Source: a virus. Taken from it: a stretch of DNA of 59,728 nucleotides. The notes beneath the pieces were generated by a model. It worked only from the letters and a program-made list of their open reading frames with translations, made no database searches and was not told the DNA's origin. The DNA is taken from IMG/VR virus record IMGVR_UViG_3300048925_000679, positions 1-59,728 of that record. One strand, given 5' to 3'. Position numbers and translations under genes: made by a program. Shown here piece by piece: positions 1 through 59,728 of this stretch. Numbering within the stretch: the first letter of the stretch is position 1; every line of letters begins with the position of its first letter.

Positions 1-1116
1 ATGGCAAGCATTTCGGAACGCACCAAGTCAGACGGCACGACCGCGTTCGTCGTCTCCTACCGCTTCGGCGGTAAAGGCTCCAAGCAGGGATCACTGGCCT
101 TCGACCACAAACCCACCGCGGAGGCGTTCAAAGCCGCCGTGAACGTCCACGGCGCCGAGAAAGCCCTCCGCATGCACGGGGTGGATCCGAGCCCGCGAGG
201 AACGAAATCAGCCCTCACCGTCGCCGGGTGGGTGCGTAAGCACATCGACCAACTGACCGGGGTGGAGCAGTACACCCTCGACAAGTACGAGTCCTATCTG
301 AAGAACGACATCATCCCCGCGTTCGGGGACATCCCGCTGTCGAGCCTGACTGAGGATGACATTGCGGCGTGGGTGAAGCACATGGAAACCCACGGAGGGC
401 GGGACCAGAAGGGTCATGCCCCGAAGACGATCCGCAACAAGTACGGGTTCCTAAGCGGCGCGTTGAACGCGGCCGTCCCGAAACACCTCCCCACCAACCC
501 GGCGGCGAATCGCCGGCTGCCCCGCGGGGACGCCGAAGACAACCACGACATGCGGATGCTGTCACGTGACGAATTCAGGGCCTTGCTAGATGCCACGGCG
601 GATCAGTGGAAGCCGATGGTGGAGTTCCTGGTGGCGTCAGGAACCCGGTGGGGGGAGGCGTCCGCGCTGCAACCCAAACACATCGACGTCCAGTCCGGGC
701 TGGTGATGATCCGACAAGCCTGGAAGTATTCGCCGACGAAGGGCTACACCCTCGGCCCCCCGAAGACGAAACGGTCCCGCCGCAACGTGGAGGTCCCGGT
801 CCGGTTGTTGGAGAAGTTGGATTTGTCGGGGGAGTTCGTGTTCACCAACCGTGACGGCGGCCCGGTCCGGTACCCACGGTTTTGGCGGCACGTCTGGAAT
901 CCCGCAGTGGAGAATTCTGGCCTGAACCCGCGGCCCACACCGCACGACCTACGCCACACCTACGCAAGTTGGCATCTCTCCGGGGGAACCCCGATCACGG
1001 TGGTATCCCGGCAGATGGGTCACGAGAACATTTCCATCACCGCCGACACCTACGCCGACATCGACCGCGTCTCCTCCCGCGCCGCCGCGGAGTTCATGGA
1101 CACCATGCTCGACTAA
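1..1116 (+). CDS. int: Tyrosine-family phage integrase
   Basis: Site-specific recombinase that would insert and, with a helper, excise the phage at its att site. The 371-residue length is normal for the family. Residues 12-50 look like an arm-type DNA-binding beta-sheet domain, 72-165 like the SAM-like core-binding domain, and 185-370 are the catalytic domain. Visible catalytic residues are R216 (GTRWGE), a Lys near 255-257, H315 and R318 (HDLRH), H341 (GHENI) and the nucleophile Y351. Nothing is missing, so it should be active. The gene begins at base 1, so its promoter and attP/attL lie outside the window. Its stop overlaps the stop of the convergent lipoprotein gene. Confidence 0.96.
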   Translation: MASISERTKSDGTTAFVVSYRFGGKGSKQGSLAFDHKPTAEAFKAAVNVHGAEKALRMHGVDPSPRGTKSALTVAGWVRKHIDQLTGVEQYTLDKYESYLKNDIIPAFGDIPLSSLTEDDIAAWVKHMETHGGRDQKGHAPKTIRNKYGFLSGALNAAVPKHLPTNPAANRRLPRGDAEDNHDMRMLSRDEFRALLDATADQWKPMVEFLVASGTRWGEASALQPKHIDVQSGLVMIRQAWKYSPTKGYTLGPPKTKRSRRNVEVPVRLLEKLDLSGEFVFTNRDGGPVRYPRFWRHVWNPAVENSGLNPRPTPHDLRHTYASWHLSGGTPITVVSRQMGHENISITADTYADIDRVSSRAAAEFMDTMLD

Positions 1117-1475
1117 CTGCCGTTGACGAACCGTGGGCATGCCACCGCCACAGCGGCGCGGATGAACTGGTCGGCCTGCACTGGTGTCCAGCTCTGCCGG
1201 GCCGACAACTCTTTAGCGACCGCGCTTATCGGGGTGCCCGGATGCAATATGAACGTCGTGCACACCATCTCCATCAGGTGACGTGCCTCCGGCTCAGCAA
1301 CGGGCACGCCATGTAGGAGGGACATCAGGTCGTCAGGGGGTTGTGTTGTCGTGGCGACGACAGTCGACGTCGGCGGTGCTGCGCTGGTAGTCGGTGTGGT
1401 GTTGACCTGGACTGTGCAACCCGATGTGAGAATGGCGGCCAGCACCGCTGATGCGATGAGGGCAAAGATTCTCAT
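1113..1475 (-). CDS. DUF732-like secreted lipoprotein
   Basis: A 120-residue predicted lipoprotein: a short basic start, a hydrophobic segment and the lipobox LTSGC (Cys about 20), then a Thr/Pro-rich linker and a small helical domain with two Cys. The overall pattern resembles mycobacterial DUF732 proteins, which are surface-located and of unknown role. The start is supported by a strong Shine-Dalgarno (GGAGGTGGGG) just upstream. It is transcribed leftward like the repressor and sits next to int, which suggests expression in the lysogen. Surface display or exclusion is inference only. Confidence 0.75.
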   Translation of the reverse strand: MRIFALIASAVLAAILTSGCTVQVNTTPTTSAAPPTSTVVATTTQPPDDLMSLLHGVPVAEPEARHLMEMVCTTFILHPGTPISAVAKELSARQSWTPVQADQFIRAAVAVACPRFVNGS

Positions 1476-1549
1476 GGCCCCACCTCCTGCTTAGTAACGA
1501 TTGAATAACGGCTGTGGAAACGCTGCCGATCTTAATGGCCGGGGGGTAA

Positions 1550-1584
1550 ATTTCGTTGCGGGTAGGGGAAGATCGCAACGAAAT
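1550..1584. promoter_or_regulatory. Perfect 11-bp inverted repeat upstream of the lipoprotein gene
   Basis: ATTTCGTTGCG at 1550-1560 is mirrored by CGCAACGAAAT at 1574-1584 with a 13-base centre. It lies between the leftward lipoprotein gene and the small rightward frame at 1608. It could be an operator or a hairpin. There is no T-run on either side, so a terminator is less likely. Confidence 0.6.
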
Positions 1585-1607
1585 CCGTAGGTACATATGA
1601 CCTTTCC

Positions 1608-1826
1608 ATGCCTACATGGCCTAACATCGCCTTGCTGACGGGCCTCATGTCAGACCCTCCAGACATCACTGAACTACGCCGAGAGCTACTCCTTCGGGTC
1701 GAAGCTCACCCAATCAGAACATGGTCAGCCAACCTGCTCGTCACCATCATCGCTGTCCTCGATCTTGTCGGGCCCGAACTCCCGCCCGAGCCCGGCAAGC
1801 GGGTCCACCTCCGGGTCGTCAGATGA
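1608..1826 (+). CDS. Possible small leaderless gene overlapping the repressor 3' end
   Basis: A 72-codon frame whose middle (about residues 14-60) looks like a helical, partly hydrophobic small protein. It overlaps the antisense 3' end of the repressor by 102 bases. There is no Shine-Dalgarno. A -10-like TATGAC ends 6 bases before the ATG, the same spacing seen at other lysogeny-type genes in this window. An internal ATG at 1647 is an alternative start. It could still be a chance frame opposite the acidic tail of the repressor. Confidence 0.3.
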   Translation: MPTWPNIALLTGLMSDPPDITELRRELLLRVEAHPIRTWSANLLVTIIAVLDLVGPELPPEPGKRVHLRVVR

Positions 1827-2207
1827 AGGCACCTCCTCGGCTTGTCCCGTTTGAGTCTGTGCTCCCGGGGCCGGGGCGTCAGTAGTAGATAAGGCATGTG
1901 CAGCTCCTTTCATTCGTCGCCGGATCTCGGCGAGTAGTTCGTCGTCGGCTAGGTCGGAAGCACTCCTGCCAATCTCGATAGCTTCTGCGGCGTCTGTCGC
2001 GTCTAGGTAGTTGGCCGCGACCAAGGCTTCAACAGCCGGCCGCCGCCAATTGCGAGCGATTGCTATGACGGATTCAACGCTGGGCCGCACCTTGCCTGTT
2101 TTCCATCGTGAAACGGTTCCCGCATCGACCTGAGCGATACGAGCGATTTCAGCTCCGGCCGCGTTGTCGGTCACTCGTACTAGGTAGTCCCAGAAGGTTT
2201 CAGGCAC
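1725..2207 (-). CDS. Immunity repressor (helix-turn-helix)
   Basis: A 160-residue DNA-binding protein. Residues 17-50 form an HTH whose recognition segment reads VDAGTVSRWKTGK; residues 60-105 are helical and probably dimerise; the C-terminus is acidic and low-complexity. It starts with GTG at 2207. It has no clear Shine-Dalgarno, but a TAACCT hexamer ends 6 bases upstream, suggesting a leaderless mRNA. It is divergent from the Cro-like gene at 2456, with palindromic operators between. This placement and the HTH make it the likely maintenance repressor of the early operon. Confidence 0.85.
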   Translation of the reverse strand: MPETFWDYLVRVTDNAAGAEIARIAQVDAGTVSRWKTGKVRPSVESVIAIARNWRRPAVEALVAANYLDATDAAEAIEIGRSASDLADDELLAEIRRRMKGAAHALSTTDAPAPGAQTQTGQAEEVPSSDDPEVDPLAGLGREFGPDKIEDSDDGDEQVG

Positions 2208-2213
2208 GGACTC

Positions 2214-2219
2214 AGGTTA
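2214..2219 (-). promoter_or_regulatory. Predicted -10 of the repressor promoter
   Basis: Read leftward this is TAACCT, which fits the TANNNT pattern of actinobacterial -10 elements, followed by 6 bases and then the GTG start at 2207. No convincing -35 is seen. Confidence 0.4.
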
Positions 2220-2324
2220 TTGCACGCATGCCACCCATTGGGGACCCATAACCGGCGTTGCGTCTATGCAAGCGCACTGGTCATCTAATTACACGCCTGC
2301 GATTCTGCAGCTAGGACGGCATAG

Positions 2325-2340
2325 GCGCTTGCGCAAGCGC
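2325..2340. promoter_or_regulatory. Palindromic operator candidate in the immunity region
   Basis: GCGCTTGCGCAAGCGC is a perfect 16-bp palindrome. A matching half-site, GCAAGCGC, lies at 2268-2275 nearer the repressor gene. The position between divergent repressor and Cro-like genes suggests a binding site for one or both. Confidence 0.55.
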
Positions 2341-2368
2341 TGCGTTATCAAATCGTGACCTTTAATGA

Positions 2369-2397
2369 TTGCATGCACGCCTAGGCGTGCGTACAGT
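2369..2397 (+). promoter_or_regulatory. Early rightward promoter with operator in its spacer
   Basis: TTGCAT (2369-2374) and TACAGT (2392-2397) are separated by exactly 17 bases, a good sigma-A-type promoter. The spacer contains the perfect palindrome GCACGCCTAGGCGTGC at 2375-2390. A protein bound there would block RNA polymerase directly. Related half-sites (CACGCCTGCG about 2292, GCACGC about 2222) lie upstream. It should drive the Cro-like gene and the long early operon. Confidence 0.75.
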
Positions 2398-2455
2398 CCT
2401 AGTCGTGCCCGCAATAACGCAGGCAGGGGCACTAAATCAAGGGAGTAGGTGACTG

Positions 2456-2698
2456 GTGTTGGCCACCTTGGAGATCAACCCGACAGGACTCGCCAAGATC
2501 CGGCGCCTAGCTGGAATCAAGCTCGATCACCAATTCGCAGCGCTCATCAAAGTCGATCCCGGAACCGTCTCGCGGGTCCTCACCGGGAAGAGCGCACCTG
2601 GGCCGCGGTTCATTGCTGGGTGTGTCGAGGCGTTTGGCGCCGATTGCTTCACCGACTTGTTTGTCGTCGTACCCGACGACGAGAACCCGGCTGCATAA
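2456..2698 (+). CDS. Cro-like HTH regulator, first early gene
   Basis: An 80-residue HTH protein with GTG start preceded by GGGAG. Its recognition segment, VDPGTVSRVLTGK, is nearly the same as VDAGTVSRWKTGK in the divergent repressor, so the two probably bind the same operators. Its place as first gene after the early promoter is that of Cro in lambdoid switches. The role is inferred from context and sequence likeness. Confidence 0.8.
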   Translation: MLATLEINPTGLAKIRRLAGIKLDHQFAALIKVDPGTVSRVLTGKSAPGPRFIAGCVEAFGADCFTDLFVVVPDDENPAA

Positions 2699-2701
2699 AG
2701 C

Positions 2702-2734
2702 AAAAGCCCCCAACCCGGTCCAGGGGTTGAGGGC
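2702..2734 (-). terminator. Hairpin between Cro-like and antirepressor genes, terminator-like leftward
   Basis: GCCCCCAACCC (2706-2716) pairs with GGGGTTGAGGGC (2723-2734) apart from one mismatch. On the leftward strand the stem is followed by TTTTGCTTT, as in an intrinsic terminator. It may stop antisense transcription into the switch or act as a rightward attenuator. Confidence 0.45.
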
Positions 2735-2758
2735 GTCGACACCAGAGAAGGAGTCTCC

Positions 2759-3700
2759 GTGTCAGATCAACAGTCTACGGCGTGCACGACGCCAGACAAG
2801 CAGCGCTACCGATCGCAAGCGGAAGCCAACCGGGCAGAACGTAGCCGCCGTTCACACACAGGTCGTCTGTACCCGTACGAATGCGCCTCGGGTGAGCACT
2901 GGCACTTGACCCACCACGCGCCGGCCAAGCAGTTGGCCGTGTTCAATCACGACAACGGCGCGCCAGGGCTGACCGCAGTCTGCAACCAGTTCGATGGCCA
3001 CAACGTCCGCCACGTCATCGCCGAAGTGCCAGTGTGGATCGGGCGCGACGTATGCGAAGCGATAGGCATCAAGGCCTACCGGGACGCTCTGGCCCAACTT
3101 GATGCCGACGAAAGGGTGTCGGTGGTCGTCGACACCCTTGGTGGACCACAGGGAATGACCGCGGTCACCGAGGCCGGCATCTACTCCCTGATGTTCATCA
3201 GCCGGTCGGACAAGGTGAAGCCGTTCAAGCGATGGCTGACTCACGAGGTGCTGCCGCAGATCCGCAAGACGGGCCGGTATGAAGCTGAGCGCGCGAGCAT
3301 GGCCCTACCGGACCGCAAGACGTTGGCCCAATGGGTTGTCGACGCCGAGACGCGAGCCGAGTGCGCGGAAGCGAAGGTCGCTGAGCTTGAGCCAAAGGCT
3401 GAGTTCTACGACGAGCTGATGGACGCCGACGGCACCTACTCGTTTCTGGCGGTGTCGAAGATGATCGGTTGGGGCCGCAACACGATGATGCGGGAGCTTC
3501 GGCGCAACGGCGTTCTCCAGTCCAACAATCTTCCGTATCAGCGATATGAGCATCACTTCAAGGTGACGCCGCAGACTTACAAGAACCGCAAGACCGGCGA
3601 GACGGTGCCGACTGCAACAACTTCGGTGTGGCCCAGCGGCATCGAGTTCATCAAACGCAAGCTGGCTGGCGCGCTGGAATTAGCGAAGGTGACTTCATGA
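2759..3700 (+). CDS. Antirepressor with Bro-N and KilAC domains
   Basis: A 313-residue protein. Residues 62-165 resemble the Bro-N fold (VWIGRDVCEAIG, then GIYSLMFISRS and FKRWLTHEVLPQIR), and 200-305 resemble a KilAC C-terminal domain. Proteins of this type bind DNA or repressors and favour lytic growth. The N-terminal 55 residues are an extra module with a YECASGEHWHLTH motif like short actinobacterial phage proteins, so this looks like a fusion. GTG start at 2759 after GAAGGAG. It is the second gene of the early operon. Confidence 0.85.
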   Translation: MSDQQSTACTTPDKQRYRSQAEANRAERSRRSHTGRLYPYECASGEHWHLTHHAPAKQLAVFNHDNGAPGLTAVCNQFDGHNVRHVIAEVPVWIGRDVCEAIGIKAYRDALAQLDADERVSVVVDTLGGPQGMTAVTEAGIYSLMFISRSDKVKPFKRWLTHEVLPQIRKTGRYEAERASMALPDRKTLAQWVVDAETRAECAEAKVAELEPKAEFYDELMDADGTYSFLAVSKMIGWGRNTMMRELRRNGVLQSNNLPYQRYEHHFKVTPQTYKNRKTGETVPTATTSVWPSGIEFIKRKLAGALELAKVTS

Positions 3701-3969
3701 GGTGGTTGACGCCGGCTGAGGCCGCTGAAGTGATCGGTCTCCCTGATCACTGGGATAAGGAACGGTGGGTTCGGGCCCGCTGCAAGTCCGGTGAGATCCG
3801 GGGGAAGCAGATCAGCCGCGGGGTGTGGCGGATCAGCGAGAAAGCCCTACAGGACTATATGGAACCTGATGCGGCGCCGAAGGTTGCACAGGTGGTGGAG
3901 GCGGTTGAGCCGATCAGTTTCATGGCTGGTGTTTCAGCCCGGGCACGGAAACGGGTGAAGACATCATGA
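3697..3969 (+). CDS. Small winged-HTH protein, excisionase-like
   Basis: A 90-residue protein beginning MRWLTPAEAAEVIG, with a first helix-turn-helix and a basic wing (residues 25-50, GEIRGKQISRGVWRIS). The pattern is that of excisionase/MerR-like phage DNA-binding proteins. The start ATG overlaps the antirepressor stop (ATGA), so the two are translationally coupled. It is the best candidate in the window for a recombination directionality factor, though an early regulator is equally possible. Confidence 0.65.
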   Translation: MRWLTPAEAAEVIGLPDHWDKERWVRARCKSGEIRGKQISRGVWRISEKALQDYMEPDAAPKVAQVVEAVEPISFMAGVSARARKRVKTS

Positions 3970-4304
3970 GTGTCCCAAGCTGGCCGACCGACGTGGTACC
4001 CGAGTGGTATCCGGTGCACGCCCGCAACACAGAGCGTGTGTTACCTCGCGGCATCTTCGACTGCTACGGCCCTGACGGGGAGAAGATCGACACCCCGACC
4101 GACCACCGCATGTTGTGGTACGTGCGGGATGAACTCTTAGGGGTGAGTACCCCGTATGTGCGTGAGGTGTTCCAGTTTCTGAACGACTACCTCAGTGCTA
4201 CGTGCCAGCATCACTGGCGATCATACGAATCCGAGGCAGGTTACTGCGGTGCTCACCGTCAGTGCCTGTGGTGCAACGACGTTGAGTGGATCGAGGAATC
4301 ATGA
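3966..4304 (+). CDS. Early protein of unknown function (112 aa)
   Basis: Not recognised. The first half has many aromatic and acidic residues. The end is Cys-rich, with C79, C91, C97 and C100 (numbering approximate) and His residues between, so a metal site is possible. It overlaps both neighbours by 4 bases in the ATGA arrangement of this operon. Confidence 0.7.
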   Translation: MSVPSWPTDVVPEWYPVHARNTERVLPRGIFDCYGPDGEKIDTPTDHRMLWYVRDELLGVSTPYVREVFQFLNDYLSATCQHHWRSYESEAGYCGAHRQCLWCNDVEWIEES

Positions 4305-4597
4305 GCGACCGTAAGTCGCATGGCTGCGATCGTGTTTGCAGATGCGCAGAGATGGTTGAACCGTCAGAGTCTGTTTCTCCTGTGTCTGCGTACCGGCAGT
4401 TGGATGACCTACAGCGTGAACACCAAACCCTCCTAGAGGATTTCGCGGTCGTGGATCAGGAGAACATCGGTTTGCGCGCCCGGCTTGAAGAGCTGGAAGG
4501 CCAAGTTGTGTTGGCTCGGGATGAGGTGACCCGGCAGCATTCCGCTATCCAGGCTCTTGTTGCTGAGGCCTGGCGCCTACAGGAGGCCCGGTCGTGA
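4301..4597 (+). CDS. Coiled-coil early protein (98 aa)
   Basis: Residues 34-95 are a run of heptad-like helix (LDDLQREHQTLL, LRARLEELEG), predicted to form a coiled coil. Two Cys pairs near the N-terminus (about residues 9 and 13-15) may bind metal. The start at 4301 is chosen for its ATGA overlap with the upstream stop. No family recognised. Confidence 0.65.
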   Translation: MSDRKSHGCDRVCRCAEMVEPSESVSPVSAYRQLDDLQREHQTLLEDFAVVDQENIGLRARLEELEGQVVLARDEVTRQHSAIQALVAEAWRLQEARS

Positions 4598-4749
4598 GTA
4601 CTGCGTTGTGGGTGATTGGGTTGTGGTTGTTGCTGATTGGTGCGGTGTTGGCGTTCGGGTGGCGGCTCGCATCCATCCAGGACCGTGAGGTGCGGCCACC
4701 GACAAACTACTGTCCGGATGATCTGTCACGTGAGGACTGGGCGCAATGA
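4594..4749 (+). CDS. Small single-pass membrane protein (51 aa)
   Basis: The GTG start overlaps the upstream stop (GTGA) and its own stop overlaps the next ATG. Residues 4-25 are one strongly hydrophobic helix rich in Leu, Trp and Val; the tail is polar and acidic. It is short but fits the overlap rule on both sides, so it is likely real. Function unknown. Confidence 0.6.
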   Translation: MSTALWVIGLWLLLIGAVLAFGWRLASIQDREVRPPTNYCPDDLSREDWAQ

Positions 4750-5033
4750 CCGACCCAGCCGCAGAAGCAGCGGCGCGCGCATGTAGTTACCCGATCGACG
4801 ATCGAGAACTGAACCATACGGGCTCGTGCTTGGTAGCAGCCGCTAGAGAAGCGCTCCAGCCAATCCGGGAGCGCATGGCGATCCTCAGGAATCAGGCCGA
4901 TCAGGTGGAAGTCCGCATGCTCCACGCTGATACCGCAGCGGAGACATCGCGGCATGCAAATCAGTATGCGGGCATAAAGGCCGTGCTTGATGCACTCGCC
5001 CCGCTCGTTTACAAGTCGGAGGAGTTGTCGTGA
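4746..5033 (+). CDS. Early helical protein (95 aa)
   Basis: Mostly helical, with a central segment (residues 35-60) that could be a short coiled coil. No signal peptide or membrane helix. Coupled by 4-base overlaps to both neighbours. No family recognised. Confidence 0.65.
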   Translation: MTDPAAEAAARACSYPIDDRELNHTGSCLVAAAREALQPIRERMAILRNQADQVEVRMLHADTAAETSRHANQYAGIKAVLDALAPLVYKSEELS

Positions 5034-5128
5034 GCACGCTTCGTTATATGGCTGCGATGTTCGGGCCTTCCGTGGTCTACGTGTTCCTGTTCTGGGCATA
5101 CACGGTCATCGCGGGGATACAGCCATGA
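5030..5128 (+). CDS. Tiny membrane protein (32 aa)
   Basis: GTG start with a GTGA overlap upstream and ATGA overlap downstream. Residues 9-29 are a single hydrophobic helix (VVYVFLFWAYTVIAG). It fills exactly the space between two genes, which supports translation. Function unknown. Confidence 0.5.
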   Translation: MSTLRYMAAMFGPSVVYVFLFWAYTVIAGIQP

Positions 5129-5484
5129 GCACCGAATGCCCCACCCTGGCAGAGGTATTGGCCAAGCATTGGGTGAACAACTGCTGGTGGCACTGCGACG
5201 GCGGCACCGCGATGACTCCCGCGACGCACGCGCAGCATCAGGCTGAGATGTGGCGTGAGGCGTGCACGATCAGCACCCTCGAACAACTCGACGAACTTCC
5301 GATCGGGTCGGTAGTGCGCACGACCGAAGAGCGAGTGGCGGTGAAAACCGGTGAGCGGTGGGGAAATCAGAGCGGACACGGATCGTGGTGGAGCGTGGCC
5401 GATGAAGACGAGTTTGATCTCTCCTCGGACGAACTCGATGACCTACCTGCGCTGCTGCTTTTTCACCCGGATTGGAGTAAGTGA
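5125..5484 (+). CDS. Early protein of unknown function (119 aa)
   Basis: Start at 5125 is set by overlap with the upstream gene. The C-terminal half (about 50-118) is rich in acidic and aromatic residues and ends in LLFHPDWSK. A repeated VxTxxxV strand pattern around 60-75 suggests a small beta domain. Similar short proteins with LPxGSVV patterns occur widely in actinophage early regions, with no known function. Confidence 0.65.
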   Translation: MSTECPTLAEVLAKHWVNNCWWHCDGGTAMTPATHAQHQAEMWREACTISTLEQLDELPIGSVVRTTEERVAVKTGERWGNQSGHGSWWSVADEDEFDLSSDELDDLPALLLFHPDWSK

Positions 5485-5765
5485 TGAGTGAGGTTGAGGT
5501 CAGGCCTGATGTAGACCTGAACGAACTGTACGACCAAGACGTGCCGTGCAGTAAGTGCGGAAAGTCCGCACAGTTCATCAGCTTTGGGCATGGCTGCCCG
5601 GTTTCAGGACGGGAGCAGCCGCCGTATTTCAGATGCCTTAAATGTTGGCAGAAGACATACAAACACTATCTTGCGCGCATCGCTTCCCAAGGGTTTATCT
5701 GTTGCTTGATATGTGAAAACCATTTCCCCACGCCGGAATCCTTTTCTGATTACAGGCCCTTCTGA
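5484..5765 (+). CDS. Small zinc-ribbon protein (93 aa)
   Basis: Three CxxC knuckles are visible: CSKC near residue 22, CLKC near 51 and CLIC near 74, plus further Cys and His. This pattern predicts one or two zinc ribbons and nucleic-acid or protein binding. A GTG one codon upstream (5481) is an alternative start; the GGAG at 5474 suits either. Confidence 0.65.
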   Translation: MSEVEVRPDVDLNELYDQDVPCSKCGKSAQFISFGHGCPVSGREQPPYFRCLKCWQKTYKHYLARIASQGFICCLICENHFPTPESFSDYRPF

Positions 5766-6364
5766 TGGCCGCGCGTTGGCTCGGTTCCGTGGTGGGGGCT
5801 GTGGTGGATCGTTCGATCATGTTCGGGTTTGGTGTGGTGGGCCGAATGGCTGGGAAGTCTTGTGTGTCTGGGGAAGTGGAGCGGGCCCGCTTCCGGAACG
5901 AAGCGTTGGCCGCAGCAGAGGAAGAGTTCGAGGTCCACGAGCCCCAGTCTCATGCGGTATTTAGTGATGGGGGTTGGTGGTTTCACAACGAGGATGATCA
6001 CCGGTTTGTGGTGTTGGAGGGTTCGGTGAACTGCCAGCAGTGCGGATGCCCACGCAAAGCCGAGAAGGTCGCCGTCGATCCTGTTGATGCTCAGCATCAT
6101 GGCGGGTATCGGATGGAAGTCCGTGACGGCAACGTCATCCCCATCCCACTCCTGCCGGAGGAGCCGGTGGATCGGGTTGAGGCGATTCTCGAATACCACC
6201 ACCCGTTAGAGCAGCCGCAGTATCGGGATGGCGGGTTGTGGTGCAACTGCGGAACATTCTGCCTCAACCCCGGCAATCATCGCCGGCACGTCGCTCAAGT
6301 GATCGCCAACCTGTACGCCGCTGATGAGCGGGTCGCACCAGTAGTCAGGAAACACCAGCAATGA
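5765..6364 (+). CDS. Early protein with metal-binding Cys pairs (199 aa)
   Basis: Not recognised as a family. The N-terminal 30 residues are mildly hydrophobic. A CQQCGC motif lies near residue 91, and a C-x-C...C set (WCNCGTFC) near 160-165 is followed by NHRRH. The C-terminal part therefore looks zinc-binding. The start ATG overlaps the previous TGA by one base. Confidence 0.65.
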   Translation: MAARWLGSVVGAVVDRSIMFGFGVVGRMAGKSCVSGEVERARFRNEALAAAEEEFEVHEPQSHAVFSDGGWWFHNEDDHRFVVLEGSVNCQQCGCPRKAEKVAVDPVDAQHHGGYRMEVRDGNVIPIPLLPEEPVDRVEAILEYHHPLEQPQYRDGGLWCNCGTFCLNPGNHRRHVAQVIANLYAADERVAPVVRKHQQ

Positions 6365-6564
6365 GCGGCTTTGCGGTAGGTGACCGAATCGGAATCGTCA
6401 AAGGCTCGCTTCAGGGCTACTACGGACATGTCATTCACACCTACCCGAATCTCCTCACTGTCATCGGTGTGCGGCTACAGGGAGATCGGTATGGAGAGAA
6501 CAATCCTCGATTTCTTTCCGGTGAGTGGTACATGCCGACGCACTACTTCGAACACATCGACTGA
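6361..6564 (+). CDS. KOW/SH3-like small protein (67 aa)
   Basis: The sequence FAVGDRIGIVKGSLQGYYGH fits the start of a KOW-type SH3 barrel (VGDxVxIxxGxxxGxxGxV), found in NusG and ribosomal proteins. It may bind RNA, DNA or RNA polymerase. It is the last gene of a tightly overlapped run; the next gene has its own spacer and RBS. Confidence 0.6.
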   Translation: MSGFAVGDRIGIVKGSLQGYYGHVIHTYPNLLTVIGVRLQGDRYGENNPRFLSGEWYMPTHYFEHID

Positions 6565-6588
6565 TCACTAAAAGAGAGAGGCAAGGAA

Positions 6589-6765
6589 ATGAGCACGAAG
6601 TCCGGAGTGGCCGGTAAGACCGTCCCGCAGTTGATCCGCGCCAAGCGTGCGGAGCTGCGTAGGGGAGAGCGGGCCGCGCGTACGGATGCGTACCAATTGG
6701 CGCTGCTGGATTCGCGCCCAGGTTATTCCCGCAAGGAACGCCGACGGTTGTCGATCGCTGCTTGA
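6589..6765 (+). CDS. Small basic protein (58 aa)
   Basis: ATG preceded by an AAGGAAAT ribosome site. The product is very basic (Arg/Lys about one quarter), helical, and ends in GYSRKERRRLSIAA. It could bind nucleic acid. A strong hairpin follows directly. No family recognised. Confidence 0.55.
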   Translation: MSTKSGVAGKTVPQLIRAKRAELRRGERAARTDAYQLALLDSRPGYSRKERRRLSIAA

Positions 6766-6775
6766 TTTTTCGGGG

Positions 6776-6804
6776 CGGTCCCGGAGTTGTGACCTCCGGG
6801 ACCG
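6776..6804 (+). terminator. Perfect 11-bp hairpin in the early operon
   Basis: CGGTCCCGGAG (6776-6786) pairs perfectly with CTCCGGGACCG (6794-6804) around a 7-base loop. No T-run follows, so it is a Rho-independent terminator only in the loose actinobacterial sense. It may instead be an attenuator, mRNA-stability element or protein-binding site between operon segments. Confidence 0.5.
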
Positions 6805-6848
6805 CGACACCCACAACAGAAAACCCCCTTAACGAGAGGAACCAAGAA

Positions 6849-6890
6849 GTGAGCACCGCAAGCATACCTAAGCCCAGGAGGCGGCCATGA
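6849..6890 (+). CDS. Possible 13-aa leader peptide
   Basis: A GTG-started 13-codon frame after GAGAGGAACC. Its body carries AGGAGG, the Shine-Dalgarno for the next gene, and its stop overlaps that ATG. It could couple or pace translation after the hairpin. Confidence 0.3.
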   Translation: MSTASIPKPRRRP

Positions 6891-7189
6891 GCGGCGAAAT
6901 CGAAGCCGGCGCCTACCCGTGGACCCGCGTCTACTCCAGGGACTACACCGAAGTCATCTGGGATTCCCGTAAGGACGAAGGCACGGCTGAGCTGTTCGTC
7001 ATTCGCAGCGGAGAGAACTGGTTGCCCGCGGTGCGTGACTTCAGCCCGAAGGATAGGTGGGCTGGCCGCCTGGAAGTGACGCGAGACGGTGACATCACGG
7101 CAGTATCGGCGGCTCAGGAGATCGAGTTTCTGAATCGCATCCTGGTCTGGCCGAACCCAGCATTCACTGAATCGGGGTACCAGGCATGA
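6887..7189 (+). CDS. Early protein of unknown function (100 aa)
   Basis: ATG preceded by AGGAGG at about 6876. The sequence alternates aromatic, charged and beta-prone residues (WTRVYSRDYTEVIW) and lacks membrane segments. It ends with a 4-base overlap with the next gene. No family recognised. Confidence 0.65.
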   Translation: MSGEIEAGAYPWTRVYSRDYTEVIWDSRKDEGTAELFVIRSGENWLPAVRDFSPKDRWAGRLEVTRDGDITAVSAAQEIEFLNRILVWPNPAFTESGYQA

Positions 7190-7545
7190 CCGTGTTCCGT
7201 GAGGTCATCACCTCCACAACGGAGGCATTCAGGTCGAAGTGGTCAGACCTACCACTGTTTAAGGCGCCGCAGGAGATCGTGGACAGGAACGCGGAGCTGG
7301 AGTTCCACGTCTCCATCGACGAGTTGGAAGCCCGGTATGAGTCGCTGATCGACGCCACTGTCGGGGATTTGCGGGACTGGTTTTGGTCGCACGAACTCAT
7401 CGTCTCCGGGAATCAGTATGTGCGCCTGTTGGAGTTTCTGGACACCCCGTTTGAGGTGGATGTGCCGGTGTGGCCGTCGTTTCAGGATGTGTGGGATCAC
7501 GCCGGTCACGGTGAGCTGCTGAACTTCCTGGCTGGTGCCGAATGA
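7186..7545 (+). CDS. Early protein of unknown function (119 aa)
   Basis: Acidic and aromatic-rich, predicted mainly helical, with several Trp (SKWSDL, LRDWFW, PVWPSFQDVWD). No Cys cluster, signal or membrane helix. Overlaps both neighbours by 4 bases. Confidence 0.65.
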   Translation: MTVFREVITSTTEAFRSKWSDLPLFKAPQEIVDRNAELEFHVSIDELEARYESLIDATVGDLRDWFWSHELIVSGNQYVRLLEFLDTPFEVDVPVWPSFQDVWDHAGHGELLNFLAGAE

Positions 7546-7733
7546 TCGTCACCGTTCGCCCTCGTACGTTGCGGCGCCGGCTCATCACCCTCGGAGCCCT
7601 CCTCGCCTTCACCACCGGCAGTGTCACGTATGCGGCTGATGCTCATGCCCTCACCGATCACATCCACACAGGGGTAGCAGCGGATAGGTGTTGGGTGCAG
7701 GTGCCTTTCGGGGCAATGGGAGGACTCCGATGA
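7542..7733 (+). CDS. Small exported protein (63 aa)
   Basis: A basic N-terminus with a double-Arg cluster (RPRTLRRRL) precedes a hydrophobic stretch (residues 14-28) and an AxA-like cleavage site (TYAADAHA). It is probably secreted or membrane-anchored. The remainder is only about 30 residues. Role unknown. Confidence 0.6.
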   Translation: MIVTVRPRTLRRRLITLGALLAFTTGSVTYAADAHALTDHIHTGVAADRCWVQVPFGAMGGLR

Positions 7734-8080
7734 GCGCCGTGGATGCTGTGGTGATGGGTTTGCAGGCCGCGGAATCGGATGCGTTGAAGCAGGGCGCGGT
7801 TCCGGGTTACACCCTCATGGCGCACGGCGCGCTGGAAGGGCTCAAATACGCCGGGTACGCCGTCATTGAACTGCCTAAACGGGTTGATGGGCACTGGCCG
7901 GTAGATCCTGATGATGACGAGTTCCACGTCTGTCGAATCACCCTCAGTCGTGGCGGCGTGTACGCGAACGGTGCGCGGGTCAGCTTGGGCAGCGTCGAAC
8001 TGAACCTGCATGGTGATCACGCCCGCGCGCTCGCCGCTGCCTTACTGGCTGCTGCCGACGTTGAGGAGTCGGGATCGTGA
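7730..8080 (+). CDS. Early protein of unknown function (116 aa)
   Basis: Start at 7730 follows GGGAGGACTCCG and overlaps the upstream stop. The N-terminal half carries helices (VDAVVMGLQAAESDALK, LEGLKYAGYAVIELPKR); the C-terminal half is beta-rich and ends in an Ala-rich helix. Small proteins of this shape are common in mycobacteriophage early arms. Function unknown. Confidence 0.65.
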   Translation: MSAVDAVVMGLQAAESDALKQGAVPGYTLMAHGALEGLKYAGYAVIELPKRVDGHWPVDPDDDEFHVCRITLSRGGVYANGARVSLGSVELNLHGDHARALAAALLAAADVEESGS

Positions 8081-8226
8081 GCCGCCCGGTGGATTTGGTG
8101 GCGGTGAACCTGTCCTTCGCCGGTGCAGCCGCCACTCTCGCTACCGCCATCCCCGGAATCTTCGCAGGGGCTATCGCGGTTTCAGCCCTGCTACTTATCG
8201 GAACACACCTATGGGAGACAAGATGA
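8077..8226 (+). CDS. Small membrane protein (49 aa)
   Basis: GTG start (GTGA overlap). Nearly the whole protein is hydrophobic, with helices at about 7-25 and 27-45, so one or two membrane passes. Its stop overlaps the next ATG. Function unknown. Confidence 0.55.
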   Translation: MSRPVDLVAVNLSFAGAAATLATAIPGIFAGAIAVSALLLIGTHLWETR

Positions 8227-8435
8227 GTCGGGTTGGTGAGCATACCTGTTGGACAATCTGGGGACCGTCGATTATTGACCATAAAGGTCGCCTTCGGCAA
8301 CTCACCCGCATCCGTCGCCAAGTCGGCGAGCAGCGGTTCCGAGAGTTGCGCTACAGCATGCAGACGGCTCAGGCCAGATTGAAAATTTGGCGACTTCTTC
8401 GTGAAATGTACAACGCGTCAGAGTCCGCATCATGA
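8223..8435 (+). CDS. Small basic helical protein (70 aa)
   Basis: The start at 8223 is fixed by an ATGA overlap. Residues 22-65 form an Arg-rich helix (RLRQLTRIRRQVGEQRFREL), so nucleic-acid binding is plausible. No family recognised. Confidence 0.55.
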   Translation: MSRVGEHTCWTIWGPSIIDHKGRLRQLTRIRRQVGEQRFRELRYSMQTAQARLKIWRLLREMYNASESAS

Positions 8436-8758
8436 AGGCCAATAGGACGTATACGAGGTGTGGCCGGTGTGGACATTTCTGCTCCTACCACCACAACGGT
8501 ATATGCCGTCAAGACCTTTGCGAATGCTCGTTCGGCGGTCGAATCACCGTCACGCGCGCTCGCCATCAAAATAGTCGCGGGCGATACAACTGGGTCGTTC
8601 GAGACTATCGGGGACCGAAGGTCTTCATTCGCGAGTTCTCCTTCTCTTACTGGAGCGCCGCCATGAGGGAGGCCAATCGGCTGGCGAGAACTGGCTTGGT
8701 CAATCCGCAAGCCTTGTTTGGTGTTCAGCGCATGGAGTATTCGGCGGTGGAATCGTGA
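8432..8758 (+). CDS. Cys-rich zinc-binding-like protein (108 aa)
   Basis: The first 35 residues hold C10-x2-C13, C17, H20/H21, C25, C30 and C32, a compact zinc-knuckle pattern. The rest is basic and aromatic (SRGRYNWVVRDYRG). DNA or RNA binding is possible. Overlaps neighbours by 4 bases. Confidence 0.6.
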   Translation: MKANRTYTRCGRCGHFCSYHHNGICRQDLCECSFGGRITVTRARHQNSRGRYNWVVRDYRGPKVFIREFSFSYWSAAMREANRLARTGLVNPQALFGVQRMEYSAVES

Positions 8759-9000
8759 CGAACATTAATTCTCATCCGAACCTGTTGAACATCAACGGGG
8801 ATTGGACAGTTTCGTTTCATTTCGGCCATCTCACCGGCCCCGTCTGCCCCGTCAACGGATTGGTCGTAGCGCACTTCGACCGCGGCCTCCGGTTGGCCCT
8901 GATCCCTGCTGATGCTTTGCGGTTAGCGGCAGCCATCAACACCCCAAGAAACCTTCATCCCGATATGTCGGGTATCGCAGCACACCTGGAGGGAATGTGA
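8755..9000 (+). CDS. Early protein of unknown function (81 aa)
   Basis: GTG start in a GTGA overlap. Predicted beta strands in the first half (WTVSFHFGHL) and a C-terminal helix. No motif recognised. Confidence 0.6.
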   Translation: MTNINSHPNLLNINGDWTVSFHFGHLTGPVCPVNGLVVAHFDRGLRLALIPADALRLAAAINTPRNLHPDMSGIAAHLEGM

Positions 9001-9404
9001 GAACGCCACCGTTTCACAATCTGGTTCGCATGTGGGATAGCGACTGGACTGAGGCAGCAGCGGAGATGGTGTACTGGTGTCACGGATTCCATGTCTCAAC
9101 TGATCATCCGTTCGCAGTGGCCCTGAGTTCACTGCCTTCTCAGGACTGGACAATCACCGTGTACTCCACGGAGGAGCTGGTATGGAAGATCACCAATTGG
9201 GTGATCGAGGGCGACCGGCTGAAGGCCAATTGCAAGCCATACCTCGACCTCATGCGCGAATCTCTCAGGCCGGATGACTATCTCATCGAGCTGTGGCTGG
9301 AGACGGAACGAAATTGGCTGATAGCAGAGAACGATCGGCTGCGGGCCGACGCTGAGATGTGGCGGGCAATGTCGGCCATGTACAAGCGCATGGGGGACCA
9401 GTGA
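8997..9404 (+). CDS. Early protein with C-terminal coiled coil (135 aa)
   Basis: GTG start. Residues 85-130 form a long helix with heptad character (LIAENDRLRADAEMWRAM). The N-terminal half is aromatic-rich. It lies just upstream of the WhiB gene and overlaps it. No known family. Confidence 0.6.
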   Translation: MRTPPFHNLVRMWDSDWTEAAAEMVYWCHGFHVSTDHPFAVALSSLPSQDWTITVYSTEELVWKITNWVIEGDRLKANCKPYLDLMRESLRPDDYLIELWLETERNWLIAENDRLRADAEMWRAMSAMYKRMGDQ

Positions 9405-9658
9405 GGAGCCCGTACGAGTTTGGTGATCACTACCCGACTGGTGAGGAATGGCGGGAGGACGCACTCTGCCGACAGGTCAGCCCCGAACTTTTCTTCCCGG
9501 AGAAGGGTGAGTCCAGTCAGGACGCGAAACGGATCTGCGGAATGTGCGCGGTGCGGCAGGAATGCCTGGACTACGCGATGCGGGCGGGGGAGAAGTTCGG
9601 TGTGTTCGGTGGGGTTTCGGAGCGGGGTAGACGGAAACTTCGCAGGAGGGCCGCATGA
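9401..9658 (+). CDS. whiB: WhiB-family iron-sulfur regulator
   Basis: An 85-residue WhiB protein with all four cluster ligands visible: C23, C46, C49 and C55 (ICGMC...EC), the GVFGG turn at 67-71 and a basic C-terminal tail (RGRRKLRRR) for DNA. WhiB proteins bind a 4Fe-4S cluster and usually act with the host sigma-A region 4. Phage WhiB proteins can alter host gene expression or exclude other phages; which applies here is unknown. GTG start at 9401, overlapping the previous stop. Confidence 0.93.
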   Translation: MRSPYEFGDHYPTGEEWREDALCRQVSPELFFPEKGESSQDAKRICGMCAVRQECLDYAMRAGEKFGVFGGVSERGRRKLRRRAA

Positions 9659-10431
9659 ACACCTGCATCCGCGAGACATGTTCAAGGAAAGCGAAATCCG
9701 GGCGCAACCGCGGCTACTGCCACCAACACTACGAAGCACTCCCCGTGCGGGGGTATGTGCCGTCCGATAACGCCAGGGAACGACTCTCCCTTCTCCGATC
9801 GTTCGGTGTCACCCTCGACATGATCGCCGAATCAGGATTGTCGAAGTTCGGTGTGATCTGCATTGAGACGAAGCCGCGTATCAGGGCGTTGACGGAGCAA
9901 AAGTTGATGGCCATCCCGGTCCCTTCGGGGTTGGTGTCGTCACTAGCTGATGTGGATGCGTTGGGGACACGCAGGAGGATTCAGGGTTTGGTGGCTTTGG
10001 GGTGGCCGCAAGCGCTGATCGCCGCAGAGTTACACACGAAGCAGACCGCAGTGTCGGCGTTCACCCGCCGGGAGAAGGTCACTGCATCAACAGCTAAGGC
10101 TGTGCGTGAACTGTATGAGCGGTGGTCGATGACATTAGGGCCATCACCTGTATCGGCACGTCGGGCTCGTGCTGCGGGCTGGCTGCCACCGCTGGCGTGG
10201 GATGACCCTGATGATCCGCTGGAGGTCCCGCATACGTCCCTAGGTGGGCGTGTGGACTTCATGGACCTCTATCGGGACATGCAGTACATCGGCCTCTCTC
10301 AGGAGCAGATGGTGAAGAAGTTGGGTTGCACCCCTTCAGCGTTCGCGCGCCGGCTTCACCGGTATGGGATTGCGGTGGAGGCGTCGTTGCAGTCGTTGGC
10401 GTGGGCCCAGAGGGAAGGCAAAGCAGCATGA
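9655..10431 (+). CDS. HTH DNA-binding protein with N-terminal zinc knuckle
   Basis: A 258-residue protein. Residues 4-26 have C-x4-C-x12-C-x2-H, a small zinc site. Residues 105-140 (GLVALGWPQALIAAELHTK) and 210-245 (MQYIGLSQEQMVKKLGCTP) each look like an HTH, so there may be two DNA-binding units. It follows WhiB directly with a 4-base overlap and the two may act together. Target sites are unknown. Confidence 0.75.
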   Translation: MNTCIRETCSRKAKSGRNRGYCHQHYEALPVRGYVPSDNARERLSLLRSFGVTLDMIAESGLSKFGVICIETKPRIRALTEQKLMAIPVPSGLVSSLADVDALGTRRRIQGLVALGWPQALIAAELHTKQTAVSAFTRREKVTASTAKAVRELYERWSMTLGPSPVSARRARAAGWLPPLAWDDPDDPLEVPHTSLGGRVDFMDLYRDMQYIGLSQEQMVKKLGCTPSAFARRLHRYGIAVEASLQSLAWAQREGKAA

Positions 10432-10592
10432 CCGACACACAGCTGGTGATCATCCGGGCCTTGCTTGGTGAGATCCGCGCCGAGACCATCCAGTTCACAT
10501 CGGATCCACCGTGTCCTGTGCGTCTTGCTGATCGCGGGTTGACGTACCTGGATTGGTTTGAGCAGTGGCTCGCCAAGATGGAGGAAGCATGA
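10428..10592 (+). CDS. Small early protein (54 aa)
   Basis: The start at 10428 overlaps the previous stop. It has two helices (VIIRALLGEIRAE; YLDWFEQWLAKME) joined by a short loop. No family recognised. Confidence 0.55.
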   Translation: MTDTQLVIIRALLGEIRAETIQFTSDPPCPVRLADRGLTYLDWFEQWLAKMEEA

Positions 10593-10789
10593 AGGCAGCC
10601 GCATTGGCGTTGCTCGCCGCGCTCACACTCACAGCTTGCGGAGAACACCAACTAACCGAGGTCGACAGGTACACCGATACCTGCCACGAAAGGGGTGGGT
10701 TTGTGTCTAGGAAGCCCAACTCGTGGTCTGTTGACTACGCCTGTGTCGGCCAAACCACCGGCGCCTCAATACCGCCGATGACTCAGTGA
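10589..10789 (+). CDS. Small predicted lipoprotein (66 aa)
   Basis: A hydrophobic N-terminus ends in the lipobox LTAC at about Cys17, followed by a short exported domain with two further Cys that could form a disulfide. It is in the early operon, so it may reach the envelope early in infection. Function unknown. Confidence 0.65.
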   Translation: MKAAALALLAALTLTACGEHQLTEVDRYTDTCHERGGFVSRKPNSWSVDYACVGQTTGASIPPMTQ

Positions 10790-10795
10790 AGGGCG

Positions 10796-10984
10796 GTGGC
10801 TCCGGTGTCTTCAGCGGTTTTGGTGTCTGGTGTGTGTGCCTGTCGTCACCGTCCTGATGGTCATCACCGTTACATCCTGTATTGCCGGGTGTGCCGGGTA
10901 TGCGGGCTGAACAAGGGGGATTGTCGGGGTAGGGGGCACACGTATGAGCGGTGTGGGTGCACAAGATTCAAGGAGGCAGCATGA
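10796..10984 (+). CDS. Cys/His-rich mini zinc protein (62 aa)
   Basis: Cys or His occurs at about 14 of 62 positions, including CACRH, CRVCRVCG and RCGC. It probably folds around one or two zinc ions. GTG start after GAAGGG; stop overlaps the next ATG. Function unknown. Confidence 0.55.
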   Translation: MAPVSSAVLVSGVCACRHRPDGHHRYILYCRVCRVCGLNKGDCRGRGHTYERCGCTRFKEAA

Positions 10985-11181
10985 TCAAAACGGTGGCCTG
11001 GGTCGCGTGCGCAGCCGTCGCACTCACATTGGTGATCTATGGCGCTTACCGCACCGGCTACGTTCGCGCGTACTGCGCTACCAAATATCAAGCGCAAAGC
11101 ACATGGACTGGGTGGGCAGGGCAGAACGCTGAATGCCTGATCTCCCCGGGCATTCCTGCACGAACCGTGCCGGTGCCGTGA
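10981..11181 (+). CDS. Small membrane protein (66 aa)
   Basis: Residues 4-24 are a single hydrophobic helix, followed by a polar exported or cytosolic tail with two Cys. ATG in an ATGA overlap preceded by AAGGAGG. Function unknown. Confidence 0.6.
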   Translation: MIKTVAWVACAAVALTLVIYGAYRTGYVRAYCATKYQAQSTWTGWAGQNAECLISPGIPARTVPVP

Positions 11182-11351
11182 TGTTCAACGTTGATGAGCC
11201 TTTAGCGGGTATCCCCGAAGCCTTGTGGGATGAACCCGTTGACGGGACTACACCGAGGGAAGCCGCCGCCCATTTTGTGGAGCATCACTGTCGGGGGTGT
11301 TGGGGGATCCTCCTGGAACTCACCATGAAACACGAGAAGGAAACACCATGA
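11178..11351 (+). CDS. Small early protein (57 aa)
   Basis: GTG at 11178, or ATG at 11181. The centre contains HFVEHHCRGCWG, a possible metal site. No family recognised. Overlaps neighbours by 4 bases. Confidence 0.55.
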   Translation: MMFNVDEPLAGIPEALWDEPVDGTTPREAAAHFVEHHCRGCWGILLELTMKHEKETP

Positions 11352-11677
11352 GCTACGACGTGTACGTCTGCTGCCATACCTGCGGCAGTGACCTGATGAG
11401 CAACAGCAACATGACTTCCAATGTGGCCGGGGTTTGGGACAAAGCCGGTGCTCGACTTCGCGATTGGGACGGAAAGACGGGGGTGTCCGTTCTTCCATCG
11501 TTGCAGTCGGCGATAACCACCCTTAATGATCAGTTGCCGTATGAGAGGCAGGAGTACGAAGCGCTGGTGCGGGGCGGTGGGGATTGGGGGACTGTCGATT
11601 CAGCGGTGGAATTCCTAACTCGGATACGTGATGCGATCTGCCGGGATCCTTACGCGGAGATCAAGGTGAGTCACTGA
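11348..11677 (+). CDS. Early protein with N-terminal CxxC (109 aa)
   Basis: Begins MSYDVYVCCHTCGSD, a Cys cluster that may bind zinc, followed by a region with helices that includes LQSAITTLNDQLPYE. It lies directly before the RecA-like ATPase gene and shares one base with it. It may belong to the recombination module, by position only. Confidence 0.6.
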   Translation: MSYDVYVCCHTCGSDLMSNSNMTSNVAGVWDKAGARLRDWDGKTGVSVLPSLQSAITTLNDQLPYERQEYEALVRGGGDWGTVDSAVEFLTRIRDAICRDPYAEIKVSH

Positions 11678-12657
11678 TGGCACTCAAGACACGCCCGCCT
11701 ACCGGCGCGGTGCCCTGGCCGCTGATCCTGGTCGAGGGCGCAGAAAAATCCGGAAAGTCATGGGCTGCAGCGGTCCTATCGGCTTCCGAGAAGGTGGGCC
11801 GCACACTGTGGCTGGACTGGTCTGAAGGTGCCGGCGACGAATATGGGGCCATCCCCGGCGCACGGTACGAGCTGATCGAGCACGATGGGACATGGCCTTC
11901 CATCATCGGCCAAGTAGAAGCTGCCCGTGATGTCGCGGCCGAAGCAGTGAAGAACGGCGACAAACCTGTTGTCCTCGTCATCGACTCCATGACCGCGGAG
12001 TGGGATGACCTCAAGGATTGGGTGGATGGGAAAGCCCGCCGCCGCGAAGCGAACCGGAAGAAACTTGAGAAGGACCCCGAAGCGGAAATCCAGATCACCA
12101 CAGATCTGTGGAACCTTGCCACCGCACGCCATAAGGAGTTGATGCGGATCCTGATGCGCTTCCCCGGCATCGTCGTGATGACTGCGCGGGGCGGCGATCA
12201 GGTCGCCATCGAAAACGGGAAACCCACCAAGGAGCGGGTGTGGAAAGTCGACGGACAAAAGAACTTAGCCTTCGACGCGTCGGTGTGGGTGCGACTGTCC
12301 CGCACGGAGCATCCGCAGATCATCGGAGCCAGATCAGTTCACGCCGGAATTGTTCCCGGCGAGGATAGGCCGAAGCGGATACCCGATCTGACGTTGGAGC
12401 AGTTGGTGTTCGACATCCTAAAGTGCGATCCGAAAACCGCTCACGTCCGGGACTTCGCTTCGGTTCAAGATCGGGTTCTAGATCTGTTGGACAGGGTAGA
12501 TGCGGCCACGTCGAAGGATGAACTATCAGCGTTGTGGCGGGAGGCGAAGGCCGCTGAGGTTTTGAATGTTGGTGTGTTGGATGGTCCGACGGTTGAGGCT
12601 GCGGTGATGGCCAGGGTGCAGCAAGTAGAAGCCCAGACAGTCCAGGAGGCGTCATGA
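11677..12657 (+). CDS. RecA-like AAA ATPase (Sak4-type recombination protein)
   Basis: A 326-residue P-loop ATPase. Walker A is GAEKSGKS (21-28) and Walker B is VVLVID (98-103), with an aromatic/acidic DWSEG segment between. The domain order and the VVMTARGG strand at about 165 resemble phage Sak4-type single-strand annealing or RecA-core proteins. It probably promotes strand annealing or recombination-dependent replication. The C-terminal 60 residues are helical. Nearby are a clamp and HNH proteins. Confidence 0.85.
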   Translation: MALKTRPPTGAVPWPLILVEGAEKSGKSWAAAVLSASEKVGRTLWLDWSEGAGDEYGAIPGARYELIEHDGTWPSIIGQVEAARDVAAEAVKNGDKPVVLVIDSMTAEWDDLKDWVDGKARRREANRKKLEKDPEAEIQITTDLWNLATARHKELMRILMRFPGIVVMTARGGDQVAIENGKPTKERVWKVDGQKNLAFDASVWVRLSRTEHPQIIGARSVHAGIVPGEDRPKRIPDLTLEQLVFDILKCDPKTAHVRDFASVQDRVLDLLDRVDAATSKDELSALWREAKAAEVLNVGVLDGPTVEAAVMARVQQVEAQTVQEAS

Positions 12658-12821
12658 TCCTGGCGGCATTCGCCTGTTGGATATTCCTATTGGCACAGAT
12701 CATCGTGTGCTGGGAACGCCGCGGGTCGGAGTTCGCTCACAAGTTAAGGATCTGTCTAGCTTGGGAGTTCGGCTGCCGATGCGTCATCTGCCATCCGCCG
12801 ACGGAGGTCGAAGGTGACTGA
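12654..12821 (+). CDS. Small membrane protein with Cys tail (55 aa)
   Basis: Residues 3-20 are a hydrophobic helix; the tail has C34, C41, C43 and C46, a possible metal site on the cytosolic side. Its ATG follows GGAGGCGTCATGA, a junction sequence found again at about 19052. Function unknown. Confidence 0.5.
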   Translation: MILAAFACWIFLLAQIIVCWERRGSEFAHKLRICLAWEFGCRCVICHPPTEVEGD

Positions 12822-12987
12822 TTGGTCAGACCCCCAAGACACCGTCGTGGCCCGGTGTTTGACGGTGAAATGCGGTCTCTGCAAAGCCTTACCGGGGGTG
12901 TACTGCCGGGCATTGGATGGCGGGCCTCTTCCCGGGAGGCTGGTTCACCATTTCAGGCTAGACAAACTCGTAAAGGACGACGAATGA
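12814..12987 (+). CDS. Small phage zinc-finger protein (57 aa)
   Basis: The GTG start overlaps the previous gene by 8 bases. It contains C-x2-C (CGLC, about 20-23), then PGVYC at 31, then a His pair at 45-46. This CxxC...P..xC...H layout matches a DNA-binding zinc-finger type common in actinophages, also seen in the 15030 gene. It sits between the recombinase and clamp genes. Confidence 0.6.
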   Translation: MTDWSDPQDTVVARCLTVKCGLCKALPGVYCRALDGGPLPGRLVHHFRLDKLVKDDE

Positions 12988-13193
12988 GAAACGAACATCC
13001 CACCCTGACCTTCCTGAGGAGTGAAGCTACCGCGCATGGTGAGATCGCCGCGGCGTCAACAGATGCCGTCACTATAGAAGGCGACTTCACTCCTGGCCTG
13101 TCTGCGTACGACTTCCGTCCCGGCGCGCGCGTATTCATCCTCACTGAGGATGACGCCATCGCCATCTTTGATCGAACCGGCGTTGAATTATGA
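12984..13193 (+). CDS. Early protein of unknown function (69 aa)
   Basis: Mostly beta-prone, with no Cys or membrane segment. The start at 12984 is fixed by the ATGA overlap; it also overlaps the clamp gene by 4 bases. No family recognised. Confidence 0.6.
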   Translation: MRNEHPTLTFLRSEATAHGEIAAASTDAVTIEGDFTPGLSAYDFRPGARVFILTEDDAIAIFDRTGVEL

Positions 13194-14329
13194 AGTTCGG
13201 CATCGACACTGGTTCCTTGGCGGAGACGATCAACGCCGCCATCAGTTCCATCGCCACGAAAACCACCGCCCCAATCTTAGGTGGGGTACTCATTGAGGCC
13301 CAGATAGGTACGGTGACGTTCTCCAGCTTCAACTATGACCGCGCCACCATTCGGGTGGCACCAGCGGATGTCATGGACACCGACACGATGGTGGTGTCGG
13401 GTCGACTACTGGCGACTGTTGCCGGCAATCTTCCGAAAAGCGGTGAGGCCACCGTTGTCTTGGATGGCGGCGAACTGTCCATCTCAGCTGGAAGAACACA
13501 CTTCCGCCTGCCTGTGATGCGGGCGGAAGACTATCCACACCTACCCGTCCTGGATAGTAGGGATGTCATCGGCACAGTGGACCGGGACGTGTTCACGGAG
13601 GCCGCCAAGATCGTGGGCGGATTCGCATCCACCGATGTGATGCCCGCCAACCTGAGTGCACTCAACCTGTTGTGCACGACGGACACGATGACGTTGCGCG
13701 CCACCGACCGCTACATCATCGGCAACCGTCGTATCCCATGGTCAGGCAAGGATGTTGAGATCAATGTGGTCGCATCTGATCTTCTCGCCACCATCAAAGC
13801 GTTGAGTGGTCACGCCACAGGAGACATCGAAGTGCTATCGAGCGCCAACCTTTTTGGCCTGCGAACACCCACAACCACGGTGATCACCCGGGTTCTTGAT
13901 GCTGAGGAAACTTTCCCGGACACCGGCAGGATTATGCGGCACCCACAGTTTTTCGCCGCGGCCACCGTCGACGTGGGTGACCTGCAAGCGATGCTCAAAC
14001 GTGCCATGGCGGTCGCCGACGACAATGTCGCCCAGGTCGACCTGGAAGTTGATGATGGCGCACTGTCTGTGACCACCACCCACAGTTCGGCAGGCAACAT
14101 CTCCGACGGGTTGGACGCCGTTCACTACGGCGGGACCAGGCGCGTCGCGGTATCCAGTAGGAGGCTATACAACGCGCTCGCCATCATTGATGACCCTAAA
14201 GTCACGGTGGCGTTCCGGGACTCAGGTTTGCACATCCATCTCCATCCCGGCGATATAGACGAAAGCTTGGAACAACCAGATACGGAGACCATCGCCCTTG
14301 TCGGTGGAATCAAGGCGGCACCGCGATGA
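13190..14329 (+). CDS. dnaN: DNA polymerase sliding clamp (beta subunit-like)
   Basis: At 379 residues it has the length of bacterial DnaN and its three-domain pattern. Domain 1 includes a TTAPILGGVLIEA stretch typical of clamps, domain 2 a LRATDRYIIG segment (the conserved ATDR/H motif), and domain 3 ends in a strand-helix. It would encircle DNA and tether DNA polymerase. The host already has a clamp, so a phage copy suggests preferential loading on phage forks or escape from host control. It overlaps flanking genes by 4 bases. No phage polymerase is present in the window. Confidence 0.87.
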   Translation: MKFGIDTGSLAETINAAISSIATKTTAPILGGVLIEAQIGTVTFSSFNYDRATIRVAPADVMDTDTMVVSGRLLATVAGNLPKSGEATVVLDGGELSISAGRTHFRLPVMRAEDYPHLPVLDSRDVIGTVDRDVFTEAAKIVGGFASTDVMPANLSALNLLCTTDTMTLRATDRYIIGNRRIPWSGKDVEINVVASDLLATIKALSGHATGDIEVLSSANLFGLRTPTTTVITRVLDAEETFPDTGRIMRHPQFFAAATVDVGDLQAMLKRAMAVADDNVAQVDLEVDDGALSVTTTHSSAGNISDGLDAVHYGGTRRVAVSSRRLYNALAIIDDPKVTVAFRDSGLHIHLHPGDIDESLEQPDTETIALVGGIKAAPR

Positions 14330-14700
14330 CGGGGTTCAGTGTTGTTGTCCGCCGGCTGATCGCTGAACGGGCCAAGGACTTCAACTCCTCCTGGCCTGTC
14401 TGTGAAGTGATGGCTGTCTGTCAGGGCCGGAAAGCGGAAGCGGCGCACCATCGCCGGCCGCGCGGCGCCGGGGGCTCTAGGCGGGAAGACACGAACCTCC
14501 CCGCGAATTCCTTAGCCGTATGCGCTGATGATCACGCGTGGATTGAGAGTAACCGTGAGGAAGCGTTGCGGTTCGGGTGGCTGGTCCTGCAATCCCAAAC
14601 CCCCGCCGACATCCCCGTACTCCGACGCGGTGTGTGGGTTCGGTTGGACAACGCTGGTGGGTTTGAGCGTGTCGCTACCCCAACCCAGGAGGCAGGATGA
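14326..14700 (+). CDS. HNH-like endonuclease, atypical metal knuckle
   Basis: A 124-residue protein with an HNH-type core: CEVMAVCQG, then AHHRRPRGAGG, an Asn-rich N-x-L-x2-N-S segment, and CADDHAWIESN. The catalytic His pair and the final DxH are visible, but the first Cys pair is C-x4-C instead of C-x2-C. It may nick or cut DNA during replication or recombination. Confidence 0.75.
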   Translation: MTGFSVVVRRLIAERAKDFNSSWPVCEVMAVCQGRKAEAAHHRRPRGAGGSRREDTNLPANSLAVCADDHAWIESNREEALRFGWLVLQSQTPADIPVLRRGVWVRLDNAGGFERVATPTQEAG

Positions 14701-14849
14701 GTGACTGCTGCGCTTCCGGATCGTGCGAGGTGTGCCGTCACCCAAGCGGATACAGCCGGGAACGGCGCGAACAAATCCGCCGGGATTACGAGGATTACAT
14801 ACCGCCGTGGACACGCGAAAGAAACCGTGAAGATGGGGTGCCCGCGTGA
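14697..14849 (+). CDS. Small Cys-rich basic protein (50 aa)
   Basis: Cys residues at 4, 5, 10 and 13 (CCASGSCEVC) suggest a mini zinc knuckle; the rest is Arg/Glu-rich helix. ATG in an ATGA overlap after GGCAGG. Function unknown. Confidence 0.5.
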   Translation: MSDCCASGSCEVCRHPSGYSRERREQIRRDYEDYIPPWTRERNREDGVPA

Positions 14850-15040
14850 ACACGGATGACTTGGTGTTGTGGCGTAGGCGTTGGAGTTATCACCGGAGCG
14901 CTTGGGGCGCGCACCATAAAACACACTCCCACAAGGGAATACGAGTAGAATTGGGGGAAGAATTCGGCCCCAGGCCTGATGCGTCAACATCAGGTGATTC
15001 CCGGGACCTAACCACTACCAGGAGTGGCTATGACAGATGA
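14846..15040 (+). CDS. Possible small protein (64 aa)
   Basis: GTG start in a GTGA overlap. The first 35 residues are Trp/His/Arg-rich (LWRRRWSYH), the rest is polar. Its 3' half overlaps a -10-like hexamer, a hairpin and the next gene's ribosome site, so the far end may not be under coding selection. Confidence 0.4.
   Translation: MNTDDLVLWRRRWSYHRSAWGAHHKTHSHKGIRVELGEEFGPRPDASTSGDSRDLTTTRSGYDR
14946..14994 (+). promoter_or_regulatory. Possible internal promoter and hairpin before the zinc-finger gene
   Basis: TAGAAT at 14946-14951 fits a -10. It is followed by CCTGATG (14975-14981) pairing with CATCAGG (14988-14994) around a 6-base loop. A -35 is not evident. The hairpin lies about 35 bases upstream of the ATG at 15030. 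Confidence 0.35.
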
Positions 15041-15512
15041 TATCGCCGAGAGGCGTATCCCGTACGACTGGGCGGAATTCGAGTGCCCAACCTGCGGCGC
15101 AGCCCCCGATACCCGCTGTCGGGCGAAGTCTGGTCGAACCACCGATGCCCACGCGAAACGGTTGAAGCAGACCCGCCGCATCGTCCGCGCCCGTATCGAA
15201 TACGAGCGGTACGGATGCCAATGCTCACATCCCCTCACTGGGGTTGAAAGCCGATATGGTCTGTCCGCCTACGCGATCACCAAAGGTGGGATAGATCATC
15301 CTCATGACGGTGGCGATCTTTGTCGCTGCTTGAAGGTGTCTCCGAACGCCCCGGAACACATGAGGGACAGGTCGCCAGAGTGGCGTGTCCTGGTGGACCA
15401 CTGGGATGAGTTGAAACAGCTTCTGGCCGAGGAGCACCCGAATGGTTGGGCGCCGAAGCTGTATGCCCGGATGACCACCTTGTTCAAGGCGGCAAGGGCG
15501 GGTGAAGCCTGA
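15030..15512 (+). CDS. Zinc-finger DNA-binding-like protein (160 aa)
   Basis: Residues 18-45 contain ECPTCGAAPDTRCRAKSGR then DAHAKR, the clear actinophage zinc-finger pattern CxxCGAxPxxxC...H. Further Cys lie at CQCSH and CRC (about 63-100), suggesting a second metal site. The ATG at 15030 is preceded by AGGAG. The adjacent HNH and initiator genes suggest a part in replication. Confidence 0.7.
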   Translation: MTDDIAERRIPYDWAEFECPTCGAAPDTRCRAKSGRTTDAHAKRLKQTRRIVRARIEYERYGCQCSHPLTGVESRYGLSAYAITKGGIDHPHDGGDLCRCLKVSPNAPEHMRDRSPEWRVLVDHWDELKQLLAEEHPNGWAPKLYARMTTLFKAARAGEA

Positions 15513-16084
15513 TGGCTGTATCGAAGCGACTCCGCTGGGAGATCTTCCGTCGAGACAACTTCCAGTGCCGATACTGCGGCGCCAAGCCCCCAGAGGAAGG
15601 GCTCCGTGTCGACCATGTGATGCCGAAAGCGTTGGGTGGTTCTGACGATCCCGCCAACCTCACCACCTCATGCGAACCGTGCAACTCCGGCAAGTCATCC
15701 ATGCCGCCCGACGCGCCGATCGTGGAGGACGTGAGCGCTGACGCACTGCGCCTAGCCCGCGCCTTGCGTGAGGTGAACGTAATCCGCGCCCAGGAGTTGA
15801 AGGACCGTGAACGCATCCTCGACTGGTTCGAAGAAGTCTGGGGAAGCTGGCACTACGGGCATGACAAGAAGCCGATACCAGCGGACGACGGATTCGACAG
15901 CGTCATCGACTTCATCGACAAAGGGTTGAGCGAGCCTGAGATCGAACACCTTGTCGGTGTGGCGATGCGGGCCAATCACATCCCGCCGAGCAAGACGTGG
16001 GCGTACTTCTGTGGGTGCTGCTGGAAGCGCATCCGGGAGAACGTCGACATGGCTGCGCAGATGCTCGCCGCAGAGGAGGACTGA
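15512..16084 (+). CDS. HNH endonuclease (190 aa)
   Basis: Residues 1-70 are a textbook HNH domain: CRYCG (19-23), VDHVMPKALGG (33-43), N49 and CEPCNSGK (54-61). The C-terminal 120 residues are an unrelated helical domain with a WAYFCGCCWKRI motif. The combination may be a free-standing endonuclease with a partner-binding domain, or a replication-linked nickase. It abuts both neighbours with 1-base overlaps. Confidence 0.85.
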   Translation: MAVSKRLRWEIFRRDNFQCRYCGAKPPEEGLRVDHVMPKALGGSDDPANLTTSCEPCNSGKSSMPPDAPIVEDVSADALRLARALREVNVIRAQELKDRERILDWFEEVWGSWHYGHDKKPIPADDGFDSVIDFIDKGLSEPEIEHLVGVAMRANHIPPSKTWAYFCGCCWKRIRENVDMAAQMLAAEED

Positions 16085-17025
16085 TGGCCAGAGACCACGC
16101 AAGGATTCACCTGGACATCTGGGGTGATGAGGACTGGCGGGAACTGTCTCCTCAGGCTCAGCACCTGTACTTCGTTCTCTACACCTGGCCGCCAACCCTC
16201 TGCGGGGCTGGTGATTGGCAGCCACGCAAAATCCAAGCTCGTGCCCGCGGGTGGAGTCCAGCTCAAGTGTTAGATGCTGCCGACGAGTTGGTGGCCGGCG
16301 ATTTTCTGCTCATCGACATCGATACCGATGAGTACCTGTTGAGGTCCTGGATTAAGCATGACGGCCTGTATCGGGTGCAGAACATGGCCGTCTCGGTGGC
16401 GAATGCTCGCGCTGCGCTGGCGTCGAAAGTCCTTCGTGGTGTGGTGGTTCATGAGGTGTTGAAGCTACGGAAGGCTGAGCCTGCGCTTGAGTCGTGGAAG
16501 AAGGATCAGGTGCGAAACATGCTTGACCAGACGGCCGTTGATCCCGGTGACGTTGAGTGGTCCAGCCCTTGGGTTAGCTCCAGCGCTAGCATTTGGATTA
16601 GCAGTAGCGTTAGCCCCAAGGCGACTCCAGAGTCCAACTCCAGCGATAGCAGCAGGGCTACTCCTAGTCCTTCTCCTAGTCCAAACTCCCAGTCCTCAAC
16701 AGAGGGCCCGCGCAAGCGCGGCGCCCGACTCCCTGAAAACTGGATGCCGTCAGAGGAATCCATCTCCACGATGAAGGCTGAGTGCCCCACGGTTGTTCTC
16801 CAGGCAGAGCATCTGAAGTTTGTCGACTACTGGACAGCCAAGACCGGCAAGGACGCCACCAAACTGGATTGGGATGCGACGTGGAGGAACTGGATTCGCA
16901 GGGCAGCTGAGACCCGCAATTCGAGATCGCAAGCTCCACAGACTGGCCATGACGACAAAGTCAAAGGCTTCCTGGCCTACGGCAACAATCCCGAGAACCC
17001 GCCCCGATTGGAGATCGCGCAGTGA
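16084..17025 (+). CDS. DnaD-like replication initiator
   Basis: A 313-residue protein. Residues 1-125 look like a winged-helix N-domain (IHLDIWGDEDWRELSPQAQHLYFVLYT), common in phage replisome organisers. Residues 160-215 are a Ser/Pro-rich linker made of short repeated codon patterns. The C-terminal 80 residues carry KLDWDATWRNWIRRA, a helicase-loader-binding-type tail of many phage initiators. It probably recognises the phage origin and recruits host DnaB with the next gene product. Confidence 0.75.
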   Translation: MARDHARIHLDIWGDEDWRELSPQAQHLYFVLYTWPPTLCGAGDWQPRKIQARARGWSPAQVLDAADELVAGDFLLIDIDTDEYLLRSWIKHDGLYRVQNMAVSVANARAALASKVLRGVVVHEVLKLRKAEPALESWKKDQVRNMLDQTAVDPGDVEWSSPWVSSSASIWISSSVSPKATPESNSSDSSRATPSPSPSPNSQSSTEGPRKRGARLPENWMPSEESISTMKAECPTVVLQAEHLKFVDYWTAKTGKDATKLDWDATWRNWIRRAAETRNSRSQAPQTGHDDKVKGFLAYGNNPENPPRLEIAQ

Positions 17026-17384
17026 CCGACTACATCACCCTCGCCGCGCAAACGTTAGCGAAATGCGCCGCCTATGACCCGTGGTTTCCGAAGCCGTCTG
17101 AGTCGCTTGTGAAGGCGTGGAGTGAGCATTTGGAGATTCACAAGAATTTGACGTTGCCGGATCTGTTGAAGGCGGTGACTCGGGTTTACAACGAGCGCGG
17201 GTCGGGGTTTAAGCCGTTGCCGAAGGACATCACGGATGCTGCGCATGCTCTGCGGGCTGATGCTGCGAAGGCTGCGGTGGTGAAGGACGCGAAGGCGTTG
17301 CGGGCGTCGTCGCCGGCTTCGGAGGAGGCTCGTCGTCGGGCTATCGAAGAGTTCACACGCTCGGTACGCAAGGCAGACCTGTGA
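17022..17384 (+). CDS. Possible helicase-loader-like protein (120 aa)
   Basis: GTG start. Residues 10-65 (KPSESLVKAWSEHLEI...LLKAVTRVYNERG...LPKDI) resemble the small N-terminal helical unit found in phage replicative-helicase loaders or partners. The rest is a charged helix. No ATPase motif is present, so it would be a non-ATPase partner. Directly after the initiator gene. Confidence 0.55.
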   Translation: MTDYITLAAQTLAKCAAYDPWFPKPSESLVKAWSEHLEIHKNLTLPDLLKAVTRVYNERGSGFKPLPKDITDAAHALRADAAKAAVVKDAKALRASSPASEEARRRAIEEFTRSVRKADL

Positions 17385-17611
17385 GCCGGGAGCGTCGCCG
17401 GCTGGCGTTGCAGTCGACGGCGGAACTGGACCGCGGCCTGGACATCCTTGATCGGGAGTTGCGGTTGGGGCGGTTCCAGTCCGCGCGTGAGACGGTCGCG
17501 CAGCTGAAGGCGATTGTCCGTGTGGCAGACGCGACTCTCGTCGAGTATCTACGCGCAGTGCCAGCCGATCCGCATTTGCCGCCCGCCCGTGAGGAGGCTT
17601 CAGGTGAGTGA
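17381..17611 (+). CDS. Small helical protein (76 aa)
   Basis: An Arg/Leu-rich coiled-coil-like protein that ends in EEASGE. GTG start in a GTGA overlap. Its 3' end carries GGAGGCTTCAGGTGA, the same junction that ends the next gene. Function unknown. Confidence 0.6.
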   Translation: MSRERRRLALQSTAELDRGLDILDRELRLGRFQSARETVAQLKAIVRVADATLVEYLRAVPADPHLPPAREEASGE

Positions 17612-17864
17612 ACTACCGAAGGAATCAAGGTTGAAGGCGGTACTCACCGAACTCCCCGAACCGACATGGCAGAAGACCGCTACGGACGAAGAAAACGGCG
17701 CCAATGCTTGGGAGTACCCGGACGGCGAGATCGTCGTCTATGAGACCGGCGATTACGAGTGGCGCGCGTTCGGGATCAACCACGATGACCCGAGCCGCTT
17801 ACGTGACGCCGCCGCTGCTCTGCTCGCTGCTGCGGTTCTGTCCGGGGAGGCTTCAGGTGAATAA
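17604..17864 (+). CDS. Early protein of unknown function (86 aa)
   Basis: GTG at 17604 within the shared junction sequence. The product has a small alpha/beta look (WEYPDGEIVVYETGDYEWRAF) and an Ala-rich C-terminal helix ending GEASGE, like its upstream neighbour. No family recognised. Confidence 0.6.
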   Translation: MSELPKESRLKAVLTELPEPTWQKTATDEENGANAWEYPDGEIVVYETGDYEWRAFGINHDDPSRLRDAAAALLAAAVLSGEASGE

Positions 17865-18150
17865 CCCAACCCCAAGCCCGCTCCTATCCGATCACACACG
17901 GGAGGCCCTGAAAGTGGCTGAGAATCACGCACAGACGGCAACAACAGCGGGCGTGGAACATGTCCGCGCCTACAAGATCCGACCCAAGGATGTCCTTTGC
18001 GACGCCTACGGAAATGCCATCGGGGTGGTGGCTGTCACTGCTCACCCATCCCCGGTGGACTACGACAAGACGTCGGAGTTCACCGTGGAGCTTCCCGGCG
18101 GTGATGAGTTACCTGCCGGAGTGCGGGTGTGGCGGAAGTTCCAGCGGTGA
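17857..18150 (+). CDS. Early protein of unknown function (97 aa)
   Basis: GTG at 17857 in the repeated junction GGAGGCTTCAGGTGA. A beta-prone centre and a Pro-rich middle; no metal site. It may be a small binding domain. Confidence 0.55.
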   Translation: MNNPTPSPLLSDHTREALKVAENHAQTATTAGVEHVRAYKIRPKDVLCDAYGNAIGVVAVTAHPSPVDYDKTSEFTVELPGGDELPAGVRVWRKFQR

Positions 18151-18566
18151 GTGTTGGTGGGGTTGGGGCTACAGGCCCCGAAGATGTCGTCACACGAGCA
18201 AGAGAAGCTTTGGAAGGTGCGACGCGCGGGCCGTGGCTGTGGCTGGAATCCGAAGGTGACGAGGACTCCACAGTCTGGACCGAAGGTGAGCACACCGACA
18301 ACGGCTACGGCTTTCAGGTGGCGGTGGATCTACGTCGCGGCGACGCACGGTTCATAGGCGAAGCGCGTCAGTTGGTTCCTGAACTCATCGCTGAAGTGGA
18401 GCGGTTGCACTCGTGGGATGGGCTGATGTCGCTGCTCGATGAGCACTATCCGGAGGACATCTTCCCGACCATGGACGACCGGGAGGATCGCGATCCAGGG
18501 CCGCGGATCATCTCCCTGCTGAGGGCGCTGGATAAAGCCAAGAAACACGGGTCCGGGGAGTCATGA
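18147..18566 (+). CDS. Ead/Ea22-like early protein (139 aa)
   Basis: The GTG start overlaps the previous stop. Residues 17-92 show the pattern A..ALEG.TRGPW...DARFIGEARQLVPELIAEVERL, resembling Ead/Ea22-type phage proteins of unknown function. The same pattern recurs in the gene at 57971 at the opposite end of the window. The C-terminal part is acidic. Confidence 0.6.
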   Translation: MSVGGVGATGPEDVVTRAREALEGATRGPWLWLESEGDEDSTVWTEGEHTDNGYGFQVAVDLRRGDARFIGEARQLVPELIAEVERLHSWDGLMSLLDEHYPEDIFPTMDDREDRDPGPRIISLLRALDKAKKHGSGES

Positions 18567-18763
18567 GCGCCCCGATGCGATACCGAACCTGCCCGGAACG
18601 CTGCGCAGCGGCCGGCCATCCGGGAGTCACGTACAACCCCCTGTGTGGACGCACCTGGTGCCTATGCGGTGAACGCATCTACACCGAGACACCGTTGACG
18701 GTTGATGAGCATTTGGCTTGCTGCAACGGGCCACTCACTGAACCCATTGGAGGCGAGTCATGA
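18563..18763 (+). CDS. Cys-rich small protein (66 aa)
   Basis: Eight Cys are spread across the chain (CPERC, CGRTWCLCG, CC), with His at 19 and 49. Probably a zinc or disulfide-stabilised fold; a cytosolic zinc protein is likelier as there is no signal peptide. Function unknown. Confidence 0.6.
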   Translation: MSAPMRYRTCPERCAAAGHPGVTYNPLCGRTWCLCGERIYTETPLTVDEHLACCNGPLTEPIGGES

Positions 18764-19065
18764 CCGGCGGCGCGGTTGGGTTGATCACCAACGTCCTACG
18801 AGAACACGCACGCGGCGGAATCTTGTTTGAGGACAAAAAAGGTCTCTTCTACAGGTGCAAATGCGGAGAGCCGACCTATGTCGAGACGGGTGCTCCCGGA
18901 TTCGCTGAGCACGTCGCCGCCGCGGTTGATGCTGCTCTAGGAGGGCTAACCCGCGAGGTTTCGCAGGCAACCCGGCAGTGCTCATATCCAGGCGGTGGTG
19001 GCCCGTGTGAGGGCAAGAATCACGGCCGCTGGGTGAGCGGTTGGACAACCGAGGAGGCGTCATGA
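18760..19065 (+). CDS. Cys-containing early protein (101 aa)
   Basis: Contains CKCG at about 29-32 and two later Cys (CSYPGGGGPCEGKNHGRW). The first part shares the (Y)RCKCGE...ET..FAEH pattern with its upstream neighbour (WCLCGERIYTET...DEHL), so the two genes may derive from one duplication. Confidence 0.6.
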   Translation: MTGGAVGLITNVLREHARGGILFEDKKGLFYRCKCGEPTYVETGAPGFAEHVAAAVDAALGGLTREVSQATRQCSYPGGGGPCEGKNHGRWVSGWTTEEAS

Positions 19066-19349
19066 GTCAGGTTGATGATTTCCACTACCACGTGCTTCCG
19101 GGGATGACGTTCCCCACCGCACATCCGACGAGTATTGCGGATTGCCCGATCTGCCCAGAGACGGAGAACCCGCCGACGTTGTTTGATCGGCTGGCGTTAG
19201 CCGAGGCGAAAGTGGCAGCGATAGTTGCTCTCCGGGATCGCCTCGCGGCCGACAAGACGTGGGATGGACGCCCTGATGTCGTGGCGTACGCGTATGCCGA
19301 GCTGATAACCGTAGCTCTCGCTGTTGAGCCGCCGGCGGTCCCGTCGTGA
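19062..19349 (+). CDS. Early protein of unknown function (95 aa)
   Basis: ATG follows GGAGGCGTCATGA, a junction also used at about 12645. Residues 28-36 contain CPICPE; the rest is an Ala-rich helical segment. Small proteins of this layout are usual in mycobacteriophage early arms. Confidence 0.6.
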   Translation: MSQVDDFHYHVLPGMTFPTAHPTSIADCPICPETENPPTLFDRLALAEAKVAAIVALRDRLAADKTWDGRPDVVAYAYAELITVALAVEPPAVPS

Positions 19350-19609
19350 TGCGTGATCCTTATGAGCCGTTCGAAACGGAACCTGTGGTGGTTGAGGGTT
19401 TCACTGCGCAGGATTTGGATGGGCGGAGTGTGGATGAGCAGCGGGCCGCCCTAATCGCCGACTGCCCGTTGTGTGATGTGAACGGGTATCGGGTTGGCGG
19501 CACCCTCTGCACCCACATCGATCATGCCGCTATCGCTGCCCGTCATCGCGGGGAGATCGACGCCGCACTCAACGAAATAAAAACCCGCAAGGAAGCGAAG
19601 GACTCATGA
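19346..19609 (+). CDS. Small zinc-ribbon-like protein (87 aa)
   Basis: Residues 40-58 read CPLCDVNGYRVGGTLCTHID, a CxxC...CxH zinc pattern followed by a helix with an AARHRGEIDAAL motif. Similar short proteins recur in actinophages. GTG 19346 or ATG 19349 are both possible starts. Confidence 0.6.
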   Translation: MMRDPYEPFETEPVVVEGFTAQDLDGRSVDEQRAALIADCPLCDVNGYRVGGTLCTHIDHAAIAARHRGEIDAALNEIKTRKEAKDS

Positions 19610-19893
19610 ACGTCGGACAGCTCCGTAAAGCCATCGCCCACCTACCTGACGACATGCCGGTGGCTATCCAGTCGGAGTGTAGGTGGTCGGACCTGAACCT
19701 GTACGTGTGCGACGCGAACATCAGCAACTATCCCGATCACCCGTCGCTGAGCGGATACCTCAGCGACGGCCACGTCGACACTTCGAAACTCACCTACAAA
19801 GACCACACCAACACCACCGCACTTCTGTTCAGCGACTCACTGCCCTCCCTAGTGTCTGAGCTTGATGATGCGTTGGGCGGGAGACAAGCATGA
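19606..19893 (+). CDS. Early protein of unknown function (95 aa)
   Basis: Begins MNVGQLRKAIAHLPDDMPV, a start shared by many small phage and actinobacterial proteins of unknown function; the LxxLPDDxPV element is the recognisable part. The rest is acidic and beta-prone. Confidence 0.6.
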   Translation: MNVGQLRKAIAHLPDDMPVAIQSECRWSDLNLYVCDANISNYPDHPSLSGYLSDGHVDTSKLTYKDHTNTTALLFSDSLPSLVSELDDALGGRQA

Positions 19894-20576
19894 AGGTGAG
19901 CGCCGAGCAGCAAGCACGCGATCTCTTGGAAGCCTGCGGGGTCGAAGACGCTCAGTCCTTCACTGCTGGTGATGTGGTGGCTTTAGCAAACTACATCGCG
20001 GAGAACGGCCGGGCGAACGTAAACCAGGTCACCTATGTTGTGGTTGAGAACGGTATGGAATACACCGAGATCAAACGTGTCTACGCCACCCGCTCTGAAG
20101 CTGAAGCGTTCGTGGCGGCATACAACGCCGTCGAGACCTACCACCTTGAGGTCGAAGAACACCCCATCGGCGCCCCGTTAGTCGAGTACGACGGTCCCGT
20201 CTGGACAGGCACATGGTCGGCCCGCCGCAAGCTGGTAGGGGAGAAGCAACTCGTCCTCATCAACGCTGAAGGCTTCGCCACTATCGTTCCGAGCGCCACC
20301 CCCACGGGCGCAGGAACATACCGGTATCAGGAGCATTTCGCAGGATGGCGCGACCTCGCCCAACCACCCGAATATGCCGAACCCCCAGTGTGGATCGACA
20401 GCTTCCGCACCAGCAGCGGATGGCACACCGGAGATAAACCCCCAGACGCTGCTATAGAGACTCGTCAACCCACCCAGGTCACCGTCAAGGGCACATCTAA
20501 AGACGCCGTAGAGGCCCTGCTACGGCAAGTCGCTTTGGAGTATAAGGCCGCACTTGTCGGAGAGGTGCAGCGGTGA
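19890..20576 (+). CDS. Early protein of unknown function (228 aa)
   Basis: Three visible parts: a helical N-terminus (1-45), an alpha/beta segment with ATRSEAEAFVAAYN, and a C-terminal region after about 110. No enzymatic motif recognised. It overlaps neighbours by 4 bases and is among the larger unknown early proteins. Confidence 0.6.
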   Translation: MKVSAEQQARDLLEACGVEDAQSFTAGDVVALANYIAENGRANVNQVTYVVVENGMEYTEIKRVYATRSEAEAFVAAYNAVETYHLEVEEHPIGAPLVEYDGPVWTGTWSARRKLVGEKQLVLINAEGFATIVPSATPTGAGTYRYQEHFAGWRDLAQPPEYAEPPVWIDSFRTSSGWHTGDKPPDAAIETRQPTQVTVKGTSKDAVEALLRQVALEYKAALVGEVQR

Positions 20577-20803
20577 CCGAGTTGCCCGAGCCCTTACGGT
20601 CGCAGATAGCAGCCATGATGGCGCAGCGTGACCTAGAAGTTGAGCGTCAACGCGCTGACCGAATGCGTGAGGACAGCAACAAACTCTATGAACTCCGCGG
20701 CTGGTTGCGCTTGTGCGCCGATGACCCAGCTGGTCATGAAGAGTTTTACCGGTGGGCATGTCACTACATCTTCGGCGACGAACCTCCCAAGGAGGACTCA
20801 TGA
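20573..20803 (+). CDS. Small charged helical protein (76 aa)
   Basis: GTG start. Residues 8-45 are a charged helix (RDLEVERQRADRMREDS) and the end is aromatic (FYRWACHYIFGDE). It directly precedes the glycosidase-like gene and carries its GGAGG ribosome site. Function unknown. Confidence 0.6.
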   Translation: MTELPEPLRSQIAAMMAQRDLEVERQRADRMREDSNKLYELRGWLRLCADDPAGHEEFYRWACHYIFGDEPPKEDS

Positions 20804-21678
20804 TCGGTATCAATCAGTCGAATCTGGTGCAGCTCACTCAACCTGACCTTGATCGGGTGTGCACGCAGATCGCCGCCTACGGGTTCTCTAGTGTGCGGTT
20901 CGCTGTGGATTGGGGTGTCCTGTCCAGCTTCGTCGGGGCGGTGAACTATACGCCGGTACAGCGGGCGGCTGATGCCCTGAAGAGGGCTGGGTTGTCGGCG
21001 TTGCCGGTGTTGGGGATCCATTACCCGTTCGTGCATTCCCCGACCTCGTTTGGGAAGTTCACGGCCCGTGTCGTCAGCATTTTCGGGGCACCGGCGTATG
21101 AGGTGTGGAATGAGCCGAACCTATGGACGTTCGGGATCGGTTCGCCGGCCACCTACCTGTCGTACCTGCGCGCCGCGGCCCCGATCATCCGCGACTCGGG
21201 GGCGAAGGTGATCTCCGCTGGCCTGGCGGCTTACCCGGATCGGAAGGTGCTGTGGCTGCGGCAGTACTCGCCGGTGACGTGGCTGGCCGGCCTGTACGCC
21301 GCCGGGGAAACCGGGGACTATGACCTGTTCGGATACCACCCCTACGCGCTGACGGTGGACGAGAAGTGGGCCAATCCCGACAGTCTCCCGTACGGGATCG
21401 AGATGATCGGCGCTCTCGACGCTCTCCGTACCCAGCACAACGATTCTCGCCCGTATGCGTTCACTGAGATCGGCTACGACACAGCCCGCATCAGCATCCC
21501 CACCGCAGCCCAATGGCTACCCCAACAATCCACCCTCCTCGCCACACACACGGCTCATCAGTGGCTGTTCTGCTGGCGAGACACTATCGGGGATGGGGGT
21601 AAGTACGGGTTGGTGGACGCCAATAACCAACCCAAAACCGTGTTGTTCGACGCAGTCAAACCACTAATAGGCCAATGA
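20800..21678 (+). CDS. Clan-A glycoside hydrolase-like protein (TIM barrel)
   Basis: A 292-residue protein with the hallmarks of a clan GH-A barrel (families such as 5 or 39): SSVRFAVDW (strand 2), EVWNEPN at about 101-107 with acid/base E105, YHPYA near 179-183, and ETTE-type nucleophile in FTEIGY (E223), followed by HQWLFCWRD. It would cleave a glycan. There is no signal peptide or linker, so it is cytosolic or released at lysis. Its place in the early operon, far from the tail and lysis genes, is unusual. The substrate cannot be told; cell-wall or capsular glycans are inference. Confidence 0.82.
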   Translation: MIGINQSNLVQLTQPDLDRVCTQIAAYGFSSVRFAVDWGVLSSFVGAVNYTPVQRAADALKRAGLSALPVLGIHYPFVHSPTSFGKFTARVVSIFGAPAYEVWNEPNLWTFGIGSPATYLSYLRAAAPIIRDSGAKVISAGLAAYPDRKVLWLRQYSPVTWLAGLYAAGETGDYDLFGYHPYALTVDEKWANPDSLPYGIEMIGALDALRTQHNDSRPYAFTEIGYDTARISIPTAAQWLPQQSTLLATHTAHQWLFCWRDTIGDGGKYGLVDANNQPKTVLFDAVKPLIGQ

Positions 21679-21706
21679 CATAGCGCCCACTTATCGGCGA
21701 AAGGAC

Positions 21707-21892
21707 ATGACCGACATGGACGAAGCGGAGTCGCTAGCGCGATTCATTCAGAACGTTGCCGTAGCTCACTCGAACGCGGGTTTTCGTGGCCGCAGGCTGG
21801 ACGTTCGCAAGGTCGAGGATGCCCGATACCTTGCGCGCGAAGTCGTACGGATGCGAGCGAAGTACGGCCACCCGCCAATGTCGCCAGCCTGA
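21707..21892 (+). CDS. Small early protein (61 aa)
   Basis: ATG with AAAGG upstream; a second ATG at 21716 is possible. Charged and helical (DVRKVEDARYLAREVVRMRAK). There is a 28-base gap after the glycosidase gene. Function unknown. Confidence 0.5.
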   Translation: MTDMDEAESLARFIQNVAVAHSNAGFRGRRLDVRKVEDARYLAREVVRMRAKYGHPPMSPA

Positions 21893-21927
21893 CATAAGAC
21901 TGCATTACCAGATGAGAGGTGAGCAAC

Positions 21928-22107
21928 ATGACTCCGAAACCGCACGATAAGGCGATCTGTCGCAACTGTGGCAGTGAGATCGAACGGGCCTCTGAGCGGC
22001 CCGAAGAACGCTGGGAGTACCAGTGGCGCCACCTGCCGGTTCCTGTAGGTAGGCGTGCCGGTGAGCTCCGGTGCCCGATTTACGCAGAACCTAAAGATGC
22101 CTCCTGA
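21928..22107 (+). CDS. Small zinc-knuckle protein (59 aa)
   Basis: CRNCGSE near residue 12 and a Cys near 49 suggest a partial zinc ribbon. ATG 21928 is preferred over GTG 21919 because GAGAGG then lies 8 bases upstream. Function unknown. Confidence 0.5.
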   Translation: MTPKPHDKAICRNCGSEIERASERPEERWEYQWRHLPVPVGRRAGELRCPIYAEPKDAS

Positions 22108-22144
22108 CCTGCTGTTTTACTGTCTGTGTGGTGTAGGAGAATTA

Positions 22145-22207
22145 ATGGTTATGGGTGACCGGGAAGCGGTGGGTTTGGGTGTCCGGGATAACGGGAGACA
22201 AGCATGA
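22145..22207 (+). CDS. Possible 20-aa peptide coupled to the next gene
   Basis: ATG with TAGGAG upstream; stop overlaps the next ATG. The short, Gly-rich peptide has no fold of its own, so it may serve only to couple translation. Confidence 0.3.
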   Translation: MVMGDREAVGLGVRDNGRQA

Positions 22208-22401
22208 GCAGCTGGGTTGACGATGTTGCGTGCCAGTGCTTGACCAACGATCCGCAGTGGAGCGTCATACGTGGGGTGTGGACATGCTCCTGTGGGCGCG
22301 AAATGTCTCCCGGCGCAATCGCGGCCATGCACAAAGTCAAAGACGGGACTCACCTGAGTGCTGAGACGCTGAAAATGCTGGCAGCGGAGGTGCAGCGGTG
22401 A
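22204..22401 (+). CDS. Small Cys-containing protein (65 aa)
   Basis: CQCLTND and CSCGRE give two Cys pairs about 18 residues apart, a likely zinc ribbon. ATG in an ATGA overlap; ends with a GTGA overlap with the next gene. Function unknown. Confidence 0.55.
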   Translation: MSSWVDDVACQCLTNDPQWSVIRGVWTCSCGREMSPGAIAAMHKVKDGTHLSAETLKMLAAEVQR

Positions 22402-23060
22402 CCGCGGAACTGATCGACGAGGACGGAAACCTACCAGCCGCGAAAGCGATGCTCTCCGAGGCCGTATCAGCACTCATCGAACCGAAACCCACCAACCGGA
22501 AAATGGATGACGGCACCATCCGCATCGAATGGCTCGACGCCCTCTACGACCAACTACTGGATGCTGTCCCAGGAGGGCAAGGCAACGCCTCCCGAACCCC
22601 CCAATCCTCACCACCGATCAGCATCGACGCCACCGAACTGAAACACGAAATCGACATGGCCATCGCCGCGTGGGAACCGAAACCACAAATCGACGCCTCA
22701 CTTTTGAACATCCCACCCATCACCATCATCCGGCTGCAATCATTGGAGAAACGCCCCTGGCGGCCCCAGGACACCCGTTCTATCGAGCAGATAGCCAACA
22801 ACATCAGATCGTGGTGTGAGTCCATCAAAACGCTGCTCAACCCGATCCCGCAGTGGACCCTCCCAAATCCTTGCCCCGCCTGTAATACGGCGATCGTGTA
22901 CAGGCCGAACTCGGCCGGTGAAACGGTACGCAAACCCGCCCTCCAGATCGGCCCTACGGGCTGCGTGTGCCAAAACTGCCACCACGAGTGGGCGCCCGCT
23001 TATTTCCAGCATTTGGCGTCTGTACTCGGCTACGAACTACCAAATGGTGTTCTGGAGTGA
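22398..23060 (+). CDS. Last early-operon protein, C-terminal zinc ribbon (220 aa)
   Basis: A helical N-terminal 120 residues and a C-terminal zinc ribbon: NPCPACNTAIVY (about 160) and CVCQNCHHEW (about 190-200). The type is frequent in mycobacterial phages without a known role. GTG start. Its 5' half is unusually C/A-rich compared with the genes before it. An intrinsic terminator follows about 90 bases downstream. Confidence 0.65.
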   Translation: MTAELIDEDGNLPAAKAMLSEAVSALIEPKPTNRKMDDGTIRIEWLDALYDQLLDAVPGGQGNASRTPQSSPPISIDATELKHEIDMAIAAWEPKPQIDASLLNIPPITIIRLQSLEKRPWRPQDTRSIEQIANNIRSWCESIKTLLNPIPQWTLPNPCPACNTAIVYRPNSAGETVRKPALQIGPTGCVCQNCHHEWAPAYFQHLASVLGYELPNGVLE

Positions 23061-23147
23061 CACGCACGGCACGCCGATATCCGTATCGGTGGCTCACCTG
23101 CGAATTCGCTGATACTCTGACGCTTGGCACTACCATTGTGCCTACAT

Positions 23148-23181
23148 ACGCCCCGCCTTCAAGGTTGGGGCGTTTCCTTTT
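23148..23181 (+). terminator. Intrinsic terminator of the early operon
   Basis: ACGCCCC (23148-23154) pairs with GGGGCGT (23167-23173), with a further short inner stem, followed by TTTCCTTTT. This is the clearest Rho-independent terminator in the left half and marks the end of the operon that starts at 2456. Confidence 0.8.
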
Positions 23182-23279
23182 GAAAGGGCTCAGCATCGCG
23201 CTCTGCGCCACTGGCCCCTCACTCTTAGCTCGGAACCTGCTATTCGAGGCGTTTTCACTGTTAGCTGCGGGAGGTTGTG

Positions 23280-23453
23280 ATGCCGCACCCCACGAACCGG
23301 CTCGACTCCATGATCCTGGCCGCAAAACTGGAGTTGGATGCTGCCCGCAAGGATGGTGACGCCACCCGTATCTGTAGGGCTGTGGCGGTGTTGAACGGCC
23401 GTTTGGATCGTCGTATCCGTGAGCACGCTGAAACATCCCGGGAGAACGCATGA
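23280..23453 (+). CDS. Small helical protein (57 aa)
   Basis: ATG after GGGAGGTTGTG. Charged, helical (LDSMILAAKLELDAARK), no metal site. First gene after the early terminator, so it must have its own promoter or read-through. Function unknown. Confidence 0.55.
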   Translation: MPHPTNRLDSMILAAKLELDAARKDGDATRICRAVAVLNGRLDRRIREHAETSRENA

Positions 23454-23614
23454 GCCTCGTCGACAAGCTGATCGACCGCATCGCGGACCGTGTGGTGGAG
23501 AAGCTCGAAGGCCGTCATCCCGTCCAGAGTGTGCACTACGGGACCATAGTTAAGGATGTCACTGAGCATTTGGAACGACAGGCCGCGATGCCGTCGAGCC
23601 TTATCAGTCGGTAA
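23450..23614 (+). CDS. Small protein (54 aa)
   Basis: ATGA overlap with the previous gene. The N-terminus forms an amphipathic helix (LVDKLIDRIADRVVEKLEG). It leads into the glycan-modification genes. Function unknown. Confidence 0.55.
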   Translation: MSLVDKLIDRIADRVVEKLEGRHPVQSVHYGTIVKDVTEHLERQAAMPSSLISR

Positions 23615-23622
23615 TTCGAGCG

Positions 23623-24159
23623 ATGGATTACAGCCTCGGTCTCCGCATCGAGACTGGCGATCATTACGCTCTTCTGCAGCACATCCTGACCCTCGATCCC
23701 CCAGGGATGGCGCTGGAATTCGGTGTCGGTGGAGGCGAAAGCACCCGACTGATCGCCGAACACATGCCGGTCCTCGGGTTTGATTCCTGGCTTGGCCTCC
23801 CCGAAACGTGGCGACCAGGATTCCCCAAGGGCATGTTCGCCGCCATGCCCCCCGCGATCCCCAACGCGGACTTCGTTGACGGCTGGTACGAAGACACCCT
23901 CCCCGATGCTCTCGACGGCATCGGTGATGTCGGTTTAGTTCACATCGACTGCGACCTCTACTCCAGCACCCACACCGTCCTCGCCGCCCTGCGTAAGCAT
24001 CACATCCTCACCCCAGGGACATTCGTCGTCTTCGACGAATGGCACTCCTACCCGGGGTGCGAGGACCACGAACAGAAAGCGTGGCGTCAACACGCCACCG
24101 GAATCGAATGGCAAGTCATCGGCCACGGGCACGAAAGCTGGGGCATCCGAATTGTCTAG
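23623..24159 (+). CDS. SAM-dependent O-methyltransferase, TylF-like
   Basis: A 178-residue class I methyltransferase. The SAM motif is LEFGVGGGEST (31-41), with FDSWLGLPE at 53-61 and the acidic HIDCDLYSS at 107-115 that in TylF/macrocin-type sugar O-methyltransferases binds metal. It is shorter than the macrolide enzymes. With two glycosyltransferases after it, a role in methylating a sugar on virion proteins or a surface glycan is likely. Confidence 0.82.
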   Translation: MDYSLGLRIETGDHYALLQHILTLDPPGMALEFGVGGGESTRLIAEHMPVLGFDSWLGLPETWRPGFPKGMFAAMPPAIPNADFVDGWYEDTLPDALDGIGDVGLVHIDCDLYSSTHTVLAALRKHHILTPGTFVVFDEWHSYPGCEDHEQKAWRQHATGIEWQVIGHGHESWGIRIV

Positions 24160-25027
24160 AACCATCGTCTTCGTCTTCGCCGGCCGCCAACCCAACATCG
24201 AAGTCGCACTCCCGTACTACCAGCGCATCATCGACCAACACCCGGACGTCGAACTGCACATCTGGGATCTGGCCCGCGACCCGCAAGACTCGGCATACCT
24301 ACGAACACTGTCGGACCGGTTCACCATCCGCACCGACTTTTACGAAGGCACAGGCCGCGCCACAAGCGGACAAACCCAAGTTTGGAAGCACTACGCCACA
24401 CCCGAATACCGGGACACCACTTTCGTCAAACTCGACGACGATGTCCTCTTCCTGGAAACCGACCATTTCGACGCGTTCGTCCAGGCAGCGCACGACAACC
24501 CGAAACACGTCACAGCTGCCCTCACCATCAACAACGGGGCGAGCACACGGCACATCCCTGACCTGTGGGATGGATTCCAAAAGCTCCGCCCCGCCATCCC
24601 CTCCGATGCCACATACCTGAACGCCGAGATGGCCACACTCTTGGCGGTACACAGGTCACCCGAGTACGCAGAGATGTGCCACCGCTGGTTCTTCGACAAC
24701 TGGCGCACCATCACCGGCAAGCCCACAAACCTCATCGTCACCGACGACTGGGTGTCCATCAACGCCATCACCTACTCGTGGGAGATGGGTTGCAGGATCG
24801 CCGCACTCATCGGACGCCAGCATCCACCCCGGGTCGCTGGACGCGTCTTCTCCCGCCGCCACCGCGTCGGAGATGAAGGCGCCGCCAACATTCTTCCGCG
24901 GTTCATCCATACCGGATTCGTCGCCGGCCATTTGAACTTCGGCCCACAAGTCAAGGCCATGGCGCCAGACCTGCTCGACGAACTACGCAAGCACTACGCC
25001 GACATCGCGCAGCAGTACCTCGCATGA
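24152..25027 (+). CDS. Glycosyltransferase (GT-A fold-like)
   Basis: A 291-residue enzyme. VFVFAGRQPNIEVALPYYQR at the start and KLDDDVLF (DxD about 95-97) are the donor-sugar-binding features; a second acidic block VTDDWVS lies at about 200. TTG start at 24152, overlapping the methyltransferase by 8 bases, so the two are coupled. It transfers a sugar to an unknown acceptor; phage structural protein is a reasonable guess from the known glycosylation of some mycobacteriophage virions. Confidence 0.8.
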   Translation: MSRTIVFVFAGRQPNIEVALPYYQRIIDQHPDVELHIWDLARDPQDSAYLRTLSDRFTIRTDFYEGTGRATSGQTQVWKHYATPEYRDTTFVKLDDDVLFLETDHFDAFVQAAHDNPKHVTAALTINNGASTRHIPDLWDGFQKLRPAIPSDATYLNAEMATLLAVHRSPEYAEMCHRWFFDNWRTITGKPTNLIVTDDWVSINAITYSWEMGCRIAALIGRQHPPRVAGRVFSRRHRVGDEGAANILPRFIHTGFVAGHLNFGPQVKAMAPDLLDELRKHYADIAQQYLA

Positions 25028-25713
25028 CCGCAGCAGTCATCATCCCCTTCCGAGATCGCGGACGAGACCCACTCAGGCAAGCCAACCTCAACCGCACACT
25101 CGAACACTGGTCCGGATGGGACGTCCACGTCGTAGACGACGGACGCCAAGGCGACGCCCAATTCAACCGACACAAGGCCTACAACACAGGCGCCACCCTC
25201 ACAGACGCCGACATCCTCATCTACGCCGAATCAGACATGCTCATCGACTTCACCCAAATCCATCAAGCGATGCGACTAGCCGAAACCCACGGCCTCATCG
25301 TCCCCTTCACCGAACGACACGAACTCTCACCCGACTCCTCCGAACTCGTCCGAGAACACAAGATCAAGCCCCAAGACGGACGAGCAGACGTCATCAAACC
25401 CAAACCACGACGCATCGGCGCCATCAACGTCATCTCCCGCCAAACCCTCACCGCAGTAGGGCAATGGGACGAACAGTTCGAAGGATGCTGGTGGGACGAC
25501 CGATCCATGCACCTAGCATTCGACATCTGCGCCGGACCCACCCAATGGATCGACGGACCATCCTGGCACCTCTGGCACCTCCCCGGATACCAAGGCGCAC
25601 ACCTCACCGGAGCCGACAAACAAGCAACAGCACGCAACAAGCTCCGCTTCCGGCAGTACCAACGAGCACGCACACCGGACCAAATCCGGCGACTCACGCA
25701 CGGAATCAAGTAA
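25024..25713 (+). CDS. Family 2-like glycosyltransferase
   Basis: A 229-residue enzyme beginning AVIIPFRDRG, with HVVDDG at 35-40, AESDM (DxD-type) at 68-72 and FEGCWWDDRSMHLAF at about 152-166, the acceptor-side motif of GalNAc-transferase-like enzymes. ATG overlaps the preceding gene by 4 bases. It ends 8 bases inside the convergent regulator gene. The strand is markedly C/A-rich. Confidence 0.83.
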   Translation: MTAAVIIPFRDRGRDPLRQANLNRTLEHWSGWDVHVVDDGRQGDAQFNRHKAYNTGATLTDADILIYAESDMLIDFTQIHQAMRLAETHGLIVPFTERHELSPDSSELVREHKIKPQDGRADVIKPKPRRIGAINVISRQTLTAVGQWDEQFEGCWWDDRSMHLAFDICAGPTQWIDGPSWHLWHLPGYQGAHLTGADKQATARNKLRFRQYQRARTPDQIRRLTHGIK

Positions 25714-26209
25714 TGGTCTGGGCTAACCGAGCGCGGACTTCAGCCATCATCGTTCTTGCAATATGCCCACGCTTCTGAGTGGAAGCATCCGTCGGGCACC
25801 GCGCATCACGTTCTTCAACGAATGAACGTTGCCATAAAAGATCTGCCATATCCGCAAGCTCGTCACTGGTGATACCAAGCTTGCGGGCCACGCGATGCTC
25901 CTGCTCTGTGCCTACTTCTTTAACATCAGCAAGAATTACTGGTGATCCCAGCAGGAATGGCGCGAACTGATCATCGACTAACTCGTGCAGCGGGATTGGT
26001 CGTCCATGTACTTCGCCAATAGCTGCCGCGATCATGACGAGGTTGTCGATCGTAGGGGATGCTCGGCCAGCTTCGAGGTCGGCAATCCGGCCAGTGCCCC
26101 AGCGGGCGCCTTTGCGGCGTGCGGCAGTAGCCACTTGATCAAGAGTGGCCGTTCCGCGGAGCCGTCTGACATTTGCGCTGAAGGCAGCGTGCGCAGGCCG
26201 AGTATTCAT
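25706..26209 (-). CDS. XRE-family regulator with its own operator
   Basis: A 167-residue HTH protein. Residues 10-70 are the DNA-binding domain (VRRLRGTATLDQVATAARRKG, then IADLEAGRASPTIDNLVMIA). The rest is helical and acidic. The start at 26209 is chosen because a consensus TATAAT lies 7 bases upstream and the dyad covers it; a longer frame reaching 26587 lacks coding character. It converges on the glycosyltransferase gene with an 8-base overlap. It may repress itself and possibly the packaging region or another phage. Confidence 0.78.
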   Translation of the reverse strand: MNTRPAHAAFSANVRRLRGTATLDQVATAARRKGARWGTGRIADLEAGRASPTIDNLVMIAAAIGEVHGRPIPLHELVDDQFAPFLLGSPVILADVKEVGTEQEHRVARKLGITSDELADMADLLWQRSFVEERDARCPTDASTQKRGHIARTMMAEVRARLAQTIT

Positions 26210-26246
26210 GTCTGTAATTATACGGACATGAATTGTCCGCCTGCAA
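26204..26246 (-). promoter_or_regulatory. Autoregulated promoter of the XRE gene with operator dyad
   Basis: Leftward -10 TATAAT (26222-26217) and -35 TTGCAG (26246-26241), spacer 18. A 30-bp dyad covers 26204-26233: ATTCATGTCTGTA then ATTA then TACGGACATGAAT, 12 of 13 arm bases matching. A second, overlapping 6-bp dyad (CGGACA / TGTCCG) is at 26223-26239. The dyad covers the -10 and start codon, which points to autorepression. Confidence 0.8.
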
Positions 26247-26347
26247 GCACTTGCCCCCCAGGGGGACTCACCCTCACCCCCGCCTCCCGCCAGCCTCTCA
26301 CGGCATAGGCCGATGTGTGTGTGACTGAGGGGTAGGGGGGAAACCGA
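26247..26347. other. Noncoding junction before packaging genes, possible cos region
   Basis: About 100 bases with C-rich then G-rich tracts (GCCCCCCAGGGGG at about 26252; GGGGTAGGGGGG just before the HNH start). In the virion arrangement this is where the left and right genome ends would join. No cos family sequence is recognised, so the cos assignment is only positional. Confidence 0.3.
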
Positions 26348-26680
26348 GTGCCTTTCGCTTCTACGACGATCCGGAATCGGCGGCGCGCTGAGGTTCGTAG
26401 CCGCGATGGGGACGCTCCGTGTGCGCTTCAGATCACGGCTGATTGTCAGGCGTTGGGTGGTGAGATCGATTATCACGCCCGGCCGCCGCATCCTCGGTCG
26501 TTCGAAGTGGATCATGTTGTGTCTTCTGACGAGGCGCAGCGCCTGGGTTGGTCTGAGGTTGAGGCTGACGCTTTGGATAACTGCCAAGGTGTGTGCCGGC
26601 AGTGCAATCGGGTCAAATCTGATGGTGTGACACCAGTTGCGGCAGTCCGTCCAACATATGTGAATCCACGCTTCATCTGA
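26348..26680 (+). CDS. HNH endonuclease of the packaging module
   Basis: A 110-residue HNH protein with a C-x7-C knuckle (CALQITADC), EVDHV, an Asn (LDNCQG) and CRQCNRVK. Small HNH proteins encoded beside terminase in cos phages activate specific cos cleavage. GTG start after GGGGGG. This placement supports cos-type packaging. Confidence 0.8.
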   Translation: MPFASTTIRNRRRAEVRSRDGDAPCALQITADCQALGGEIDYHARPPHPRSFEVDHVVSSDEAQRLGWSEVEADALDNCQGVCRQCNRVKSDGVTPVAAVRPTYVNPRFI

Positions 26681-26683
26681 TCT

Positions 26684-26701
26684 TGCGCCACTCCTGGCGC
26701 A
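26684..26701 (+). other. 7-bp hairpin after the HNH gene
   Basis: TGCGCCA pairs with TGGCGCA around CTCC. No T-run, so not a clear terminator; it might take part in terminase binding. Confidence 0.35.
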
Positions 26702-26747
26702 TTACGCCGACGCTGGGCGGTAACCGGCGGGTCCGAGAGGTTGTTTG

Positions 26748-27011
26748 ATGCCCGAGTATGCGACGTTGAATGACGCGATGATCGCCAATGATGAGTTGGG
26801 TGAGGCGGTACTTCGTTACAAGCTTCTATCGGAGGCTTTCGAGGCGAAGCCCCAGTTGCGGTCTCAGCTCAATGCGCAGTTGGAGCGAGCCAAGGCGGAG
26901 ATAGGGCGGCTGCGGGCACTTGCCCCTAAGTCGAGCGACACGGGAGCGTCGGAGGCTTCTTCGGGCAAGGTTGTGGCGTTCGATGCCGACCGCTTCCGGA
27001 AATCGGGCTAA
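26748..27011 (+). CDS. Putative small terminase subunit-like protein (87 aa)
   Basis: A short helical protein with a central coiled coil (LLSEAFEAKPQLRSQLNAQLERAKAEIGRL is the helix, described here by position 27-56). It directly precedes and overlaps the large terminase gene. The position suggests a small terminase subunit, but the sequence lacks a clear HTH, so the call is contextual. ATG 26748 with GAGAGG upstream. Confidence 0.5.
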   Translation: MPEYATLNDAMIANDELGEAVLRYKLLSEAFEAKPQLRSQLNAQLERAKAEIGRLRALAPKSSDTGASEASSGKVVAFDADRFRKSG

Positions 27012-28527
27012 TCCCGCTCCGCTTGTCGACATTGCACGGCACTGCGTCATCCCGGATGACATAGCTTTCACGCGCTACCACGAACTGATCGCACCAGAGC
27101 TGCCAGGCATGGGCGTGGCGTTCGATCAGTGGCAGGAAGACATTTGGTACGCAGCGCTCGGTGTGCGTGACGACGCGGATCGCACCCCGAACGGCTTGCC
27201 ATCGCTCGCGTGCGACGTCATGGGTGTGACGTTGAGTATCGCGCGGCAAGCGGGGAAGACCTGGGGCATCATGGTCGGCCTCATTGCGATCTGCTTGTCG
27301 CGTCCGGGCACTTTGGTGGTGTGGTCGTCGCATCATGACCGCACATCGTCGGAGACGTTGACGAAGATCGCCGGCATTGTGGAGAAGCCAGCGATCCGGC
27401 CAAAAATGCGGGCCCAGCATCCCGTGGTGCAAACCGATGATGGTCGTGGAGTGCATTTCGCGAACGGGTCTCGGATCTTGTTCGGCGCCCGGTCTTCGGG
27501 GTTTGGGCGCGGCTTCTCTGAGGTCGACATTGAGGTGTACGACGAGTGTCAGAACCTTCGGGAAGCGGCGTTGACGGACATGCTCGCGGCGATGAACGTG
27601 TCCGATATCGGCTTGGCGTTCTTCATGGGTACGCCGCCGCGGCCACAGGATGTCGCGCTGGGTGTGCACGAGGCGTTCAAGCGTCGGCGAGATAAGGCGC
27701 TAGCACCGGTGAAGAAGCGGCCGTTCAAGGGTATTTACGTCGAGTTCTCCCCGGAGATGCCTGAGAGTGTCGTGTCCGACATTGATGCGCCGGAGTTTTG
27801 GGGTCGCCTATCGGAGGCTAACCCTTCTTATGGTTTCCGGGTGGGGAAGTCAGCGATTGAGCGGCTTGTGGAGAATATGTCTGCCGAAGATGTCATGCGT
27901 GAGGTCTTCGGGATATGGGACAAGACCATTGAGTCGCTCGCGGTTGTTCCTAGGGATCACTGGAACAATCTTGCTGTCGACATGGACATTCTTCCTGATG
28001 TCGCTTCGTTCGGGATCAATGCCACACGGTCTGGTTGGTTCTGGGTTGACGCTTGTTGGTGCGAGGGAGAGTCCGCGCACGTTGAAATCGCTTTGGGCAC
28101 ACAATCGGAGGTGGAGGCGATGGCTTTTCTGACCCGCCACGCGACGAAGCGGACGCCTATCAAGTATGACTCGACTGGTGCGGCTAAGGCGTTGGGGGAG
28201 AAGCTGAAGAAGAGCTTCTTCAACGCGTCTGCGTACACACAGAATGAATCTGGTGCAGGTAATGCTCTGTGGTTGAACATGGTTGAGCAGGGCAGGTTGT
28301 CTCATGGTGGTCAGCCTGATCTGGACAATGCTGTGCGTGGTGCGTGCCGGCAGGACCGCACCCTGGGTGGTTGGATGCTGCAGCCCCGCTCTGAGTCCTT
28401 CGATATCGGTCCGGCTATTGCGATGTCAGCATCTGTGTATGCGGCGATGACGGAGCGTCGGACTTCGGGTAATAGCCGGGCGGTTTCGCGTCGGGGACGA
28501 GCCCCTTCTGGGTCGGCTGTCGGCTAG
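26983..28527 (+). CDS. terL: Terminase large subunit
   Basis: A 514-residue packaging motor and nuclease. Walker A-like ARQAGKT is at 87-93 and Walker B VYDE at 185-188; ATPase coupling follows at FMGTPP. The C-terminal half has the RNase H-like nuclease acidic residues (YDSTG about 388, DLDNAV about 456). The ATG at 26983 overlaps the upstream gene by 29 bases; an upstream TTG is possible. Confidence 0.92.
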   Translation: MPTASGNRANPAPLVDIARHCVIPDDIAFTRYHELIAPELPGMGVAFDQWQEDIWYAALGVRDDADRTPNGLPSLACDVMGVTLSIARQAGKTWGIMVGLIAICLSRPGTLVVWSSHHDRTSSETLTKIAGIVEKPAIRPKMRAQHPVVQTDDGRGVHFANGSRILFGARSSGFGRGFSEVDIEVYDECQNLREAALTDMLAAMNVSDIGLAFFMGTPPRPQDVALGVHEAFKRRRDKALAPVKKRPFKGIYVEFSPEMPESVVSDIDAPEFWGRLSEANPSYGFRVGKSAIERLVENMSAEDVMREVFGIWDKTIESLAVVPRDHWNNLAVDMDILPDVASFGINATRSGWFWVDACWCEGESAHVEIALGTQSEVEAMAFLTRHATKRTPIKYDSTGAAKALGEKLKKSFFNASAYTQNESGAGNALWLNMVEQGRLSHGGQPDLDNAVRGACRQDRTLGGWMLQPRSESFDIGPAIAMSASVYAAMTERRTSGNSRAVSRRGRAPSGSAVG

Positions 28528-30114
28528 ATGGACACTCAGAGCCTCCCGTCGTCGAAGTCGGTCCGACTTCCCGGTGTGGAAAACGATGAGAACGCCCTCA
28601 TCAATAGCCTGCTCGCGGAAATTGACAACCGGCGCATGGCGAACCTGTTGCGTACCTCGTACTACGAGAACAAGCGGACGATTCGTTACGTGGGGACGTT
28701 GATCCCGCCGCAGTACTTCAACATGGGCCTCGTCTTGGGGTGGACGGGGAAGGCTGTCGACGCGCTCGCTCGACGCTGCAACCTCGAAGGTTTCGTGTGG
28801 CCTGACGGGGATTTGGCGAGTATCGGCGGCGATGACGTGTGGGATGACAACCACCTGGCATCTGAGATTGACGGCGCAATCGTGGCGGCGATGCAGCACG
28901 GCCCAGCGTTCCTCGTCAACACGGTGGGTGATGATGGTGAGCCGGGAGCGTTGATTCACGTCAAGGACGCTACTGAGGCGACCGGTGTGTGGAATCGCCG
29001 TCGCCGCCACTTGGACAACCTGCTGTCGGTGATTGACAAGGACAAAGAGGGTCAAGTCCTCAGTCTGGCTTTGTATCTCGACAATGAGACGATCATGGCG
29101 CAGCGGGACAAGGCGACCGTGAAGTGGCAGGTCGACCGGATCGAGCACGTGTACGGGGTACCCGCGGAGGTTTTGCCGTATAAGCCGGCGCCGAAGCGCC
29201 CGTTTGGTCGGTCGCGTATTACGCAGCCGATGATGGGTTTGCAGGATGCCGCTACGCGCGAGCTGGCCCGCCGTGAAGGTCACATGGATGTGTTCTCGTA
29301 CCCGGAGTTTTGGCTTCTTGGTGCGGATGAGTCGTCGCTGATGAACGGTGACGGTACGCGGATGACGGTGTGGCAAGCTCGGATGGGTCGCATCAAGGGA
29401 CTCCCAGACGATAAGGACGCCACGCTTCCTCAGCTGGGGCGCGCGGACGTGAAGCAGTTCCCGGCGGCGAGTCCAGATTCGCACTGGTCGGACATCAATG
29501 GCCTGGCGAAGTTGTTCGCCCGCGAGTCTTCCCTGCCTGACACGGCTGTCGCGATTTCCGGGCTATCGAACCCGACTTCCGCGGAATCGTATGACGCGTC
29601 GCAGTACGAGCTGATCGCCGAGGCCGAGGGTGCGGTCGATGATTTCAGCCCAGCGGCCCGGAGATCCTATGTGCGGGCGTTAGCGATGCTGAACAAGACT
29701 GCCATCGACGACATCCCCGATGATTGGAAGTCGATCGACACGAAGTGGCGAGACCCTCGGTACTTGTCTCGCGCAGCGATGGCCGATGCGGGGATGAAGC
29801 AGTTGTCAACAGTGCCGTGGTTGGCTGAATCTGAGGTCGGCCTAGAACTTCTAGGCCTCAAGACTCAGCAGATTAAGCGCGCGATGGCGGATAAGCGTCG
29901 GGCCGGTGTGGCGAATCTGTTGCAGCGTATGGGAAATTCGGGTAGCACTGCCGTCGAAGAAGCATCCGCGCTCAAGGCCAAAGCTGACGCTATGGGTGTG
30001 ATGATCCGGGCCGGCGTGAAGTCTGAGGACGCAGCACGCAAGGCCGGCATTGATGGAGTGAAGTTCCTTGACGGAGTCCCGATCACCCTGAAGTACCCAG
30101 GCGAAGCCCAGTAA
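28528..30114 (+). CDS. Portal protein
   Basis: 528 residues, immediately after terminase. The pattern (long N-terminal helical/wing segment, PKRPFGRSRITQPM with the stem, and a GLSNPTSAESYDASQ segment) is typical of SPP1-gp6-like actinophage portals. Twelve copies form the DNA channel at the capsid vertex. The C-terminal 100 residues are helical. Confidence 0.9.
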   Translation: MDTQSLPSSKSVRLPGVENDENALINSLLAEIDNRRMANLLRTSYYENKRTIRYVGTLIPPQYFNMGLVLGWTGKAVDALARRCNLEGFVWPDGDLASIGGDDVWDDNHLASEIDGAIVAAMQHGPAFLVNTVGDDGEPGALIHVKDATEATGVWNRRRRHLDNLLSVIDKDKEGQVLSLALYLDNETIMAQRDKATVKWQVDRIEHVYGVPAEVLPYKPAPKRPFGRSRITQPMMGLQDAATRELARREGHMDVFSYPEFWLLGADESSLMNGDGTRMTVWQARMGRIKGLPDDKDATLPQLGRADVKQFPAASPDSHWSDINGLAKLFARESSLPDTAVAISGLSNPTSAESYDASQYELIAEAEGAVDDFSPAARRSYVRALAMLNKTAIDDIPDDWKSIDTKWRDPRYLSRAAMADAGMKQLSTVPWLAESEVGLELLGLKTQQIKRAMADKRRAGVANLLQRMGNSGSTAVEEASALKAKADAMGVMIRAGVKSEDAARKAGIDGVKFLDGVPITLKYPGEAQ

Positions 30115-30121
30115 GAAAACT

Positions 30122-30931
30122 GTGACCATTTCACCGAAGGAACGTCAATACGTCCTCGGTCAAGTCACCAAGCTGGCCGCAGAACAACTTACACAGTTAT
30201 GGAACCAGGCTGCAGCCCTATCAGACATTGATTTCGCCGCGTTCGTAACGCAGGCATTTCCGGAATTAGTGGATCCGTATGCAGCGATGGCGGCGGACCT
30301 CGCTGCGACGTGGTACGACGAATCTCCGTCTACAACGAACTACACCGCAACATCAGGTCCGCTACCTGTTGCAGAGCAGTTGACATCCTCTGCCGCATGG
30401 GCTTTGGGGGCGGATGGAATGCAAGCCTTGGACCGGATGCAAGGCACGCTACAGAGGGCAATCAACGACTCTGCCCGCGACACTATCGTCCACAACTCAT
30501 ACCTTGAGCCCAAGTCAAGGTGGGTTCGTCACGCGTCGGCGAACGCGTGTGAGTTCTGCAAAATGCTGGCTACGAGGACTGAGTCTGGCTTGTACTCAAG
30601 CGAAAACGCCGCTCTCCGGGTCGTCGGTCGCGGTAAGGACTTTTCAACCAACTTTGACGCCGAAGGAAACCGCAAAGCGGGCGGGCAAGCTAAGGGCGTA
30701 AAGACCCGAGGTGCCCGTCAACTAGGTGAGAAGTACCACGATCACTGCCACTGCGTGGCGGTGGAAATCCGCCCTGGGCAGTCATACACACCTCCGCCCT
30801 ATGTGGAGCAGTGGCGAAGTGACTACAGCAAGGCATTCGCTGCCGTTCCTGATGGGACGCCGTATGACGACCAGAACAGTGTTCTGAAAGCTGTTCTGTC
30901 TGAGTGGCGAAAGCTCGACAGCGCGAACTGA
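30122..30931 (+). CDS. MuF-like minor capsid protein
   Basis: A 269-residue protein right after the portal. Residues 130-230 carry the MuF-like signature: RHASANACEFCKML and later YHDHCHC, with a conserved Cys-x2-Cys and His/Cys. These proteins sit inside or on the head and bind the portal. No C-terminal toxin or protease domain is fused. GTG start. Confidence 0.82.
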   Translation: MTISPKERQYVLGQVTKLAAEQLTQLWNQAAALSDIDFAAFVTQAFPELVDPYAAMAADLAATWYDESPSTTNYTATSGPLPVAEQLTSSAAWALGADGMQALDRMQGTLQRAINDSARDTIVHNSYLEPKSRWVRHASANACEFCKMLATRTESGLYSSENAALRVVGRGKDFSTNFDAEGNRKAGGQAKGVKTRGARQLGEKYHDHCHCVAVEIRPGQSYTPPPYVEQWRSDYSKAFAAVPDGTPYDDQNSVLKAVLSEWRKLDSAN

Positions 30932-30999
30932 CTTCCCGTCACATCATGGCGGGTTTACGCCCACGTCCGGCGGTCAACGGACGGACCAAGGAGAAACAC

Positions 31000-31551
31000 A
31001 TGTCTGAAGCAGCAGAAGGCACGGTTGATGTGCCTGATGATCAGGGCGGCAACGACAGCGGAGATACGCCCGCCGCGAACGACGTCAAAACCTTCACGCA
31101 AGAAGAGGTCAACAAGCTGATCGGCACGACTCGTGCCGAAGAGCGCCGAAAAGTGTCGGAGAAGTACGCCGACTACGAAGACCTCAAGAAGGCGGCGGAC
31201 GGCAAGAAGACGTCCGACCAGATGTTGGCTGATCTTCAGAAGCGATTCGAACAGTCCGAGACGAAGGCTCTCCGAGCCCAAATCGCGGCCGATTTCCGTA
31301 TCAGCACCAAGCGTGGTGACAACGGCGAACCGTCTGACGCAGAACTGTTTCTCACTGGAACCGACGAAGAGACCCTCACCGCTCAAGCGAAGAGGCTCGC
31401 AGACCGCATGGCTGAGCAAGAAAAAGCAGAAGCCGAGCGCAAGAAGAAAAACCCGATCGTGTCCAAGGAGGGCACGTCGACCAAGACCGGAACCACCACC
31501 GAAGAGGACGACCGCGAATTCGCGCGGAACTTCTTCGGCCACAGTTCCTAA
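31000..31551 (+). CDS. Scaffolding protein
   Basis: 183 residues, very charged and helical, directly before the capsid gene. The central coiled coil (KYADYEDLKKAADGKKTSDQ) and a disordered acidic start are typical of phage scaffolds. It should organise the procapsid and then leave. ATG 31000 after AAGGAG. Confidence 0.85.
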   Translation: MSEAAEGTVDVPDDQGGNDSGDTPAANDVKTFTQEEVNKLIGTTRAEERRKVSEKYADYEDLKKAADGKKTSDQMLADLQKRFEQSETKALRAQIAADFRISTKRGDNGEPSDAELFLTGTDEETLTAQAKRLADRMAEQEKAEAERKKKNPIVSKEGTSTKTGTTTEEDDREFARNFFGHSS

Positions 31552-31569
31552 CCCGAAAGGAATAGCCCG

Positions 31570-32514
31570 ATGGCAACTCTTGCAACCGGCTCCTTCTCAC
31601 TGCCCAAGCACTTGGTGTCGGGCGTGTGGCAGAAGGCGCAGGGCCAGTCCGTACTGGCCCGCCTGTCCGCTGCTGAACCCCAGGAGTTCGGAGAGCAGCA
31701 GTACATGACCCTGACCGCGCCGCCTCGCGGTGAGGTCGTCGGTGAAGGTGCGCAGAAGAGCGAATACACTGCGACCTTCGCGCCCGTGACCGCGATCCCC
31801 CGCAAGGTGCAGGTCACTCAGCGGTTCAACCAGGAAGTCAAGTGGGCTGACGATTCTCGTCAGCTCGGCGTCCTGAAGACGATGGCCGACCTGTCCGGTG
31901 TCGCTCTGGGGCGTGCACTCGATCTGATTGCCATCCACGGCATCAACCCCCTGACCGGCGCTCTCATCTCGGGTTCGCCGGCCAAGATCCTCGACAGCAC
32001 CAACGTTGTGGAACTGACAGCGTCGACGGCGGACACCCCCGACCAGGTCATTGAGGAAGCTGTCGGCCTGGTGCTCGACGACGGCATCTCCCCGGATGGG
32101 ATCGCACTCGACAACGGGTTCTCGTTCTCACTGGCGACTCAGCGGCACCCCACCACCGGGCAGAAGCTGTACCCGGAGTTGGGATTCGGCACCGATGTCA
32201 GCTCGTTCTTCGGGCTGAAGGGTGCAGTGTCGGACACGGTCCGCGGCGGCCCGGAGGCCGTGACCGCCTCGACCGGCGTTTACCGCAGCACCAACCCGCA
32301 CATCAAGGCCATCACCGGCGACTTCAGCGCATTCCGGTGGGGCGTTCAGGTGAACATCCCGCTGGAGCTGATCGAGTTCGGTGATCCCGACGGCCTCGGT
32401 GATCTGAAGCGTCAGAACCAGATCGCGATCCGTTCTGAGGTCGTGTACGGCATCGGCATCATGTCCACGGACGCGTTCGCCGTGGTCAAGGACGTCGACA
32501 ACGACGGCTCCTAA
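31570..32514 (+). CDS. Major capsid protein (HK97 fold)
   Basis: 314 residues after scaffold, of the length typical for actinophage capsids without a delta domain. Motifs such as PPRGEVVGEGAQKSEY and the C-terminal IAIRSEVVYGIGI match the E-loop/A-domain pattern of HK97-fold capsids. The ribosome site is GAAAGG. Confidence 0.92.
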   Translation: MATLATGSFSLPKHLVSGVWQKAQGQSVLARLSAAEPQEFGEQQYMTLTAPPRGEVVGEGAQKSEYTATFAPVTAIPRKVQVTQRFNQEVKWADDSRQLGVLKTMADLSGVALGRALDLIAIHGINPLTGALISGSPAKILDSTNVVELTASTADTPDQVIEEAVGLVLDDGISPDGIALDNGFSFSLATQRHPTTGQKLYPELGFGTDVSSFFGLKGAVSDTVRGGPEAVTASTGVYRSTNPHIKAITGDFSAFRWGVQVNIPLELIEFGDPDGLGDLKRQNQIAIRSEVVYGIGIMSTDAFAVVKDVDNDGS

Positions 32515-32528
32515 CCGAAGGGCGACCC

Positions 32529-32984
32529 GTGACCGAGATCATCACATCCGACGACCTTCCTGTAGCCGTCGCATCTAATGCGATGGCCACAGTGTGGGTT
32601 GAAGGTGCTAATGCTCGCGCGTCACGGGTCGCCCCATGCCTGGCCGCTACCGATCCCGCGCCGAGTGAGGACATGCTGTCCGAGGCGAAGCTGATCCTCA
32701 TCGGCGCGGTGATCCGATGGTCAGAGGCTGGGGCTGGGGCCCTGCAAACGCAAACGGCTGGAGTGTTCGGTGTCACGCTTGACACCCGGCAGCGCATGGG
32801 GTTCAACCTGTGGCCCAGCGAGATCACTCAACTGCAGGACATCTGCAAGAACGGGTCAGAGTCCAAGGCGTTCTCCATCGACACTGTCGGATGCGGGAGC
32901 CTTCACTCGCCGATCTGCTCCATCTATTTCGGTGGCGAATGCTCCTGCGGGGCATCCATCGCCGGGGTAGCGATCTACGAGTGA
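32529..32984 (+). CDS. Head-to-tail adaptor (Gp6-like)
   Basis: 151 residues, the usual place for the connector that docks to the portal. The N-terminal half is helical; the C-terminal half has a Cys cluster (CGSLHSPICSIYFGGECSCG) which is unusual. GTG start at 32529. Function from gene order. Confidence 0.65.
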   Translation: MTEIITSDDLPVAVASNAMATVWVEGANARASRVAPCLAATDPAPSEDMLSEAKLILIGAVIRWSEAGAGALQTQTAGVFGVTLDTRQRMGFNLWPSEITQLQDICKNGSESKAFSIDTVGCGSLHSPICSIYFGGECSCGASIAGVAIYE

Positions 32985-33337
32985 CGTTCCCGACGCCGTT
33001 CACGGTGGGGCATCACGTGTACTCGTCCACGACAAAGGACGGCTACAACCGTGAAATCCCCGTCTACACGCCGACGAGAGACGCTCCAGGGGTGTCGAAT
33101 CCGGTGTACGGGTGGGCCAACCCAGTCAACAGTGAACCGAAGGTTGCTGGGCATGACCGGGTTGTGGTGGAGATGGAACTCTATGCCCCACCGGCGTTCC
33201 ACCCGGGCCCGCAAGACCTTATTGATATTCCGGGGTCTGGGCAGTTCGAGGTGATCGGCTACCCGGAGGACTACAACCACGGCCCGTTCGGGTTCCAACC
33301 CGGCTACGTGATCAATCTGCGGAGGGTTGAAGGGTGA
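32981..33337 (+). CDS. Head-tail stopper-like protein (118 aa)
   Basis: GTG at 32981 (GTGA). Beta-rich with an IDIPGSGQFEVIGYPEDY segment, like the small stopper proteins of siphophages that seal the connector. Identity from order and fold character. Confidence 0.65.
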   Translation: MTFPTPFTVGHHVYSSTTKDGYNREIPVYTPTRDAPGVSNPVYGWANPVNSEPKVAGHDRVVVEMELYAPPAFHPGPQDLIDIPGSGQFEVIGYPEDYNHGPFGFQPGYVINLRRVEG

Positions 33338-33507
33338 TTGTTGTCTACACCGATGACGAAGCTATCGGGCATGAGGATGCCACACGGTATTCCAACGATG
33401 AGCACAACAACCTGTGTCTGTGGACCGGGGATAAGGGCGACGAACTGCTGGAGCTGTATTCGGTTGGCTACTGGAAGCGTGTGGAGGTGGTCGGCGATGA
33501 AGGTTAA
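33334..33507 (+). CDS. Small protein between connectors (57 aa)
   Basis: GTG start with a GTGA overlap. Acidic, beta-prone. Found at this position in many actinophage connectors; no function known. Confidence 0.6.
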   Translation: MIVVYTDDEAIGHEDATRYSNDEHNNLCLWTGDKGDELLELYSVGYWKRVEVVGDEG

Positions 33508-33760
33508 GCACAAGATCGGCGGCTACTACAAGCTCCGTTCTGCTGGTGGTGTGGTGGCTTTCCTGGAGGGTGCGGGGAATGAGGTTGCGGCGCGCGCTAA
33601 TCGTGAACTGAAGGGCGGGCAGAAGGGTTTCAAGGTGTCGTCCCGGCAGGGCGCTAAACGCCCCCAAGGTCGGTGGCGTGTCACCGTGGCGGCGGTCACC
33701 CCGTATGCGAAGCGCGCCAACGCGAAACGCAATATTCTGCTGCGTTCCCTCAATGGCTGA
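33497..33760 (+). CDS. HK97 gp10-like tail completion protein (87 aa)
   Basis: Overlaps the previous gene by 11 bases. A basic, Ala/Arg-rich protein with PYAKRANAKRN near the end. By position it is the tail-completion or neck protein. Confidence 0.6.
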   Translation: MKVKHKIGGYYKLRSAGGVVAFLEGAGNEVAARANRELKGGQKGFKVSSRQGAKRPQGRWRVTVAAVTPYAKRANAKRNILLRSLNG

Positions 33761-34145
33761 ATTCTGGCTTCCCGCCAAACCCGGCGTGAAAGTGGCGATC
33801 GCTATCTTGGACGCCAAATTCGGGTTCACAGTGTCCGACACGATGCCGAAAACCCGCCCCCCGCAGATCATCCTGGTCTCCCACATGGGGGGTTCGCGCC
33901 CCAACCCGGCGCAGTCCATCCACCGACTTCTCATCGAATGCTGGGCCAACAAGTTCCAGTTCAACCTTGAGGAGATGTGCGCGGAAGCGTCCGCAGCGTT
34001 GCGGAACTCCCGCGGCAAGTCATTCGCCGACGCATTCAGCTTCGGATGGACGAATGAGCAGGGGCCCGTGGACTTCCCGGATCCCGATGTCACTGACATG
34101 TCGCGGTGGCAGTTCCACGGAGACCTCACGCTCTCCACCAAGTAA
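33753..34145 (+). CDS. Tail terminator protein (130 aa)
   Basis: Located just before the tail-tube gene. The LVSHMGGS segment and alternating strand/helix pattern fit tail terminators, which cap the tail and join it to the head. ATG at 33753, overlapping its neighbour by 8. Confidence 0.65.
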   Translation: MAEFWLPAKPGVKVAIAILDAKFGFTVSDTMPKTRPPQIILVSHMGGSRPNPAQSIHRLLIECWANKFQFNLEEMCAEASAALRNSRGKSFADAFSFGWTNEQGPVDFPDPDVTDMSRWQFHGDLTLSTK

Positions 34146-34190
34146 ACCCTTTGCAGCCCATCCACACTGCCTGAAAGGGGCGAACACATC

Positions 34191-34784
34191 ATGGCCGATT
34201 CTAAGAACGTTCTGGCCGCCTCCATCGCGGAGGATAACGAATCGTTTTTCAGTGCCCCTCTCGGCACGCCGCTACCCACCGACGCTGTTGAGGTGTTTGA
34301 CACTGACTTCGTTGGGCATGGCTGGCTCGGCGACGAGGGCGTGAAGAACAAGATTCAGCGGGACACCACTGATCATTACGACTTGTCCGGTCAGCTCATC
34401 AAGACCACGCAGGACAAGTACTCCGAGACCGTCACGTTGGTGTTCTGCGAAACGAACCCTGAGGTGCTGAAGACGATCTTCGGTGACGACAACGTCGATG
34501 TGGACTACACGTCCGGGCATTTGAAGATGACGGTCCGCCACGACGACAAGCCACTTGACCGCAAGTCGTTCCTCGTGCGGCTCGTGGAGGGCCAGAAGAC
34601 GACCCTGCATGTCATCCCTGAGGGTCAGGTCACTGAGATCGAGGAGATCCCGTACAGCAGCACCGATCTGACGGTGTATGGGGCGACGGTGAAGTGCTAC
34701 AAGCCGGCCGATGGTGAGCAGCCGGACAACCCGAAGGCCGTGAACACGTACTACGACTTCGCGGATGTTCTCGACGGGTCATAA
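34191..34784 (+). CDS. Major tail tube protein
   Basis: 197 residues, beta-rich, with paired patterns such as YDLSGQLIKTTQDKYSETV and LVFCETNPEVLKTIFG that are typical of siphophage tube proteins. It precedes the tail assembly chaperones, the standard location. ATG after GAAAGGGG. Confidence 0.88.
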   Translation: MADSKNVLAASIAEDNESFFSAPLGTPLPTDAVEVFDTDFVGHGWLGDEGVKNKIQRDTTDHYDLSGQLIKTTQDKYSETVTLVFCETNPEVLKTIFGDDNVDVDYTSGHLKMTVRHDDKPLDRKSFLVRLVEGQKTTLHVIPEGQVTEIEEIPYSSTDLTVYGATVKCYKPADGEQPDNPKAVNTYYDFADVLDGS

Positions 34785-34792
34785 GGCACCGT

Positions 34793-34830
34793 CCGGCGCC
34801 GGTCATTCAGGGATGGGCTGCCGGCGCCGG
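34793..34830 (+). terminator. Hairpin after the tail-tube gene
   Basis: CCGGCGCCGG occurs at 34793-34802 and 34821-34830 and can form a 10-bp stem with an 18-base loop (each copy is also a palindrome). It likely reduces transcription or stabilises the upstream abundant mRNA. Confidence 0.5.
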
Positions 34831-34875
34831 GCGGCCAAATCATCCCCTCTGCCCATCCTGAAGGAAGCCCATCCA

Positions 34876-35490
34876 ATGATTGACATCATCAATGCCTCGG
34901 ATCCGCGGGTTCGAGTTGAACTGACCTTCCACCCCGAGGGTAAAGACCCGGTGGTTGTGGATATTCCGCGCTGGGATTACCTCGACGAGACAACAGTGCG
35001 GAGGATTCGGGCCTCTCTGAGGCATTTCACGCAGGACGCCGAACGGTTAGTGGAGGAAACCCGAAGGGGGTTCCGCCGCTACCAGATCGAGTACAAGAAG
35101 TACGAGAAACTGTTTACGGCGTGGGTGAAACGACTCGATGATCCAGAGGTGGAGGATCCCGGCCCGGAGCCGGAGGAACCCGCCAGGCCTGTGTTCGAGA
35201 ATCCACCCGATGAGGCTGAGGCGCATCGGGCGACAATCTTGGCGTGCTTCAAAGAGGTCGTCCCCGTCAACATTTTCAAACTGTTGGAGAAGTGTTCGAC
35301 TGCGGAGTTGGCGCAAGGCAAAAACGAGTGGGATAAGCATTCGTCGATCCCGTTGGGGGAATTATTGGCCTCTCCGACTTCCTTGACGGGGAGCACGGAG
35401 AGGCCGTCGTCGCCGACCTCCTCAACCGAGGATGGCACCGACACGACATCGGAAGCCGACTCTCCTGGAGTGAATTCCGAATCATCCTGA
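34876..35490 (+). CDS. Tail assembly chaperone, unshifted product
   Basis: 204 residues; binds tape measure and tube during tail assembly. The N-terminus is compact (IDIINASDPRVRVELTFHP), the middle helical, the C-terminus beyond 162 a Ser/Thr/Pro-rich tail that is replaced when ribosomes shift frame. Followed by an overlapping -1 frame that supplies the T domain. Confidence 0.85.
   Translation: MIDIINASDPRVRVELTFHPEGKDPVVVDIPRWDYLDETTVRRIRASLRHFTQDAERLVEETRRGFRRYQIEYKKYEKLFTAWVKRLDDPEVEDPGPEPEEPARPVFENPPDEAEAHRATILACFKEVVPVNIFKLLEKCSTAELAQGKNEWDKHSSIPLGELLASPTSLTGSTERPSSPTSSTEDGTDTTSEADSPGVNSESS
35355..35361 (+). promoter_or_regulatory. Probable -1 ribosomal frameshift site
   Basis: The G-run and two A's (G GGG GAA in the upstream frame) lie 19 bases after the last stop of the -1 frame (35334-35336). 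It is the only good run before the unshifted stop at 35488. Shifted translation would continue to 35783. Confidence 0.55.
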
Positions 35491-35783
35491 ACTGGCTTCC
35501 CCCGAGCGGGGATTCAGCCTTGTACCGGTCCAGGTTTCCGAACACGTGGTGGGTCAACCCGATTGTGGAGTTCCTCGCCGGGATTCTGTTCTCTGTGCAG
35601 TCGGGGAACTGGCAGCGCGGCGGCGGTAAGGGTTCGAAGCCGAAAGCGTGGAAGCGTCCGCGGGAGTTCTCAACTAAGGGCATTCCGCGGACGAAGGCGG
35701 ATCTCATTGAGCGGCAGCGTTCGCAGGCGGAGCATCTGCGGAAGCGCCGTGAAGATAAAAGACGATTGAAGGGTGGTGGCTAG
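35361..35783 (+). CDS. Tail assembly chaperone T extension (-1 frame)
   Basis: The frame is open from 35337 to 35783 and has coding character (VVADLLNRGWHRHDIGSRL). It lacks a suitable start at its 5' end, as expected for a frameshift-only segment. Joined to the upstream product at 35361 it gives about 302 residues. The C-terminal part is very basic (KRREDKRRLKGGG), the usual tape-measure-binding feature. Confidence 0.85.
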   Translation: MIGLSDFLDGEHGEAVVADLLNRGWHRHDIGSRLSWSEFRIILNWLPPSGDSALYRSRFPNTWWVNPIVEFLAGILFSVQSGNWQRGGGKGSKPKAWKRPREFSTKGIPRTKADLIERQRSQAEHLRKRREDKRRLKGGG

Positions 35784-38700
35784 TGGCGAACGGAGTTGAA
35801 CTGGCCACCGCCTACGTGTCGCTGGTCGCGGAGACGAGCAAGCTCAGGAAGCAGATTGACCGCGAACTCGCTGATATTGATGCGCGTCCTGCGGGCAAGA
35901 AGATCGCTGCCGACATCTCTCGCGGGTTGAGTTCAGGGAACTCTGAGATCGCCCGTGCTGGAACGAATGCTGCTCAGGCGTATGAGCGGAACCTGCAGTC
36001 GTCGATTCGGGGGGAGAGGGTCGGTACCGCGATCGGCACTGTGATCGGTAAGGGTATCGGCGCAGGCATCAAGGTGGGTATTGCGGGGGCGGCGGCTGCT
36101 GCGACAGGCGCGGTGGCGCTGTTGTCGACAACCCTCACGAAGGGTTTTCAGCGGCTCCAGACGATTGATCAGGCGAAGTTCAAGCTGCAGGCGTTGGGTA
36201 ATTCTGCAGCTGATGTGCAGACCATCATGGACTCTGCAACGAAATCTGTTAAAGGGACAGCGTTTTCGCTTGCTGATGCTGCTACGGCGTCGGCTTCTGC
36301 TGTTGCTGCTGGCATAAAGCCGGGAGAGAAGCTCACCAAGTACCTCTCTGATGTTGCCGATAGCGCCGCTGTTGCCGGCACGTCGTTTGAGGAAATGGGC
36401 TCGATCTTCAACAAGATTCAGACCAACAACAAGGCCTATACGGATGATTTGCAGCAGTTGGCTGACCGTGGCCTGCCGATTTTCACGTGGCTACGTGAAG
36501 AATATGGTGTGTCGGCTGAGGCGCTGCAGAAGATGGTCGAGGACGGGAAGGTTTCCGCCTCTGATTTCCAGAATGCGATCGAGCAGCATATTGGTGGGGC
36601 CGCGCAGAAGATGGGCCAGTCGTTTGGTGGCGCGGTCGACAACATGGAAGCCGCGATGGCTCGATTGGGCGCGAACTTCCTGACCGCGATCTTCGGCGGG
36701 GACAGCGTGAATGCGTTGGCCGGCCCGACTGAGGCTGTCAACAAGATCACGGAGAAGTTCAACCAACTGGATCAGTGGGTGGCAGCCCACCAGGGGGACA
36801 TCAAGAACTTCTTCCACGAGATGGCTGATGGCGCTAAGTGGGTCGTCGACAAGGTCAAGGAGATAACCGACCTACTCATCAGGTATCCGGAGTTAGCGAA
36901 GACCGCGGTGATCGGGTTCGCTGCATGGAAGACCATCGAGGGCGTTTCAGCCCTACTGGACAGCCTGAAGAACATTTCGACCATGTTGGGTGTCACTCTT
37001 CCTGCGAGTGCGTCTACGGGCGCTGCTGGTATCTCTGCGGCTCTGGCGAAGGTTGCCGTTCCACTGTGGTTGGCGTACTTGGTGGGGCAGGGTAATCCGG
37101 CGATTCGGCCGGGGATGCAACTTCCCAATGGATCTACTACGCCGAACGTCCAGAACGGCGATCGGATAGTTGTCGGGGCTGATGGTTCAGTCACAACTGT
37201 CCCGCAGTCCATTCCTGGTGGTGGGGGTCCGAACGCCCAGCGCCAACGCCGCGGGGCTGACGCTGTAGGACCGTTTGATGCGGGCATCCCTGTCACGCCG
37301 GATAACGTCCTTAACCCACCCGCGTTCGGTAGTTCCGCCGCTCCCGGTGGTGCTGCGGCCGCCGCACCGGCGGGCCTAACCGGAAACAAGGGCGTGGCCT
37401 ATCAGGCGATGCTGCAAGCAGGATTCCCCGCCTCGGAATGGGGTGCACTGCAGAACCTTCTCAACGGTGAATCGGGTTTCCGTCATACCGCGCAGAATCC
37501 GTCATCGACTGCGTACGGGATGTTCCAGTTCCTTGATTCGACGTGGGCGACTGTTGGTGGTTCGAAGACGTCGGATCCCGCGTTGCAGTCGCAGTATGGC
37601 CTGCAGTACATCAAGCAGCGCTATGGGACACCTTCTGCGGCGTGGGCGTTTTGGCAGTCGCAGTCCCCGCACTGGTATTCGGCTGGTGGTCCAGCTATGG
37701 GTGCTGGTGGTCCTACTGCGGACAAGATTCCTGCGATGCTGTCCAACGGGGAGCATGTCTGGACGGCGGCTGAGGTCAACGCGGTTGGCGGCCAGGACAA
37801 GGTGTATCAACTCCGCCAGATGGCCCTGGCGGGCATGATTCCCGGTTTCAACACCGGTGGCGCAGTCGATAACGGACAAAACTCCGACCTGATGTGGATG
37901 ATGTACGGCCGCTGGGGTCAAAAGCGTGACGCTCCAGAGCCTTTGCAGGACATGCTGGTTAGCGGTGGGCGGGACCGGCTTACCCGCAATCTGGACGGCG
38001 GTATCAACGCGGGTATTGGCTACTCACGGGCGATTGAACCGGGAAATTTCAATCCCAACATGAAGATTGACACCAGCACGTCGAGCTTCTTTGATCCATC
38101 TCCGGGTAACAACTATGCACCGGACTATTGGAGCCTGACCCAGGACGACGTCAAAAGCATCACCCCGTTGCGGCCGAATGAGAGTTACGACAACCCGGTT
38201 AAGCGTGCGCGCTGGGACATGAAAAAGAACGACGCGATGTGGCGATTCATCACCGGTCAGCCAGCACTGCCTGGATATAGCGATGGCGGACAGGTAACTC
38301 TGGAGGATCTCCTTAAGCAGGGAGTTGACCCGAACACCACCCAGCACGGCACCGGGCAAGGCGCACCTCCGGGGCCGACACCGGACCAGCTGCAGCAGTT
38401 GGGCCAAGCCCTCGGGGCCCCCCAGCAGGACCAGGGCACACAGACCGACGCCCCGGGCCGCACGCAGGGCTACATCCCCGCCGCCGCGGGTAACACCAGC
38501 ACCGCGGGAACCAGCTTCCTGTCCGGGATCTACGGCATGGGTGCTGAGGTCATCAACGGCATCATCGACCAGGCCGCTAACGCCGCATCCCAAGCGGCTG
38601 GCGCCGCAGCCACAGTGTTCGCCCCAGGATCCGGCGGCGCCGCATCAGGGCTTACTTCCGCCGCGATCAGCATGGGCACTCAAGCCGCTAAGCGCGGTGT

Positions 38701-39304
38701 CGAGTACGGCGCCCAGATGCTCGGAATTGGAACAGACGCCCTCATCGAACAGTTAACCCCGTTCGGTGCGCCGCGCTTACTTACTACCGACGTCACAGGT
38801 TTCATGCCGCAGCAGGCGATCATGGGTGCCGCGACAACTTCGATAGAGAAGGCGTTCCAGCAGGGAAATCAACCCCCCGGTGATGGGCCGCAGCAGCATC
38901 AGGGAACGGGCGCACCTCCCGGGCCGGTGCAACCGCCACCACCTGGACCGTTCCCGGCCCCAACCCCGCCGCTCCCCGGCCCTCCTGCGCAGCCGGAAAA
39001 CCCTGCGCCGCAACCAGCCGCCACGCAACCTCCAGATCAGCCCCAGTGGGATCCGCTGCAGTTCCTCAACGGCGGAGTCTTCGACAGCGGCGGCTGGCTC
39101 AAACCCGGCGGTGTAGCGGTGAACCTGGGCAACAAACCCGAACCGGTTCTCTCCCCGCAGCAGTGGGAAAGCATGGCGTCACAACCTGCAGCGCAGTCAG
39201 GCAACGTCACCTACCAGGTGTACGCCCAGAACCTCGATGAGGCCATGCGGTCCCTGCGGAACAAGGAGCGCCTCGACATGATGCAACACGCGGGCAGGCC
39301 GTGA
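35783..39304 (+). CDS. Tape measure protein with embedded lytic transglycosylase
   Basis: 1173 residues set tail length. Residues 1-60 are helical, 95-120 a hydrophobic stretch (AGAAAAATGAVALLS), and 150-430 helical coiled regions. A transglycosylase-like domain spans about 533-640: GVAYQAMLQAGFPASEW, catalytic-type Glu in LLNGESGF (about 563), GMFQFLDSTW. It probably opens peptidoglycan when DNA enters. After it comes a Gly/Pro/Gln-rich part. GTG start overlaps the upstream TAG. Confidence 0.92.
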   Translation: MANGVELATAYVSLVAETSKLRKQIDRELADIDARPAGKKIAADISRGLSSGNSEIARAGTNAAQAYERNLQSSIRGERVGTAIGTVIGKGIGAGIKVGIAGAAAAATGAVALLSTTLTKGFQRLQTIDQAKFKLQALGNSAADVQTIMDSATKSVKGTAFSLADAATASASAVAAGIKPGEKLTKYLSDVADSAAVAGTSFEEMGSIFNKIQTNNKAYTDDLQQLADRGLPIFTWLREEYGVSAEALQKMVEDGKVSASDFQNAIEQHIGGAAQKMGQSFGGAVDNMEAAMARLGANFLTAIFGGDSVNALAGPTEAVNKITEKFNQLDQWVAAHQGDIKNFFHEMADGAKWVVDKVKEITDLLIRYPELAKTAVIGFAAWKTIEGVSALLDSLKNISTMLGVTLPASASTGAAGISAALAKVAVPLWLAYLVGQGNPAIRPGMQLPNGSTTPNVQNGDRIVVGADGSVTTVPQSIPGGGGPNAQRQRRGADAVGPFDAGIPVTPDNVLNPPAFGSSAAPGGAAAAAPAGLTGNKGVAYQAMLQAGFPASEWGALQNLLNGESGFRHTAQNPSSTAYGMFQFLDSTWATVGGSKTSDPALQSQYGLQYIKQRYGTPSAAWAFWQSQSPHWYSAGGPAMGAGGPTADKIPAMLSNGEHVWTAAEVNAVGGQDKVYQLRQMALAGMIPGFNTGGAVDNGQNSDLMWMMYGRWGQKRDAPEPLQDMLVSGGRDRLTRNLDGGINAGIGYSRAIEPGNFNPNMKIDTSTSSFFDPSPGNNYAPDYWSLTQDDVKSITPLRPNESYDNPVKRARWDMKKNDAMWRFITGQPALPGYSDGGQVTLEDLLKQGVDPNTTQHGTGQGAPPGPTPDQLQQLGQALGAPQQDQGTQTDAPGRTQGYIPAAAGNTSTAGTSFLSGIYGMGAEVINGIIDQAANAASQAAGAAATVFAPGSGGAASGLTSAAISMGTQAAKRGVEYGAQMLGIGTDALIEQLTPFGAPRLLTTDVTGFMPQQAIMGAATTSIEKAFQQGNQPPGDGPQQHQGTGAPPGPVQPPPPGPFPAPTPPLPGPPAQPENPAPQPAATQPPDQPQWDPLQFLNGGVFDSGGWLKPGGVAVNLGNKPEPVLSPQQWESMASQPAAQSGNVTYQVYAQNLDEAMRSLRNKERLDMMQHAGRP

Positions 39305-40257
39305 ACCGGTTCATCCCGAACCCGGACTTCTTCGACCGCAAAATCCGCGGCATCTGGATCACCGGTCAAGGCAGAACATTCCACACGCACGGCAACATGG
39401 CCGGCGCGGAAGGGGTGTGGTCCGGGCAGGGTCAGGTCAAAGGCATCTGGGATTCACCGGTCAAAACCACCTGGAAATCCGGTGCGTTCGAGGTGGGTTC
39501 GAAGCCGAAAAGCGTGAAGCGGCTAGAGCGTGACATGACGTTGGGGTTCCACATTACCGACACTCGCACCAGGTCGATGGAGGACAACGAGTCCGACTTT
39601 CGTGGGATCTTCGATTATGAGGTTGACGAGTGGGACGACGAGCCAGAACCCACCATCTTGCATGTGGACACTGATAAGTCGGGTGTCCGCAAGCTCGACC
39701 TGTTGATGTACGACACCCCCATTTTCGAACCGCCCGTAGACCCTATTGAGCAGCAGTACACCAACCTGATTTTGCAGGTTCGTGCCGGTGACCCCGACTG
39801 GTATCAGGAGTCAATCAAGAAGGTGTTCAAGGCTGGTTCCACCTCGGCGTCGGGATTCATTGAGGTTGAGAATCCCACCGACCGGCCGATGAAGCATCAG
39901 TGGATCCTCACCCGAGCCCAGTGGACCATCCCGGATGTGTCATGGAAGGGCGGGAAGTACCGCCGACATCCGGGCGGGGTTCATGCGACCCGGTCGTTGA
40001 CGCTGGAGCCGATCACCGAGATTCAGGGCGGGATTGTCATCAGCCTCGACACCGCCAAGAATCTAATGATTCGGGATCACAACTACACCAACGCATTACC
40101 TGCGCTACTGCCGGGCGGGCAGCACTTCACCTACCAGATCCCGCCCTATACCCCGAAGCAGCAGTTGCCCATCTCCTACGAGGGGGCGCCAGCTGGTGGG
40201 GCGATGGCCACACTGGTGCAGCCCCGCCTCTGGTCGCGGCCATGGGGGCTTGAATGA
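39301..40257 (+). CDS. Distal tail (Dit-like) minor tail protein
   Basis: 318 residues, directly after the tape measure, the place of Dit. The N-terminus (RGIWITGQGRTFHTHG) and a beta-rich body fit this fold. It likely forms the hub joining tube and tip. GTG start. Confidence 0.8.
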   Translation: MNRFIPNPDFFDRKIRGIWITGQGRTFHTHGNMAGAEGVWSGQGQVKGIWDSPVKTTWKSGAFEVGSKPKSVKRLERDMTLGFHITDTRTRSMEDNESDFRGIFDYEVDEWDDEPEPTILHVDTDKSGVRKLDLLMYDTPIFEPPVDPIEQQYTNLILQVRAGDPDWYQESIKKVFKAGSTSASGFIEVENPTDRPMKHQWILTRAQWTIPDVSWKGGKYRRHPGGVHATRSLTLEPITEIQGGIVISLDTAKNLMIRDHNYTNALPALLPGGQHFTYQIPPYTPKQQLPISYEGAPAGGAMATLVQPRLWSRPWGLE

Positions 40258-41972
40258 CCACCATCCTTGACTACACGCCAACCCTGTTGGACGTCGACAA
40301 CCTCACGCTGGAAGAACAGTGCGAACGCATCTGGGCGGAAACTCTCAAACAGGAACGCGCAGAGAAGGCGCTCCGACGGCAGAAGCCTGACGCCACGATA
40401 TGGGATGGCGACTGGAATCAGCAGCACGTCCTCGGTGACGACACCTATTCAGCCGAGTTTTCGTGGATATCCAACGACTCCGGGCCCGGGCAGACAGTCC
40501 TGCCGTTCTCTTCGCCGGTGGCGCAGTGGATTTACGACATGCAGGGCCGCATCGACCGCGGCGAGAAGCGCAACGTTCACATCACGGTGGAGTATTGCGG
40601 CGCCCGCTGGGGTGGACGTCTCGACAACGCCACCTATCGGGTCACTGAGGACGGCGATGAGGTTCTCATCGTCACCTGGCTGCACGACTATGAGAACGCC
40701 AAGTGGTATTCCGTCTGGAGTAACCCTTTCCTGCCGGCAGCATTCCAGTGGCCCAGGGCGTTTCTGCTGGCCGGGCCTGTGGACTGGATTCTGCTACTCA
40801 GTCTGCATCTCCAGTTCTTCCGGGAGCACAACCCGCTCATCACCATCCCGGATGATCCGCTGGACTTCGAGTCCTATCTCACCGCGCTTGATATGTCGCA
40901 GTGGCAGAACGTGGTCAAGCCGCGGTCGTTCATCGATGCGATGGCCTCCGGCGTGGTGTGGGGTGTGGTTTCGAGCAGGTTCTCGAACTGGCACGATATG
41001 GCGCACATCATGCTCGAAGACGCCGAAATGTCGGTGGTGCCAACAAGATTCCTTGAAGGCGATCCGCCACCATGGAAGGGCGCGCACCTCCGTCACGGCA
41101 CCTTGTGGTGGGACATTGTCGACAAATCCGGTGTCTACATTGGAACGTCGAACGGCGGAACCATTTTCGATGGTCTCGCCCGCACGGTCGCGGAGTTCGC
41201 TGAGGACTTCATCGACTCCACCAGCGATGTTATCCGCGATGTCGATATCCCGACCGAGTACTACCGTCAGGGAAACAGGCTCACCCGCAAAGAACTCCCC
41301 TACGTTGTGTATGTCCAAGGCGACGAGACAGGGATCCAAACCTCGGACCTAGTCGTTTCGCCAGCTAAGGGCATCCAAGTCAACGTCGGCGGGCACTCCA
41401 TGCCTGGAGTCAACGAAGCGATCTCGGCGTCAATCCAGGCAGGTTTTGACATCCTGGGCGGGATAGCCCAGATCGGTTCCCTTGGCGGGTCGGTTGATGC
41501 GCTACTGAAACCCCTCTACGAGGACACGATCCTCGCGTGGTGGTCCGCTAAATCCACGGCCCGTGCGCAACACTCGGGCTGGTCGCGGTATTTCGAGTAC
41601 TTCCAAGACGGCGCGAACAAGGCGTACACCATCGCGAGCTTGATGGTTCTGCGGGCGGGATTCTGGGCTACCAAGACAACGATCTCCTGCAAGCTAGCGG
41701 TGCTGGATGCCTCACCGTGGATGGTGGGAGATCGGGGACTAGGCCATTTCTTCCTTGAGGACCGGGTCGGTTTCGCGCTGAAGAACGATCCACGCAAACG
41801 CATCCACATGGACCGGTGTCGAAGATTAGATTTGAAGTGGTCCCCGGAAAACCCGTACGCCGACTGGATCATCACGATAGGTGATGACCGCGCTCTGCAG
41901 GACCCGGCCCAGCGCGCGTGGGGCAAGATTGAGGCGATCGTCTCGTCGCTCCGCGAGCTGGGTGTTTATTGA
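40254..41972 (+). CDS. Minor tail protein, Gp37-like tail hub
   Basis: 572 residues, the second protein after the tape measure and of the Gp37-like class of actinophages. It has aromatic-rich beta segments (FSWISNDSGPGQTVLPF) and a C-terminal SPENPYADWIITIGDD. It should form the baseplate centre. Overlaps Dit by 4 bases. Confidence 0.78.
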   Translation: MTTILDYTPTLLDVDNLTLEEQCERIWAETLKQERAEKALRRQKPDATIWDGDWNQQHVLGDDTYSAEFSWISNDSGPGQTVLPFSSPVAQWIYDMQGRIDRGEKRNVHITVEYCGARWGGRLDNATYRVTEDGDEVLIVTWLHDYENAKWYSVWSNPFLPAAFQWPRAFLLAGPVDWILLLSLHLQFFREHNPLITIPDDPLDFESYLTALDMSQWQNVVKPRSFIDAMASGVVWGVVSSRFSNWHDMAHIMLEDAEMSVVPTRFLEGDPPPWKGAHLRHGTLWWDIVDKSGVYIGTSNGGTIFDGLARTVAEFAEDFIDSTSDVIRDVDIPTEYYRQGNRLTRKELPYVVYVQGDETGIQTSDLVVSPAKGIQVNVGGHSMPGVNEAISASIQAGFDILGGIAQIGSLGGSVDALLKPLYEDTILAWWSAKSTARAQHSGWSRYFEYFQDGANKAYTIASLMVLRAGFWATKTTISCKLAVLDASPWMVGDRGLGHFFLEDRVGFALKNDPRKRIHMDRCRRLDLKWSPENPYADWIITIGDDRALQDPAQRAWGKIEAIVSSLRELGVY

Positions 41973-41997
41973 AAACCATTGCGGCGGAGGATAATTC

Positions 41998-42453
41998 ATG
42001 CCTGGTGTGAACTTGCCGAGAAACTTCAATGCCGAAGAGTACAAGAAGTCGTCTCGCAAATTCTCCAACATGCTCCCCACGAGGGAGGCGTGCGATCTGA
42101 ACGATCCGAAGGAAATGTTCCTGTGGATGTTCGTTGCGCAGCCCGGCATGAACGGCGGTCAGCAGGCCATGCCAGCGGCCTACAACATGCTCCTGTCGGA
42201 GCATCTGTTCGAGTGCGGGGCGATGCTGCGCTGCGAGAACTGTGGCCACGCCAAAGATCCGGAGAAGGTGTATGTGCCGCCCGCCGCTAACGATCCGCAC
42301 TGGATGACTTCTCCGGGGAAGTGGAAGCCGAAATCTGAAGTTCCCCAGGATAAAGCCAACCCCATGGATGCCGCACTGGACGGGTTAACCAATCAGCAGC
42401 AGGCCGCACTGTTCCAGCGGCTACTGAAGAAACATCAGGACGGGGTGCTGTAG
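41998..42453 (+). CDS. Minor tail protein, DUF2744-like (151 aa)
   Basis: The EACDLNDPKEMFLWMFVAQPGMNGG segment is typical of a small actinophage minor tail family; a C-x2-C motif (CENCGHAKDPEKVYV) may bind zinc. The position in the tail-tip cluster supports the call. Confidence 0.7.
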   Translation: MPGVNLPRNFNAEEYKKSSRKFSNMLPTREACDLNDPKEMFLWMFVAQPGMNGGQQAMPAAYNMLLSEHLFECGAMLRCENCGHAKDPEKVYVPPAANDPHWMTSPGKWKPKSEVPQDKANPMDAALDGLTNQQQAALFQRLLKKHQDGVL

Positions 42454-43236
42454 ATGGCCGGCTTGTTCTGCGAATTCCTCGACGCGGCTGGCGAGCCATG
42501 CCAGGGCACTGTCACGCTAACCCCGAAGGGCGCATTCGGATCTCGTGTCGTCCTGGTACTCGATGAAGGTGAGATCGACTCAGACATCACCCCCGGTGAC
42601 TATCGGGTGGATATCCGGTTGAAGAACGCCGACACGGTCTCTAGGGAGATCAGCGTTCCGGATGGTGATGCGGTGGACCTCCGGACGTTGACTCAGGGAT
42701 ACGCCCCGGCACCTTCGGAAGCCTCCACGGCGATCTTCGCGGCCGGCCCGTTCGTGTTCGATATCCCGTGGTGGGCCACCCACGTTGACCGTGTCCTGTT
42801 AGGTGGGGGTGGTGGGGGTGATGACGGCGCCACCCTGACCGCCGGTAAGGGCGGCGGGCCGGGAAGTTGGATCGCCGACACCCTGGTTCGAGGGACGGAC
42901 ATCCCGTGGGATTCGACGCAGATCACAGGAACAATCGGTGACGGCGGCGCCCACAATGAAGGCAACGGTGGCGCAACCACAGCGTCCGCGATTGGTGCTG
43001 ATGTGCTCACCGCCCCGGGCGGCACGGGGGGGACGTCGGGCACTTCGACTGGCTCGACTGCCGGGTCGGTGACTTTCAACAACATCGTGTACAGCGGTGG
43101 GGCCGATCAGGCGACTAAGGGAGCGGACGGTTTCAGCCCGGGTGGTGGCGGTGCTGGCGGCAATTCGGGAGGTCAGGATGCCGGTGCTGGGGCGAGTGGC
43201 GGTGCATGGTTCCGTGTCTACCGGCAGGGTGCCTGA
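42454..43236 (+). CDS. Glycine-rich minor tail protein (260 aa)
   Basis: An N-terminal 90-residue beta domain (FLDAAGEPCQGTVTLTPKG) is followed by a Gly-rich region (110-245) with GGGGGGDDGA and GGGGAGGNSGG runs, and a short end. Gly-rich segments of this type can form polyglycine-helix bundles in phage tail tips. It may hold receptor-binding loops. Confidence 0.7.
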   Translation: MAGLFCEFLDAAGEPCQGTVTLTPKGAFGSRVVLVLDEGEIDSDITPGDYRVDIRLKNADTVSREISVPDGDAVDLRTLTQGYAPAPSEASTAIFAAGPFVFDIPWWATHVDRVLLGGGGGGDDGATLTAGKGGGPGSWIADTLVRGTDIPWDSTQITGTIGDGGAHNEGNGGATTASAIGADVLTAPGGTGGTSGTSTGSTAGSVTFNNIVYSGGADQATKGADGFSPGGGGAGGNSGGQDAGAGASGGAWFRVYRQGA

Positions 43237-43442
43237 TGTTGAAGTTGGGGCGGCCGGCGGACCGCCGCTACACGTATAAGGGTGACCGGCGTGGAATGGT
43301 CGCCGCTGGGGAGTTGATGGGACCCGATGCTCACGGGGTGTACTGGAAACCTCTGCGCGAGTACCTGAATCCCGACAACACCACACTTGTGGTGTTCGCC
43401 CCAGTTCACCCTGACCTGCTTCCCTCGGGGTTGCGTCAATGA
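43236..43442 (+). CDS. Small tail-region protein (68 aa)
   Basis: Starts at 43236 in a TGATG overlap. Basic, beta-prone, with a TYKGDRRGMVAAGELMG segment; overlaps the next gene. Probably a minor structural or chaperone protein; function unknown. Confidence 0.6.
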   Translation: MLKLGRPADRRYTYKGDRRGMVAAGELMGPDAHGVYWKPLREYLNPDNTTLVVFAPVHPDLLPSGLRQ

Positions 43443-45499
43443 CCCAGCCGAACCTGTTGATGCCGGACACGGCATTCAACTACGGCTCCCTTCACGACCT
43501 GTCGTTGAAGGATGAAGACGACTGGATGTCCGAGCTGCGGGGCGGGGTCCGGTCACCGTTCCTGAAGTTCGAGGATTTCGTCCAGTCCGCATTCCATGTC
43601 ATTAATGGGTTCGCTTCCCTGATCGCCCATGTTGGCGGTGAGATCGCCGAAGACGTCGCAGATTTCATCAACACGGCTATCGCGAATGCCACCAATGCGT
43701 TGAATCAGATCGGGACGTTGATCTGGAAGGTCGGCGGCACCGTCATCGATGATGTCGGTGACGCCATCAAGGGTACCGCCATCACGTTGGGGAACCTGAC
43801 CGACGACCTGCTGCACAATGCGGCTGCGGTGATTGGGGCGATCCCGCAACACCTGATCTCGGGTCTCAATGGGGCGTTGAACGCCATCAATGGTGGCCTG
43901 AACGCTGCGAAGAACTTTGTGCAGCAGGTGATCGACGCGATCCTCTCCGCCCTGCGGGGTATCCCGATCATCGGCGGGTTCATTCCCGATCTACAGAAGG
44001 CTGTCAAGCAGCAGAAGGCCGATCAGGAGTCGTTCACGATTTCGGCGATCGTGTCGGACTACCGGAACCCGCAGTCGCGGTGCCGGTATCCGATCGCGGA
44101 CGTCACTTACGACGAAGTCCTGAACAACCACATGTATGTGTTCGGGACAACCGATGATGCCTCCACCGGGACAGCGCACACCCATACTGTGGGGTCGTCG
44201 AATAGTGCGGTGGCTGCGCCGGCAGGGTGGTCGATCAACCAGAACGAATCCCGCGGCTCCTACCTGACGATCATGAACCCGACCGTGCACGACACGTTCG
44301 GGTGCGTGGTGTGGAAAGACGCCGGGACGCTCAACAACGTGTACCTGGAGTTGTTCAAAGTCAACTCCGATGGGTCGTTGACGAGGATTGCGTCGCAGGA
44401 GTTTTCGTCCTCAATCACAACATCGACGACATTCTTCGAGTTCACACTCCCCTCCCGCCTGATTGTTCAGGCGGGTGAGAAGTATGTGATGCGGATCCGG
44501 AACTCTTCGTCGGTGGCGACGACGGTCCGGGTGATAGGGATGGAGCGGGTCACGTCCGCCCCCGATGACGGGTTCAAGACGGTTGGGTCGACGTTGACCT
44601 CCCAAACCACGTATACGGCGTCTCAGGCCACCACGGCACGGTCGAATGGGACGACGTTGTGTTGGTTCATGCTGGCCGCGTTGTCGATGCCCGAAGTCGA
44701 CAAAATGTATTCGGACTCGTTCAAACGGTCCACGATTGGTGGGCAGTGGGTCCGCCAGTCCTCGACCTTGTCTCTGATTGATGTGTATGACGAGGCCCTG
44801 GGCTATACCGGAACTTCTGATGGGGAGCAGTCGGCGCTGTACATTCTGCGCTGCACCAGGGACACGAACCGTGTCACCGGGAACCTGTACATCAACACGA
44901 ATTCCTCTGCGCGCGAGGGCTTGATGATGCATTGCGCCCGGGATTTCAGCCAGGTCGTGTATTTGGGTGTTGATGGTACGTCCGCGAAAATCTATTCCGG
45001 TCCAATCGATTCACTGACGGAGCGGGCTTCCCTAGCATCTGGGGGTACGGGGAAGTGGTCCCTGTATTACGACTCGTCGGCCGATAAGTATGTGGCGTTG
45101 ATGAACGACGCTGACATTGGGCTGCAGTGGACCTCTGTGGGGTCTGCTGTTCTGCACGGTGACGATTATCGGTTCGGTGGTGCCCGTATCGAGTGTGTCT
45201 CGGGTGAACCTGCTGGCACTGTTGATGATTGGGAGTTGCGGGATTGGAGTGTTGCTGTCCTGGCCGCGGTCACAGCTCCTCGCGCTGAAGCCACGGTTGG
45301 TGGGTTTGACGCGACTCCTACTGCTGCTGTGGCGTTCACCTCCCCGGCCGCTACTTCTACTGCTGAGGGCGTGGCCCCAGATGTGGCTGCAGTGGCGACA
45401 GTCGCCGCACCACGAGCTGAAGCGATCGCGACAGGTGCCGAGACCGGTGTGTCGGTCAACGACCACTTCCCGTACGCGTTCCCCTTCGACCTCACCTAA
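43439..45499 (+). CDS. Large minor tail protein (686 aa)
   Basis: Residues 40-200 are long helices that could form a coiled coil (VADFINTAIANATNALNQIG), 220-600 are beta-rich, and the last 80 are a low-complexity Ala/Thr/Val tail with a repeated APRAEA motif. Probably a tail-tip or fibre component. ATG in an ATGA overlap. Confidence 0.72.
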   Translation: MTQPNLLMPDTAFNYGSLHDLSLKDEDDWMSELRGGVRSPFLKFEDFVQSAFHVINGFASLIAHVGGEIAEDVADFINTAIANATNALNQIGTLIWKVGGTVIDDVGDAIKGTAITLGNLTDDLLHNAAAVIGAIPQHLISGLNGALNAINGGLNAAKNFVQQVIDAILSALRGIPIIGGFIPDLQKAVKQQKADQESFTISAIVSDYRNPQSRCRYPIADVTYDEVLNNHMYVFGTTDDASTGTAHTHTVGSSNSAVAAPAGWSINQNESRGSYLTIMNPTVHDTFGCVVWKDAGTLNNVYLELFKVNSDGSLTRIASQEFSSSITTSTTFFEFTLPSRLIVQAGEKYVMRIRNSSSVATTVRVIGMERVTSAPDDGFKTVGSTLTSQTTYTASQATTARSNGTTLCWFMLAALSMPEVDKMYSDSFKRSTIGGQWVRQSSTLSLIDVYDEALGYTGTSDGEQSALYILRCTRDTNRVTGNLYINTNSSAREGLMMHCARDFSQVVYLGVDGTSAKIYSGPIDSLTERASLASGGTGKWSLYYDSSADKYVALMNDADIGLQWTSVGSAVLHGDDYRFGGARIECVSGEPAGTVDDWELRDWSVAVLAAVTAPRAEATVGGFDATPTAAVAFTSPAATSTAEGVAPDVAAVATVAAPRAEAIATGAETGVSVNDHFPYAFPFDLT

Positions 45500-45508
45500 G
45501 GAACTGTT

Positions 45509-46441
45509 GTGGCAGAGAAAGATCGATGGGCTGACGGTGTCGTCACGAAGGCAGACATGGACGCCTTCGGCGATCACGTCGATGCGCTCCACACTGTTGT
45601 CGAGTACACCACCGACACCGGTGGGGTGGCGTCAGCCTCCATCCCTACTGGGGCGAAGGGTTGCTGGGTGACCGCGATCGGCGCTGGCGGCGGTGGCGGG
45701 TCGGGTGCCTACAACGGACCGAGCACCAACCGCTGCGGCGGTGGTGGTGGGGCCGGCGGGAACATGATCCGCGACCGGTTCATCCCCGCTGCAGCGTTCG
45801 GAGCCACCTACGGCGTAACCGTAGGCGCGAAAGGCGTCGGAGGGGCTGTCGTCACCACTGGGGCGACAGCCGGAAATGCGGGCGGCGCGGGCGGGAACGC
45901 TGGATTCACCACAGGCTCAGTGGTGCTCTACGCGTCCGGCGGCGGCGGCGGTGGTGGCGGTGCTGGAACGGCGGCGGCCGGCGGAACCCCGGGGGGCCTG
46001 GGTGACCTACTGGGAACGCCTGGCGGCAATGGCTTCACCGCGGCTGAAGCAGCCCCCGCACAAGACTCACCGCAAGCCACCGCCACGGGATTCTCATTCG
46101 GTGGGGCGTGCGGTGGCGGCGGTGGCGGCGGTCGGAATAGTGGCGGTGCCCTCGCCCCCAAGGGTGGTGATGGGGGATCCACACCTGGCGCTACCGGCGG
46201 TATAGGCGCATCGACCAGTGACGCCACCTCGGGGACGGGTTACAGCATCGGCGAACCCGGAATGGGTGCAGGCGGTGGCCGCCAGGACGACACCACCACA
46301 TCCCGCCAGCACGGCGCCAACGCAACCGGATACGGCGGTGGCGGCGGCGGTGGCGGTGGCGGTTACACGACAGCCGGTAATGGCTCTGGCAGGGGCGGCA
46401 CCGGCGGCCCCGCATACGTGCGGATCATCTGGGTCTTCTAG
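45509..46441 (+). CDS. Polyglycine tail protein (310 aa)
   Basis: An N-terminal 50 residues that resemble a tail-attachment domain, then more than 200 residues with many G-tracts (GGGGGGGGA, GGGGGGGRN, GGGGGGGGGGY). These recall the polyglycine-sandwich fibres of phage adhesins, whose loops bind host receptors. Ends in VRIIWVF. GTG start. Confidence 0.72.
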   Translation: MAEKDRWADGVVTKADMDAFGDHVDALHTVVEYTTDTGGVASASIPTGAKGCWVTAIGAGGGGGSGAYNGPSTNRCGGGGGAGGNMIRDRFIPAAAFGATYGVTVGAKGVGGAVVTTGATAGNAGGAGGNAGFTTGSVVLYASGGGGGGGGAGTAAAGGTPGGLGDLLGTPGGNGFTAAEAAPAQDSPQATATGFSFGGACGGGGGGGRNSGGALAPKGGDGGSTPGATGGIGASTSDATSGTGYSIGEPGMGAGGGRQDDTTTSRQHGANATGYGGGGGGGGGGYTTAGNGSGRGGTGGPAYVRIIWVF

Positions 46442-46452
46442 GAGAAAACACT

Positions 46453-46887
46453 ATGGCTTCCAGCAAGTTCTATTCCGGGTTCTTCAGGTCCATCATGAAC
46501 AAAGAGGTCGACCTAGACACGGACGCGATAAAACTCCTCCTCTGCACCAGCTCCTACACCCCCGACCAAGACACCCATCGTTACAAGTCCTCCATCACAA
46601 ACGAGGTCACCGGACCCGGCTACACGGCCGGCGGGGCGGCAGTATCCAACATCACCTACTCCTACGATGCCACCGGAAACGTGCTGTCGTTCTCCGGGGA
46701 TCCGGTGGCGTGGTCCGCTTCTACGATCACCGCCAGGTACGGCATCCTGTACGACTCCACCCCCTCCACGGATGCGACCCGACCTCTGATTCTGTTCGTG
46801 GATTTCGGTGGCAACATCTCCTCCACCGCAGCGACATTCACGGTCGCGTGGGATACGGCTGGTATCGGGGCGGTGACGCTCGCATGA
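46453..46887 (+). CDS. Minor tail/decoration-like protein (144 aa)
   Basis: Beta-rich with no metal site, beginning MASSKFYSGFFRSIMNKE. Similar proteins occur in actinophage tail-fibre blocks. Function from position. Confidence 0.65.
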   Translation: MASSKFYSGFFRSIMNKEVDLDTDAIKLLLCTSSYTPDQDTHRYKSSITNEVTGPGYTAGGAAVSNITYSYDATGNVLSFSGDPVAWSASTITARYGILYDSTPSTDATRPLILFVDFGGNISSTAATFTVAWDTAGIGAVTLA

Positions 46888-47246
46888 TCACCGTCACTCG
46901 CAAAGCTGTCGACGGCCTGAAGTCGTGGCCCCTGACTGAGCCGGCGAAGGTATTCGAAGCCCTCACTGAACTAAAGGATGAGGGCTGGGAAGGCGCGATC
47001 GACTCCACCACGTGGAGTATCCGGCTGTCCTCCAGCGGGAAGAACAGTGTGAATGCCCAACTGGGGCAGTGCCTTGTCTTGGATGGGGACCTTCGCGTCT
47101 TCGGTCCTACTGCCGCCTTGGAAATCTACGAGTTCTCCGAACCCGTCGACTTCCCCGCGCCAGAACCAGAACCGGAACCGGAACCAGAGCCGGAACCGCA
47201 GACCAGCGAAGACACCTCTGTGCCGATCACCCGCACCGTCCGATAG
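46884..47246 (+). CDS. Tail-region protein with Pro-Glu repeat (120 aa)
   Basis: ATG at 46884. The last 35 residues have a PEPEPEPEPEPEP run encoded by repeated GAACCG units, likely an extended spacer. The first 80 form a small alpha/beta domain. Function unknown. Confidence 0.6.
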   Translation: MITVTRKAVDGLKSWPLTEPAKVFEALTELKDEGWEGAIDSTTWSIRLSSSGKNSVNAQLGQCLVLDGDLRVFGPTAALEIYEFSEPVDFPAPEPEPEPEPEPEPQTSEDTSVPITRTVR

Positions 47247-47255
47247 GAGACTGTT

Positions 47256-47642
47256 ATGGCCGATACCGACGAAGACATCTACTCCGGGTTCACCCTGTCG
47301 TCCTGCATCCTTGGGGTGTCTGCGATCCTGTCGACGATCACTCACGCGAAACTGCACGTCGGTGCGGCATTCGACGGGACCTTGCATCCCTCAGCGTTCA
47401 CGACGCGTGTGGCAGCCACCTACGGGTCACCGGACGCGAACGGCCTGTACGACCTCACTGCGCCGTTCTCGTTCTCCAGCATCGTCACCATCGAAGACAC
47501 GTGGGGCGTGTCCTTCTGGACCGCGTCGACTGGTGGTACATGCCGGATGGTGCGGCGCTTCTCCGACATGGTGCATGTGTACACGGGTGACACGTTGACG
47601 GTGGTGTCGGCCCCGGTCTACTCGAAGCCGGTCGACCTCTAA
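47256..47642 (+). CDS. Tail-region protein (128 aa)
   Basis: Beta-rich, with strands such as SIVTIEDTWGVSFWTAS. Resembles the 46453 gene in size and setting but with no clear identity between them. Function unknown. Confidence 0.6.
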   Translation: MADTDEDIYSGFTLSSCILGVSAILSTITHAKLHVGAAFDGTLHPSAFTTRVAATYGSPDANGLYDLTAPFSFSSIVTIEDTWGVSFWTASTGGTCRMVRRFSDMVHVYTGDTLTVVSAPVYSKPVDL

Positions 47643-48718
47643 TGGCAGTCGGATTCGGTGTCACCGGTATCGGGGCGGGAGACTCCTCGAACAACTCACT
47701 GTTCGGCATCGACACGCACGTGGCTGCGGGGTTCGACCTTGTCGTCAACGCGGGGGACTGCATCATTGCGGGGCTCTCGTTCTCCGCGGCGGACCTCGCG
47801 TTGGGCCCGTTCATTGTTGGCGATAACGAACTGGACGACTTGGCACGGAAAGTGACGTGCGGGTCTGTGCAGATGACATCGCTGGGTGTCATTCAATGGG
47901 ACACGTTGCAGGCATGGACTGAGGTGTTCGCTCTGCTGGATGCGCCGGGCGGTAAGCAGCGCATCATAGGGGCGGTGGGTGGCGGTGTGGCGTCGAAGCG
48001 GCTTCTGCGGGTTTCCGCTGCAACGTATAGCGGGGTTGACTCGGTAGGGACACCGGTGATTGTGTCCGGTACGGGAACGTCGATGTCGATTTCAGCGACC
48101 GTGACAGCAGCCGACCGTGTGGTTGGTGTGTTCGGCACCCGCTCCGGCATATCGGCGTTCAACGGGTCGATCCGCTACCTCAACAATGCGGGCATCAGTT
48201 TGTTGATCGGTGATGCGGCGGGGACGGGTTCGTCGCAGAGCCTCACGGGTACTCGGCAGAAGTCGGGGCAGTGGGGTGGGATTGTGGTGCCCTTGAACGC
48301 AGCTGACACGGTCGCGTCATGCCCTCCGATGGCGTTCGGTGTGGGGTTCGGTGAGCTTGACGTGCAGCGTGAGCAGCGCCTAGGTGGGTTGCGGCGTCAG
48401 GTGTTTGTGGTTCCGTTGGATTCGGATGGCAAGAAACGTTATATCGACACGGCTGACCCGAAGTCGCCGGACGATGTGACTCCGTTGACGTTGGATTGGA
48501 CGAATTTCCTTGCCCTGACGAAGGATCGGATCAGGGACGGCTGGATTGATATCGGTACACGTCTAGAGAAGCGGGACGACTGGTTCACGTTCACTGATCA
48601 GACGGTGATGGTGGCTGGTGGTTCTGCTGGCCGGCCTGAGTACATCACGTTCCACATCGACACGTGGGGCGGTGAGTCCTACTCCAGGACGTTGAAGCTC
48701 CCGATCAAGAGCCTGTAA
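47642..48718 (+). CDS. Tail-region protein (358 aa)
   Basis: Beta-rich with low charge up to about 230, then a more polar C-terminal domain (WTNFLALTKDRIRDGWID). Likely a minor tail or fibre protein. The ATG shares one base with the previous TAA. Confidence 0.65.
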   Translation: MAVGFGVTGIGAGDSSNNSLFGIDTHVAAGFDLVVNAGDCIIAGLSFSAADLALGPFIVGDNELDDLARKVTCGSVQMTSLGVIQWDTLQAWTEVFALLDAPGGKQRIIGAVGGGVASKRLLRVSAATYSGVDSVGTPVIVSGTGTSMSISATVTAADRVVGVFGTRSGISAFNGSIRYLNNAGISLLIGDAAGTGSSQSLTGTRQKSGQWGGIVVPLNAADTVASCPPMAFGVGFGELDVQREQRLGGLRRQVFVVPLDSDGKKRYIDTADPKSPDDVTPLTLDWTNFLALTKDRIRDGWIDIGTRLEKRDDWFTFTDQTVMVAGGSAGRPEYITFHIDTWGGESYSRTLKLPIKSL

Positions 48719-48731
48719 AAGGGGGTGTTCG

Positions 48732-49178
48732 GTGCCTGATCTTCCAAGTTATGCGGTGTCCTGGAACGTTTTCGACATTCCGGGGACGGTGCAGGCGGGA
48801 GAGTTGACGCGGCTCGCGTTGGCGAAAGCCCGCGCAATCTTCACCTCCAATCTGGAGCCGACGAGTTTCCTCACGTTCGGTGGGGATTCGCATCGTCCTC
48901 CGCACATCGTGTACGCGAGTGTGAATAATGCTGGCGCCCTGGTCGATAAGGATGGGGCCACTCTCAAACTGTTGGCGAATGATCCGGGTTTGTCGGTGAC
49001 GGGGATTCAGTGGCGGGCGACGATTGTGTTGCCGGTTCCTGGCCCGTTGCAGCAGTTGGAGATCGGCCCGTGGGACGCCCCCGAGGATGGGGATGTTCTG
49101 TTGTTGTCGTCTGTGGTTCCGACTGTCGCGCTTCCTCCGCTATCTGGTGGCGGCGGCATTATCGATGGGACACCGTAA
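48732..49178 (+). CDS. Tail-region protein (148 aa)
   Basis: GTG start. Beta-rich, ending with a Pro/Gly segment. One base overlaps the SGNH tail gene. Function unknown. Confidence 0.6.
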   Translation: MPDLPSYAVSWNVFDIPGTVQAGELTRLALAKARAIFTSNLEPTSFLTFGGDSHRPPHIVYASVNNAGALVDKDGATLKLLANDPGLSVTGIQWRATIVLPVPGPLQQLEIGPWDAPEDGDVLLLSSVVPTVALPPLSGGGGIIDGTP

Positions 49179-50995
49179 TGAGCACACCGATCGTCAAGTA
49201 CCGCCTAACGCCCTACCAGAGGACCGCCGCGGCGTTGGCCACGGAGAACGCGATCCCTTTACAGGGGGAGCGGGTCCGGGAAACCGACACGGGCCGCGAG
49301 AAGACCGGCGACGGATCAACGCATTACAATGACCTTCCGTACAACGAAGCTTTAGTCGAGTACGCGAACCAAGCTGCGTTTACTGGAACTGGGAAGCCCG
49401 GCAAAATCTATGTGGCGTTGGATACTGGTGATTCGTTCCGGTGGTCGGGGTCGGCGTATGTGCGGATCAGTGACCGTGTCACCGCCTCAGGCATCACAGA
49501 CTCTGGAGCGGTGGGACGGTCGGTTGTTCAGGCTGCAACCCAGGCGGCGGCGAGAATAGCGACGGATTCCGGGATGGCGCAGCGCGCCAGGTACGGCGCC
49601 CGAACCGTAGTCGATGGTGATTCGATCACCATCCGCCCCGGCACCGTATCCACATGGAACAGTTCCCCCGGTGGTTGGTCGATGGAGATGGCCCGCCTCT
49701 CCAATGGGCGAATTGACTTGCTGTACAACGCTGGCGTGTCCTCCACGGGGATCACGACCCGAATCTCAAACTTCCCCACGAAAGTCGCCCCGTACACCCC
49801 GGAGACGGTGCTGCTGGCTAACGGCACCAACGACATGTCCATCATGACCTTGTCGCAGTACCTGACGTATCTGGGCCAGTACTACGACCTGGTGCGCGGG
49901 ATCGGTGCGCAACTGATCCTGGGCGGGATTTACCCGAAGAACGTTGACGTCGATAAGGCGTCCTCGTGGAATGCGGGGATTGTGGATTGGGCGAAAACCC
50001 GTGGCGTTTTGGTAATCCCGTTCTGGGAGTTGGGTGACCCTACGACGGGGGCGTGGCCTTCCGGTTGGTCGACTGATGGTGTGCACCCGGATTACGATTC
50101 GCTGGCGTTCCCGGCGATCGGTAAGTTCGCGTGGCAAGCCGTGCAGCGCGCCTACACGGAACCGGTCGCAGCATCAGCTCGGTATGCCACCGATCCGGGG
50201 GCGTTGCTTACCTGCTTCTTCACTGATCTGACTGCGACGATTACTGGTGCGGCGACGATCACGGGGATTGTGTCGACGACGGGGACGTTGGCGGCGGGGG
50301 ATTACACGTATCGGGTGGTGGCCGGTAACCATTACGGGCAGGTGTCCGGGGTTGCTGATTCCACGATTACTTTGTCCGCTTCGACGGGGGCGACGATCAC
50401 CTCCGGGGCGTCTGGTTCGTATACGACTCGGCGGGTGTTCCGCCAGTCACCAGGCGATACGACGTTCTATTACATCGGGAACATCAATGTTGCTGGTACG
50501 CAAACGTTCACCGATAACGGTATCGCGAACGGGTACGCGTACCGGGCTGGTGATACCACCAGGTATCCGACGGGGATGATCACTGGCGGTTGGCAGGACG
50601 CGCAAACGTTAGCGTACGGACCTCCTGTTCGGGACGGAGCTTCGGAGGGGATTCGGGGCAACATTTTCCGGGGCGCCCGCTGCGAAGGGTCCGCTGTGTA
50701 CCGGTCGGACCGCTTCCTCATCACCGGGTTAACGGCCGGGCAGGTGGTGACGGTGAGTGTGAAGTGTAAGGGCGCGAACACGGCCGGGCAGGATGCGTTG
50801 CAGATGCGGTATTTCAACCCTGCCGGTGACACGCAGATCGATGTGGTGGCTTTGGGGGCTACTCGGTTCGGCACTGACTGGGGATTGATTTACGGGAGGA
50901 CGACAGTGCCGACCGGATCGGATCGGGTGTATGTGTGCCTTGAGGGCACTGCTACCAATCCGTTTAGCGACTGGGCTGAATTGAGGGTGTTCTGA
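49178..50995 (+). CDS. Tail protein with SGNH hydrolase domain (605 aa)
   Basis: An N-terminal tail-attachment part (1-110, LTPYQRTAAALATENAI), then an SGNH esterase at about 140-325: VVDGDSITI (Ser149), NAGVSSTG, LLANGTND, and DGVHPD (Asp300, His303). The C-terminal 270 residues are two beta domains that may bind glycans. It probably removes ester groups, for example acetyl, from surface glycan at adsorption. Catalytic Ser-Asp-His are all present. Confidence 0.85.
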   Translation: MSTPIVKYRLTPYQRTAAALATENAIPLQGERVRETDTGREKTGDGSTHYNDLPYNEALVEYANQAAFTGTGKPGKIYVALDTGDSFRWSGSAYVRISDRVTASGITDSGAVGRSVVQAATQAAARIATDSGMAQRARYGARTVVDGDSITIRPGTVSTWNSSPGGWSMEMARLSNGRIDLLYNAGVSSTGITTRISNFPTKVAPYTPETVLLANGTNDMSIMTLSQYLTYLGQYYDLVRGIGAQLILGGIYPKNVDVDKASSWNAGIVDWAKTRGVLVIPFWELGDPTTGAWPSGWSTDGVHPDYDSLAFPAIGKFAWQAVQRAYTEPVAASARYATDPGALLTCFFTDLTATITGAATITGIVSTTGTLAAGDYTYRVVAGNHYGQVSGVADSTITLSASTGATITSGASGSYTTRRVFRQSPGDTTFYYIGNINVAGTQTFTDNGIANGYAYRAGDTTRYPTGMITGGWQDAQTLAYGPPVRDGASEGIRGNIFRGARCEGSAVYRSDRFLITGLTAGQVVTVSVKCKGANTAGQDALQMRYFNPAGDTQIDVVALGATRFGTDWGLIYGRTTVPTGSDRVYVCLEGTATNPFSDWAELRVF

Positions 50996-51936
50996 TGCCA
51001 ACGATGTATGCCACGGCCGCGGAGTGGGCCGGGCTGAATCTGTTCGTCCCCGCCAACACGATTGGTGAGGAGTCCGATACCGGTAAGCGGAAGTCCGGTG
51101 GGACGGCAGGCAACTACTGGAATTCGTTGTCGTACACCAGCACCGCGTCGGGATCGTACAACTTCGACACGGTGCCCAGCGGTTCGGCGGTGGCCACTGC
51201 GGCGACTGCCACGACTTTGGCGGTTCGTGACTCGAACGCAAACCTCTCGGCGGATGGGTTCATTCCCTCTTCAACATCCACAGCGACGGCTGCGGGAACA
51301 ACAACGCTGACGGTGGATTCCACTGAGCTGCAGTTCTTCACCGGCACCACCACGCAGACAGTTCTGTTGCCGACAACGGGTGTGCCGGTGGGGCGACTGT
51401 TTGTCATCTTCAACACCTCCACCGGGTTGGTGACGGTTCAATCCTCGGGTGCGAACACCATTGGGTACGCCCCGGCTTCGGGTGGGATTCTGGTGGTGCA
51501 GGCGAACACCGCGACCCCGACAACGGCGGCGCATTGGACTGTCCGGTCGTATGCTGCGACTACCAGTTACACGTCTGGTGTGATCAGTGTGGCATTGCGG
51601 GACAACAACAACATCCTGTTCGCCCGGGCTCTGATTGCGGCGTCAACCACAACTGCCACCGCGGCCGGTACGACGACGTTGACTATCTCCAGCCCGACGA
51701 TTCAGATCTTCACGGGGTCGACGACGCAGACGATCACTTTGCCGACGACGACGGTGATTTTGGGGCATCGGATCACGTTCATCAACAAGTCGTCTGGTGC
51801 CCTGACGGTGAACTCTTCGGGTGGGAACTTGGTGGCGACGGTGGCCGGTGGGGCGACGGCCGAGGTGATGGCGAATCAGTCGACACCGACGACGGCCGCG
51901 CACTGGTCGGTGCTATCCAACGGTGGCACGGCTTAG
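50995..51936 (+). CDS. Tail fibre protein with two ~105-residue repeats
   Basis: Residues 75-184 and 199-307 repeat the same pattern: (L/V)A(V/L)RDxN, then STxTATAAGTTTLT, FTG(T/S)TTQT, and TPTTAAHW. The first 60 residues may attach it. Repeated beta domains of this sort act as fibre modules and receptor-binding spacers. ATG shares one base with the previous TGA. Confidence 0.75.
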   Translation: MPTMYATAAEWAGLNLFVPANTIGEESDTGKRKSGGTAGNYWNSLSYTSTASGSYNFDTVPSGSAVATAATATTLAVRDSNANLSADGFIPSSTSTATAAGTTTLTVDSTELQFFTGTTTQTVLLPTTGVPVGRLFVIFNTSTGLVTVQSSGANTIGYAPASGGILVVQANTATPTTAAHWTVRSYAATTSYTSGVISVALRDNNNILFARALIAASTTTATAAGTTTLTISSPTIQIFTGSTTQTITLPTTTVILGHRITFINKSSGALTVNSSGGNLVATVAGGATAEVMANQSTPTTAAHWSVLSNGGTA

Positions 51937-52724
51937 GTTGGGCAGTTGACCTGGGTGTGGCCGAACGGTGCCGCCGTCGTGCACGGCACAGGCGGACTCA
52001 GCTGATCAACAATCAGCGCCCCGATCTTCTCGGCAAGCCACACATGCCCCGCATCGTTCGGGTGAATCCCATCCTCCCCGATCAACTCCGGATGCCCGAC
52101 CAGCCAGCCATCAGTGATCGGATCGACCCACACCGCGTGGGCCTTGACCGCTTCAGTTCGGATGATGTCGCGGGCCTCCAACACCTCGGGTGGGGGTTCC
52201 CCGACAGGCCACGCAGGACCGATCACCAACAATGATGCAGTCGGGGCTTTCACTTTGATCGCCGCCAACGTGCCATCCACAGCAGCAGGTAGATCCTGCA
52301 GGTGCTCGGTGTTGTTGCGCGACCCGAATACCACCACCAGTCGGGAGTTCGACTTCACCACCTTCGGTACCTCCGCGGCGAAGTCGGTTCCGTTGTGTCC
52401 GGGTTTCCCGTACCCGGATGCACCCTCAGCGCCTTTGAGGATCGACACCGGATGGTCCGGGTTGAGTTGCCTCTCGACCAGTGCGGGCCATCCGTGATCG
52501 CCTTGCCCGCCCATCCCTGACCCGCTGGTGTAGGAGTCGCCGATCACCGACACGATCGCCGCCGGCACTTCCGGTGGGGGTGGGGTGTACCGGGATTCGT
52601 ATGCCGGTGGTGTCTTCGGGTACAGGAACATGGCTGTCCCGGCAATCACCGCGGTAACTGTGAGACCGGCGAGGACCAAGTATTTCAGCCGGGATGTCTC
52701 TGTGGAGTTACGTCGGTGGCCCAT
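51933..52724 (-). CDS. Membrane-anchored SGNH hydrolase, lysogenic-conversion candidate
   Basis: A 263-residue protein. Residues 13-35 are one membrane helix, 37-55 a Pro-rich linker, then an exported SGNH/GDSL esterase: VSVIGDSYTSG (Ser64), FGSRNN (134-137) and DGIHPNDAGH (Asp218, His221). It probably cleaves acyl esters on the cell envelope. It is leftward within a rightward late operon and has its own -10, so it could be expressed from the prophage. It ends by overlapping the fibre gene's stop. Confidence 0.84.
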   Translation of the reverse strand: MGHRRNSTETSRLKYLVLAGLTVTAVIAGTAMFLYPKTPPAYESRYTPPPPEVPAAIVSVIGDSYTSGSGMGGQGDHGWPALVERQLNPDHPVSILKGAEGASGYGKPGHNGTDFAAEVPKVVKSNSRLVVVFGSRNNTEHLQDLPAAVDGTLAAIKVKAPTASLLVIGPAWPVGEPPPEVLEARDIIRTEAVKAHAVWVDPITDGWLVGHPELIGEDGIHPNDAGHVWLAEKIGALIVDQLSPPVPCTTAAPFGHTQVNCPT

Positions 52725-52732
52725 GGTCGCGG

Positions 52733-52738
52733 ATCGTA
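52733..52738 (-). promoter_or_regulatory. Predicted -10 of the SGNH hydrolase gene
   Basis: Leftward TACGAT ends 8 bases before the ATG, with no Shine-Dalgarno between, predicting a leaderless mRNA. The -35 region is not consensus. Confidence 0.45.
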
Positions 52739-52801
52739 ACCCGGGCGTGCGGGGGCTGGAATCCGCCGATCGTATGACAAGTCCTCAACGTGGAGGTCCC
52801 T

Positions 52802-52924
52802 GTGAAAACACTCCTGATTTACGCCCTCACCGCACTCGCCGCGCTGGGTGTGGAAGCCGGGCTCGCCTACCTGTGGCTGATCGGTGTGGCCCCCCAGTTT
52901 GAGAAACAACTCTCCCACCACTAG
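52802..52924 (+). CDS. Small membrane protein (40 aa)
   Basis: GTG start after TGGAGG. Residues 3-31 are hydrophobic (one helix) and the tail is polar. It overlaps the end of the convergent RHH gene by 4 bases. Function unknown; a small lysis-associated protein is possible. Confidence 0.55.
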   Translation: MKTLLIYALTALAALGVEAGLAYLWLIGVAPQFEKQLSHH

Positions 52925-53088
52925 CGCTGGTTGCGTTTCCGTCGCCCGGCTTTGACGTAACGCTCCAAACCTGCCCGGACAGCATCCGTGACCGTCTCAC
53001 CGTTCTCGGCCGCGATCTCCTGGGCTTCTAGGTACAGCTCGTCGGGGATGCGGAAGGATCGTAGTGGGGTGCGGGGCTGATTAGGCAC
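52921..53088 (-). CDS. Ribbon-helix-helix DNA-binding protein (55 aa)
   Basis: The pattern LRSFRIPDELYLEAQEIAAE followed by NGETVTDAVRAGLERYV is a clear RHH/CopG fold (beta strand, then two helices). The basic end (KAGRRKRNQR) supports DNA binding. GTG start overlaps the end of the upstream gene by 8 bases, so the two are one leftward operon. It may bind the direct repeats upstream of that operon. Confidence 0.75.
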   Translation of the reverse strand: MPNQPRTPLRSFRIPDELYLEAQEIAAENGETVTDAVRAGLERYVKAGRRKRNQR

Positions 53089-53407
53089 GCTGGTTTTCGA
53101 AAATTGCCAGTGCGTGACGGAGTCCGGCCAGATAACTGTCGGCCCTCAAGTGCTCCGGGGTGTCGATCTCAGTTGACATGAGTGCTTCAAACGCGGCGCG
53201 TTCATCATGCTGAAGAGCGGTGTACCAGAGTCCCTCATCAAGGGGTTCTGGTGGAGCGGAGCCGAGGCGGGCCTCCGCAGTGTCTGCCGAACCTTCGACG
53301 GCCCGGAGCCGCATCGAGAAGGTGTGCCATTGGTCCGGTTCGATGCGCTGGGCGAGCCAATGCGCGAATGTGGCGAACTCAGGCGAGTTGTAAACGTCAA
53401 TAGACAT
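53081..53407 (-). CDS. Unknown protein, first gene of the RHH operon (108 aa)
   Basis: A mostly helical, acidic protein with no motif I recognise. The start at 53407 is chosen because GAGG lies upstream and the direct repeats are left free; a start at 53455 would bury them. With the RHH gene it resembles a toxin-antitoxin layout in reverse order, but no toxin fold is seen. It is convergent to the small gene at 52802 and divergent from 53479. Confidence 0.6.
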   Translation of the reverse strand: MSIDVYNSPEFATFAHWLAQRIEPDQWHTFSMRLRAVEGSADTAEARLGSAPPEPLDEGLWYTALQHDERAAFEALMSTEIDTPEHLRADSYLAGLRHALAIFENQRA

Positions 53408-53425
53408 ACCGCCAAGCCTACCTCG

Positions 53426-53463
53426 TGTCATAACACCAAGCAAGCCACATGTCATAACACCAA
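53426..53463 (-). promoter_or_regulatory. Two direct repeats upstream of the RHH operon
   Basis: TGTCATAACACCAA occurs at 53426-53439 and again at 53450-53463, 24 bases apart. Read leftward, TTGGTGTTATGACA may contain a -10-like TATGAC. The repeats lie just upstream of the leftward gene starting at 53407 and before the rightward gene at 53479, so they could be operators for the RHH protein. Confidence 0.6.
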
Positions 53464-53478
53464 ATCACTAGGAGCCCC

Positions 53479-53625
53479 GTGCACGTCCTCACCTTTCACG
53501 GTGTCCCGCAGGTCCGTTCCGAACGGTGGCAACGGTTATGCCTCGCCATGGCCGCCTACCCCGCCGACGAGCAGGAGCACCTGCATATCCAGTCCGGCAC
53601 GGCCAACGTCCCAATCCTGCGCTGA
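53479..53625 (+). CDS. Small protein (48 aa)
   Basis: GTG start after TAGGAG. No motif recognised; contains HxHIQSG-type residues. Rightward restart of the late genes after the leftward island. Confidence 0.45.
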   Translation: MHVLTFHGVPQVRSERWQRLCLAMAAYPADEQEHLHIQSGTANVPILR

Positions 53626-53635
53626 AAGGCCCAAT

Positions 53636-53962
53636 GTGAAGAAGCTCCTCACCGACCTGATCAACGCCGCCATCGACAACATCCTCACCCGCATCAATCT
53701 TGAGAAGCGCCTAGATGATCTGCGGCAGGACGCCAAGGCAGAACTCGATGAACTGCGGGACAAGGCATTCGCCGAACTAGAGGAGACCCGCGACAAAGCG
53801 TTGGCGATGGTGAAGGAATCCCTCCCGGAGATGGCGGCGGCCGTCAGTCAGGCGGCAGTCACCTCCGTGTTCGACCACACCCAGATAGACGAGACCACCG
53901 ACCGTGTGACGGATGTCTTCACCAACATCCTCGACCGGCTGCCATTCGGGTTCGGCAAATGA
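53636..53962 (+). CDS. Coiled-coil protein before the lysins (108 aa)
   Basis: GTG start after AAAGG. Residues 5-70 form one long charged helix (RLDDLRQDAKAELDELRDKA) with a repeated DKA unit, followed by Ala-rich and hydrophobic helices. No membrane helix is obvious. Probably a minor structural or lysis-linked protein. Confidence 0.65.
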   Translation: MKKLLTDLINAAIDNILTRINLEKRLDDLRQDAKAELDELRDKAFAELEETRDKALAMVKESLPEMAAAVSQAAVTSVFDHTQIDETTDRVTDVFTNILDRLPFGFGK

Positions 53963-55230
53963 GTTTCGTCTGGAAAGCGGCGCAACGCCTCAAGACTCCA
54001 GAACAGGTCATGGCCGTCATCATCCAGACGGTTGACGAACTGAACATGCCGGACAAGCGGGGTGCTGCGATCTGCGCCGGTATGTGCGTCGCGCAAGAGT
54101 CCGACTTCTGGTGCCCATGGAACGCCGCAGATCCTGAATCGAAGAATTATCCCTACGATTCGCAATCCGACGACGGCCGATCGGTGGGCTACTACCAGCA
54201 GCAAAAGGGCCCCCGTGGGGAACTGTGGTGGGGGCCGACGTCGCAGGAAATGGACCTCAAACTGTCCACCCGCGAGTTCCTTACCCGGTTGAAGAAGAAC
54301 GGCTACAACGCATCGAATGCGCAGGCCGCCAACGACTCCGTCCAGGCAGTGCAGCGTTCCGGTGTCCCGCAGGCGTACGCGAAGCACTGGGGACGAATCA
54401 ACACCCTCTACGACAGCGTCCAGAGTGGCGCAGTACAGGAGCCCGCAGTGGGAGTATCAGGCGACCCGATCTGGCTGGAGGACGTACTACGTCCCGCACT
54501 CGGAGACCGGCTCAAAACCTTACCCGGATGGCAGGACTCCGGCGTCGGCGGAACCATGGGCCAAATCTGGGGGATGATCTGGCACCACACCGGCAACGGT
54601 GCGGCCACCGCCCAATCGATCCGAGACGGACGCCCAGACCTCGCAGGCCCGTTGTCCCAGTTGCACATCGCGCAGGACGGCACTGTCACCATCGTCGCTG
54701 TCGGGCCGTGTAATCACGCCGGCAAGGGATCCTGGGATGGGCTGCCCACTGATAACGCGAACGATCGCACCATCGGCATCGAGTGCGCGTGGCCGCGGGA
54801 CACCAGCATCACGGAAGCCACTCAGACGCGGGAGCGTTGGCCGGACGCGCAGATCATTTCGATGCGGGACACTGCAGCGGCGTTGTCGCTGCATCTTGGC
54901 GTGGATGCGTCGCACAACATTTCACACAGTGAGTGGGCACGATTCGGGCCTGCGGGGTTTAGGCAGGGCAAGTGGGATCCGGGGAACCTGGACATGAATT
55001 GGTTCCGCGGCGAGATCGCCAAGGACATGCGTGGCGAGTTTGATAAACCGTCTACGCCTCCGGTGGTGACACCACCCGTCGGCCCGACTCCGATCCCGCG
55101 CGGTGACGCGGATCTTCAGCTCACCACACGGTTCAACTGCCTCGGCGGACAAACCCTCGTCGAAGCTCTCGCGGAAGTGCGGGACAAGGTGCTCGGCACC
55201 AATGACCGTAAGAAGACAGGAGCGATCTGA
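53959..55230 (+). CDS. lysA: Lysin A: lysozyme-like plus amidase endolysin
   Basis: 423 residues. The N-terminal 1-150 resemble a lysozyme/GH23-like lytic domain (CVAQESDFW with Glu47, then VGYYQQQ). Residues 195-350 are a PGRP-type amidase: IWHHTG (209-211), CNHAG (H253), IGIECAWPR, H323 and D340 (KWDPG). The C-terminal 60 residues, after a Pro-rich linker, are a possible cell-wall-binding end. It cuts peptidoglycan at the end of infection. Confidence 0.92.
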   Translation: MSFVWKAAQRLKTPEQVMAVIIQTVDELNMPDKRGAAICAGMCVAQESDFWCPWNAADPESKNYPYDSQSDDGRSVGYYQQQKGPRGELWWGPTSQEMDLKLSTREFLTRLKKNGYNASNAQAANDSVQAVQRSGVPQAYAKHWGRINTLYDSVQSGAVQEPAVGVSGDPIWLEDVLRPALGDRLKTLPGWQDSGVGGTMGQIWGMIWHHTGNGAATAQSIRDGRPDLAGPLSQLHIAQDGTVTIVAVGPCNHAGKGSWDGLPTDNANDRTIGIECAWPRDTSITEATQTRERWPDAQIISMRDTAAALSLHLGVDASHNISHSEWARFGPAGFRQGKWDPGNLDMNWFRGEIAKDMRGEFDKPSTPPVVTPPVGPTPIPRGDADLQLTTRFNCLGGQTLVEALAEVRDKVLGTNDRKKTGAI

Positions 55231-56240
55231 TGCGCATTGGAGATACCTACGTCGGGCTGGGTGAGGGTGATGAGTCCGATGAGGTTGGCAAGATCATCGA
55301 CTACGTCCGCCGCATGTACACCCCAGCCCGCAATACCGTCGCACCCGGACGCTTGTTCACACCAGCACTGACGTCTGAGATCAAACGTGAGCAGGAAGTG
55401 TTTGTCTCACAAGGAAAACTGAAGGGCGGGGAGTTCATCCCCGGCGTCGTGAACCTCGCATGGAAATACGCTTCCGGGTACCTGAAGAAGGACAAGCTGC
55501 TTCCGCTGTACTTCTCTGCGGAGGGGCACATGTCAGACATGAACGTCGGCCCGGTGGCGTGGGTGGGGCAGGTGCTTCATAACGAAGGCCGGGCGCTGCA
55601 CTTCCCAACGTTCTACGTCAACAACGCAATTCCGTTCAAGACCAGGACTGGCATCACTGAACTCGCGCGCCGCGTAGGGCAGACGGTCCAAGACAACGGC
55701 GTCAAATTCCCTGAGGGAACCCCGTGGGCGCTCGGCGGATTCTCCGAGGGTGGGCTACTGATCTCGAAGTTCTACCTCGAATACCTGATGCCCGGGAAGC
55801 CACTCAACTGGCGATTGAAGGATCTGCGCGGTGTCATCTGCTGCGGGTCGCCATACCGGGAGAAGGGTGTCGTCGCCGAGTGGATCCCCGACCCGCCGGC
55901 ATCTGATCGCCAAGGCATCTCCGATGTCCGACTCACTGATACCCCGTGGTGGTGGAAGGAAGTCGCCCGCCATGGCGACTTGTACACCGACAACGAATCA
56001 TCCGGGGATCGGGCGTTGTACAAGACGATGTGCTACAAGATCATCGCCGAAGGCAGCTTCTCCGGCGGTAAGGCGGGATTCCTGGCCCGCGTCATGGACC
56101 TTCTCACGCCGTCCGATGACTTAATCCCGGTGGCTCTGGCCATCTTCGACGGTTTGAAGTTCCTCACCAATATGTCTCCTCATGGGATCTACAACATGGA
56201 TCCGGCCGTGCAGTTCCTGCGTGAACGCCTCGCAGCCTGA
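55230..56240 (+). CDS. lysB: Lysin B: mycolyl-arabinogalactan esterase
   Basis: 336 residues with an alpha/beta-hydrolase core. The nucleophile elbow GFSEG has Ser172, an Asp near 250 (HGDLYTDN) and a His near 318 (SPHGIYN) complete the triad. Lysin B detaches the mycolate outer layer, so the host must have mycolic acids. ATG shares one base with the lysin A stop. Confidence 0.94.
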   Translation: MRIGDTYVGLGEGDESDEVGKIIDYVRRMYTPARNTVAPGRLFTPALTSEIKREQEVFVSQGKLKGGEFIPGVVNLAWKYASGYLKKDKLLPLYFSAEGHMSDMNVGPVAWVGQVLHNEGRALHFPTFYVNNAIPFKTRTGITELARRVGQTVQDNGVKFPEGTPWALGGFSEGGLLISKFYLEYLMPGKPLNWRLKDLRGVICCGSPYREKGVVAEWIPDPPASDRQGISDVRLTDTPWWWKEVARHGDLYTDNESSGDRALYKTMCYKIIAEGSFSGGKAGFLARVMDLLTPSDDLIPVALAIFDGLKFLTNMSPHGIYNMDPAVQFLRERLAA

Positions 56241-56266
56241 AAGTTTCAATCGAAAGGGAATTCATC

Positions 56267-56491
56267 ATGCAGGTACCAGCGCTCGTCAAGGATCTCGTCG
56301 AGCGGGCGGTGAAGACCGCGGCCCAGACCGCACTCACTGTGCTCGGCGCTGACCAGCTCAACCTTTTGAATGTCGACTGGGAAACCGTCGTCGGCCTGTC
56401 TGGTGGCGCCGCGCTGCTGTCCGTGTTGACGTCGCTCGCATCGTCTCCGCGTGTCGGCACACTGTCGCCCGCGTCCGCGGTGAAGCAGTAA
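56267..56491 (+). CDS. Holin (r1t-type)
   Basis: 74 residues starting with a helix that includes DLVERAVKTAAQTAL and a later hydrophobic helix (VVGLSGGAALLSVLTSLA). This is the actinophage r1t holin pattern. It would form the membrane lesion that times lysis. ATG after GAAAGGG. Confidence 0.85.
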   Translation: MQVPALVKDLVERAVKTAAQTALTVLGADQLNLLNVDWETVVGLSGGAALLSVLTSLASSPRVGTLSPASAVKQ

Positions 56492-56569
56492 GAGACGGGG
56501 CCGCCGCCTGCCTCCACAGCGCGGCGACCCCTAACCCCACCACTTGAAACCACCAAGCAGGGGGCTGGC

Positions 56570-56691
56570 GTGGATGCTATCCACCCAGCCGCAGCTGCGT
56601 TCACAAAACCCGCAGCGAGGGCCCAGAAAGGACGGACAGGGTGACCACAACCACGGAGCTGAACGCTCCCCGCCCGACGTACCGCTGTTAG
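56570..56691 (+). other. Short leader-like frames between holin and next membrane gene
   Basis: A 24-codon frame (56570-56644) after GGGGG and a 16-codon frame (56641-56691) overlap by 4 and end exactly one base before the ATG at 56692. They may couple translation. Apart from them the 200 bases after the holin hold no gene. Confidence 0.25.
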
Positions 56692-56925
56692 ATGGCGAAG
56701 TCTGACGACGGCTGGAGCAAATGGGCCCGCAACGGGCGCCTCTCCACGATCGTCTGGTCCATCACCTTTGTCGCATGGCTGTCCTTCAAAGTCGCCAAAA
56801 TCCCCCTCGAAGGACTCGACACGGTGTTTGTGATCATGTCCGGAGCATGGGTGACCAACCTTGGCATCTCGACGGTGAAACCTGCCGGCGATAAGCCGGA
56901 GGGGCAGAAGGCCGATGATGACTGA
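56692..56925 (+). CDS. Membrane protein in lysis module (77 aa)
   Basis: Two hydrophobic stretches (residues 19-33 and 43-60) and a basic/acidic tail, so one or two membrane helices. It follows the holin and may be a second holin, antiholin or accessory. It overlaps the next gene by 11 bases. Confidence 0.65.
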   Translation: MAKSDDGWSKWARNGRLSTIVWSITFVAWLSFKVAKIPLEGLDTVFVIMSGAWVTNLGISTVKPAGDKPEGQKADDD

Positions 56926-57406
56926 TTGGCTTCTGGACTTGTTCACCATCGAACACCTGGCCTACTTCATGCTGGGTGTAGTCACCGCCGGGGGGTGGCA
57001 TCTGATCAAAGCTCGGATTCAGCGGAACACTGTGGTGATTCATTGGAAGTACATTGGGGTTCCGTTGGCTTTGTGCATCATCGTGTATGTGGCTGCGCAG
57101 AATCAGCAGAACGCCAACTGTGTCCGCGAGTTCAATCAGGTGTTGCGGGTCCGGTCGGGGATCTCCATGGAGAATGATCAGCTGTCGCGGACGGAACGGA
57201 CAGCGTTCGCCGATTGGCTGCGGGTGCTGCTGAATCCACCGCCGGAGATCGCCGGGTTGGCTGATGATGATCCGCGGTACCAGAAGTGGGGCCGCGATGT
57301 CACCGAGCACTACTACACGCAGATTCGGGCGATTGAGGATCAGCAGATCGCCAACGACAAGATCCGCGCGAACAACCCTCTGCCAGAGCCGACATGCGGA
57401 CGCTGA
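56915..57406 (+). CDS. Two-pass membrane protein in lysis module (163 aa)
   Basis: Residues 5-26 and 47-61 are membrane helices; the C-terminal 100 residues are polar and helical. Proteins of this kind are usual after actinophage holins, and could act as spanin-like or holin-associated partners. The ATG at 56915 or 56918 is possible. Confidence 0.65.
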   Translation: MMTDWLLDLFTIEHLAYFMLGVVTAGGWHLIKARIQRNTVVIHWKYIGVPLALCIIVYVAAQNQQNANCVREFNQVLRVRSGISMENDQLSRTERTAFADWLRVLLNPPPEIAGLADDDPRYQKWGRDVTEHYYTQIRAIEDQQIANDKIRANNPLPEPTCGR

Positions 57407-57585
57407 GGTATGCGGTGGTGGTGACGGTGGTCATCGCGATGGCACCGCCGCATCTGATCACGAAGTGCTCGGATCAGGGGTATCGGCAGACGCATTTGGC
57501 TGAGTGTAATTTGTCTGGGCCGCCGGGTCATGGTGGGGTTGGCGGCCGGCGGGGCTGGTTGGGGTTGGGTATTGGGCCGCTGTAG
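57394..57585 (+). CDS. Small exported or membrane protein (63 aa)
   Basis: A hydrophobic signal-like start (RYAVVVTVVIAMA), then a short Gly-rich end with two Cys. Overlaps the upstream gene by 13 bases. Function unknown. Confidence 0.55.
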   Translation: MRTLRYAVVVTVVIAMAPPHLITKCSDQGYRQTHLAECNLSGPPGHGGVGGRRGWLGLGIGPL

Positions 57586-57620
57586 GTCGTGCCTTTACCG
57601 CTTATCCCGTTTACGCGGGT

Positions 57621-57626
57621 GACAAT
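57621..57626 (+). promoter_or_regulatory. Predicted -10 for the 57633 gene
   Basis: GACAAT ends 6 bases before the GTG at 57633. A short hairpin-capable segment (CCCG...CGGG, 57607-57620) lies just upstream. No Shine-Dalgarno is seen, so a leaderless mRNA is likely. Confidence 0.5.
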
Positions 57627-57632
57627 AGTGTC

Positions 57633-57944
57633 GTGATCCGTTTGCGCACCGGAGACCGCGCCATCATCGTGGGCGCTGTAGCGATAGCGGTGTATGAGCG
57701 AGTGATCGCCGACGACGCGGATCTCATCTCGTCACGAGTAGCCGCCTATAAACGAAACCACCCCGTGTTGACGATGGCCATCGTGTGGATCACCGCGGCG
57801 CATTTAACGGAACTGCTTCACCCGTCTGTGGATCCGTACCATCAGGCAGTCAAATACTTCCGACGACATGTCGGGGGTGGAGCGCTAGACTTAGGCGGGT
57901 CCGCTGGGTGCGGTAACACCCAAGCAGACCCTAACCCCAACTGA
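57633..57944 (+). CDS. Small membrane protein (103 aa)
   Basis: Hydrophobic segments at about 10-25 and 47-63, then the pattern AAHLTELLHPSVDPYHQAVKYF, seen in small actinophage membrane proteins. Its last third overlaps a strong hairpin. Probably expressed from its own promoter; role unknown. Confidence 0.6.
   Translation: MIRLRTGDRAIIVGAVAIAVYERVIADDADLISSRVAAYKRNHPVLTMAIVWITAAHLTELLHPSVDPYHQAVKYFRRHVGGGALDLGGSAGCGNTQADPNPN
57897..57931 (+). terminator. Strong hairpin at end of the late region
   Basis: GGGTCCGCTGGGTG (57897-57910) pairs with CACCCAAGCAGACCC (57917-57931) apart from one bulge and one mismatch, around CGGTAA. No T-run follows, but the stem is long. It may terminate late transcription. 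Confidence 0.5.
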
Positions 57945-57970
57945 ATCCTAGAAACCCAGAAGAGGCTGAC

Positions 57971-58255
57971 ATGAAGACTAGTACCCGCACATCGGTAGCC
58001 ACGGATTTGGTGGCCAACGCCGAGACCATACTGATGGGCGTGTCGCGCGGCCCGTGGAAGATGGGCAATCGCGCCCACCCTGACGTGGTGCACTCCCCGA
58101 ATGGGTGTCTATGGCACCCGGAGCGCGGCGAGATCAACAACGTCAACGACGGTCTATTCATCGCCGCCGCCCGCACCCTCGTCCCCGAGATGGTCGAAGA
58201 GATCAAGCGCCTGTACGCCGAGAATCAGCGCCTCGTCGAAAAACTGGACAAGTGA
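57971..58255 (+). CDS. Ead/Ea22-like protein (94 aa), paralogue of the 18147 gene
   Basis: Residues 16-80 share the pattern with the 18147 protein: A..IL.G.SRGPW, then N.V.DG.FIAAARTLVPEMVEEIKRL. It is shorter. ATG after AGAGG. The pair is at opposite ends of the phage. Confidence 0.6.
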   Translation: MKTSTRTSVATDLVANAETILMGVSRGPWKMGNRAHPDVVHSPNGCLWHPERGEINNVNDGLFIAAARTLVPEMVEEIKRLYAENQRLVEKLDK

Positions 58256-58476
58256 TGCGGTACCTCTACGACCGCAGCCCTGGCGCTAAGCGGCGCGTGA
58301 TGCACCTCTGCGGCTACAGCCCGACCACCGGGGAGCCAACCATGCAGCCCATCTGTGGCCGCGTCAACGGCGTCCAGTTCAACACCACATGCAACTTCCC
58401 GCTGGGACGTCCAGTGTGCAAACGATGCATGGGTGCGATGCTGGATCGCGTAGCCATCCGCACCGCCAGCATTTGA
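58255..58476 (+). CDS. Cys-rich small protein (73 aa)
   Basis: Cys at 19, 34, 46, 54 and 57 (CGYSP, CGRVNG, CNFP, CKRCMG) fits a zinc-binding fold. TGATG overlap with the upstream gene. Function unknown. Confidence 0.6.
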   Translation: MRYLYDRSPGAKRRVMHLCGYSPTTGEPTMQPICGRVNGVQFNTTCNFPLGRPVCKRCMGAMLDRVAIRTASI

Positions 58477-58546
58477 CGTTGACCATCTCATTGTCGTTGG
58501 TGCAGCGCACCCTTTCGGTCACCGACGACATGTCGGAGTGCAGGAA

Positions 58547-58552
58547 TAGACT
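58547..58552 (+). promoter_or_regulatory. Predicted -10 for the 58559 gene
   Basis: TAGACT ends 6 bases before ATG 58559; no Shine-Dalgarno. A CCGAC/GTCGG dyad lies just upstream at about 58522-58536. Confidence 0.5.
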
Positions 58553-58558
58553 GAACGG

Positions 58559-58864
58559 ATGGACTTCAGCGGACCTCACTTAGTGCCGGGCTCACAGATG
58601 GCTGTGCAGGTCGGTGACGAACTCATTGAGGGCACCATCGAAAGCGTCCACTACACCTCCGCTAAACCTGAGATACGGCAGCATCCAACAGGGTGGCGGC
58701 GAGTACTCCGGTCACTGACACCCATCCGGTGGCGCAAACCGCTACCTATTGTCCGGCCATATCAGCCCGCTGGCATGGAAGTCATCACGGTCAGCGAGAG
58801 GGAACGTCGAGCTAAACGAGTCGCGGAAAACATGCGTGCTGCCCTGCGCGATCTTGGGCTCTAG
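58559..58864 (+). CDS. Right-end protein (101 aa)
   Basis: A small N-terminal beta-barrel-like segment (MAVQVGDELIEGTIESVH) and a basic helical C-terminus (RERRAKRVAENMRAALRDL). Possibly nucleic-acid binding. Leaderless by the promoter spacing. Function unknown. Confidence 0.6.
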   Translation: MDFSGPHLVPGSQMAVQVGDELIEGTIESVHYTSAKPEIRQHPTGWRRVLRSLTPIRWRKPLPIVRPYQPAGMEVITVSERERRAKRVAENMRAALRDLGL

Positions 58865-58944
58865 CGCCGCCGTCGCCACAGCCAGACGGCTAACCCCACC
58901 AAAACAGCTATCCCGATCGGCCCTACTGGGCTTCGTTTCACCAT
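58861..58944 (-). CDS. Tiny membrane protein (27 aa)
   Basis: Leftward frame with one hydrophobic helix (IGIAVLVGLAVWLW) bounded by a basic start and an RRRR end, a credible single-pass micro-protein. Its stop overlaps the stop of the 58559 gene. No Shine-Dalgarno. Function unknown. Confidence 0.4.
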   Translation of the reverse strand: MVKRSPVGPIGIAVLVGLAVWLWRRRR

Positions 58945-59025
58945 CTACTACCAGTACCCATAAGGGCGAGGTGTTGGACAGGGTAGACAACTACTTGTGA
59001 TGTGAATGCTGCTGGACTGTCATTG

Positions 59026-59064
59026 GGGCCGCTTCGACCTACGGGTCGGAGCGGCCCGATTTTT
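59026..59064 (+). terminator. Strong intrinsic terminator
   Basis: GGGCCGCT T CGACC (59026-59039) pairs with GGTCG G AGCGGCCC (59044-59057) around TACG, 14 pairs with one wobble, then GATTTTTG. It ends rightward transcription from the 58559 gene. Confidence 0.85.
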
Positions 59065-59082
59065 GCGTAGGGCTCCAGTGGG

Positions 59083-59241
59083 TCACGATTCAGTTGCCTC
59101 GGTCGTTGTGCATCGTCCAGATTCGGCCCAGCGGCAAATGCGGCTTCCGTCAGAATCGAGTTTGTTGGTGAGGGCGGCCTGACGCCCGCAGGACGGGCAC
59201 TGTCGAGCCCTTGCGACGCGTTTGCCGGCGGCGTGGTTCAT
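59083..59241 (-). CDS. Small zinc-ribbon protein (52 aa)
   Basis: Leftward frame with CPSCG (residues 15-19), then C36 and C44 (ICRWAESGRC), a zinc-ribbon pattern; the N-terminus is basic (AAGKRVARARQC). ATG 59241, with an in-frame GTG two codons upstream. No clear Shine-Dalgarno. Real by motif, but short. Confidence 0.5.
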   Translation of the reverse strand: MNHAAGKRVARARQCPSCGRQAALTNKLDSDGSRICRWAESGRCTTTEATES

Positions 59242-59290
59242 CCACACGGCCGTATCGGTTTCCAGCCCGGGCGGTGTCGGTGTACAGGCA

Positions 59291-59296
59291 TAGAAT
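59291..59296 (+). promoter_or_regulatory. Predicted -10 for the 59303 gene
   Basis: TAGAAT ends 6 bases before ATG 59303 with no Shine-Dalgarno, the same layout as at 58559 and 57633. Confidence 0.55.
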
Positions 59297-59302
59297 CAGC
59301 GG

Positions 59303-59728
59303 ATGGCCACGTTCCATCTGATGCGTGAAGAAACCTACGAAGTGCCGCGCTACAACCACTGGTGGCAGGGCTGGCCCAGCCGCATCCGCGGACTCATCGT
59401 CACCGAAATCCAATGGGACGCCAACGACGAGCAAGGCATCTACGAGACCGGGAGAACCCACCGTTTCTGCGGCTGGCAGGAACTACTTCGCCCAACCAAC
59501 CACCTCACCCGACTCGTCCCGACCGGCGATACCGCCGAAGCCGAAGGCCGGATGGAGAACGCCGGCCTCGTCTTCGGCCCTATCGCGTTCGGTCCCGTGT
59601 CGACACAGTTCCGCTGCGGGGCAGTGCGGATGACCGACCAGAACGGGAAAGAGTTGGGGTCGTTCAGTGCTTCGGCGGAACTCTACGAAGGCGACACCTT
59701 ACATGTAACTCCGCAGATTTACATGTAA
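59303..59728 (+). CDS. Right-end protein next to the attachment site (141 aa)
   Basis: Beta-rich, aromatic N-terminus (YNHWWQGWPSRIRG) and a C-terminal part ending LYEGDTLHVTPQIYM. No family recognised. It is the last gene before the window edge and, in prophage order, next to attR. Its own leaderless-type promoter suggests expression in the lysogen. Confidence 0.65.
   Translation: MATFHLMREETYEVPRYNHWWQGWPSRIRGLIVTEIQWDANDEQGIYETGRTHRFCGWQELLRPTNHLTRLVPTGDTAEAEGRMENAGLVFGPIAFGPVSTQFRCGAVRMTDQNGKELGSFSASAELYEGDTLHVTPQIYM

Follow-up and report, generated by a model that had tools for sequence, protein, structure and literature searches.

The 59,728-nt stretch analyzed here (hereafter the window), which is the whole IMG/VR virus record of a temperate mycobacteriophage with an integrase at 1-1116, encodes a stand-alone protein that is almost certainly a clan GH-A glycoside hydrolase (GH), with the predicted activity of a retaining beta-glycosidase of the PslG (GH39-like) type. 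Its gene would be an accessory, moron-like gene of temperate mycobacteriophages. Tentatively, and with somewhat less than even confidence, we read the product as a cytosolic, holin-released accessory lysis enzyme acting on a beta-linked envelope glycan; activity, substrate, timing, and release we infer. The portal protein of the window is 81% identical to those of Mycobacterium phages RitSun, Soul22, and Jabbawokkie, and its LysB matches 1343 phage records, nearly all from Mycobacterium.

The GH open reading frame runs from an ATG at 20800 to a stop codon ending at 21678, exactly the limits in the initial annotation. An AF2 model of the protein formed one complete (beta/alpha)8 barrel (pLDDT 89.1, pTM 0.90). 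Among its eight strands, E105 was located just past strand 4 (99-102) and E223 within strand 7 (219-224), which in the model is the clan GH-A arrangement. The hallmark of the clan is present: a 4/7 barrel in which the putative acid/base Glu, preceded by Asn (N104-E105), follows strand 4 and the putative nucleophile, E223, is at strand 7. Both glutamates were invariant in an alignment of 41 relatives, as were R33, W103, N104, N107, H180, Y182, and G225. The initial annotation had proposed a clan A TIM barrel with Glu105 and Glu223 as its catalytic pair; the barrel was borne out by the model and by comparison with Foldseek and VIA-align, and the pair by its invariance and its placement at strands 4 and 7.

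Taken alone, the protein scored above cut-off with none of the Pfam or NCBIfam models and matched no PHROG; PF00150 came closest, with an E value of only 0.24. Structure prediction and GH-family comparison, the route suggested by the initial annotation, yielded a barrel with a predicted active site and PslG (GH39) as nearest relative. PslG of Pseudomonas aeruginosa was the top structural match of the model by Foldseek (E 8e-15) and by VIA-align 2 (Z 25.8, rmsd 3.0 A, 275 aligned), the runners-up in the latter being GH39 5jvk and 2bs9 (a GH39 xylosidase), with GH1 chains tied with or close behind 2bs9. It was also the best PDB sequence match for a profile of the five closest sequences (E 4e-7) and for the 41-member profile (E 2e-47). 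By sequence profile and structure, the protein is nearest to GH39 (PslG branch); because no curated model scored above cut-off, we label it GH39-like and do not file it under GH39. It is, by predicted fold, a GH39-like clan GH-A enzyme, with catalysis likewise predicted.

GH and PslG have in common a barrel aligned over the whole protein and the WNEPN and TE catalytic motifs. GH differs in being only about 20% identical, shorter, a single barrel domain, and without a signal peptide, and in being encoded by a phage rather than in an exopolysaccharide operon. PslG is classed in GH39 and is an endo-beta-glucanase (PMC11912335), and GH might likewise, once freed at lysis, cut beta-glucan or another beta-linked exopolysaccharide (a biofilm or outer-layer glycan) and so aid the spread of progeny, as PslG cuts Psl. 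Consistent with such a role are the relatives that are secreted and, in some mycobacteria, multiplied (up to 10 matched places per genome), as well as the GH-A barrels of other phages, of which one distant relative is a tail-protein domain. However, at about 20% identity the substrate of PslG is not transferable, and GH carries neither a binding module nor a secretion signal; we consider this explanation unlikely.

Close relatives of GH were found on two viral contigs, L002 (77% identity) and L003 (62%; L003/G2), and, at 52%, on the chromosomes of Mycobacterium sp. URHD0025 and M. wolinskyi. Together these five form one clade (100/100), joined by a long branch (2.8 changes per site) to the cellular enzymes. 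Among named phages (50,697 records) no relative of GH was detected at tblastn E<=1e-3; when a cellular homologue was the query, the sole match was Caulobacter phage Cr30. Further viral scans with alignments as queries revealed no additional close phage copy, and plasmids held no close relative, only matches of <60% identity. Because it is so rare, the gene appears to be dispensable. Its dN/dS relative to the 77% and 62% copies was 0.19 and 0.23, respectively (range 0.19-0.26 among phage copies), with synonymous sites far diverged; judged from these substitution rates, the gene is under purifying selection, and functional rather than decayed.

Most cellular relatives are secreted glycosidases from Mycobacteriales, and a hydrophobic N-terminal segment precedes the domain in 72 of 90 homologues, as expected of exported proteins. 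Secreted paralogues annotated as "cellulase family glycosylhydrolase" (in Mycolicibacterium, Rhodococcus, Williamsia, and Gordonia) share a homologous domain with GH at about 20-34% identity, with invariant catalytic residues, but most are exported, many are longer or multidomain, and they lie across the long branch from the phage-type clade. The five members of that clade have no hydrophobic N-terminal segment, and the phage-type copies begin at the barrel. For the window protein, no N-terminal hydrophobic stretch reached KD17 1.6, in agreement with the initial annotation, which had seen no signal peptide; it had also seen no tail-attachment domain, and since the barrel occupies the entire protein there is indeed no tail module. 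PslG-like glycosidases have a patchy distribution in cells: a profile search matched 33 of the 78 genomes of the L013-host genus, some with up to 10 matched places. Both 52% chromosomal copies have polymorphic-toxin genes no more than about 3 kb away (L005:4523-7051, L006:12689-14749; PT-HINT with NucA/NucB; GH-E nuclease). These toxin genes have an N-terminal region in common, and tRNA genes are found at a distance of 6-9 kb.

The setting of the gene differs among the phages. In the window and in L002, GH belongs to the right arm, past the replication genes and ahead of terminase; within the window it is the last in a chain of overlapping genes that begins at about 19041 (Table 1). The initial annotation placed it inside an early operon, coupled to its neighbors. 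The position, in the 3' part of a gene string that runs from replication genes to terminase, and the ATGA overlap were both upheld; such coupling does not show early action. Promoter scans of the neighborhoods of both loci found no sigma-70-like site, the sigma-70-type model being uninformative for mycobacterial promoters. Phage MooMoo has the same right-arm layout (DUF7341 gene, glycosyltransferase genes, HNH at the end) without GH, so GH looks like an accessory insertion in this arm. In L003/G2, GH follows the tail genes and a divergent lipoprotein-like gene and is first in the lysis cassette, in the order GH, small ORF, 100-aa gene, Amidase_2 LysA, LysB, and r1t-type holin. GH is thus encoded alongside LysA, LysB, and holin in L003/G2 and not in the window or L002.

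Table 1. Features of the window at and around the GH gene, and its lysis cassette.
Feature	Position	Strand	Remarks
Hypothetical gene upstream of GH, coupled, 228 aa	19890..20576	+	One named relative, phage Fancypants gp38
Hypothetical gene upstream of GH, coupled, 76 aa	20573..20803	+	Relatives in Mycobacterium/Gordonia phages without GH
AGGAGG ribosome-binding site and ATGA stop/start overlap with preceding gene	20786..20803	+	
Stand-alone PslG-like clan GH-A glycoside hydrolase (GH) gene, 292 aa	20800..21678	+	Predicted from sequence profiles and AF2 model
Predicted acid/base Glu105, in WNEPN	codon 21112-21114	+	
Predicted nucleophile Glu223, in FTEIGY	codon 21466-21468	+	
DUF7341/DUF7340 gene	22398..23060	+	Conserved right-arm marker (MooMoo gp87)
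TylF-like methyltransferase and two glycosyltransferases (phrog_4447, phrog_1721)	23623..25713	+	Similar right-end module in MooMoo
Lysis cassette without GH	53207..56491	+	53207 ORF; LysA Amidase_2 53959-55230; LysB 55230-56240; holin-like 56267-56491

In the window, L002, and L003, GH was found outside the tail operon, as a single domain; a fusion to a tail gene was seen only in the distant relative L004, where a related GH-A barrel forms the C-terminal portion of a tail protein of 1688 aa. The family is thus deployed in three ways in actinophage-type contigs: in the right arm, in the lysis cassette, and as a tail fusion. The last of these, together with the several phage GH-A barrels that sit in large proteins, would suit a virion-associated enzyme used at entry. 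For the GH of the window, which is a barrel alone and, like its two closest viral relatives, encoded outside the tail operon, we regard that role as highly improbable. The tail gene of L004 is located at L004:5660-10726, after the tape measure gene. A different protein of the window's tail region (49010-50995, 661 aa) has a GDSL lipase/acylhydrolase domain and is a candidate for attack on the mycobacterial lipid layer at entry.

Downstream of GH, the TylF-like methyltransferase/glycosyltransferase module precedes the HNH and terminase genes. Two glycosyltransferases of a cluster F1 phage have been interpreted as capsid-glycosylation genes (PMC11256854). A functional tie of GH to the neighboring glycosyltransferases was considered and is unsupported, as MooMoo has such a module without GH. 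The same observation weighs against a lysogeny moron that, within the lysogen, trims a glycan of the host or the phage (such as those made by these glycosyltransferases) or serves some unrelated role, as does the GH of G2, which is not adjacent to a module of this kind. Such a moron would fit the glycosyltransferases and methyltransferase 2-4 kb downstream of GH, the divergent lipoprotein-like gene that GH adjoins in G2, and the persistence of chromosomal copies in two mycobacteria, but we judge it very unlikely. Just ahead of the window's lysis genes is a reverse-strand gene with an N-terminal hydrophobic segment (51933-52724), possibly a lysogeny-expressed moron; in L003 the corresponding position is taken by a lipoprotein-like gene, likewise on the reverse strand.

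The proposed role in lysis would proceed as follows: because it has no export signal, GH would accumulate in the cytosol, as LysA does. Its place as first gene of the L003/G2 lysis cassette suggests a LysA-like route, with release by holin; once the holin opened the membrane, GH would gain access to the envelope and would then cleave a wall polysaccharide with beta linkages, the most plausible one being the beta-D-galactofuranan of arabinogalactan, beside LysA (peptidoglycan) and LysB (mycolyl ester). That placement of the 62% relative, in another phage, also favors the late release that the initial annotation had suggested. Mycobacteriophage LysA and LysB resemble GH in having no classical signal peptide and in sharing its cassette in G2; their folds and targets are different from those of GH, itself a rare accessory protein.

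Enzymes of clan GH-A work by a retaining mechanism on beta-D (or alpha-L) linkages. In mycobacteria, by contrast, storage and capsular glucans have alpha linkages, which makes the host storage glycan named in the initial annotation an unlikely substrate; we set it aside on this ground of linkage stereochemistry. GH5 falls in the same clan as GH39-like enzymes. Its member GlfH1 (Rv3096), a mycobacterial GH5_13 exo-beta-galactofuranosidase of arabinogalactan, is a precedent for beta-Galf-cutting chemistry in mycobacteria (PMC10115798), and a beta-Galf substrate would suit a lysis role for the phage enzyme. Since arabinogalactan contains a galactan built of beta-D-Galf units (PMC7278926), the linkage preference of the clan points to this galactan as the most plausible target in the envelope. 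A further precedent, for phages attacking arabinogalactan, is provided by the DUF4185 endo-D-arabinanases, among which a member from Gordonia phage GMA6 has been tested (PMC10115798), although these belong to another family and cut another linkage (alpha-D-Araf).

Several observations argue against a role in lysis. Neither the window nor L002 has GH among its lysis genes, and the lysis cassette of the window is complete even so. A signal peptide is also missing from the 52% chromosomal copies, yet no recognizable lysis genes were found near them. The rarity of the gene, and with it its dispensability, weighs in the same direction, and PslG itself is an endo-beta-glucanase. That GH is a phage galactofuranase acting from inside the cell, whether as a third lysis enzyme cutting galactan between the LysA and LysB targets or, at an earlier stage, on the lipid-linked precursor of galactan in the cytoplasm, seems to us rather unlikely.

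Galactan is polymerized on the cytoplasmic face prior to export, so a beta-galactofuranase without a signal peptide could block arabinogalactan synthesis early in infection. An early cytoplasmic enzyme of this kind, cutting the lipid-linked precursor, would accord with the absence of a signal peptide, with the right-arm location of GH and its overlap coupling to pre-terminase genes in the window and L002, and with the beta-Galf linkage of galactan (PMC7278926). It is nevertheless decidedly unlikely, given that the relative in G2 adjoins lysis genes and that no galactofuranase activity is known for the subfamily of GH.

The mycobacteriophage lysis enzymes already described act on peptidoglycan (LysA) and on the mycolyl-arabinogalactan ester (LysB); our search of open-access papers turned up none described for the galactan layer that separates these targets. 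GH is a rare variant of a known enzyme type in an uncommon phage setting. If galactan is its target, this soluble phage enzyme, small and consisting of one domain, would serve well in wall analysis and would broaden the model of mycobacteriophage lysis.

What the first reader, a model, noticed from the sequence alone, without database searches (positions are those of the whole stretch)
23623..25713. Methyltransferase plus two glycosyltransferases as a compact glycan-modification cassette
Three overlapping genes encode a TylF-like O-methyltransferase and two GT-A/GT2-like enzymes, located after the early terminator and before the packaging genes. Some mycobacteriophages glycosylate their capsids and tails to evade host antibodies or for stability. 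A methylated sugar on virion proteins is a testable prediction; modification of a host surface glycan is the alternative.
Basis: partly seen in the sequence, partly recalled or inferred. Interest (0 to 1): 0.75.

Follow-up and report, generated by a model that had tools for sequence, protein, structure and literature searches.

The report
Phage cassette likely decorating its coat
Three overlapping genes in this mycobacterial prophage probably attach a methylated sugar chain to the last amino acid of the phage's own head and tail-tube proteins, a coat decoration already reported in a few related phages, but here without the enzyme that two of those phages need.

Summary
At 23623-25713 lie three overlapping, intact genes: a short TylF-like sugar O-methyltransferase (MT, 178 aa) and two GT-A glycosyltransferases (GT1, 291 aa; GT2, 229 aa). 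They follow a terminator and end 0.6 kb before the phage's cos end. Homologous MT-GT1-GT2 sets occur in Cornie, Babsiella, cluster O (Corndog group) and M. abscessus prophages. Virion glycosylation is published for Che8, Corndog and Myrna. The window lacks the GT25-type enzyme (Che8 gp110/Corndog gp38) reported as essential there; Cornie and Babsiella lack it too. New evidence for a virion acceptor: the window's major capsid and tail-tube proteins are the only 2 of 600 ORFs ending in ...DGS. Across unrelated capsid and tail-tube families, a terminal [GADE]S goes with these glycosyltransferases (capsid 18/21 versus 1/25; tail tubes 39/39 versus 0/11 in a second set). In cluster I1 phages with nearly identical coat proteins, GT1-GT2 and a GT25 cassette replace each other between the same flanks. 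Best reading: O-glycosylation of the C-terminal serine of capsid and tail tube, with MT capping the glycan. No biochemistry was done. A known kind of system, in a variant lacking gp110.

The parts
23623..24159 (+). MT: short TylF-like, SAM-dependent sugar O-methyltransferase, 178 aa
   Evidence: Pfam TylF 1.9e-10; phrog_6608 3.5e-74; profile hits CalS11, NovP, MycF; conserved SAM and acidic metal-site motifs
24152..25027 (+). GT1: GT-A glycosyltransferase with DDD motif, 291 aa
   Evidence: phrog_4447 1.8e-108; AF2 pLDDT 93.8; best fold match COLGALT1 (GT25), Z 13.5; invariant D95-D97
25024..25713 (+). GT2: GT-A glycosyltransferase, beta-1,4-galactosyltransferase-like, 229 aa
   Evidence: phrog_1721 6.5e-98; AF2 pLDDT 93.6; best fold match beta4GalT1, Z 17.3; invariant E69, D71, D158, D159, H182
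23154..23172 (+). terminator-like hairpin with T run that separates the cassette block from upstream genes
   Evidence: sequence
23277..23614 (+). two small overlapping ORFs (23277-23453, 23450-23614) between terminator and MT; role unknown
31570..32514 (+). major capsid protein, proposed acceptor
   Evidence: phrog_10 major head protein 3.6e-40
32503..32511 (+). C-terminal Asp-Gly-Ser of the capsid; Ser314 is the proposed O-glycan site
   Evidence: correlation
34191..34784 (+). major tail (tube) protein, proposed acceptor
   Evidence: phrog_117 major tail protein 4.2e-42
34773..34781 (+). C-terminal Asp-Gly-Ser of the tail tube; Ser197 is the proposed O-glycan site
   Evidence: correlation
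26307..26680 (+). left end of the virion genome (cos region) and the HNH gene that opens the packaging block
   Evidence: alignment to base 1 of F-like phages; HNH phrog_338 1e-21

Best explanation
The cassette makes a methylated O-glycan on the phage's own virion. GT1 and GT2, both GT-A and presumably metal- and nucleotide-sugar-dependent, transfer sugars to the C-terminal serine that ends the major capsid and tail-tube proteins (...DGS). One of them must start on the protein, because the gp110/gp38-type GT25 enzyme is missing; GT1 is my guess. MT then O-methylates a sugar hydroxyl as an optional cap. Shown here: intact genes, folds, homology, and linkage of such glycosyltransferases to a C-terminal Ser tag. 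Inferred: the acceptor in this phage, enzyme order, sugar identity and methyl position.
For: Same gene trio in Cornie, Babsiella, phiGD20-1 and Catdawg, and GT1-GT2 next to the Minerva capsid gene. Relatives in Corndog and Che8, whose virions are reported glycosylated (PMC12363180; PMC4351075). Only capsid and tail tube end DGS in the window. Terminal [GADE]S: capsids 18/21 GT+ versus 1/25 GT- (non-redundant 7/9 versus 1/12), tail tubes 20/20 versus 3/17, second tail-tube set 39/39 versus 0/11. Cluster I1 swap: nearly identical coat proteins with MT-GT1-GT2, GT1-GT2, or a GT25 cassette between the same flanks; MT cleanly absent in one. Fold matches include protein-acting enzymes COLGALT1 and GalNAc-T2. 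MT matches sugar O-methyltransferases.
Against: The enzyme reported essential in Che8 and Corndog is absent. L291, L294 and L295 have the GTs but untagged capsids (tail tubes tagged); cluster J capsids lack the tag. A few GT- records have a tag on one protein (L257, L258, L283, L287). The correlation is not tree-corrected, and [GAD]S was widened to [GADE]S after inspection. No direct evidence from this phage.
Confidence: 0.72

Rival explanations
1. The enzymes modify a host cell-surface glycan or glycolipid (lysogenic conversion, for example to block superinfection), and any virion effect is incidental.
For: It is a prophage, and TylF-like methyltransferases and GTs also act on glycolipids (general knowledge). 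The cassette follows a terminator and precedes cos, away from the structural genes in the linear virion genome.
Against: Does not explain the capsid and tail-tube tag correlation or the swap with GT25 cassettes. In clusters O and J the homologues sit inside the structural operon. Lytic cluster O phages carry them. Hardly any are found outside phages.
Confidence: 0.1
2. Virion glycosylation, but on other sites (internal residues or minor tail proteins), the terminal Ser tag being a structural feature that merely travels with these phage lineages.
For: The correlation is not tree-corrected; some GT+ capsids lack the tag (L291, L294, L295, cluster J).
Against: The tag recurs in unrelated capsid and tail-tube families, is present on both proteins of one phage, and is absent from close relatives without GTs.
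Confidence: 0.12
3. The cassette is a non-functional remnant: without the GT25 enzyme nothing starts the glycan.
For: No gp110/gp38 homologue in the window; that enzyme is reported essential in Che8 and Corndog.
Against: All three frames and catalytic motifs are intact. GT25-less phages keep the terminal tags (window, Cornie, Babsiella, L333). The cluster I1 swap shows GT1-GT2 standing in for the GT25 cassette.
Confidence: 0.06

Closest known systems
Corndog/Catdawg (cluster O) gp35-gp38-type modification genes
   Same: Same order MT-GT1-GT2; window proteins 60%, 41% and 54% identical to Catdawg gp33-gp35; Corndog virion glycosylation reported (PMC12363180)
   Different: Cluster O adds a GT25-type gene and sits between portal and protease; the window lacks GT25 and sits before cos
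Che8 (cluster F1) gp108-gp110
   Same: MT domain 55% and GT2 52% identical; same genome position before cos; coat proteins end TGS/DGS
   Different: Che8 MT is fused to another GT domain, GT1 is absent, and gp110 (GT25) is present
Cornie gp98-gp100 and Babsiella gp75-gp77
   Same: Same three genes, order, place before the end-of-genome HNH gene, no gp110; 50-63% identity; tagged coat proteins
   Different: Different capsid families; glycosylation not reported for them as far as the held literature shows
CalS11, NovP, MycF sugar O-methyltransferases (TylF family)
   Same: Profile similarity over the metal-binding and catalytic part
   Different: The phage MT is about 80-100 residues shorter; acceptor unknown
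Beta-1,4-galactosyltransferase 1 (GT7)
   Same: Fold Z 17.3, 2.4 A over 180 residues; PDB profile E 0.001
   Different: About 15% identity, ESD instead of DVD, below Pfam cut-offs

Membership tests
Mycobacteriophage virion-glycosylation systems (Che8/Corndog kind) | homologous GT/MT genes encoded by the phage | tested here: met
Mycobacteriophage virion-glycosylation systems (Che8/Corndog kind) | glycan on capsid and tail-tube subunits | not testable with these tools
   needs MS of virions; terminal Ser tag on both proteins is indirect support
gp110/gp38-dependent subtype (GT25) | a gp110/gp38 homologue | tested here: not met
   tblastn of Che8 gp110 and its relatives finds nothing in the window; also absent from Cornie, Babsiella and Minerva
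TylF/MycF sugar O-methyltransferases | SAM motif and acidic metal-binding residues | tested here: met
   Pfam TylF above cut-off; conserved motifs; CalS11/NovP/MycF hits
TylF/MycF sugar O-methyltransferases | full-length match to the family model | tested here: not met
   only profile positions 176-241 of 264 matched by Pfam TylF; protein is 178 aa, so it is called TylF-like
GT7 for GT2 | GT7 fold and sequence signature | tested here: inconclusive
   fold strongly similar, sequence below Pfam cut-offs
GT25 for GT1 | GT25 sequence signature or close fold | tested here: inconclusive
   best fold match COLGALT1, Z 13.5, but other GT-A folds at 11-13; no Pfam GT25 hit; hhalign with the gp110 family prob 2.3%

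The most novel reading that the evidence does not exclude
A gp110-independent route to virion glycosylation: GT1-GT2 (with or without MT) modifies the same C-terminal ...GS tag that GT25-containing cassettes use. The tag is a portable C-terminal acceptor motif acquired by unrelated capsids and tail tubes, standing where some relatives carry an extra C-terminal tail-tube domain.
Probability: 0.5. Interest if true: 0.62.

Novelty: new member of a known kind. Interest (0 to 1): 0.45.

Why it matters
In the literature I could read, virion glycosylation is named for only three mycobacteriophages. A sequence rule (terminal Ser tag plus glycosyltransferase cassette) would let glycosylated virions be predicted from genomes. 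Cassette swaps in nearly identical cluster I1 phages offer ready natural experiments on which enzyme starts the glycan and what the methyl cap does.

Tried and rejected
Remote homology between GT1 and the gp110 family: not significant (hhalign prob 2.3%); between GT2 and gp110, and GT1 and GT2: none. GT1 region about 97-161 resembles type II dehydroquinases by profile (E 5e-4); the model is GT-A and no dehydroquinase is among the listed fold matches, so it was treated as chance or convergence. The primary paper (Freeman 2023, Cell Host Microbe) is not held, so what it says about the C-terminal residue could not be checked; that its glycans are at the C-terminus of capsid and tail tube is from memory of the abstract. 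A plain 'last residue Ser' rule was rejected for capsids because GT- relatives can end ANS beside ANV/ANT. No sigma-70 promoter match between terminator and MT; mycobacterial promoters are poorly covered by that scan, so no inference was drawn. No other glycosyltransferase was found among the window proteins scanned; small ORFs were not all scanned.

Full report
OBSERVATION. The three ORFs are present exactly as described. MT is 23623-24159 (178 aa), GT1 24152-25027 (291 aa, TTG start) and GT2 25024-25713 (229 aa). They overlap by 8 and 4 bases, which suggests translational coupling (sequence). Matches are far above chance: phrog_6608, phrog_4447 and phrog_1721 at 3.5e-74 to 1.8e-108, and Pfam TylF at 1.9e-10. 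Relatives occur in 115-154 phage records per protein, nearly all mycobacteriophages.

CONTEXT. The window is an IMG/VR virus record. Its first gene is an integrase, followed by a repressor-type regulator and an antirepressor: a temperate phage in prophage order. F-like mycobacteriophage genomes align from their base 1 at window 26307. The cassette is therefore the last rightward block of the virion genome, and it lies next to the packaging genes in the prophage. A terminator-like hairpin lies at 23154-23172. Two small ORFs (23277-23453, 23450-23614) precede MT, and a leftward HTH gene follows GT2.

ENZYMES. MT is closest to solved sugar O-methyltransferases: CalS11 (TDP-rhamnose 3'-O-methyltransferase), NovP and MycF. 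Its SAM motif and acidic residues D109, D111, D138 and E139 are conserved among 19 relatives, but it is about 80-100 residues shorter than those enzymes. GT1 models as a confident GT-A fold (pLDDT 93.8) with an invariant DDD motif. Its best structural match is collagen hydroxylysine galactosyltransferase COLGALT1 (Z 13.5, 3.7 A over 220 residues; other GT-A enzymes at Z 11-13). GT2 (pLDDT 93.6) matches beta-1,4-galactosyltransferase (Z 17.3, 2.4 A over 180 residues) and has invariant E-x-D and DD motifs. A shared fold does not fix donor or acceptor.

RELATED CASSETTES. MT-GT1-GT2 in this order occurs in Cornie (L002), Babsiella (L003), phiGD20-1 (L004, MT fused to a GT domain) and Catdawg (L010, between portal and protease). 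GT1-GT2 also lies near the capsid gene of Minerva (L005). Che8 has a GT-MT fusion (gp108), GT2 (gp109) and gp110. The commonest layout among 84 fetched loci is MT-GT1-GT2 plus a gp110-type gene (49); gp110-less layouts are less common (6 MT-GT1-GT2, 8 GT1-GT2; some loci are truncated). The family is almost confined to phages: 4 loci in a collection of 84,980 prokaryote species genomes.

LITERATURE. PMC12363180 states that glycosylated proteins were identified in Che8, Corndog and Myrna and calls Che8 gp110 and Corndog gp38 essential for capsid glycosylation, citing Freeman et al. 2023. PMC4351075 found Corndog gp35-gp38 in infected cells and proposed that they modify the capsid. The primary paper is not held. 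From memory, its abstract places O-linked glycans at the C-terminus of capsid and tail-tube subunits.

MISSING GENE. The gp110/gp38-type enzyme (GT25 by Pfam) has no homologue in the window, nor in the complete Cornie, Babsiella and Minerva records. The window is therefore not a gp110-type system, and another enzyme must start the glycan if one is made.

ACCEPTOR TEST. The window's major capsid (phrog_10) and tail-tube (phrog_117) proteins end ...DNDGS and ...VLDGS. Of 600 window ORFs of at least 40 aa, only these two end DGS, and no other of 18 listed virion-region genes ends GS. Che8, Cornie, Babsiella, Catdawg and phiGD20-1 coat proteins, several of them from different families, end TGS/DGS, EGS/DGS, TAS/DGS, VGS/GDS and AGS/AGS (capsid/tail tube). 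I then collected relatives of four capsid families from IMG/VR and searched 50 whole records for the GT2 and gp110 families. A terminal [GADE]S on the capsid occurs in 18/21 GT-positive and 1/25 GT-negative records (GT-negative records under 35 kb left out; Fisher 8e-9), and in 7/9 versus 1/12 after removing capsids over 80% identical (p 0.002). For tail tubes the counts are 20/20 versus 3/17, and 8/8 versus 1/5 non-redundant (p 0.007). A second collection from one tail-tube superfamily gave 39/39 versus 0/11 (a few records overlap the first set). In 10 of those 11 GT-negative records the tail tube instead carries about 100 extra C-terminal residues. Caveats: relatedness, redundancy of F1 phages, and the tag was widened from [GAD]S to [GADE]S after seeing ...DES in phages of the L181 group.

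EXCEPTIONS. L291, L294 and L295 have both GT families but untagged capsids; their tail tubes end GGGS. Cluster J capsids end in other residues, though their tail tubes end in Ser. L258 has a GS tail tube and no GT found. L108 and L180 are short tagged fragments in which no GT was seen.

NATURAL SWAP. Three cluster I1 phages have tail tubes at least 99.6% identical (...AEDGS). L332/L412 and L333/L413 have capsids about 99% identical to Babsiella's over the part held, ending ...VETAS like it. Between the same flanks (about 95-99% identical), Babsiella carries MT-GT1-GT2; L413 carries GT1-GT2 with MT precisely absent; L412 carries a phrog_1579 glycosyltransferase, a kinase-like gene and a gp110-type enzyme. 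This argues that GT1-GT2 and the GT25 cassette serve the same acceptors, and that MT is an optional later step.

CONCLUSION. Most likely (0.72) the cassette O-glycosylates the C-terminal Ser of capsid and tail tube, with MT capping the sugar. GT1 as initiator is a guess from its protein-acting structural neighbours. A host-surface target (0.1) is not excluded but does not explain the tag correlation. The kind of system is known; the gp110-less variant and the tag rule are the parts that could be new, subject to checking against the primary paper.

Noticed in passing
window 20797-21678 (+): ORF that looks like a retaining glycoside hydrolase (VWNEPN and FTEIGY motifs; weak PslG match E 0.09; Pfam Cellulase E 0.24) with no phage relative found.
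   Followed up: partly
L340-L357 versus L332-L339, tail-tube genes: In one tail-tube superfamily, phages without these glycosyltransferases carry about 100 extra C-terminal residues where GT-positive relatives stop at a short [GAD]S tag.
   Followed up: partly
L413 about 3256 versus L003 2491-3076: Clean absence of the methyltransferase gene in a Brujita-type phage relative to Babsiella, with at least 94-98% identity on both sides: a natural MT knock-out.
   Followed up: partly
window 49010-50995 (+) and 51933-52724 (-): Two GDSL lipase/acylhydrolase genes near the tail region, one of them on the opposite strand.
   Followed up: no
window 25706-26206 (-): Leftward XRE-like HTH gene between GT2 and cos (Pfam HTH_3 E 1.7e-4, below cut-off); it could regulate the late side.
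   Followed up: no
GT1 residues about 97-161 (window 24440-24640): The GT1 profile matches many type II dehydroquinases around their active-site motifs (E 5e-4), although the model is GT-A.
   Followed up: partly

Follow-up and report, generated by a model that had tools for sequence, protein, structure and literature searches.

Prophage genes that alter the receptor glycan of the host and thereby block adsorption of kin phages are described for Shigella phage Sf6 (Oac), phage P22 (GtrABC) and Pseudomonas phage D3 (O-acetylation) (PMC9558356, PMC10883804, PMC13123978). The gene pair discussed here, as a proposed cassette, would resemble these systems in that a prophage-encoded change of the surface glycan acts against adsorption of kin. 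In contrast, the known systems are membrane transferases which add groups and whose counterpart is a glycosidase tailspike, whereas both partners of the present pair are SGNH proteins, the carriers are actinobacterial phages, and removal of a group is possible. In P22-like phages, oac and gtr adjoin the tailspike gene, and the genes of Cor and Llp adjoin tail genes as well. Llp of phage T5 is a small envelope protein inactivating the receptor of its own phage. The same is reported for lambdoid Cor (Uc-Mass 2004, cited in PMC10883804). Unlike P0002, the envelope SGNH protein of our locus, both are non-enzymes and act on a protein receptor, FhuA.

On the virion side, SGNH proteins of E. coli phage G7C (gp63.1) and of Klebsiella prophage fibres deacylate surface polysaccharide and are proven deacetylases or esterases, according to PMC13123978. 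They share the virion SGNH domain with our tail protein P0001, while a secreted SGNH partner is undescribed in the passages of that study considered here. These passages discuss acetylation and deacetylation in exclusion, a twin SGNH pair being absent from them, and among the open-licence articles searched, the surveys of Gordonia and Arthrobacter phages (PMC5559632, PMC5513430) name no esterase other than lysin B. A further point of reference are the acyltransferase-3/SGNH systems (OafA type; in mycobacteria, an Rv0518-like gene behind an acyltransferase-3 gene); in known O-acylation systems, acyltransferase-3 constitutes the membrane half (PMC9558356). P0002 is nearest to their SGNH member; however, it is an orphan half, as no acyltransferase-3 gene is found in its 59,728-base genome. 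The mechanism proposed below joins two known facts, namely that tail SGNH proteins deacylate surface glycans and that prophages alter receptor glycans against their kin.

The window analysed here, 59,728 bases in length, is the entire virus record IMGVR_UViG_3300048925_000679. Its integrase (1-1116), repressor (1725-2207, leftward) and antirepressor (2759-3700) genes give it a temperate appearance, in line with the lysogenic lifestyle assumed in a preceding sequence-only reading. The tail gene run closes with P0001 (49178-50995, rightward; 605 aa), composed of an N-terminal virion part, an SGNH esterase domain and a C-terminal beta-rich part, followed by a rightward tail ORF of 313 aa (50995-51936) that weakly resembles the tail fibre family phrog_31660. 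The stop of this ORF overlaps that of leftward P0002 (51933-52724; 263 aa), an Rv0518-family relative with a predicted membrane anchor. The sequence-only reading had placed two SGNH hydrolases side by side; two SGNH enzymes are indeed present, but they are not strictly adjacent because the tail ORF stands between them. P0002 forms a leftward island together with a small ORF of 55 codons (52922-53089, approximate start; a weak, below-cut-off resemblance to Rv0623-like or ribbon-helix-helix regulators) and a 124-codon ORF opening the island (53081-53455; no family match), and is followed by the rightward lysis genes (53959-56240). P0002 lies outside the lysogeny module of its genome. A scan for promoters (sigma-70 consensus) and terminators remained empty; by eye, TACGAT is found 8 nt upstream of the ATG of P0002, with no clear ribosome site, a weak indication of the -10 element of a possible leaderless promoter (52725-52745, leftward).

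The SGNH assignment of both proteins, as originally claimed from their Ser-Asp-His triads, is confirmed by domain searches. P0001 matches PF13472 at residues 147-305 (E 9e-13, 49.5 bits; curated cut-off 32.9) and the esterase/lipase family phrog_19622 of PHROGs (7e-155), and its catalytic residues Ser149, Asn218, Asp300 and His303 are invariant among aligned relatives. Relatives at about 55% occur in Mycobacterium phages Kersh, Pier, Colt and Cane17, while scanning viral contigs gave one partial match. Among 401 genomes of a single family, six have N-terminal matches and one has a match of full-length type, the latter with no secreted SGNH within the 18 kb examined. P0002 matches PF13472 at residues 60-227 (E 2e-17, 65 bits; cut-off 32.9), with Ser64, Asn137, Asp218 and His221 conserved across aligned relatives and a hydrophobic helix predicted at about residues 12-33, in agreement with the claimed membrane anchor. 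Against NF045548 (Rv0518 family GDSL lipase), it scores 200.5 bits (2.6e-59), below the equivalog cut-off of 300 bits, and is hence related to this family rather than assigned to it. No matches were obtained when viral contigs were scanned with P0002 as a single protein. An origin of one SGNH protein as a duplicate of the other can be dismissed, as P0001 and P0002 are hardly similar (blastp E 0.14) and their branches in the tree are largely separate.

Using tblastn with P0002 and two of its relatives, leftward homologues were found in Gordonia and Arthrobacter phages, and in each region examined the convergent tail gene next to the homologue also carries an SGNH domain, even if annotated only as 'minor tail protein'. 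With additions from viral and bacterial contigs (L011, L012, L013, L016 (identical to L084), L076 and L007) as well as from the comparison set described below, 18 distinct pairs of tail and secreted SGNH were found in actinobacterial phages and prophages, 17 of them convergent; the sample is not random since most pairs were located via the secreted gene. The tail SGNH is weak or below the Pfam cut-off in Matteo, TripleJ, L106 and L107, and that of L007 shows up in PHROGs alone, while for the secreted gene of BrayBeast the Ser motif and the start are unconfirmed. Every secreted partner exhibits a predicted hydrophobic N-terminus or a lipobox. Among the regions examined, no phage-borne secreted SGNH of the P0002 type was found without a virion SGNH, whereas the virion SGNH occurs without a secreted one in L128, JKSyngboy, Jasmine and Kersh. 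The exception in orientation is L007, a prophage-like contig and kin of the window, where the pair is kept but the secreted SGNH is a lipoprotein encoded on the same strand 44 bp past the tail SGNH (9499-11764); block I of this tail SGNH reads NDS, not GDS. In L106, one tail SGNH gene is adjoined by two consecutive leftward SGNH genes (13194-14799).

Since pairs located via the secreted gene are biased towards it, 30 viral contigs were additionally drawn by the upstream minor tail protein alone, of which the 16 that extend 4.5 kb or more downstream were informative and were checked by Pfam for SGNH domains. Both SGNH genes were present in five of them (one being TripleJ, known beforehand), the tail SGNH only in one, the secreted SGNH only in none and neither in ten. 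Accordingly, a secreted SGNH accompanies the tail SGNH in 5/6 contigs, compared with 0/10 contigs lacking it (Fisher one-sided p = 0.0014, a value which is indicative because the contigs are related). Where the tail SGNH is missing, a beta-helix spike often takes the place of the last tail protein. A chance adjacency of two SGNH genes is ruled out by recurrence and this blind comparison; at the sequence level, both SGNH domains, the predicted anchor and the recurrent pairing can be regarded as established.

Comparisons of related genomes further indicate that tail and secreted SGNH genes move and are replaced as a unit. Gordonia phages Matteo, Budski, Eyes and DirtyBoi belong to different genera and are nevertheless 93-99% identical over at least 2.4 kb. 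The shared core starts about 50 bp ahead of the secreted gene, includes this gene and the C-terminal part of the tail SGNH, some 525 codons, and ends short of the N-terminus of the tail protein; some of these phage pairs share further stretches outside the core, shorter or longer. Conversely, the near relatives TripleJ and Kukla have flanks of 91% and 80% identity, while both SGNH genes are without DNA similarity, and L007 matches the window through codon ~57 of the tail SGNH, after which both partners diverge. In Belphegor, the secreted gene lies in the middle of the structural operon, adjoining the virion SGNH, whereas JKSyngboy carries a virion SGNH at the same position and no secreted gene. 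The secreted SGNH is therefore linked with the tail gene for receptor recognition, and both are replaced jointly, as expected of a receptor-linked conversion gene; a linkage to the lysogeny module instead of the tail misfits Belphegor as well as the window itself. The sequences of both partners co-vary weakly (Mantel r 0.15, p 0.08; Spearman 0.21, p 0.04), which does not support deep co-evolution and argues against a tight fit between both proteins but not against a common substrate.

Both genes occur and are exchanged together across numerous unrelated viruses of actinobacteria, and the anchored SGNH therefore probably alters the surface of the infected cell in such a way that further viruses fail to attach. 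The reading we favour, and consider somewhat probable, is a two-part receptor cassette, in which tail esterase and anchored SGNH act on the same acyl decoration and thereby provide superinfection exclusion. During adsorption, the tail SGNH would bind and deacylate an acyl-decorated glycan or glycolipid of the host surface, while the leftward SGNH, anchored in the membrane of the carrier cell, would alter the same decoration, removal being the simplest option. Related phages would then fail to attach, and released virions would escape trapping. Expression of P0002 in the lysogen, the common substrate, the direction towards deacylation and the exclusion phenotype are what we infer. The position of P0002 outside the lysogeny module, the empty promoter scan, the weak co-variation of the partners, the same-strand order in L007 and the phages having a virion SGNH alone speak against this receptor cassette.

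The descent of the secreted partners bears on the direction of the chemistry. A rapidly built tree of 70 domains shows them dispersed among host enzymes with 14 label changes, at least five of them forced by well-supported branches, so that the genes, judging from this topology, have been captured from hosts repeatedly and independently. P0002 itself falls into a mycobacterial clade, with its nearest relative (51%) in a Mycobacterium MAG (L033), and P0002-like genes of mycobacteria stand directly behind an acyltransferase-3 gene in 34/41 loci (PF01757 confirmed). Among the pairs, Arthrobacter phage Kukla is the sole one with an adjacent acyltransferase-3 gene, leftward gp31 (L005:4729-5883), which together with the adjoining secreted SGNH makes up a complete two-gene O-acylation system. 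The secreted partner thus seems to derive from the machinery by which the host acylates its own surface. Because its family usually sits behind acyltransferase-3 genes, P0002 might attach or relocate an acyl group instead of removing one. In its full form, this alternative regards the leftward SGNH as the acceptor-side half of an O-acyltransferase which, with an acyltransferase-3 of the host (in Kukla, of the phage), masks the receptor in the manner of Sf6 Oac. The mycobacterial gene order and the two halves in Kukla fit it, as does a match of the predicted P0002 model, whose SGNH core is confident, to the SGNH domain of a Salmonella lipopolysaccharide acetyltransferase (6se1); yet this match stands lower in the list than the best ones, which are hydrolases (TesA, carbohydrate esterases), and Kukla is alone among the pairs in having the second gene nearby. 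We hence regard an acyltransferase half as unlikely. The sequence-only reading is thus partly supported: the functional link between the two SGNH proteins is strengthened by recurrence, shared cassettes, paired replacement and blind comparison, whereas removal need not be the only chemistry in view of the acyltransferase-3 context. In the MAG contig L033, positions 4312-15451 comprise two Rv0518-like SGNH genes, including the nearest P0002 relative, and three acyltransferase-3 genes.

Two other explanations dispense with an action in the lysogen or with the functional link. The secreted SGNH might act at a late lytic stage, removing receptors prior to lysis and thus sparing progeny from adsorption to debris and doomed cells, with little role in the lysogen. 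The same-strand order in L007 could mean late expression of the secreted gene, and in Belphegor and the window this gene lies within or beside late genes, outside the lysogeny module; however, its convergence with the late genes in 17/18 pairs, and the fact that in Matteo, TripleJ, Kukla and Popper it shares its strand with the repressor or integrase region, make a purely late-lytic role improbable. Alternatively, the gene could be host-fitness cargo inserted at a tolerant end of the tail module and connected to the tail SGNH by position, not by function. Accessory genes are commonly found where the late operon ends, and both the host origin of the secreted genes and the weak co-variation of the partners would be in line with cargo. 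This explanation nevertheless conflicts with the tracking of the virion SGNH in the comparison set, which holds even within the structural operon of Belphegor, and with the joint replacement of both genes, leaving it with little likelihood.

Returning to the receptor cassette, its principle might extend beyond esterases. A few cases among contigs without a tail SGNH suggest that envelope gene and tail enzyme correspond in their chemistry. A general cassette of actinobacterial phages is conceivable, tentatively and with a probability we place slightly below even: a receptor-recognising tail enzyme would be passed on together with an envelope enzyme of host origin whose chemistry matches its own (an esterase with an SGNH, a depolymerase spike with a glycosyltransferase or polymerase), and a single recombination joint near the tail anchor domain would switch recognition and self-exclusion in one event. 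Provided that the pair has a common substrate, the secreted partner would offer a genetic handle on the receptor, which is known for few actinobacterial phages; its host relatives would indicate an O-acyl group of the kind that acyltransferase-3/SGNH systems produce. A common substrate would also explain how recognition of the host and self-exclusion change jointly, as one module, in mosaic phage genomes.

Some further loci may be recorded. Gordonia phage GOATification carries two adjoining rightward genes annotated as esterases directly past the portal gene (L026:3410-6511), while a leftward partner is absent from the stretch inspected. In phages that are related through an upstream tail gene but lack a tail SGNH, the position past the last tail gene is occupied by a GT2 glycosyltransferase gene in L119 (11357-12355) and by an ORF of 464 codons with no known family in L113 (8805-10196). 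In the same position, Wzy-like proteins are encoded in L132 (4045-5406; convergent, a weak match) and L129 (14128-15561; same strand).

What the first reader, a model, noticed from the sequence alone, without database searches (positions are those of the whole stretch)
52733..59296. Shared leaderless promoter design for lysogeny-type genes
A -10 hexamer ends 6-8 bases before the start codon, without Shine-Dalgarno, at 2207 (TAACCT), 26209 (TATAAT), 52724 (TACGAT), 57633 (GACAAT), 58559 (TAGACT) and 59303 (TAGAAT). Most other genes have a Shine-Dalgarno or overlap. This marks a set of genes likely expressed from the prophage using host sigma factor and leaderless translation.
Basis: partly seen in the sequence, partly recalled or inferred. 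Interest (0 to 1): 0.7.

Follow-up and report, generated by a model that had tools for sequence, protein, structure and literature searches.

The report
Leaderless promoters of prophage side genes
In this mycobacterial-type prophage, a handful of stand-alone genes, including the gene that keeps the virus dormant, seem to be transcribed from the first base of the gene itself by the host's own polymerase, an arrangement already known in mycobacteria and their viruses; expression in the dormant state was not tested.

Summary
Five of the six listed sites carry a TANNNT -10 ending 6-8 bases before a credible start codon with no Shine-Dalgarno. 57633 (GACAAT) does not fit. In the window, 6 of 86 starts carry the signature against 0.29 expected. 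It is best supported for the immunity repressor (2207 minus): 10 of 12 homologous phage repressors keep TANNNT 6-7 bases before the start (one after correcting its start), next to a palindrome like TTGCGTGCACGCAA; 0 of 12 divergent cro-side starts do. 58559 and 59303 share a duplicated promoter (22 of 31 bases). In six relatives, excluding the window, the signature is on 9 of 46 minority-strand starts versus 4 of 471 forward starts (p = 9e-8).

It is not one design: beyond the -10 position, each unit has its own flanking elements. Homologs of the 52724, 57633 and 58559 genes are leadered or mid-operon elsewhere. A likely lysogeny gene at 1475 minus has a strong Shine-Dalgarno. Expression in the lysogen is inferred. 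Leaderless promoters for repressors, prophage genes and reversed genes in late operons are already described, so this is a new member of a known kind.

The parts
1725..2207 (-). Immunity repressor (HTH), GTG start, leaderless
   Evidence: phrog_19579 E=1e-31; homologous to annotated immunity repressors of Mycobacterium and Gordonia phages
2214..2219 (-). -10 TAACCT of the repressor promoter, 6 b before GTG
   Evidence: same position conserved in 10 of 12 homologs
2258..2271 (.). degenerate operator TTGCGTCTATGCAA in the repressor-cro region
   Evidence: 3 mismatches to TTGCGTGCACGCAA; total number of matches in the window is not above chance
2369..2382 (.). degenerate operator TTGCATGCACGCCT, at the rightward early promoter (TTGCAT, 17 b, TACAGT)
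25706..26209 (-). HTH regulator between the early and late regions, leaderless ATG
   Evidence: HTH_3 weak match, 22.0 bits against cut-off 23
26217..26222 (-). -10 TATAAT, 7 b before ATG; -35-like TTGCAG at 26241-26246, spacer 18
26224..26238 (.). perfect inverted repeat GGACA-n5-TGTCC within the promoter spacer, putative autoregulatory operator
   Evidence: only copy in the window, though chance gives about 3 with one mismatch
51933..52724 (-). SGNH/GDSL hydrolase gene, reversed inside the late region
   Evidence: PF13472 E=1.6e-17
52733..52738 (-). -10 candidate TACGAT, 8 b before ATG; a second TACGAT ends 44 b upstream
   Evidence: weak, homologs not leaderless
   Evidence: no homologs
52921..53088 (-). 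55-aa Arc/ribbon-helix-helix repressor, overlapping the end of the 108-aa gene
   Evidence: phrog_6506 E=1.6e-15
53415..53420 (-). -10 TAGGCT, 7 b before ATG; -35-like TTGCTT at 53438-53443, spacer 17
53426..53461 (-). two exact direct repeats GGTGTTATGACA (53426-53437, 53450-53461), putative operator of the RHH protein
   Evidence: 2 found, 0.24 expected
57633..57944 (+). DUF7427 gene; claimed -10 GACAAT at 57621-57626 not supported
57860..57891 (+). CCGACGACATGTCGG then TAGACT 11 b on: putative leadered promoter of gene 57971
58522..58552 (+). CCGACGACATGTCGG then TAGACT 10 b on: leaderless promoter of gene 58559
58559..58864 (+). 101-aa gene, phrog_7097, unknown function
   Evidence: homologs in Omegavirus phages
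59026..59057 (+). strong intrinsic terminator between the two right-end genes
59291..59296 (+). -10 TAGAAT, 6 b before ATG 59303, in a promoter duplicated from or with that of 58559
   Evidence: 22 of 31 upstream bases identical, the top pair of all starts compared
59303..59728 (+). 141-aa orphan gene at the end of the record
   Evidence: no homolog

Best explanation
The record is a Mycobacterium-type prophage cut at gene ends. Most of its genes lie in long polycistronic operons read with Shine-Dalgarno sites or by translational coupling. A few genes outside those operons (the immunity repressor, a second HTH regulator, one or two reversed units within the late region, and two right-end genes) have their own promoter, whose SigA-type TANNNT -10 ends 6-8 b before ATG or GTG. 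Transcription would then start at the first base of the codon and give a leaderless mRNA, which mycobacteria translate efficiently. Such units can be read by the host polymerase without phage activators, hence in the lysogen, each with its own local elements. Shown: the sequence signature, its excess over chance, its conservation for the repressor, its minority-strand enrichment in relatives, and the duplicated promoter of 58559/59303. Inferred: transcription start, leaderless translation, operator function, and activity in the lysogen.
For: Excess of the signature in the window, 6 of 86 against 0.29. Repressor homologs: 9 of 12 at the annotated start plus CCUG48898T-2 after start correction, against 0 of 12 cro-side starts in the same loci. 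Palindrome TTGCGTGCACGCAA confined to the repressor-cro region of relatives, with one chance hit in the reversed control. Promoter duplication at 58559/59303. Minority-strand enrichment without the window: 9 of 46 against 4 of 471, p = 9e-8; with it 11 of 51 against 5 of 552. Mycobacteria initiate efficiently at ATG/GTG at +1 with the usual -10 (PMC4633059). Most genes of M. abscessus prophages are silent in lysogens except the repressor and a few own-promoter loci, often near attachment junctions (PMC8092301).
Against: No transcript data. -35 matches are poor at every site. Homologs of the genes at 57633 and 58559 lie inside operons; those of 52724 are leadered and the one homolog of 26209 has an SD-like sequence. 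Two repressor homologs (Bernal13, Mendokysei) have an AAGGA site instead. The gene at 1475(-), likely also read in the lysogen, has a strong SD. Homologous repressors in the relatives are not independent counts.
Confidence: 0.75

Rival explanations
1. Leaderless starts are real but mark only independent transcription units with a host-type promoter, not lysogeny. Any single gene outside an operon would look like this, and some are read in lytic growth.
For: Leaderless transcripts are common in mycobacteria (PMC4633059). Corndog leaderless promoters drive divergent genes about 5 kb from the left end and a reversed gene in the structural operon (PMC4351075). Flanking elements differ between sites in the window.
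Against: The repressor is by definition a lysogeny gene. Minority-strand and integrase-side concentration in temperate relatives. Adephagia gp90 is both predicted leaderless and lysogenically expressed (PMC11373665).
Confidence: 0.4
2. Chance: TANNNT is a loose motif, and some of the six are coincidences in AT-richer intergenic DNA, notably 52724 and 57633.
For: GACAAT fails the consensus. 52724 lies in 72% GC with a second TACGAT 36 b further up and no -35. Homologs of both are not leaderless.
Against: The total excess is far beyond shuffled sequence, and the repressor and the 58559/59303 pair have independent support.
Confidence: 0.2
3. The 58559 and 59303 upstream sequences are a phage-specific start-associated motif acting in translation or under a phage factor, like the SAS of cluster K, rather than a host promoter.
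For: The upstream sequences are 22 of 31 identical right up to the ATG. Cluster K SAS also sit within 3-9 b of start codons (PMC11373665).
Against: No enrichment of the SAS consensus in the window. The conserved part contains TAGA(C/A)T at leaderless spacing. Only two start-linked copies.
Confidence: 0.1

Closest known systems
Leaderless transcription units of mycobacteria (Shell et al. 2015, PMC4633059)
   Same: ATG or GTG at the inferred +1, the same -10 as leadered genes, no SD
   Different: Here in a prophage, and start sites are inferred, not mapped
Adephagia P90 (cluster K; PMC11373665)
   Same: Lysogenically expressed phage gene with a predicted leaderless transcript from a SigA-like promoter
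   Different: A HicAB antitoxin; no homolog of it was identified among the genes here
Corndog PL1, PR2 and PL2 (cluster O; PMC4351075)
   Same: PL2 is a leaderless promoter for a reversed gene inside the structural operon, like 53407 and 52724 here
   Different: PL1 and PR2 serve divergent genes near the left end, not an integrase-repressor region
Repressor-cro region of cluster F and Gordonia phages (Spartacus, Jabbawokkie, Yoshi, Malisha, Spooky)
   Same: Divergent repressor and cro-like gene; TANNNT 6-7 b before the repressor start next to a palindrome
   Different: Here the palindrome is degenerate and the -10 is TAACCT
BPs/Giles repressor promoter Prep (from memory, not checked here)
   Same: Leaderless repressor transcript in mycobacteriophages
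   Different: Repressors of another group with integration-dependent immunity

Membership tests
SigA-type leaderless transcription unit | TANNNT -10 ending about 6-8 b before the start codon | tested here: met
   2207, 26209, 52724, 53407, 58559, 59303; not met at 57633
SigA-type leaderless transcription unit | ATG or GTG start and no Shine-Dalgarno | tested here: met
   All RTG; no 4-nt SD match at 3-12 b except 53407, where GAGGT overlaps the -10 region
SigA-type leaderless transcription unit | mapped transcript 5' end at the first base of the codon | not testable with these tools
   needs RNA
Lysogenically expressed prophage gene | transcribed in the lysogen while lytic operons are silent | not testable with these tools
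   no RNA data for this prophage
Lysogenically expressed prophage gene | function or position typical of lysogeny (repressor, integrase side, prophage ends, minority strand) | tested here: inconclusive
   met for 2207, and by position for 53407, 58559 and 59303; attachment sites lie outside the record
Cluster F / Gordonia phage immunity repressor region | homologous repressor with a conserved leaderless promoter next to a TTGCG..CGCAA palindrome | tested here: met
   palindrome degenerate in the window
Cluster K start-associated sequence (SAS) | GGGATAGGAGCCC with at most 2 mismatches, 3-9 b before starts | tested here: not met
   no match with 2 or fewer mismatches; 11 with 3 against 18.7 expected

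The most novel reading that the evidence does not exclude
The promoters at 57886, 58547 and 59291 are a small dedicated module at the right end of the prophage, two copies preceded by the exact 15-mer CCGACGACATGTCGG, under a regulator separate from the immunity repressor, so that right-end cargo genes captured from lytic operons of other phages are switched together in the lysogen.
Probability: 0.2. Interest if true: 0.45.

Novelty: new member of a known kind. Interest (0 to 1): 0.3.

Why it matters
A TANNNT 6-8 b before an RTG start without an SD, on the minority strand or at a prophage end, looks like a useful sequence-only predictor of genes that an actinobacterial prophage can express while dormant. 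It also corrects start codons: the deposited repressor start of CCUG48898T-2 lies on its own promoter. The idea is not new, so the gain is a tested rule and a short list of candidate prophage-expressed genes here (53407, 58559, 59303).

Tried and rejected
57633 as a leaderless gene: rejected (no TANNNT; homologs in cluster E phages lie in an operon). One shared operator for all sites: rejected; GGACA-n5-TGTCC and GGTGTTATGACA each occur at one promoter only. SAS of cluster K: rejected. Conservation of the 58559/59303 promoter elsewhere: no match in viral contigs. Relatives of 59303 and 53407: none in the collections searched. Fold of the 59303 product: pLDDT 36, unusable. Defence families: no convincing hit. 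Counting all in-frame RTG starts near gene starts rather than one chosen start per gene drowned the signal: 23 hits against 34 for a mirror motif; the strand test on chosen starts is the one relied on.

Full report
What the record is. The 59,728-base window is a whole virus record. It begins on the ATG of a tyrosine integrase gene (71% identical to cluster F phage integrases) and ends on the stop of an orphan gene, so it looks like a provirus trimmed at gene ends. Integrase, repressor, cro-like gene and antirepressor are on the left; lysin A, lysin B and holin lie at 53.9-56.5 kb.

The observation. All six hexamers exist. Five fit TANNNT; GACAAT at 57633 does not. A seventh case, 53407(-), was missed. 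Over 86 starts the signature (TANNNT ending 6-8 b upstream) occurs six times against 0.29 expected from other offsets; among isolated starts without an SD it occurs 5 of 14 times against 0.41 in shuffles. Three of these starts were taken or moved from the claim, but homologs support 2207 and 58559 and an HTH match supports 26209.

The repressor. The 2207(-) gene is homologous to annotated immunity repressors of Mycobacterium and Gordonia phages. In 9 of 12 homologs TANNNT lies 6-7 b before the annotated start. In a tenth (CCUG48898T-2) the deposited TTG start falls on the sequence TTGCGTGCACGCAATACAAT itself, and the next ATG, which restores the family N-terminus MSDWWDYVVRV, is 7 b after TACAAT. 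The two exceptions carry AAGGA. The divergent cro-side starts of the same loci show it 0 of 12 times. In cluster F phages the palindrome TTGCGTGCACGCAA occurs only in the repressor-cro region. So for the repressor the design is conserved and probably autoregulated (inference).

The other units. 26209(-): consensus TATAAT with -35-like TTGCAG and a perfect inverted repeat in the spacer; its only phage homolog (Ghobes) has an SD-like sequence. 53407(-): a 108-aa orphan followed by an overlapping Arc-like 55-aa repressor, with two exact 12-base direct repeats just upstream of the -10, inside the late region on the opposite strand. 52724(-): a GDSL hydrolase; weak -10, a second TACGAT further up, homologs leadered. 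58559 and 59303: their upstream 31 bases are 22 of 31 identical, the top of all pairs compared. The 15-mer CCGACGACATGTCGG occurs exactly twice, each 10-11 b before a TAGACT. A strong terminator separates the two genes. Homologs of the 58559 gene sit inside operons of Omegavirus phages, so its private promoter here looks acquired.

Does it mark lysogeny genes? In six relatives, without the window and with near-identical starts removed, the signature is at 9 of 46 minority-strand starts and 4 of 471 forward starts (odds ratio 28, p = 9e-8). Without repressors it is 5 of 42 against 4 of 471 (odds ratio 16, p = 3e-4). Hits include an excisionase gene and the HTH gene beside the repressor. Of the four forward hits, one is the integrase and one lies next to the polymorphic-toxin locus at the right end of CCUG48898T-2. 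The Spartacus integrase has it at its annotated start. It is therefore a real tendency, but not a definition: the 1475(-) lipoprotein gene next to the integrase has AGGAGGTG, and Corndog uses leaderless promoters elsewhere.

Known background. Leaderless RTG initiation is common in mycobacteria and needs only RTG at +1 (PMC4633059). A leaderless transcript is predicted for a lysogenically expressed antitoxin in Adephagia (PMC11373665). M. abscessus prophages are mostly silent except the repressor and loci with their own promoters (PMC8092301). The finding fits this and adds a tested enrichment.

Limits. No RNA data. The gene caller is home-made. Repressors in the comparison are related to each other. 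Attachment sites and host flanks are outside the record.

Noticed in passing
52921-53461 (-): Orphan 108-aa gene overlapping an Arc/RHH repressor gene, with two exact direct repeats GGTGTTATGACA at its promoter, inside the late region on the opposite strand; the layout resembles an autoregulated toxin-antitoxin or moron unit.
   Followed up: partly
L016 665-700 (OQ417972.1, gene 7): Deposited immunity-repressor start (TTG) of phage CCUG48898T-2 lies on the operator/-10 itself; the ATG 27 b downstream fits the family N-terminus and the leaderless spacing.
   Followed up: yes
1550-1590: Inverted repeat ATTTCGTTGCG..CGCAACGAAAT upstream of the DUF732 lipoprotein gene 1113-1475(-), which has a strong SD.
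   Followed up: no
57860-57874 and 58522-58536: Exact 15-mer CCGACGACATGTCGG twice, each followed after 10-11 b by TAGACT; candidate operator of a right-end module.
   Followed up: partly
59026-59057: Strong intrinsic terminator (14-bp stem, T run) between the last two right-end genes.
   Followed up: no
52802-52924: Possible 40-aa membrane peptide gene with a GGAGGT Shine-Dalgarno, divergent from the reversed hydrolase gene.
   Followed up: no
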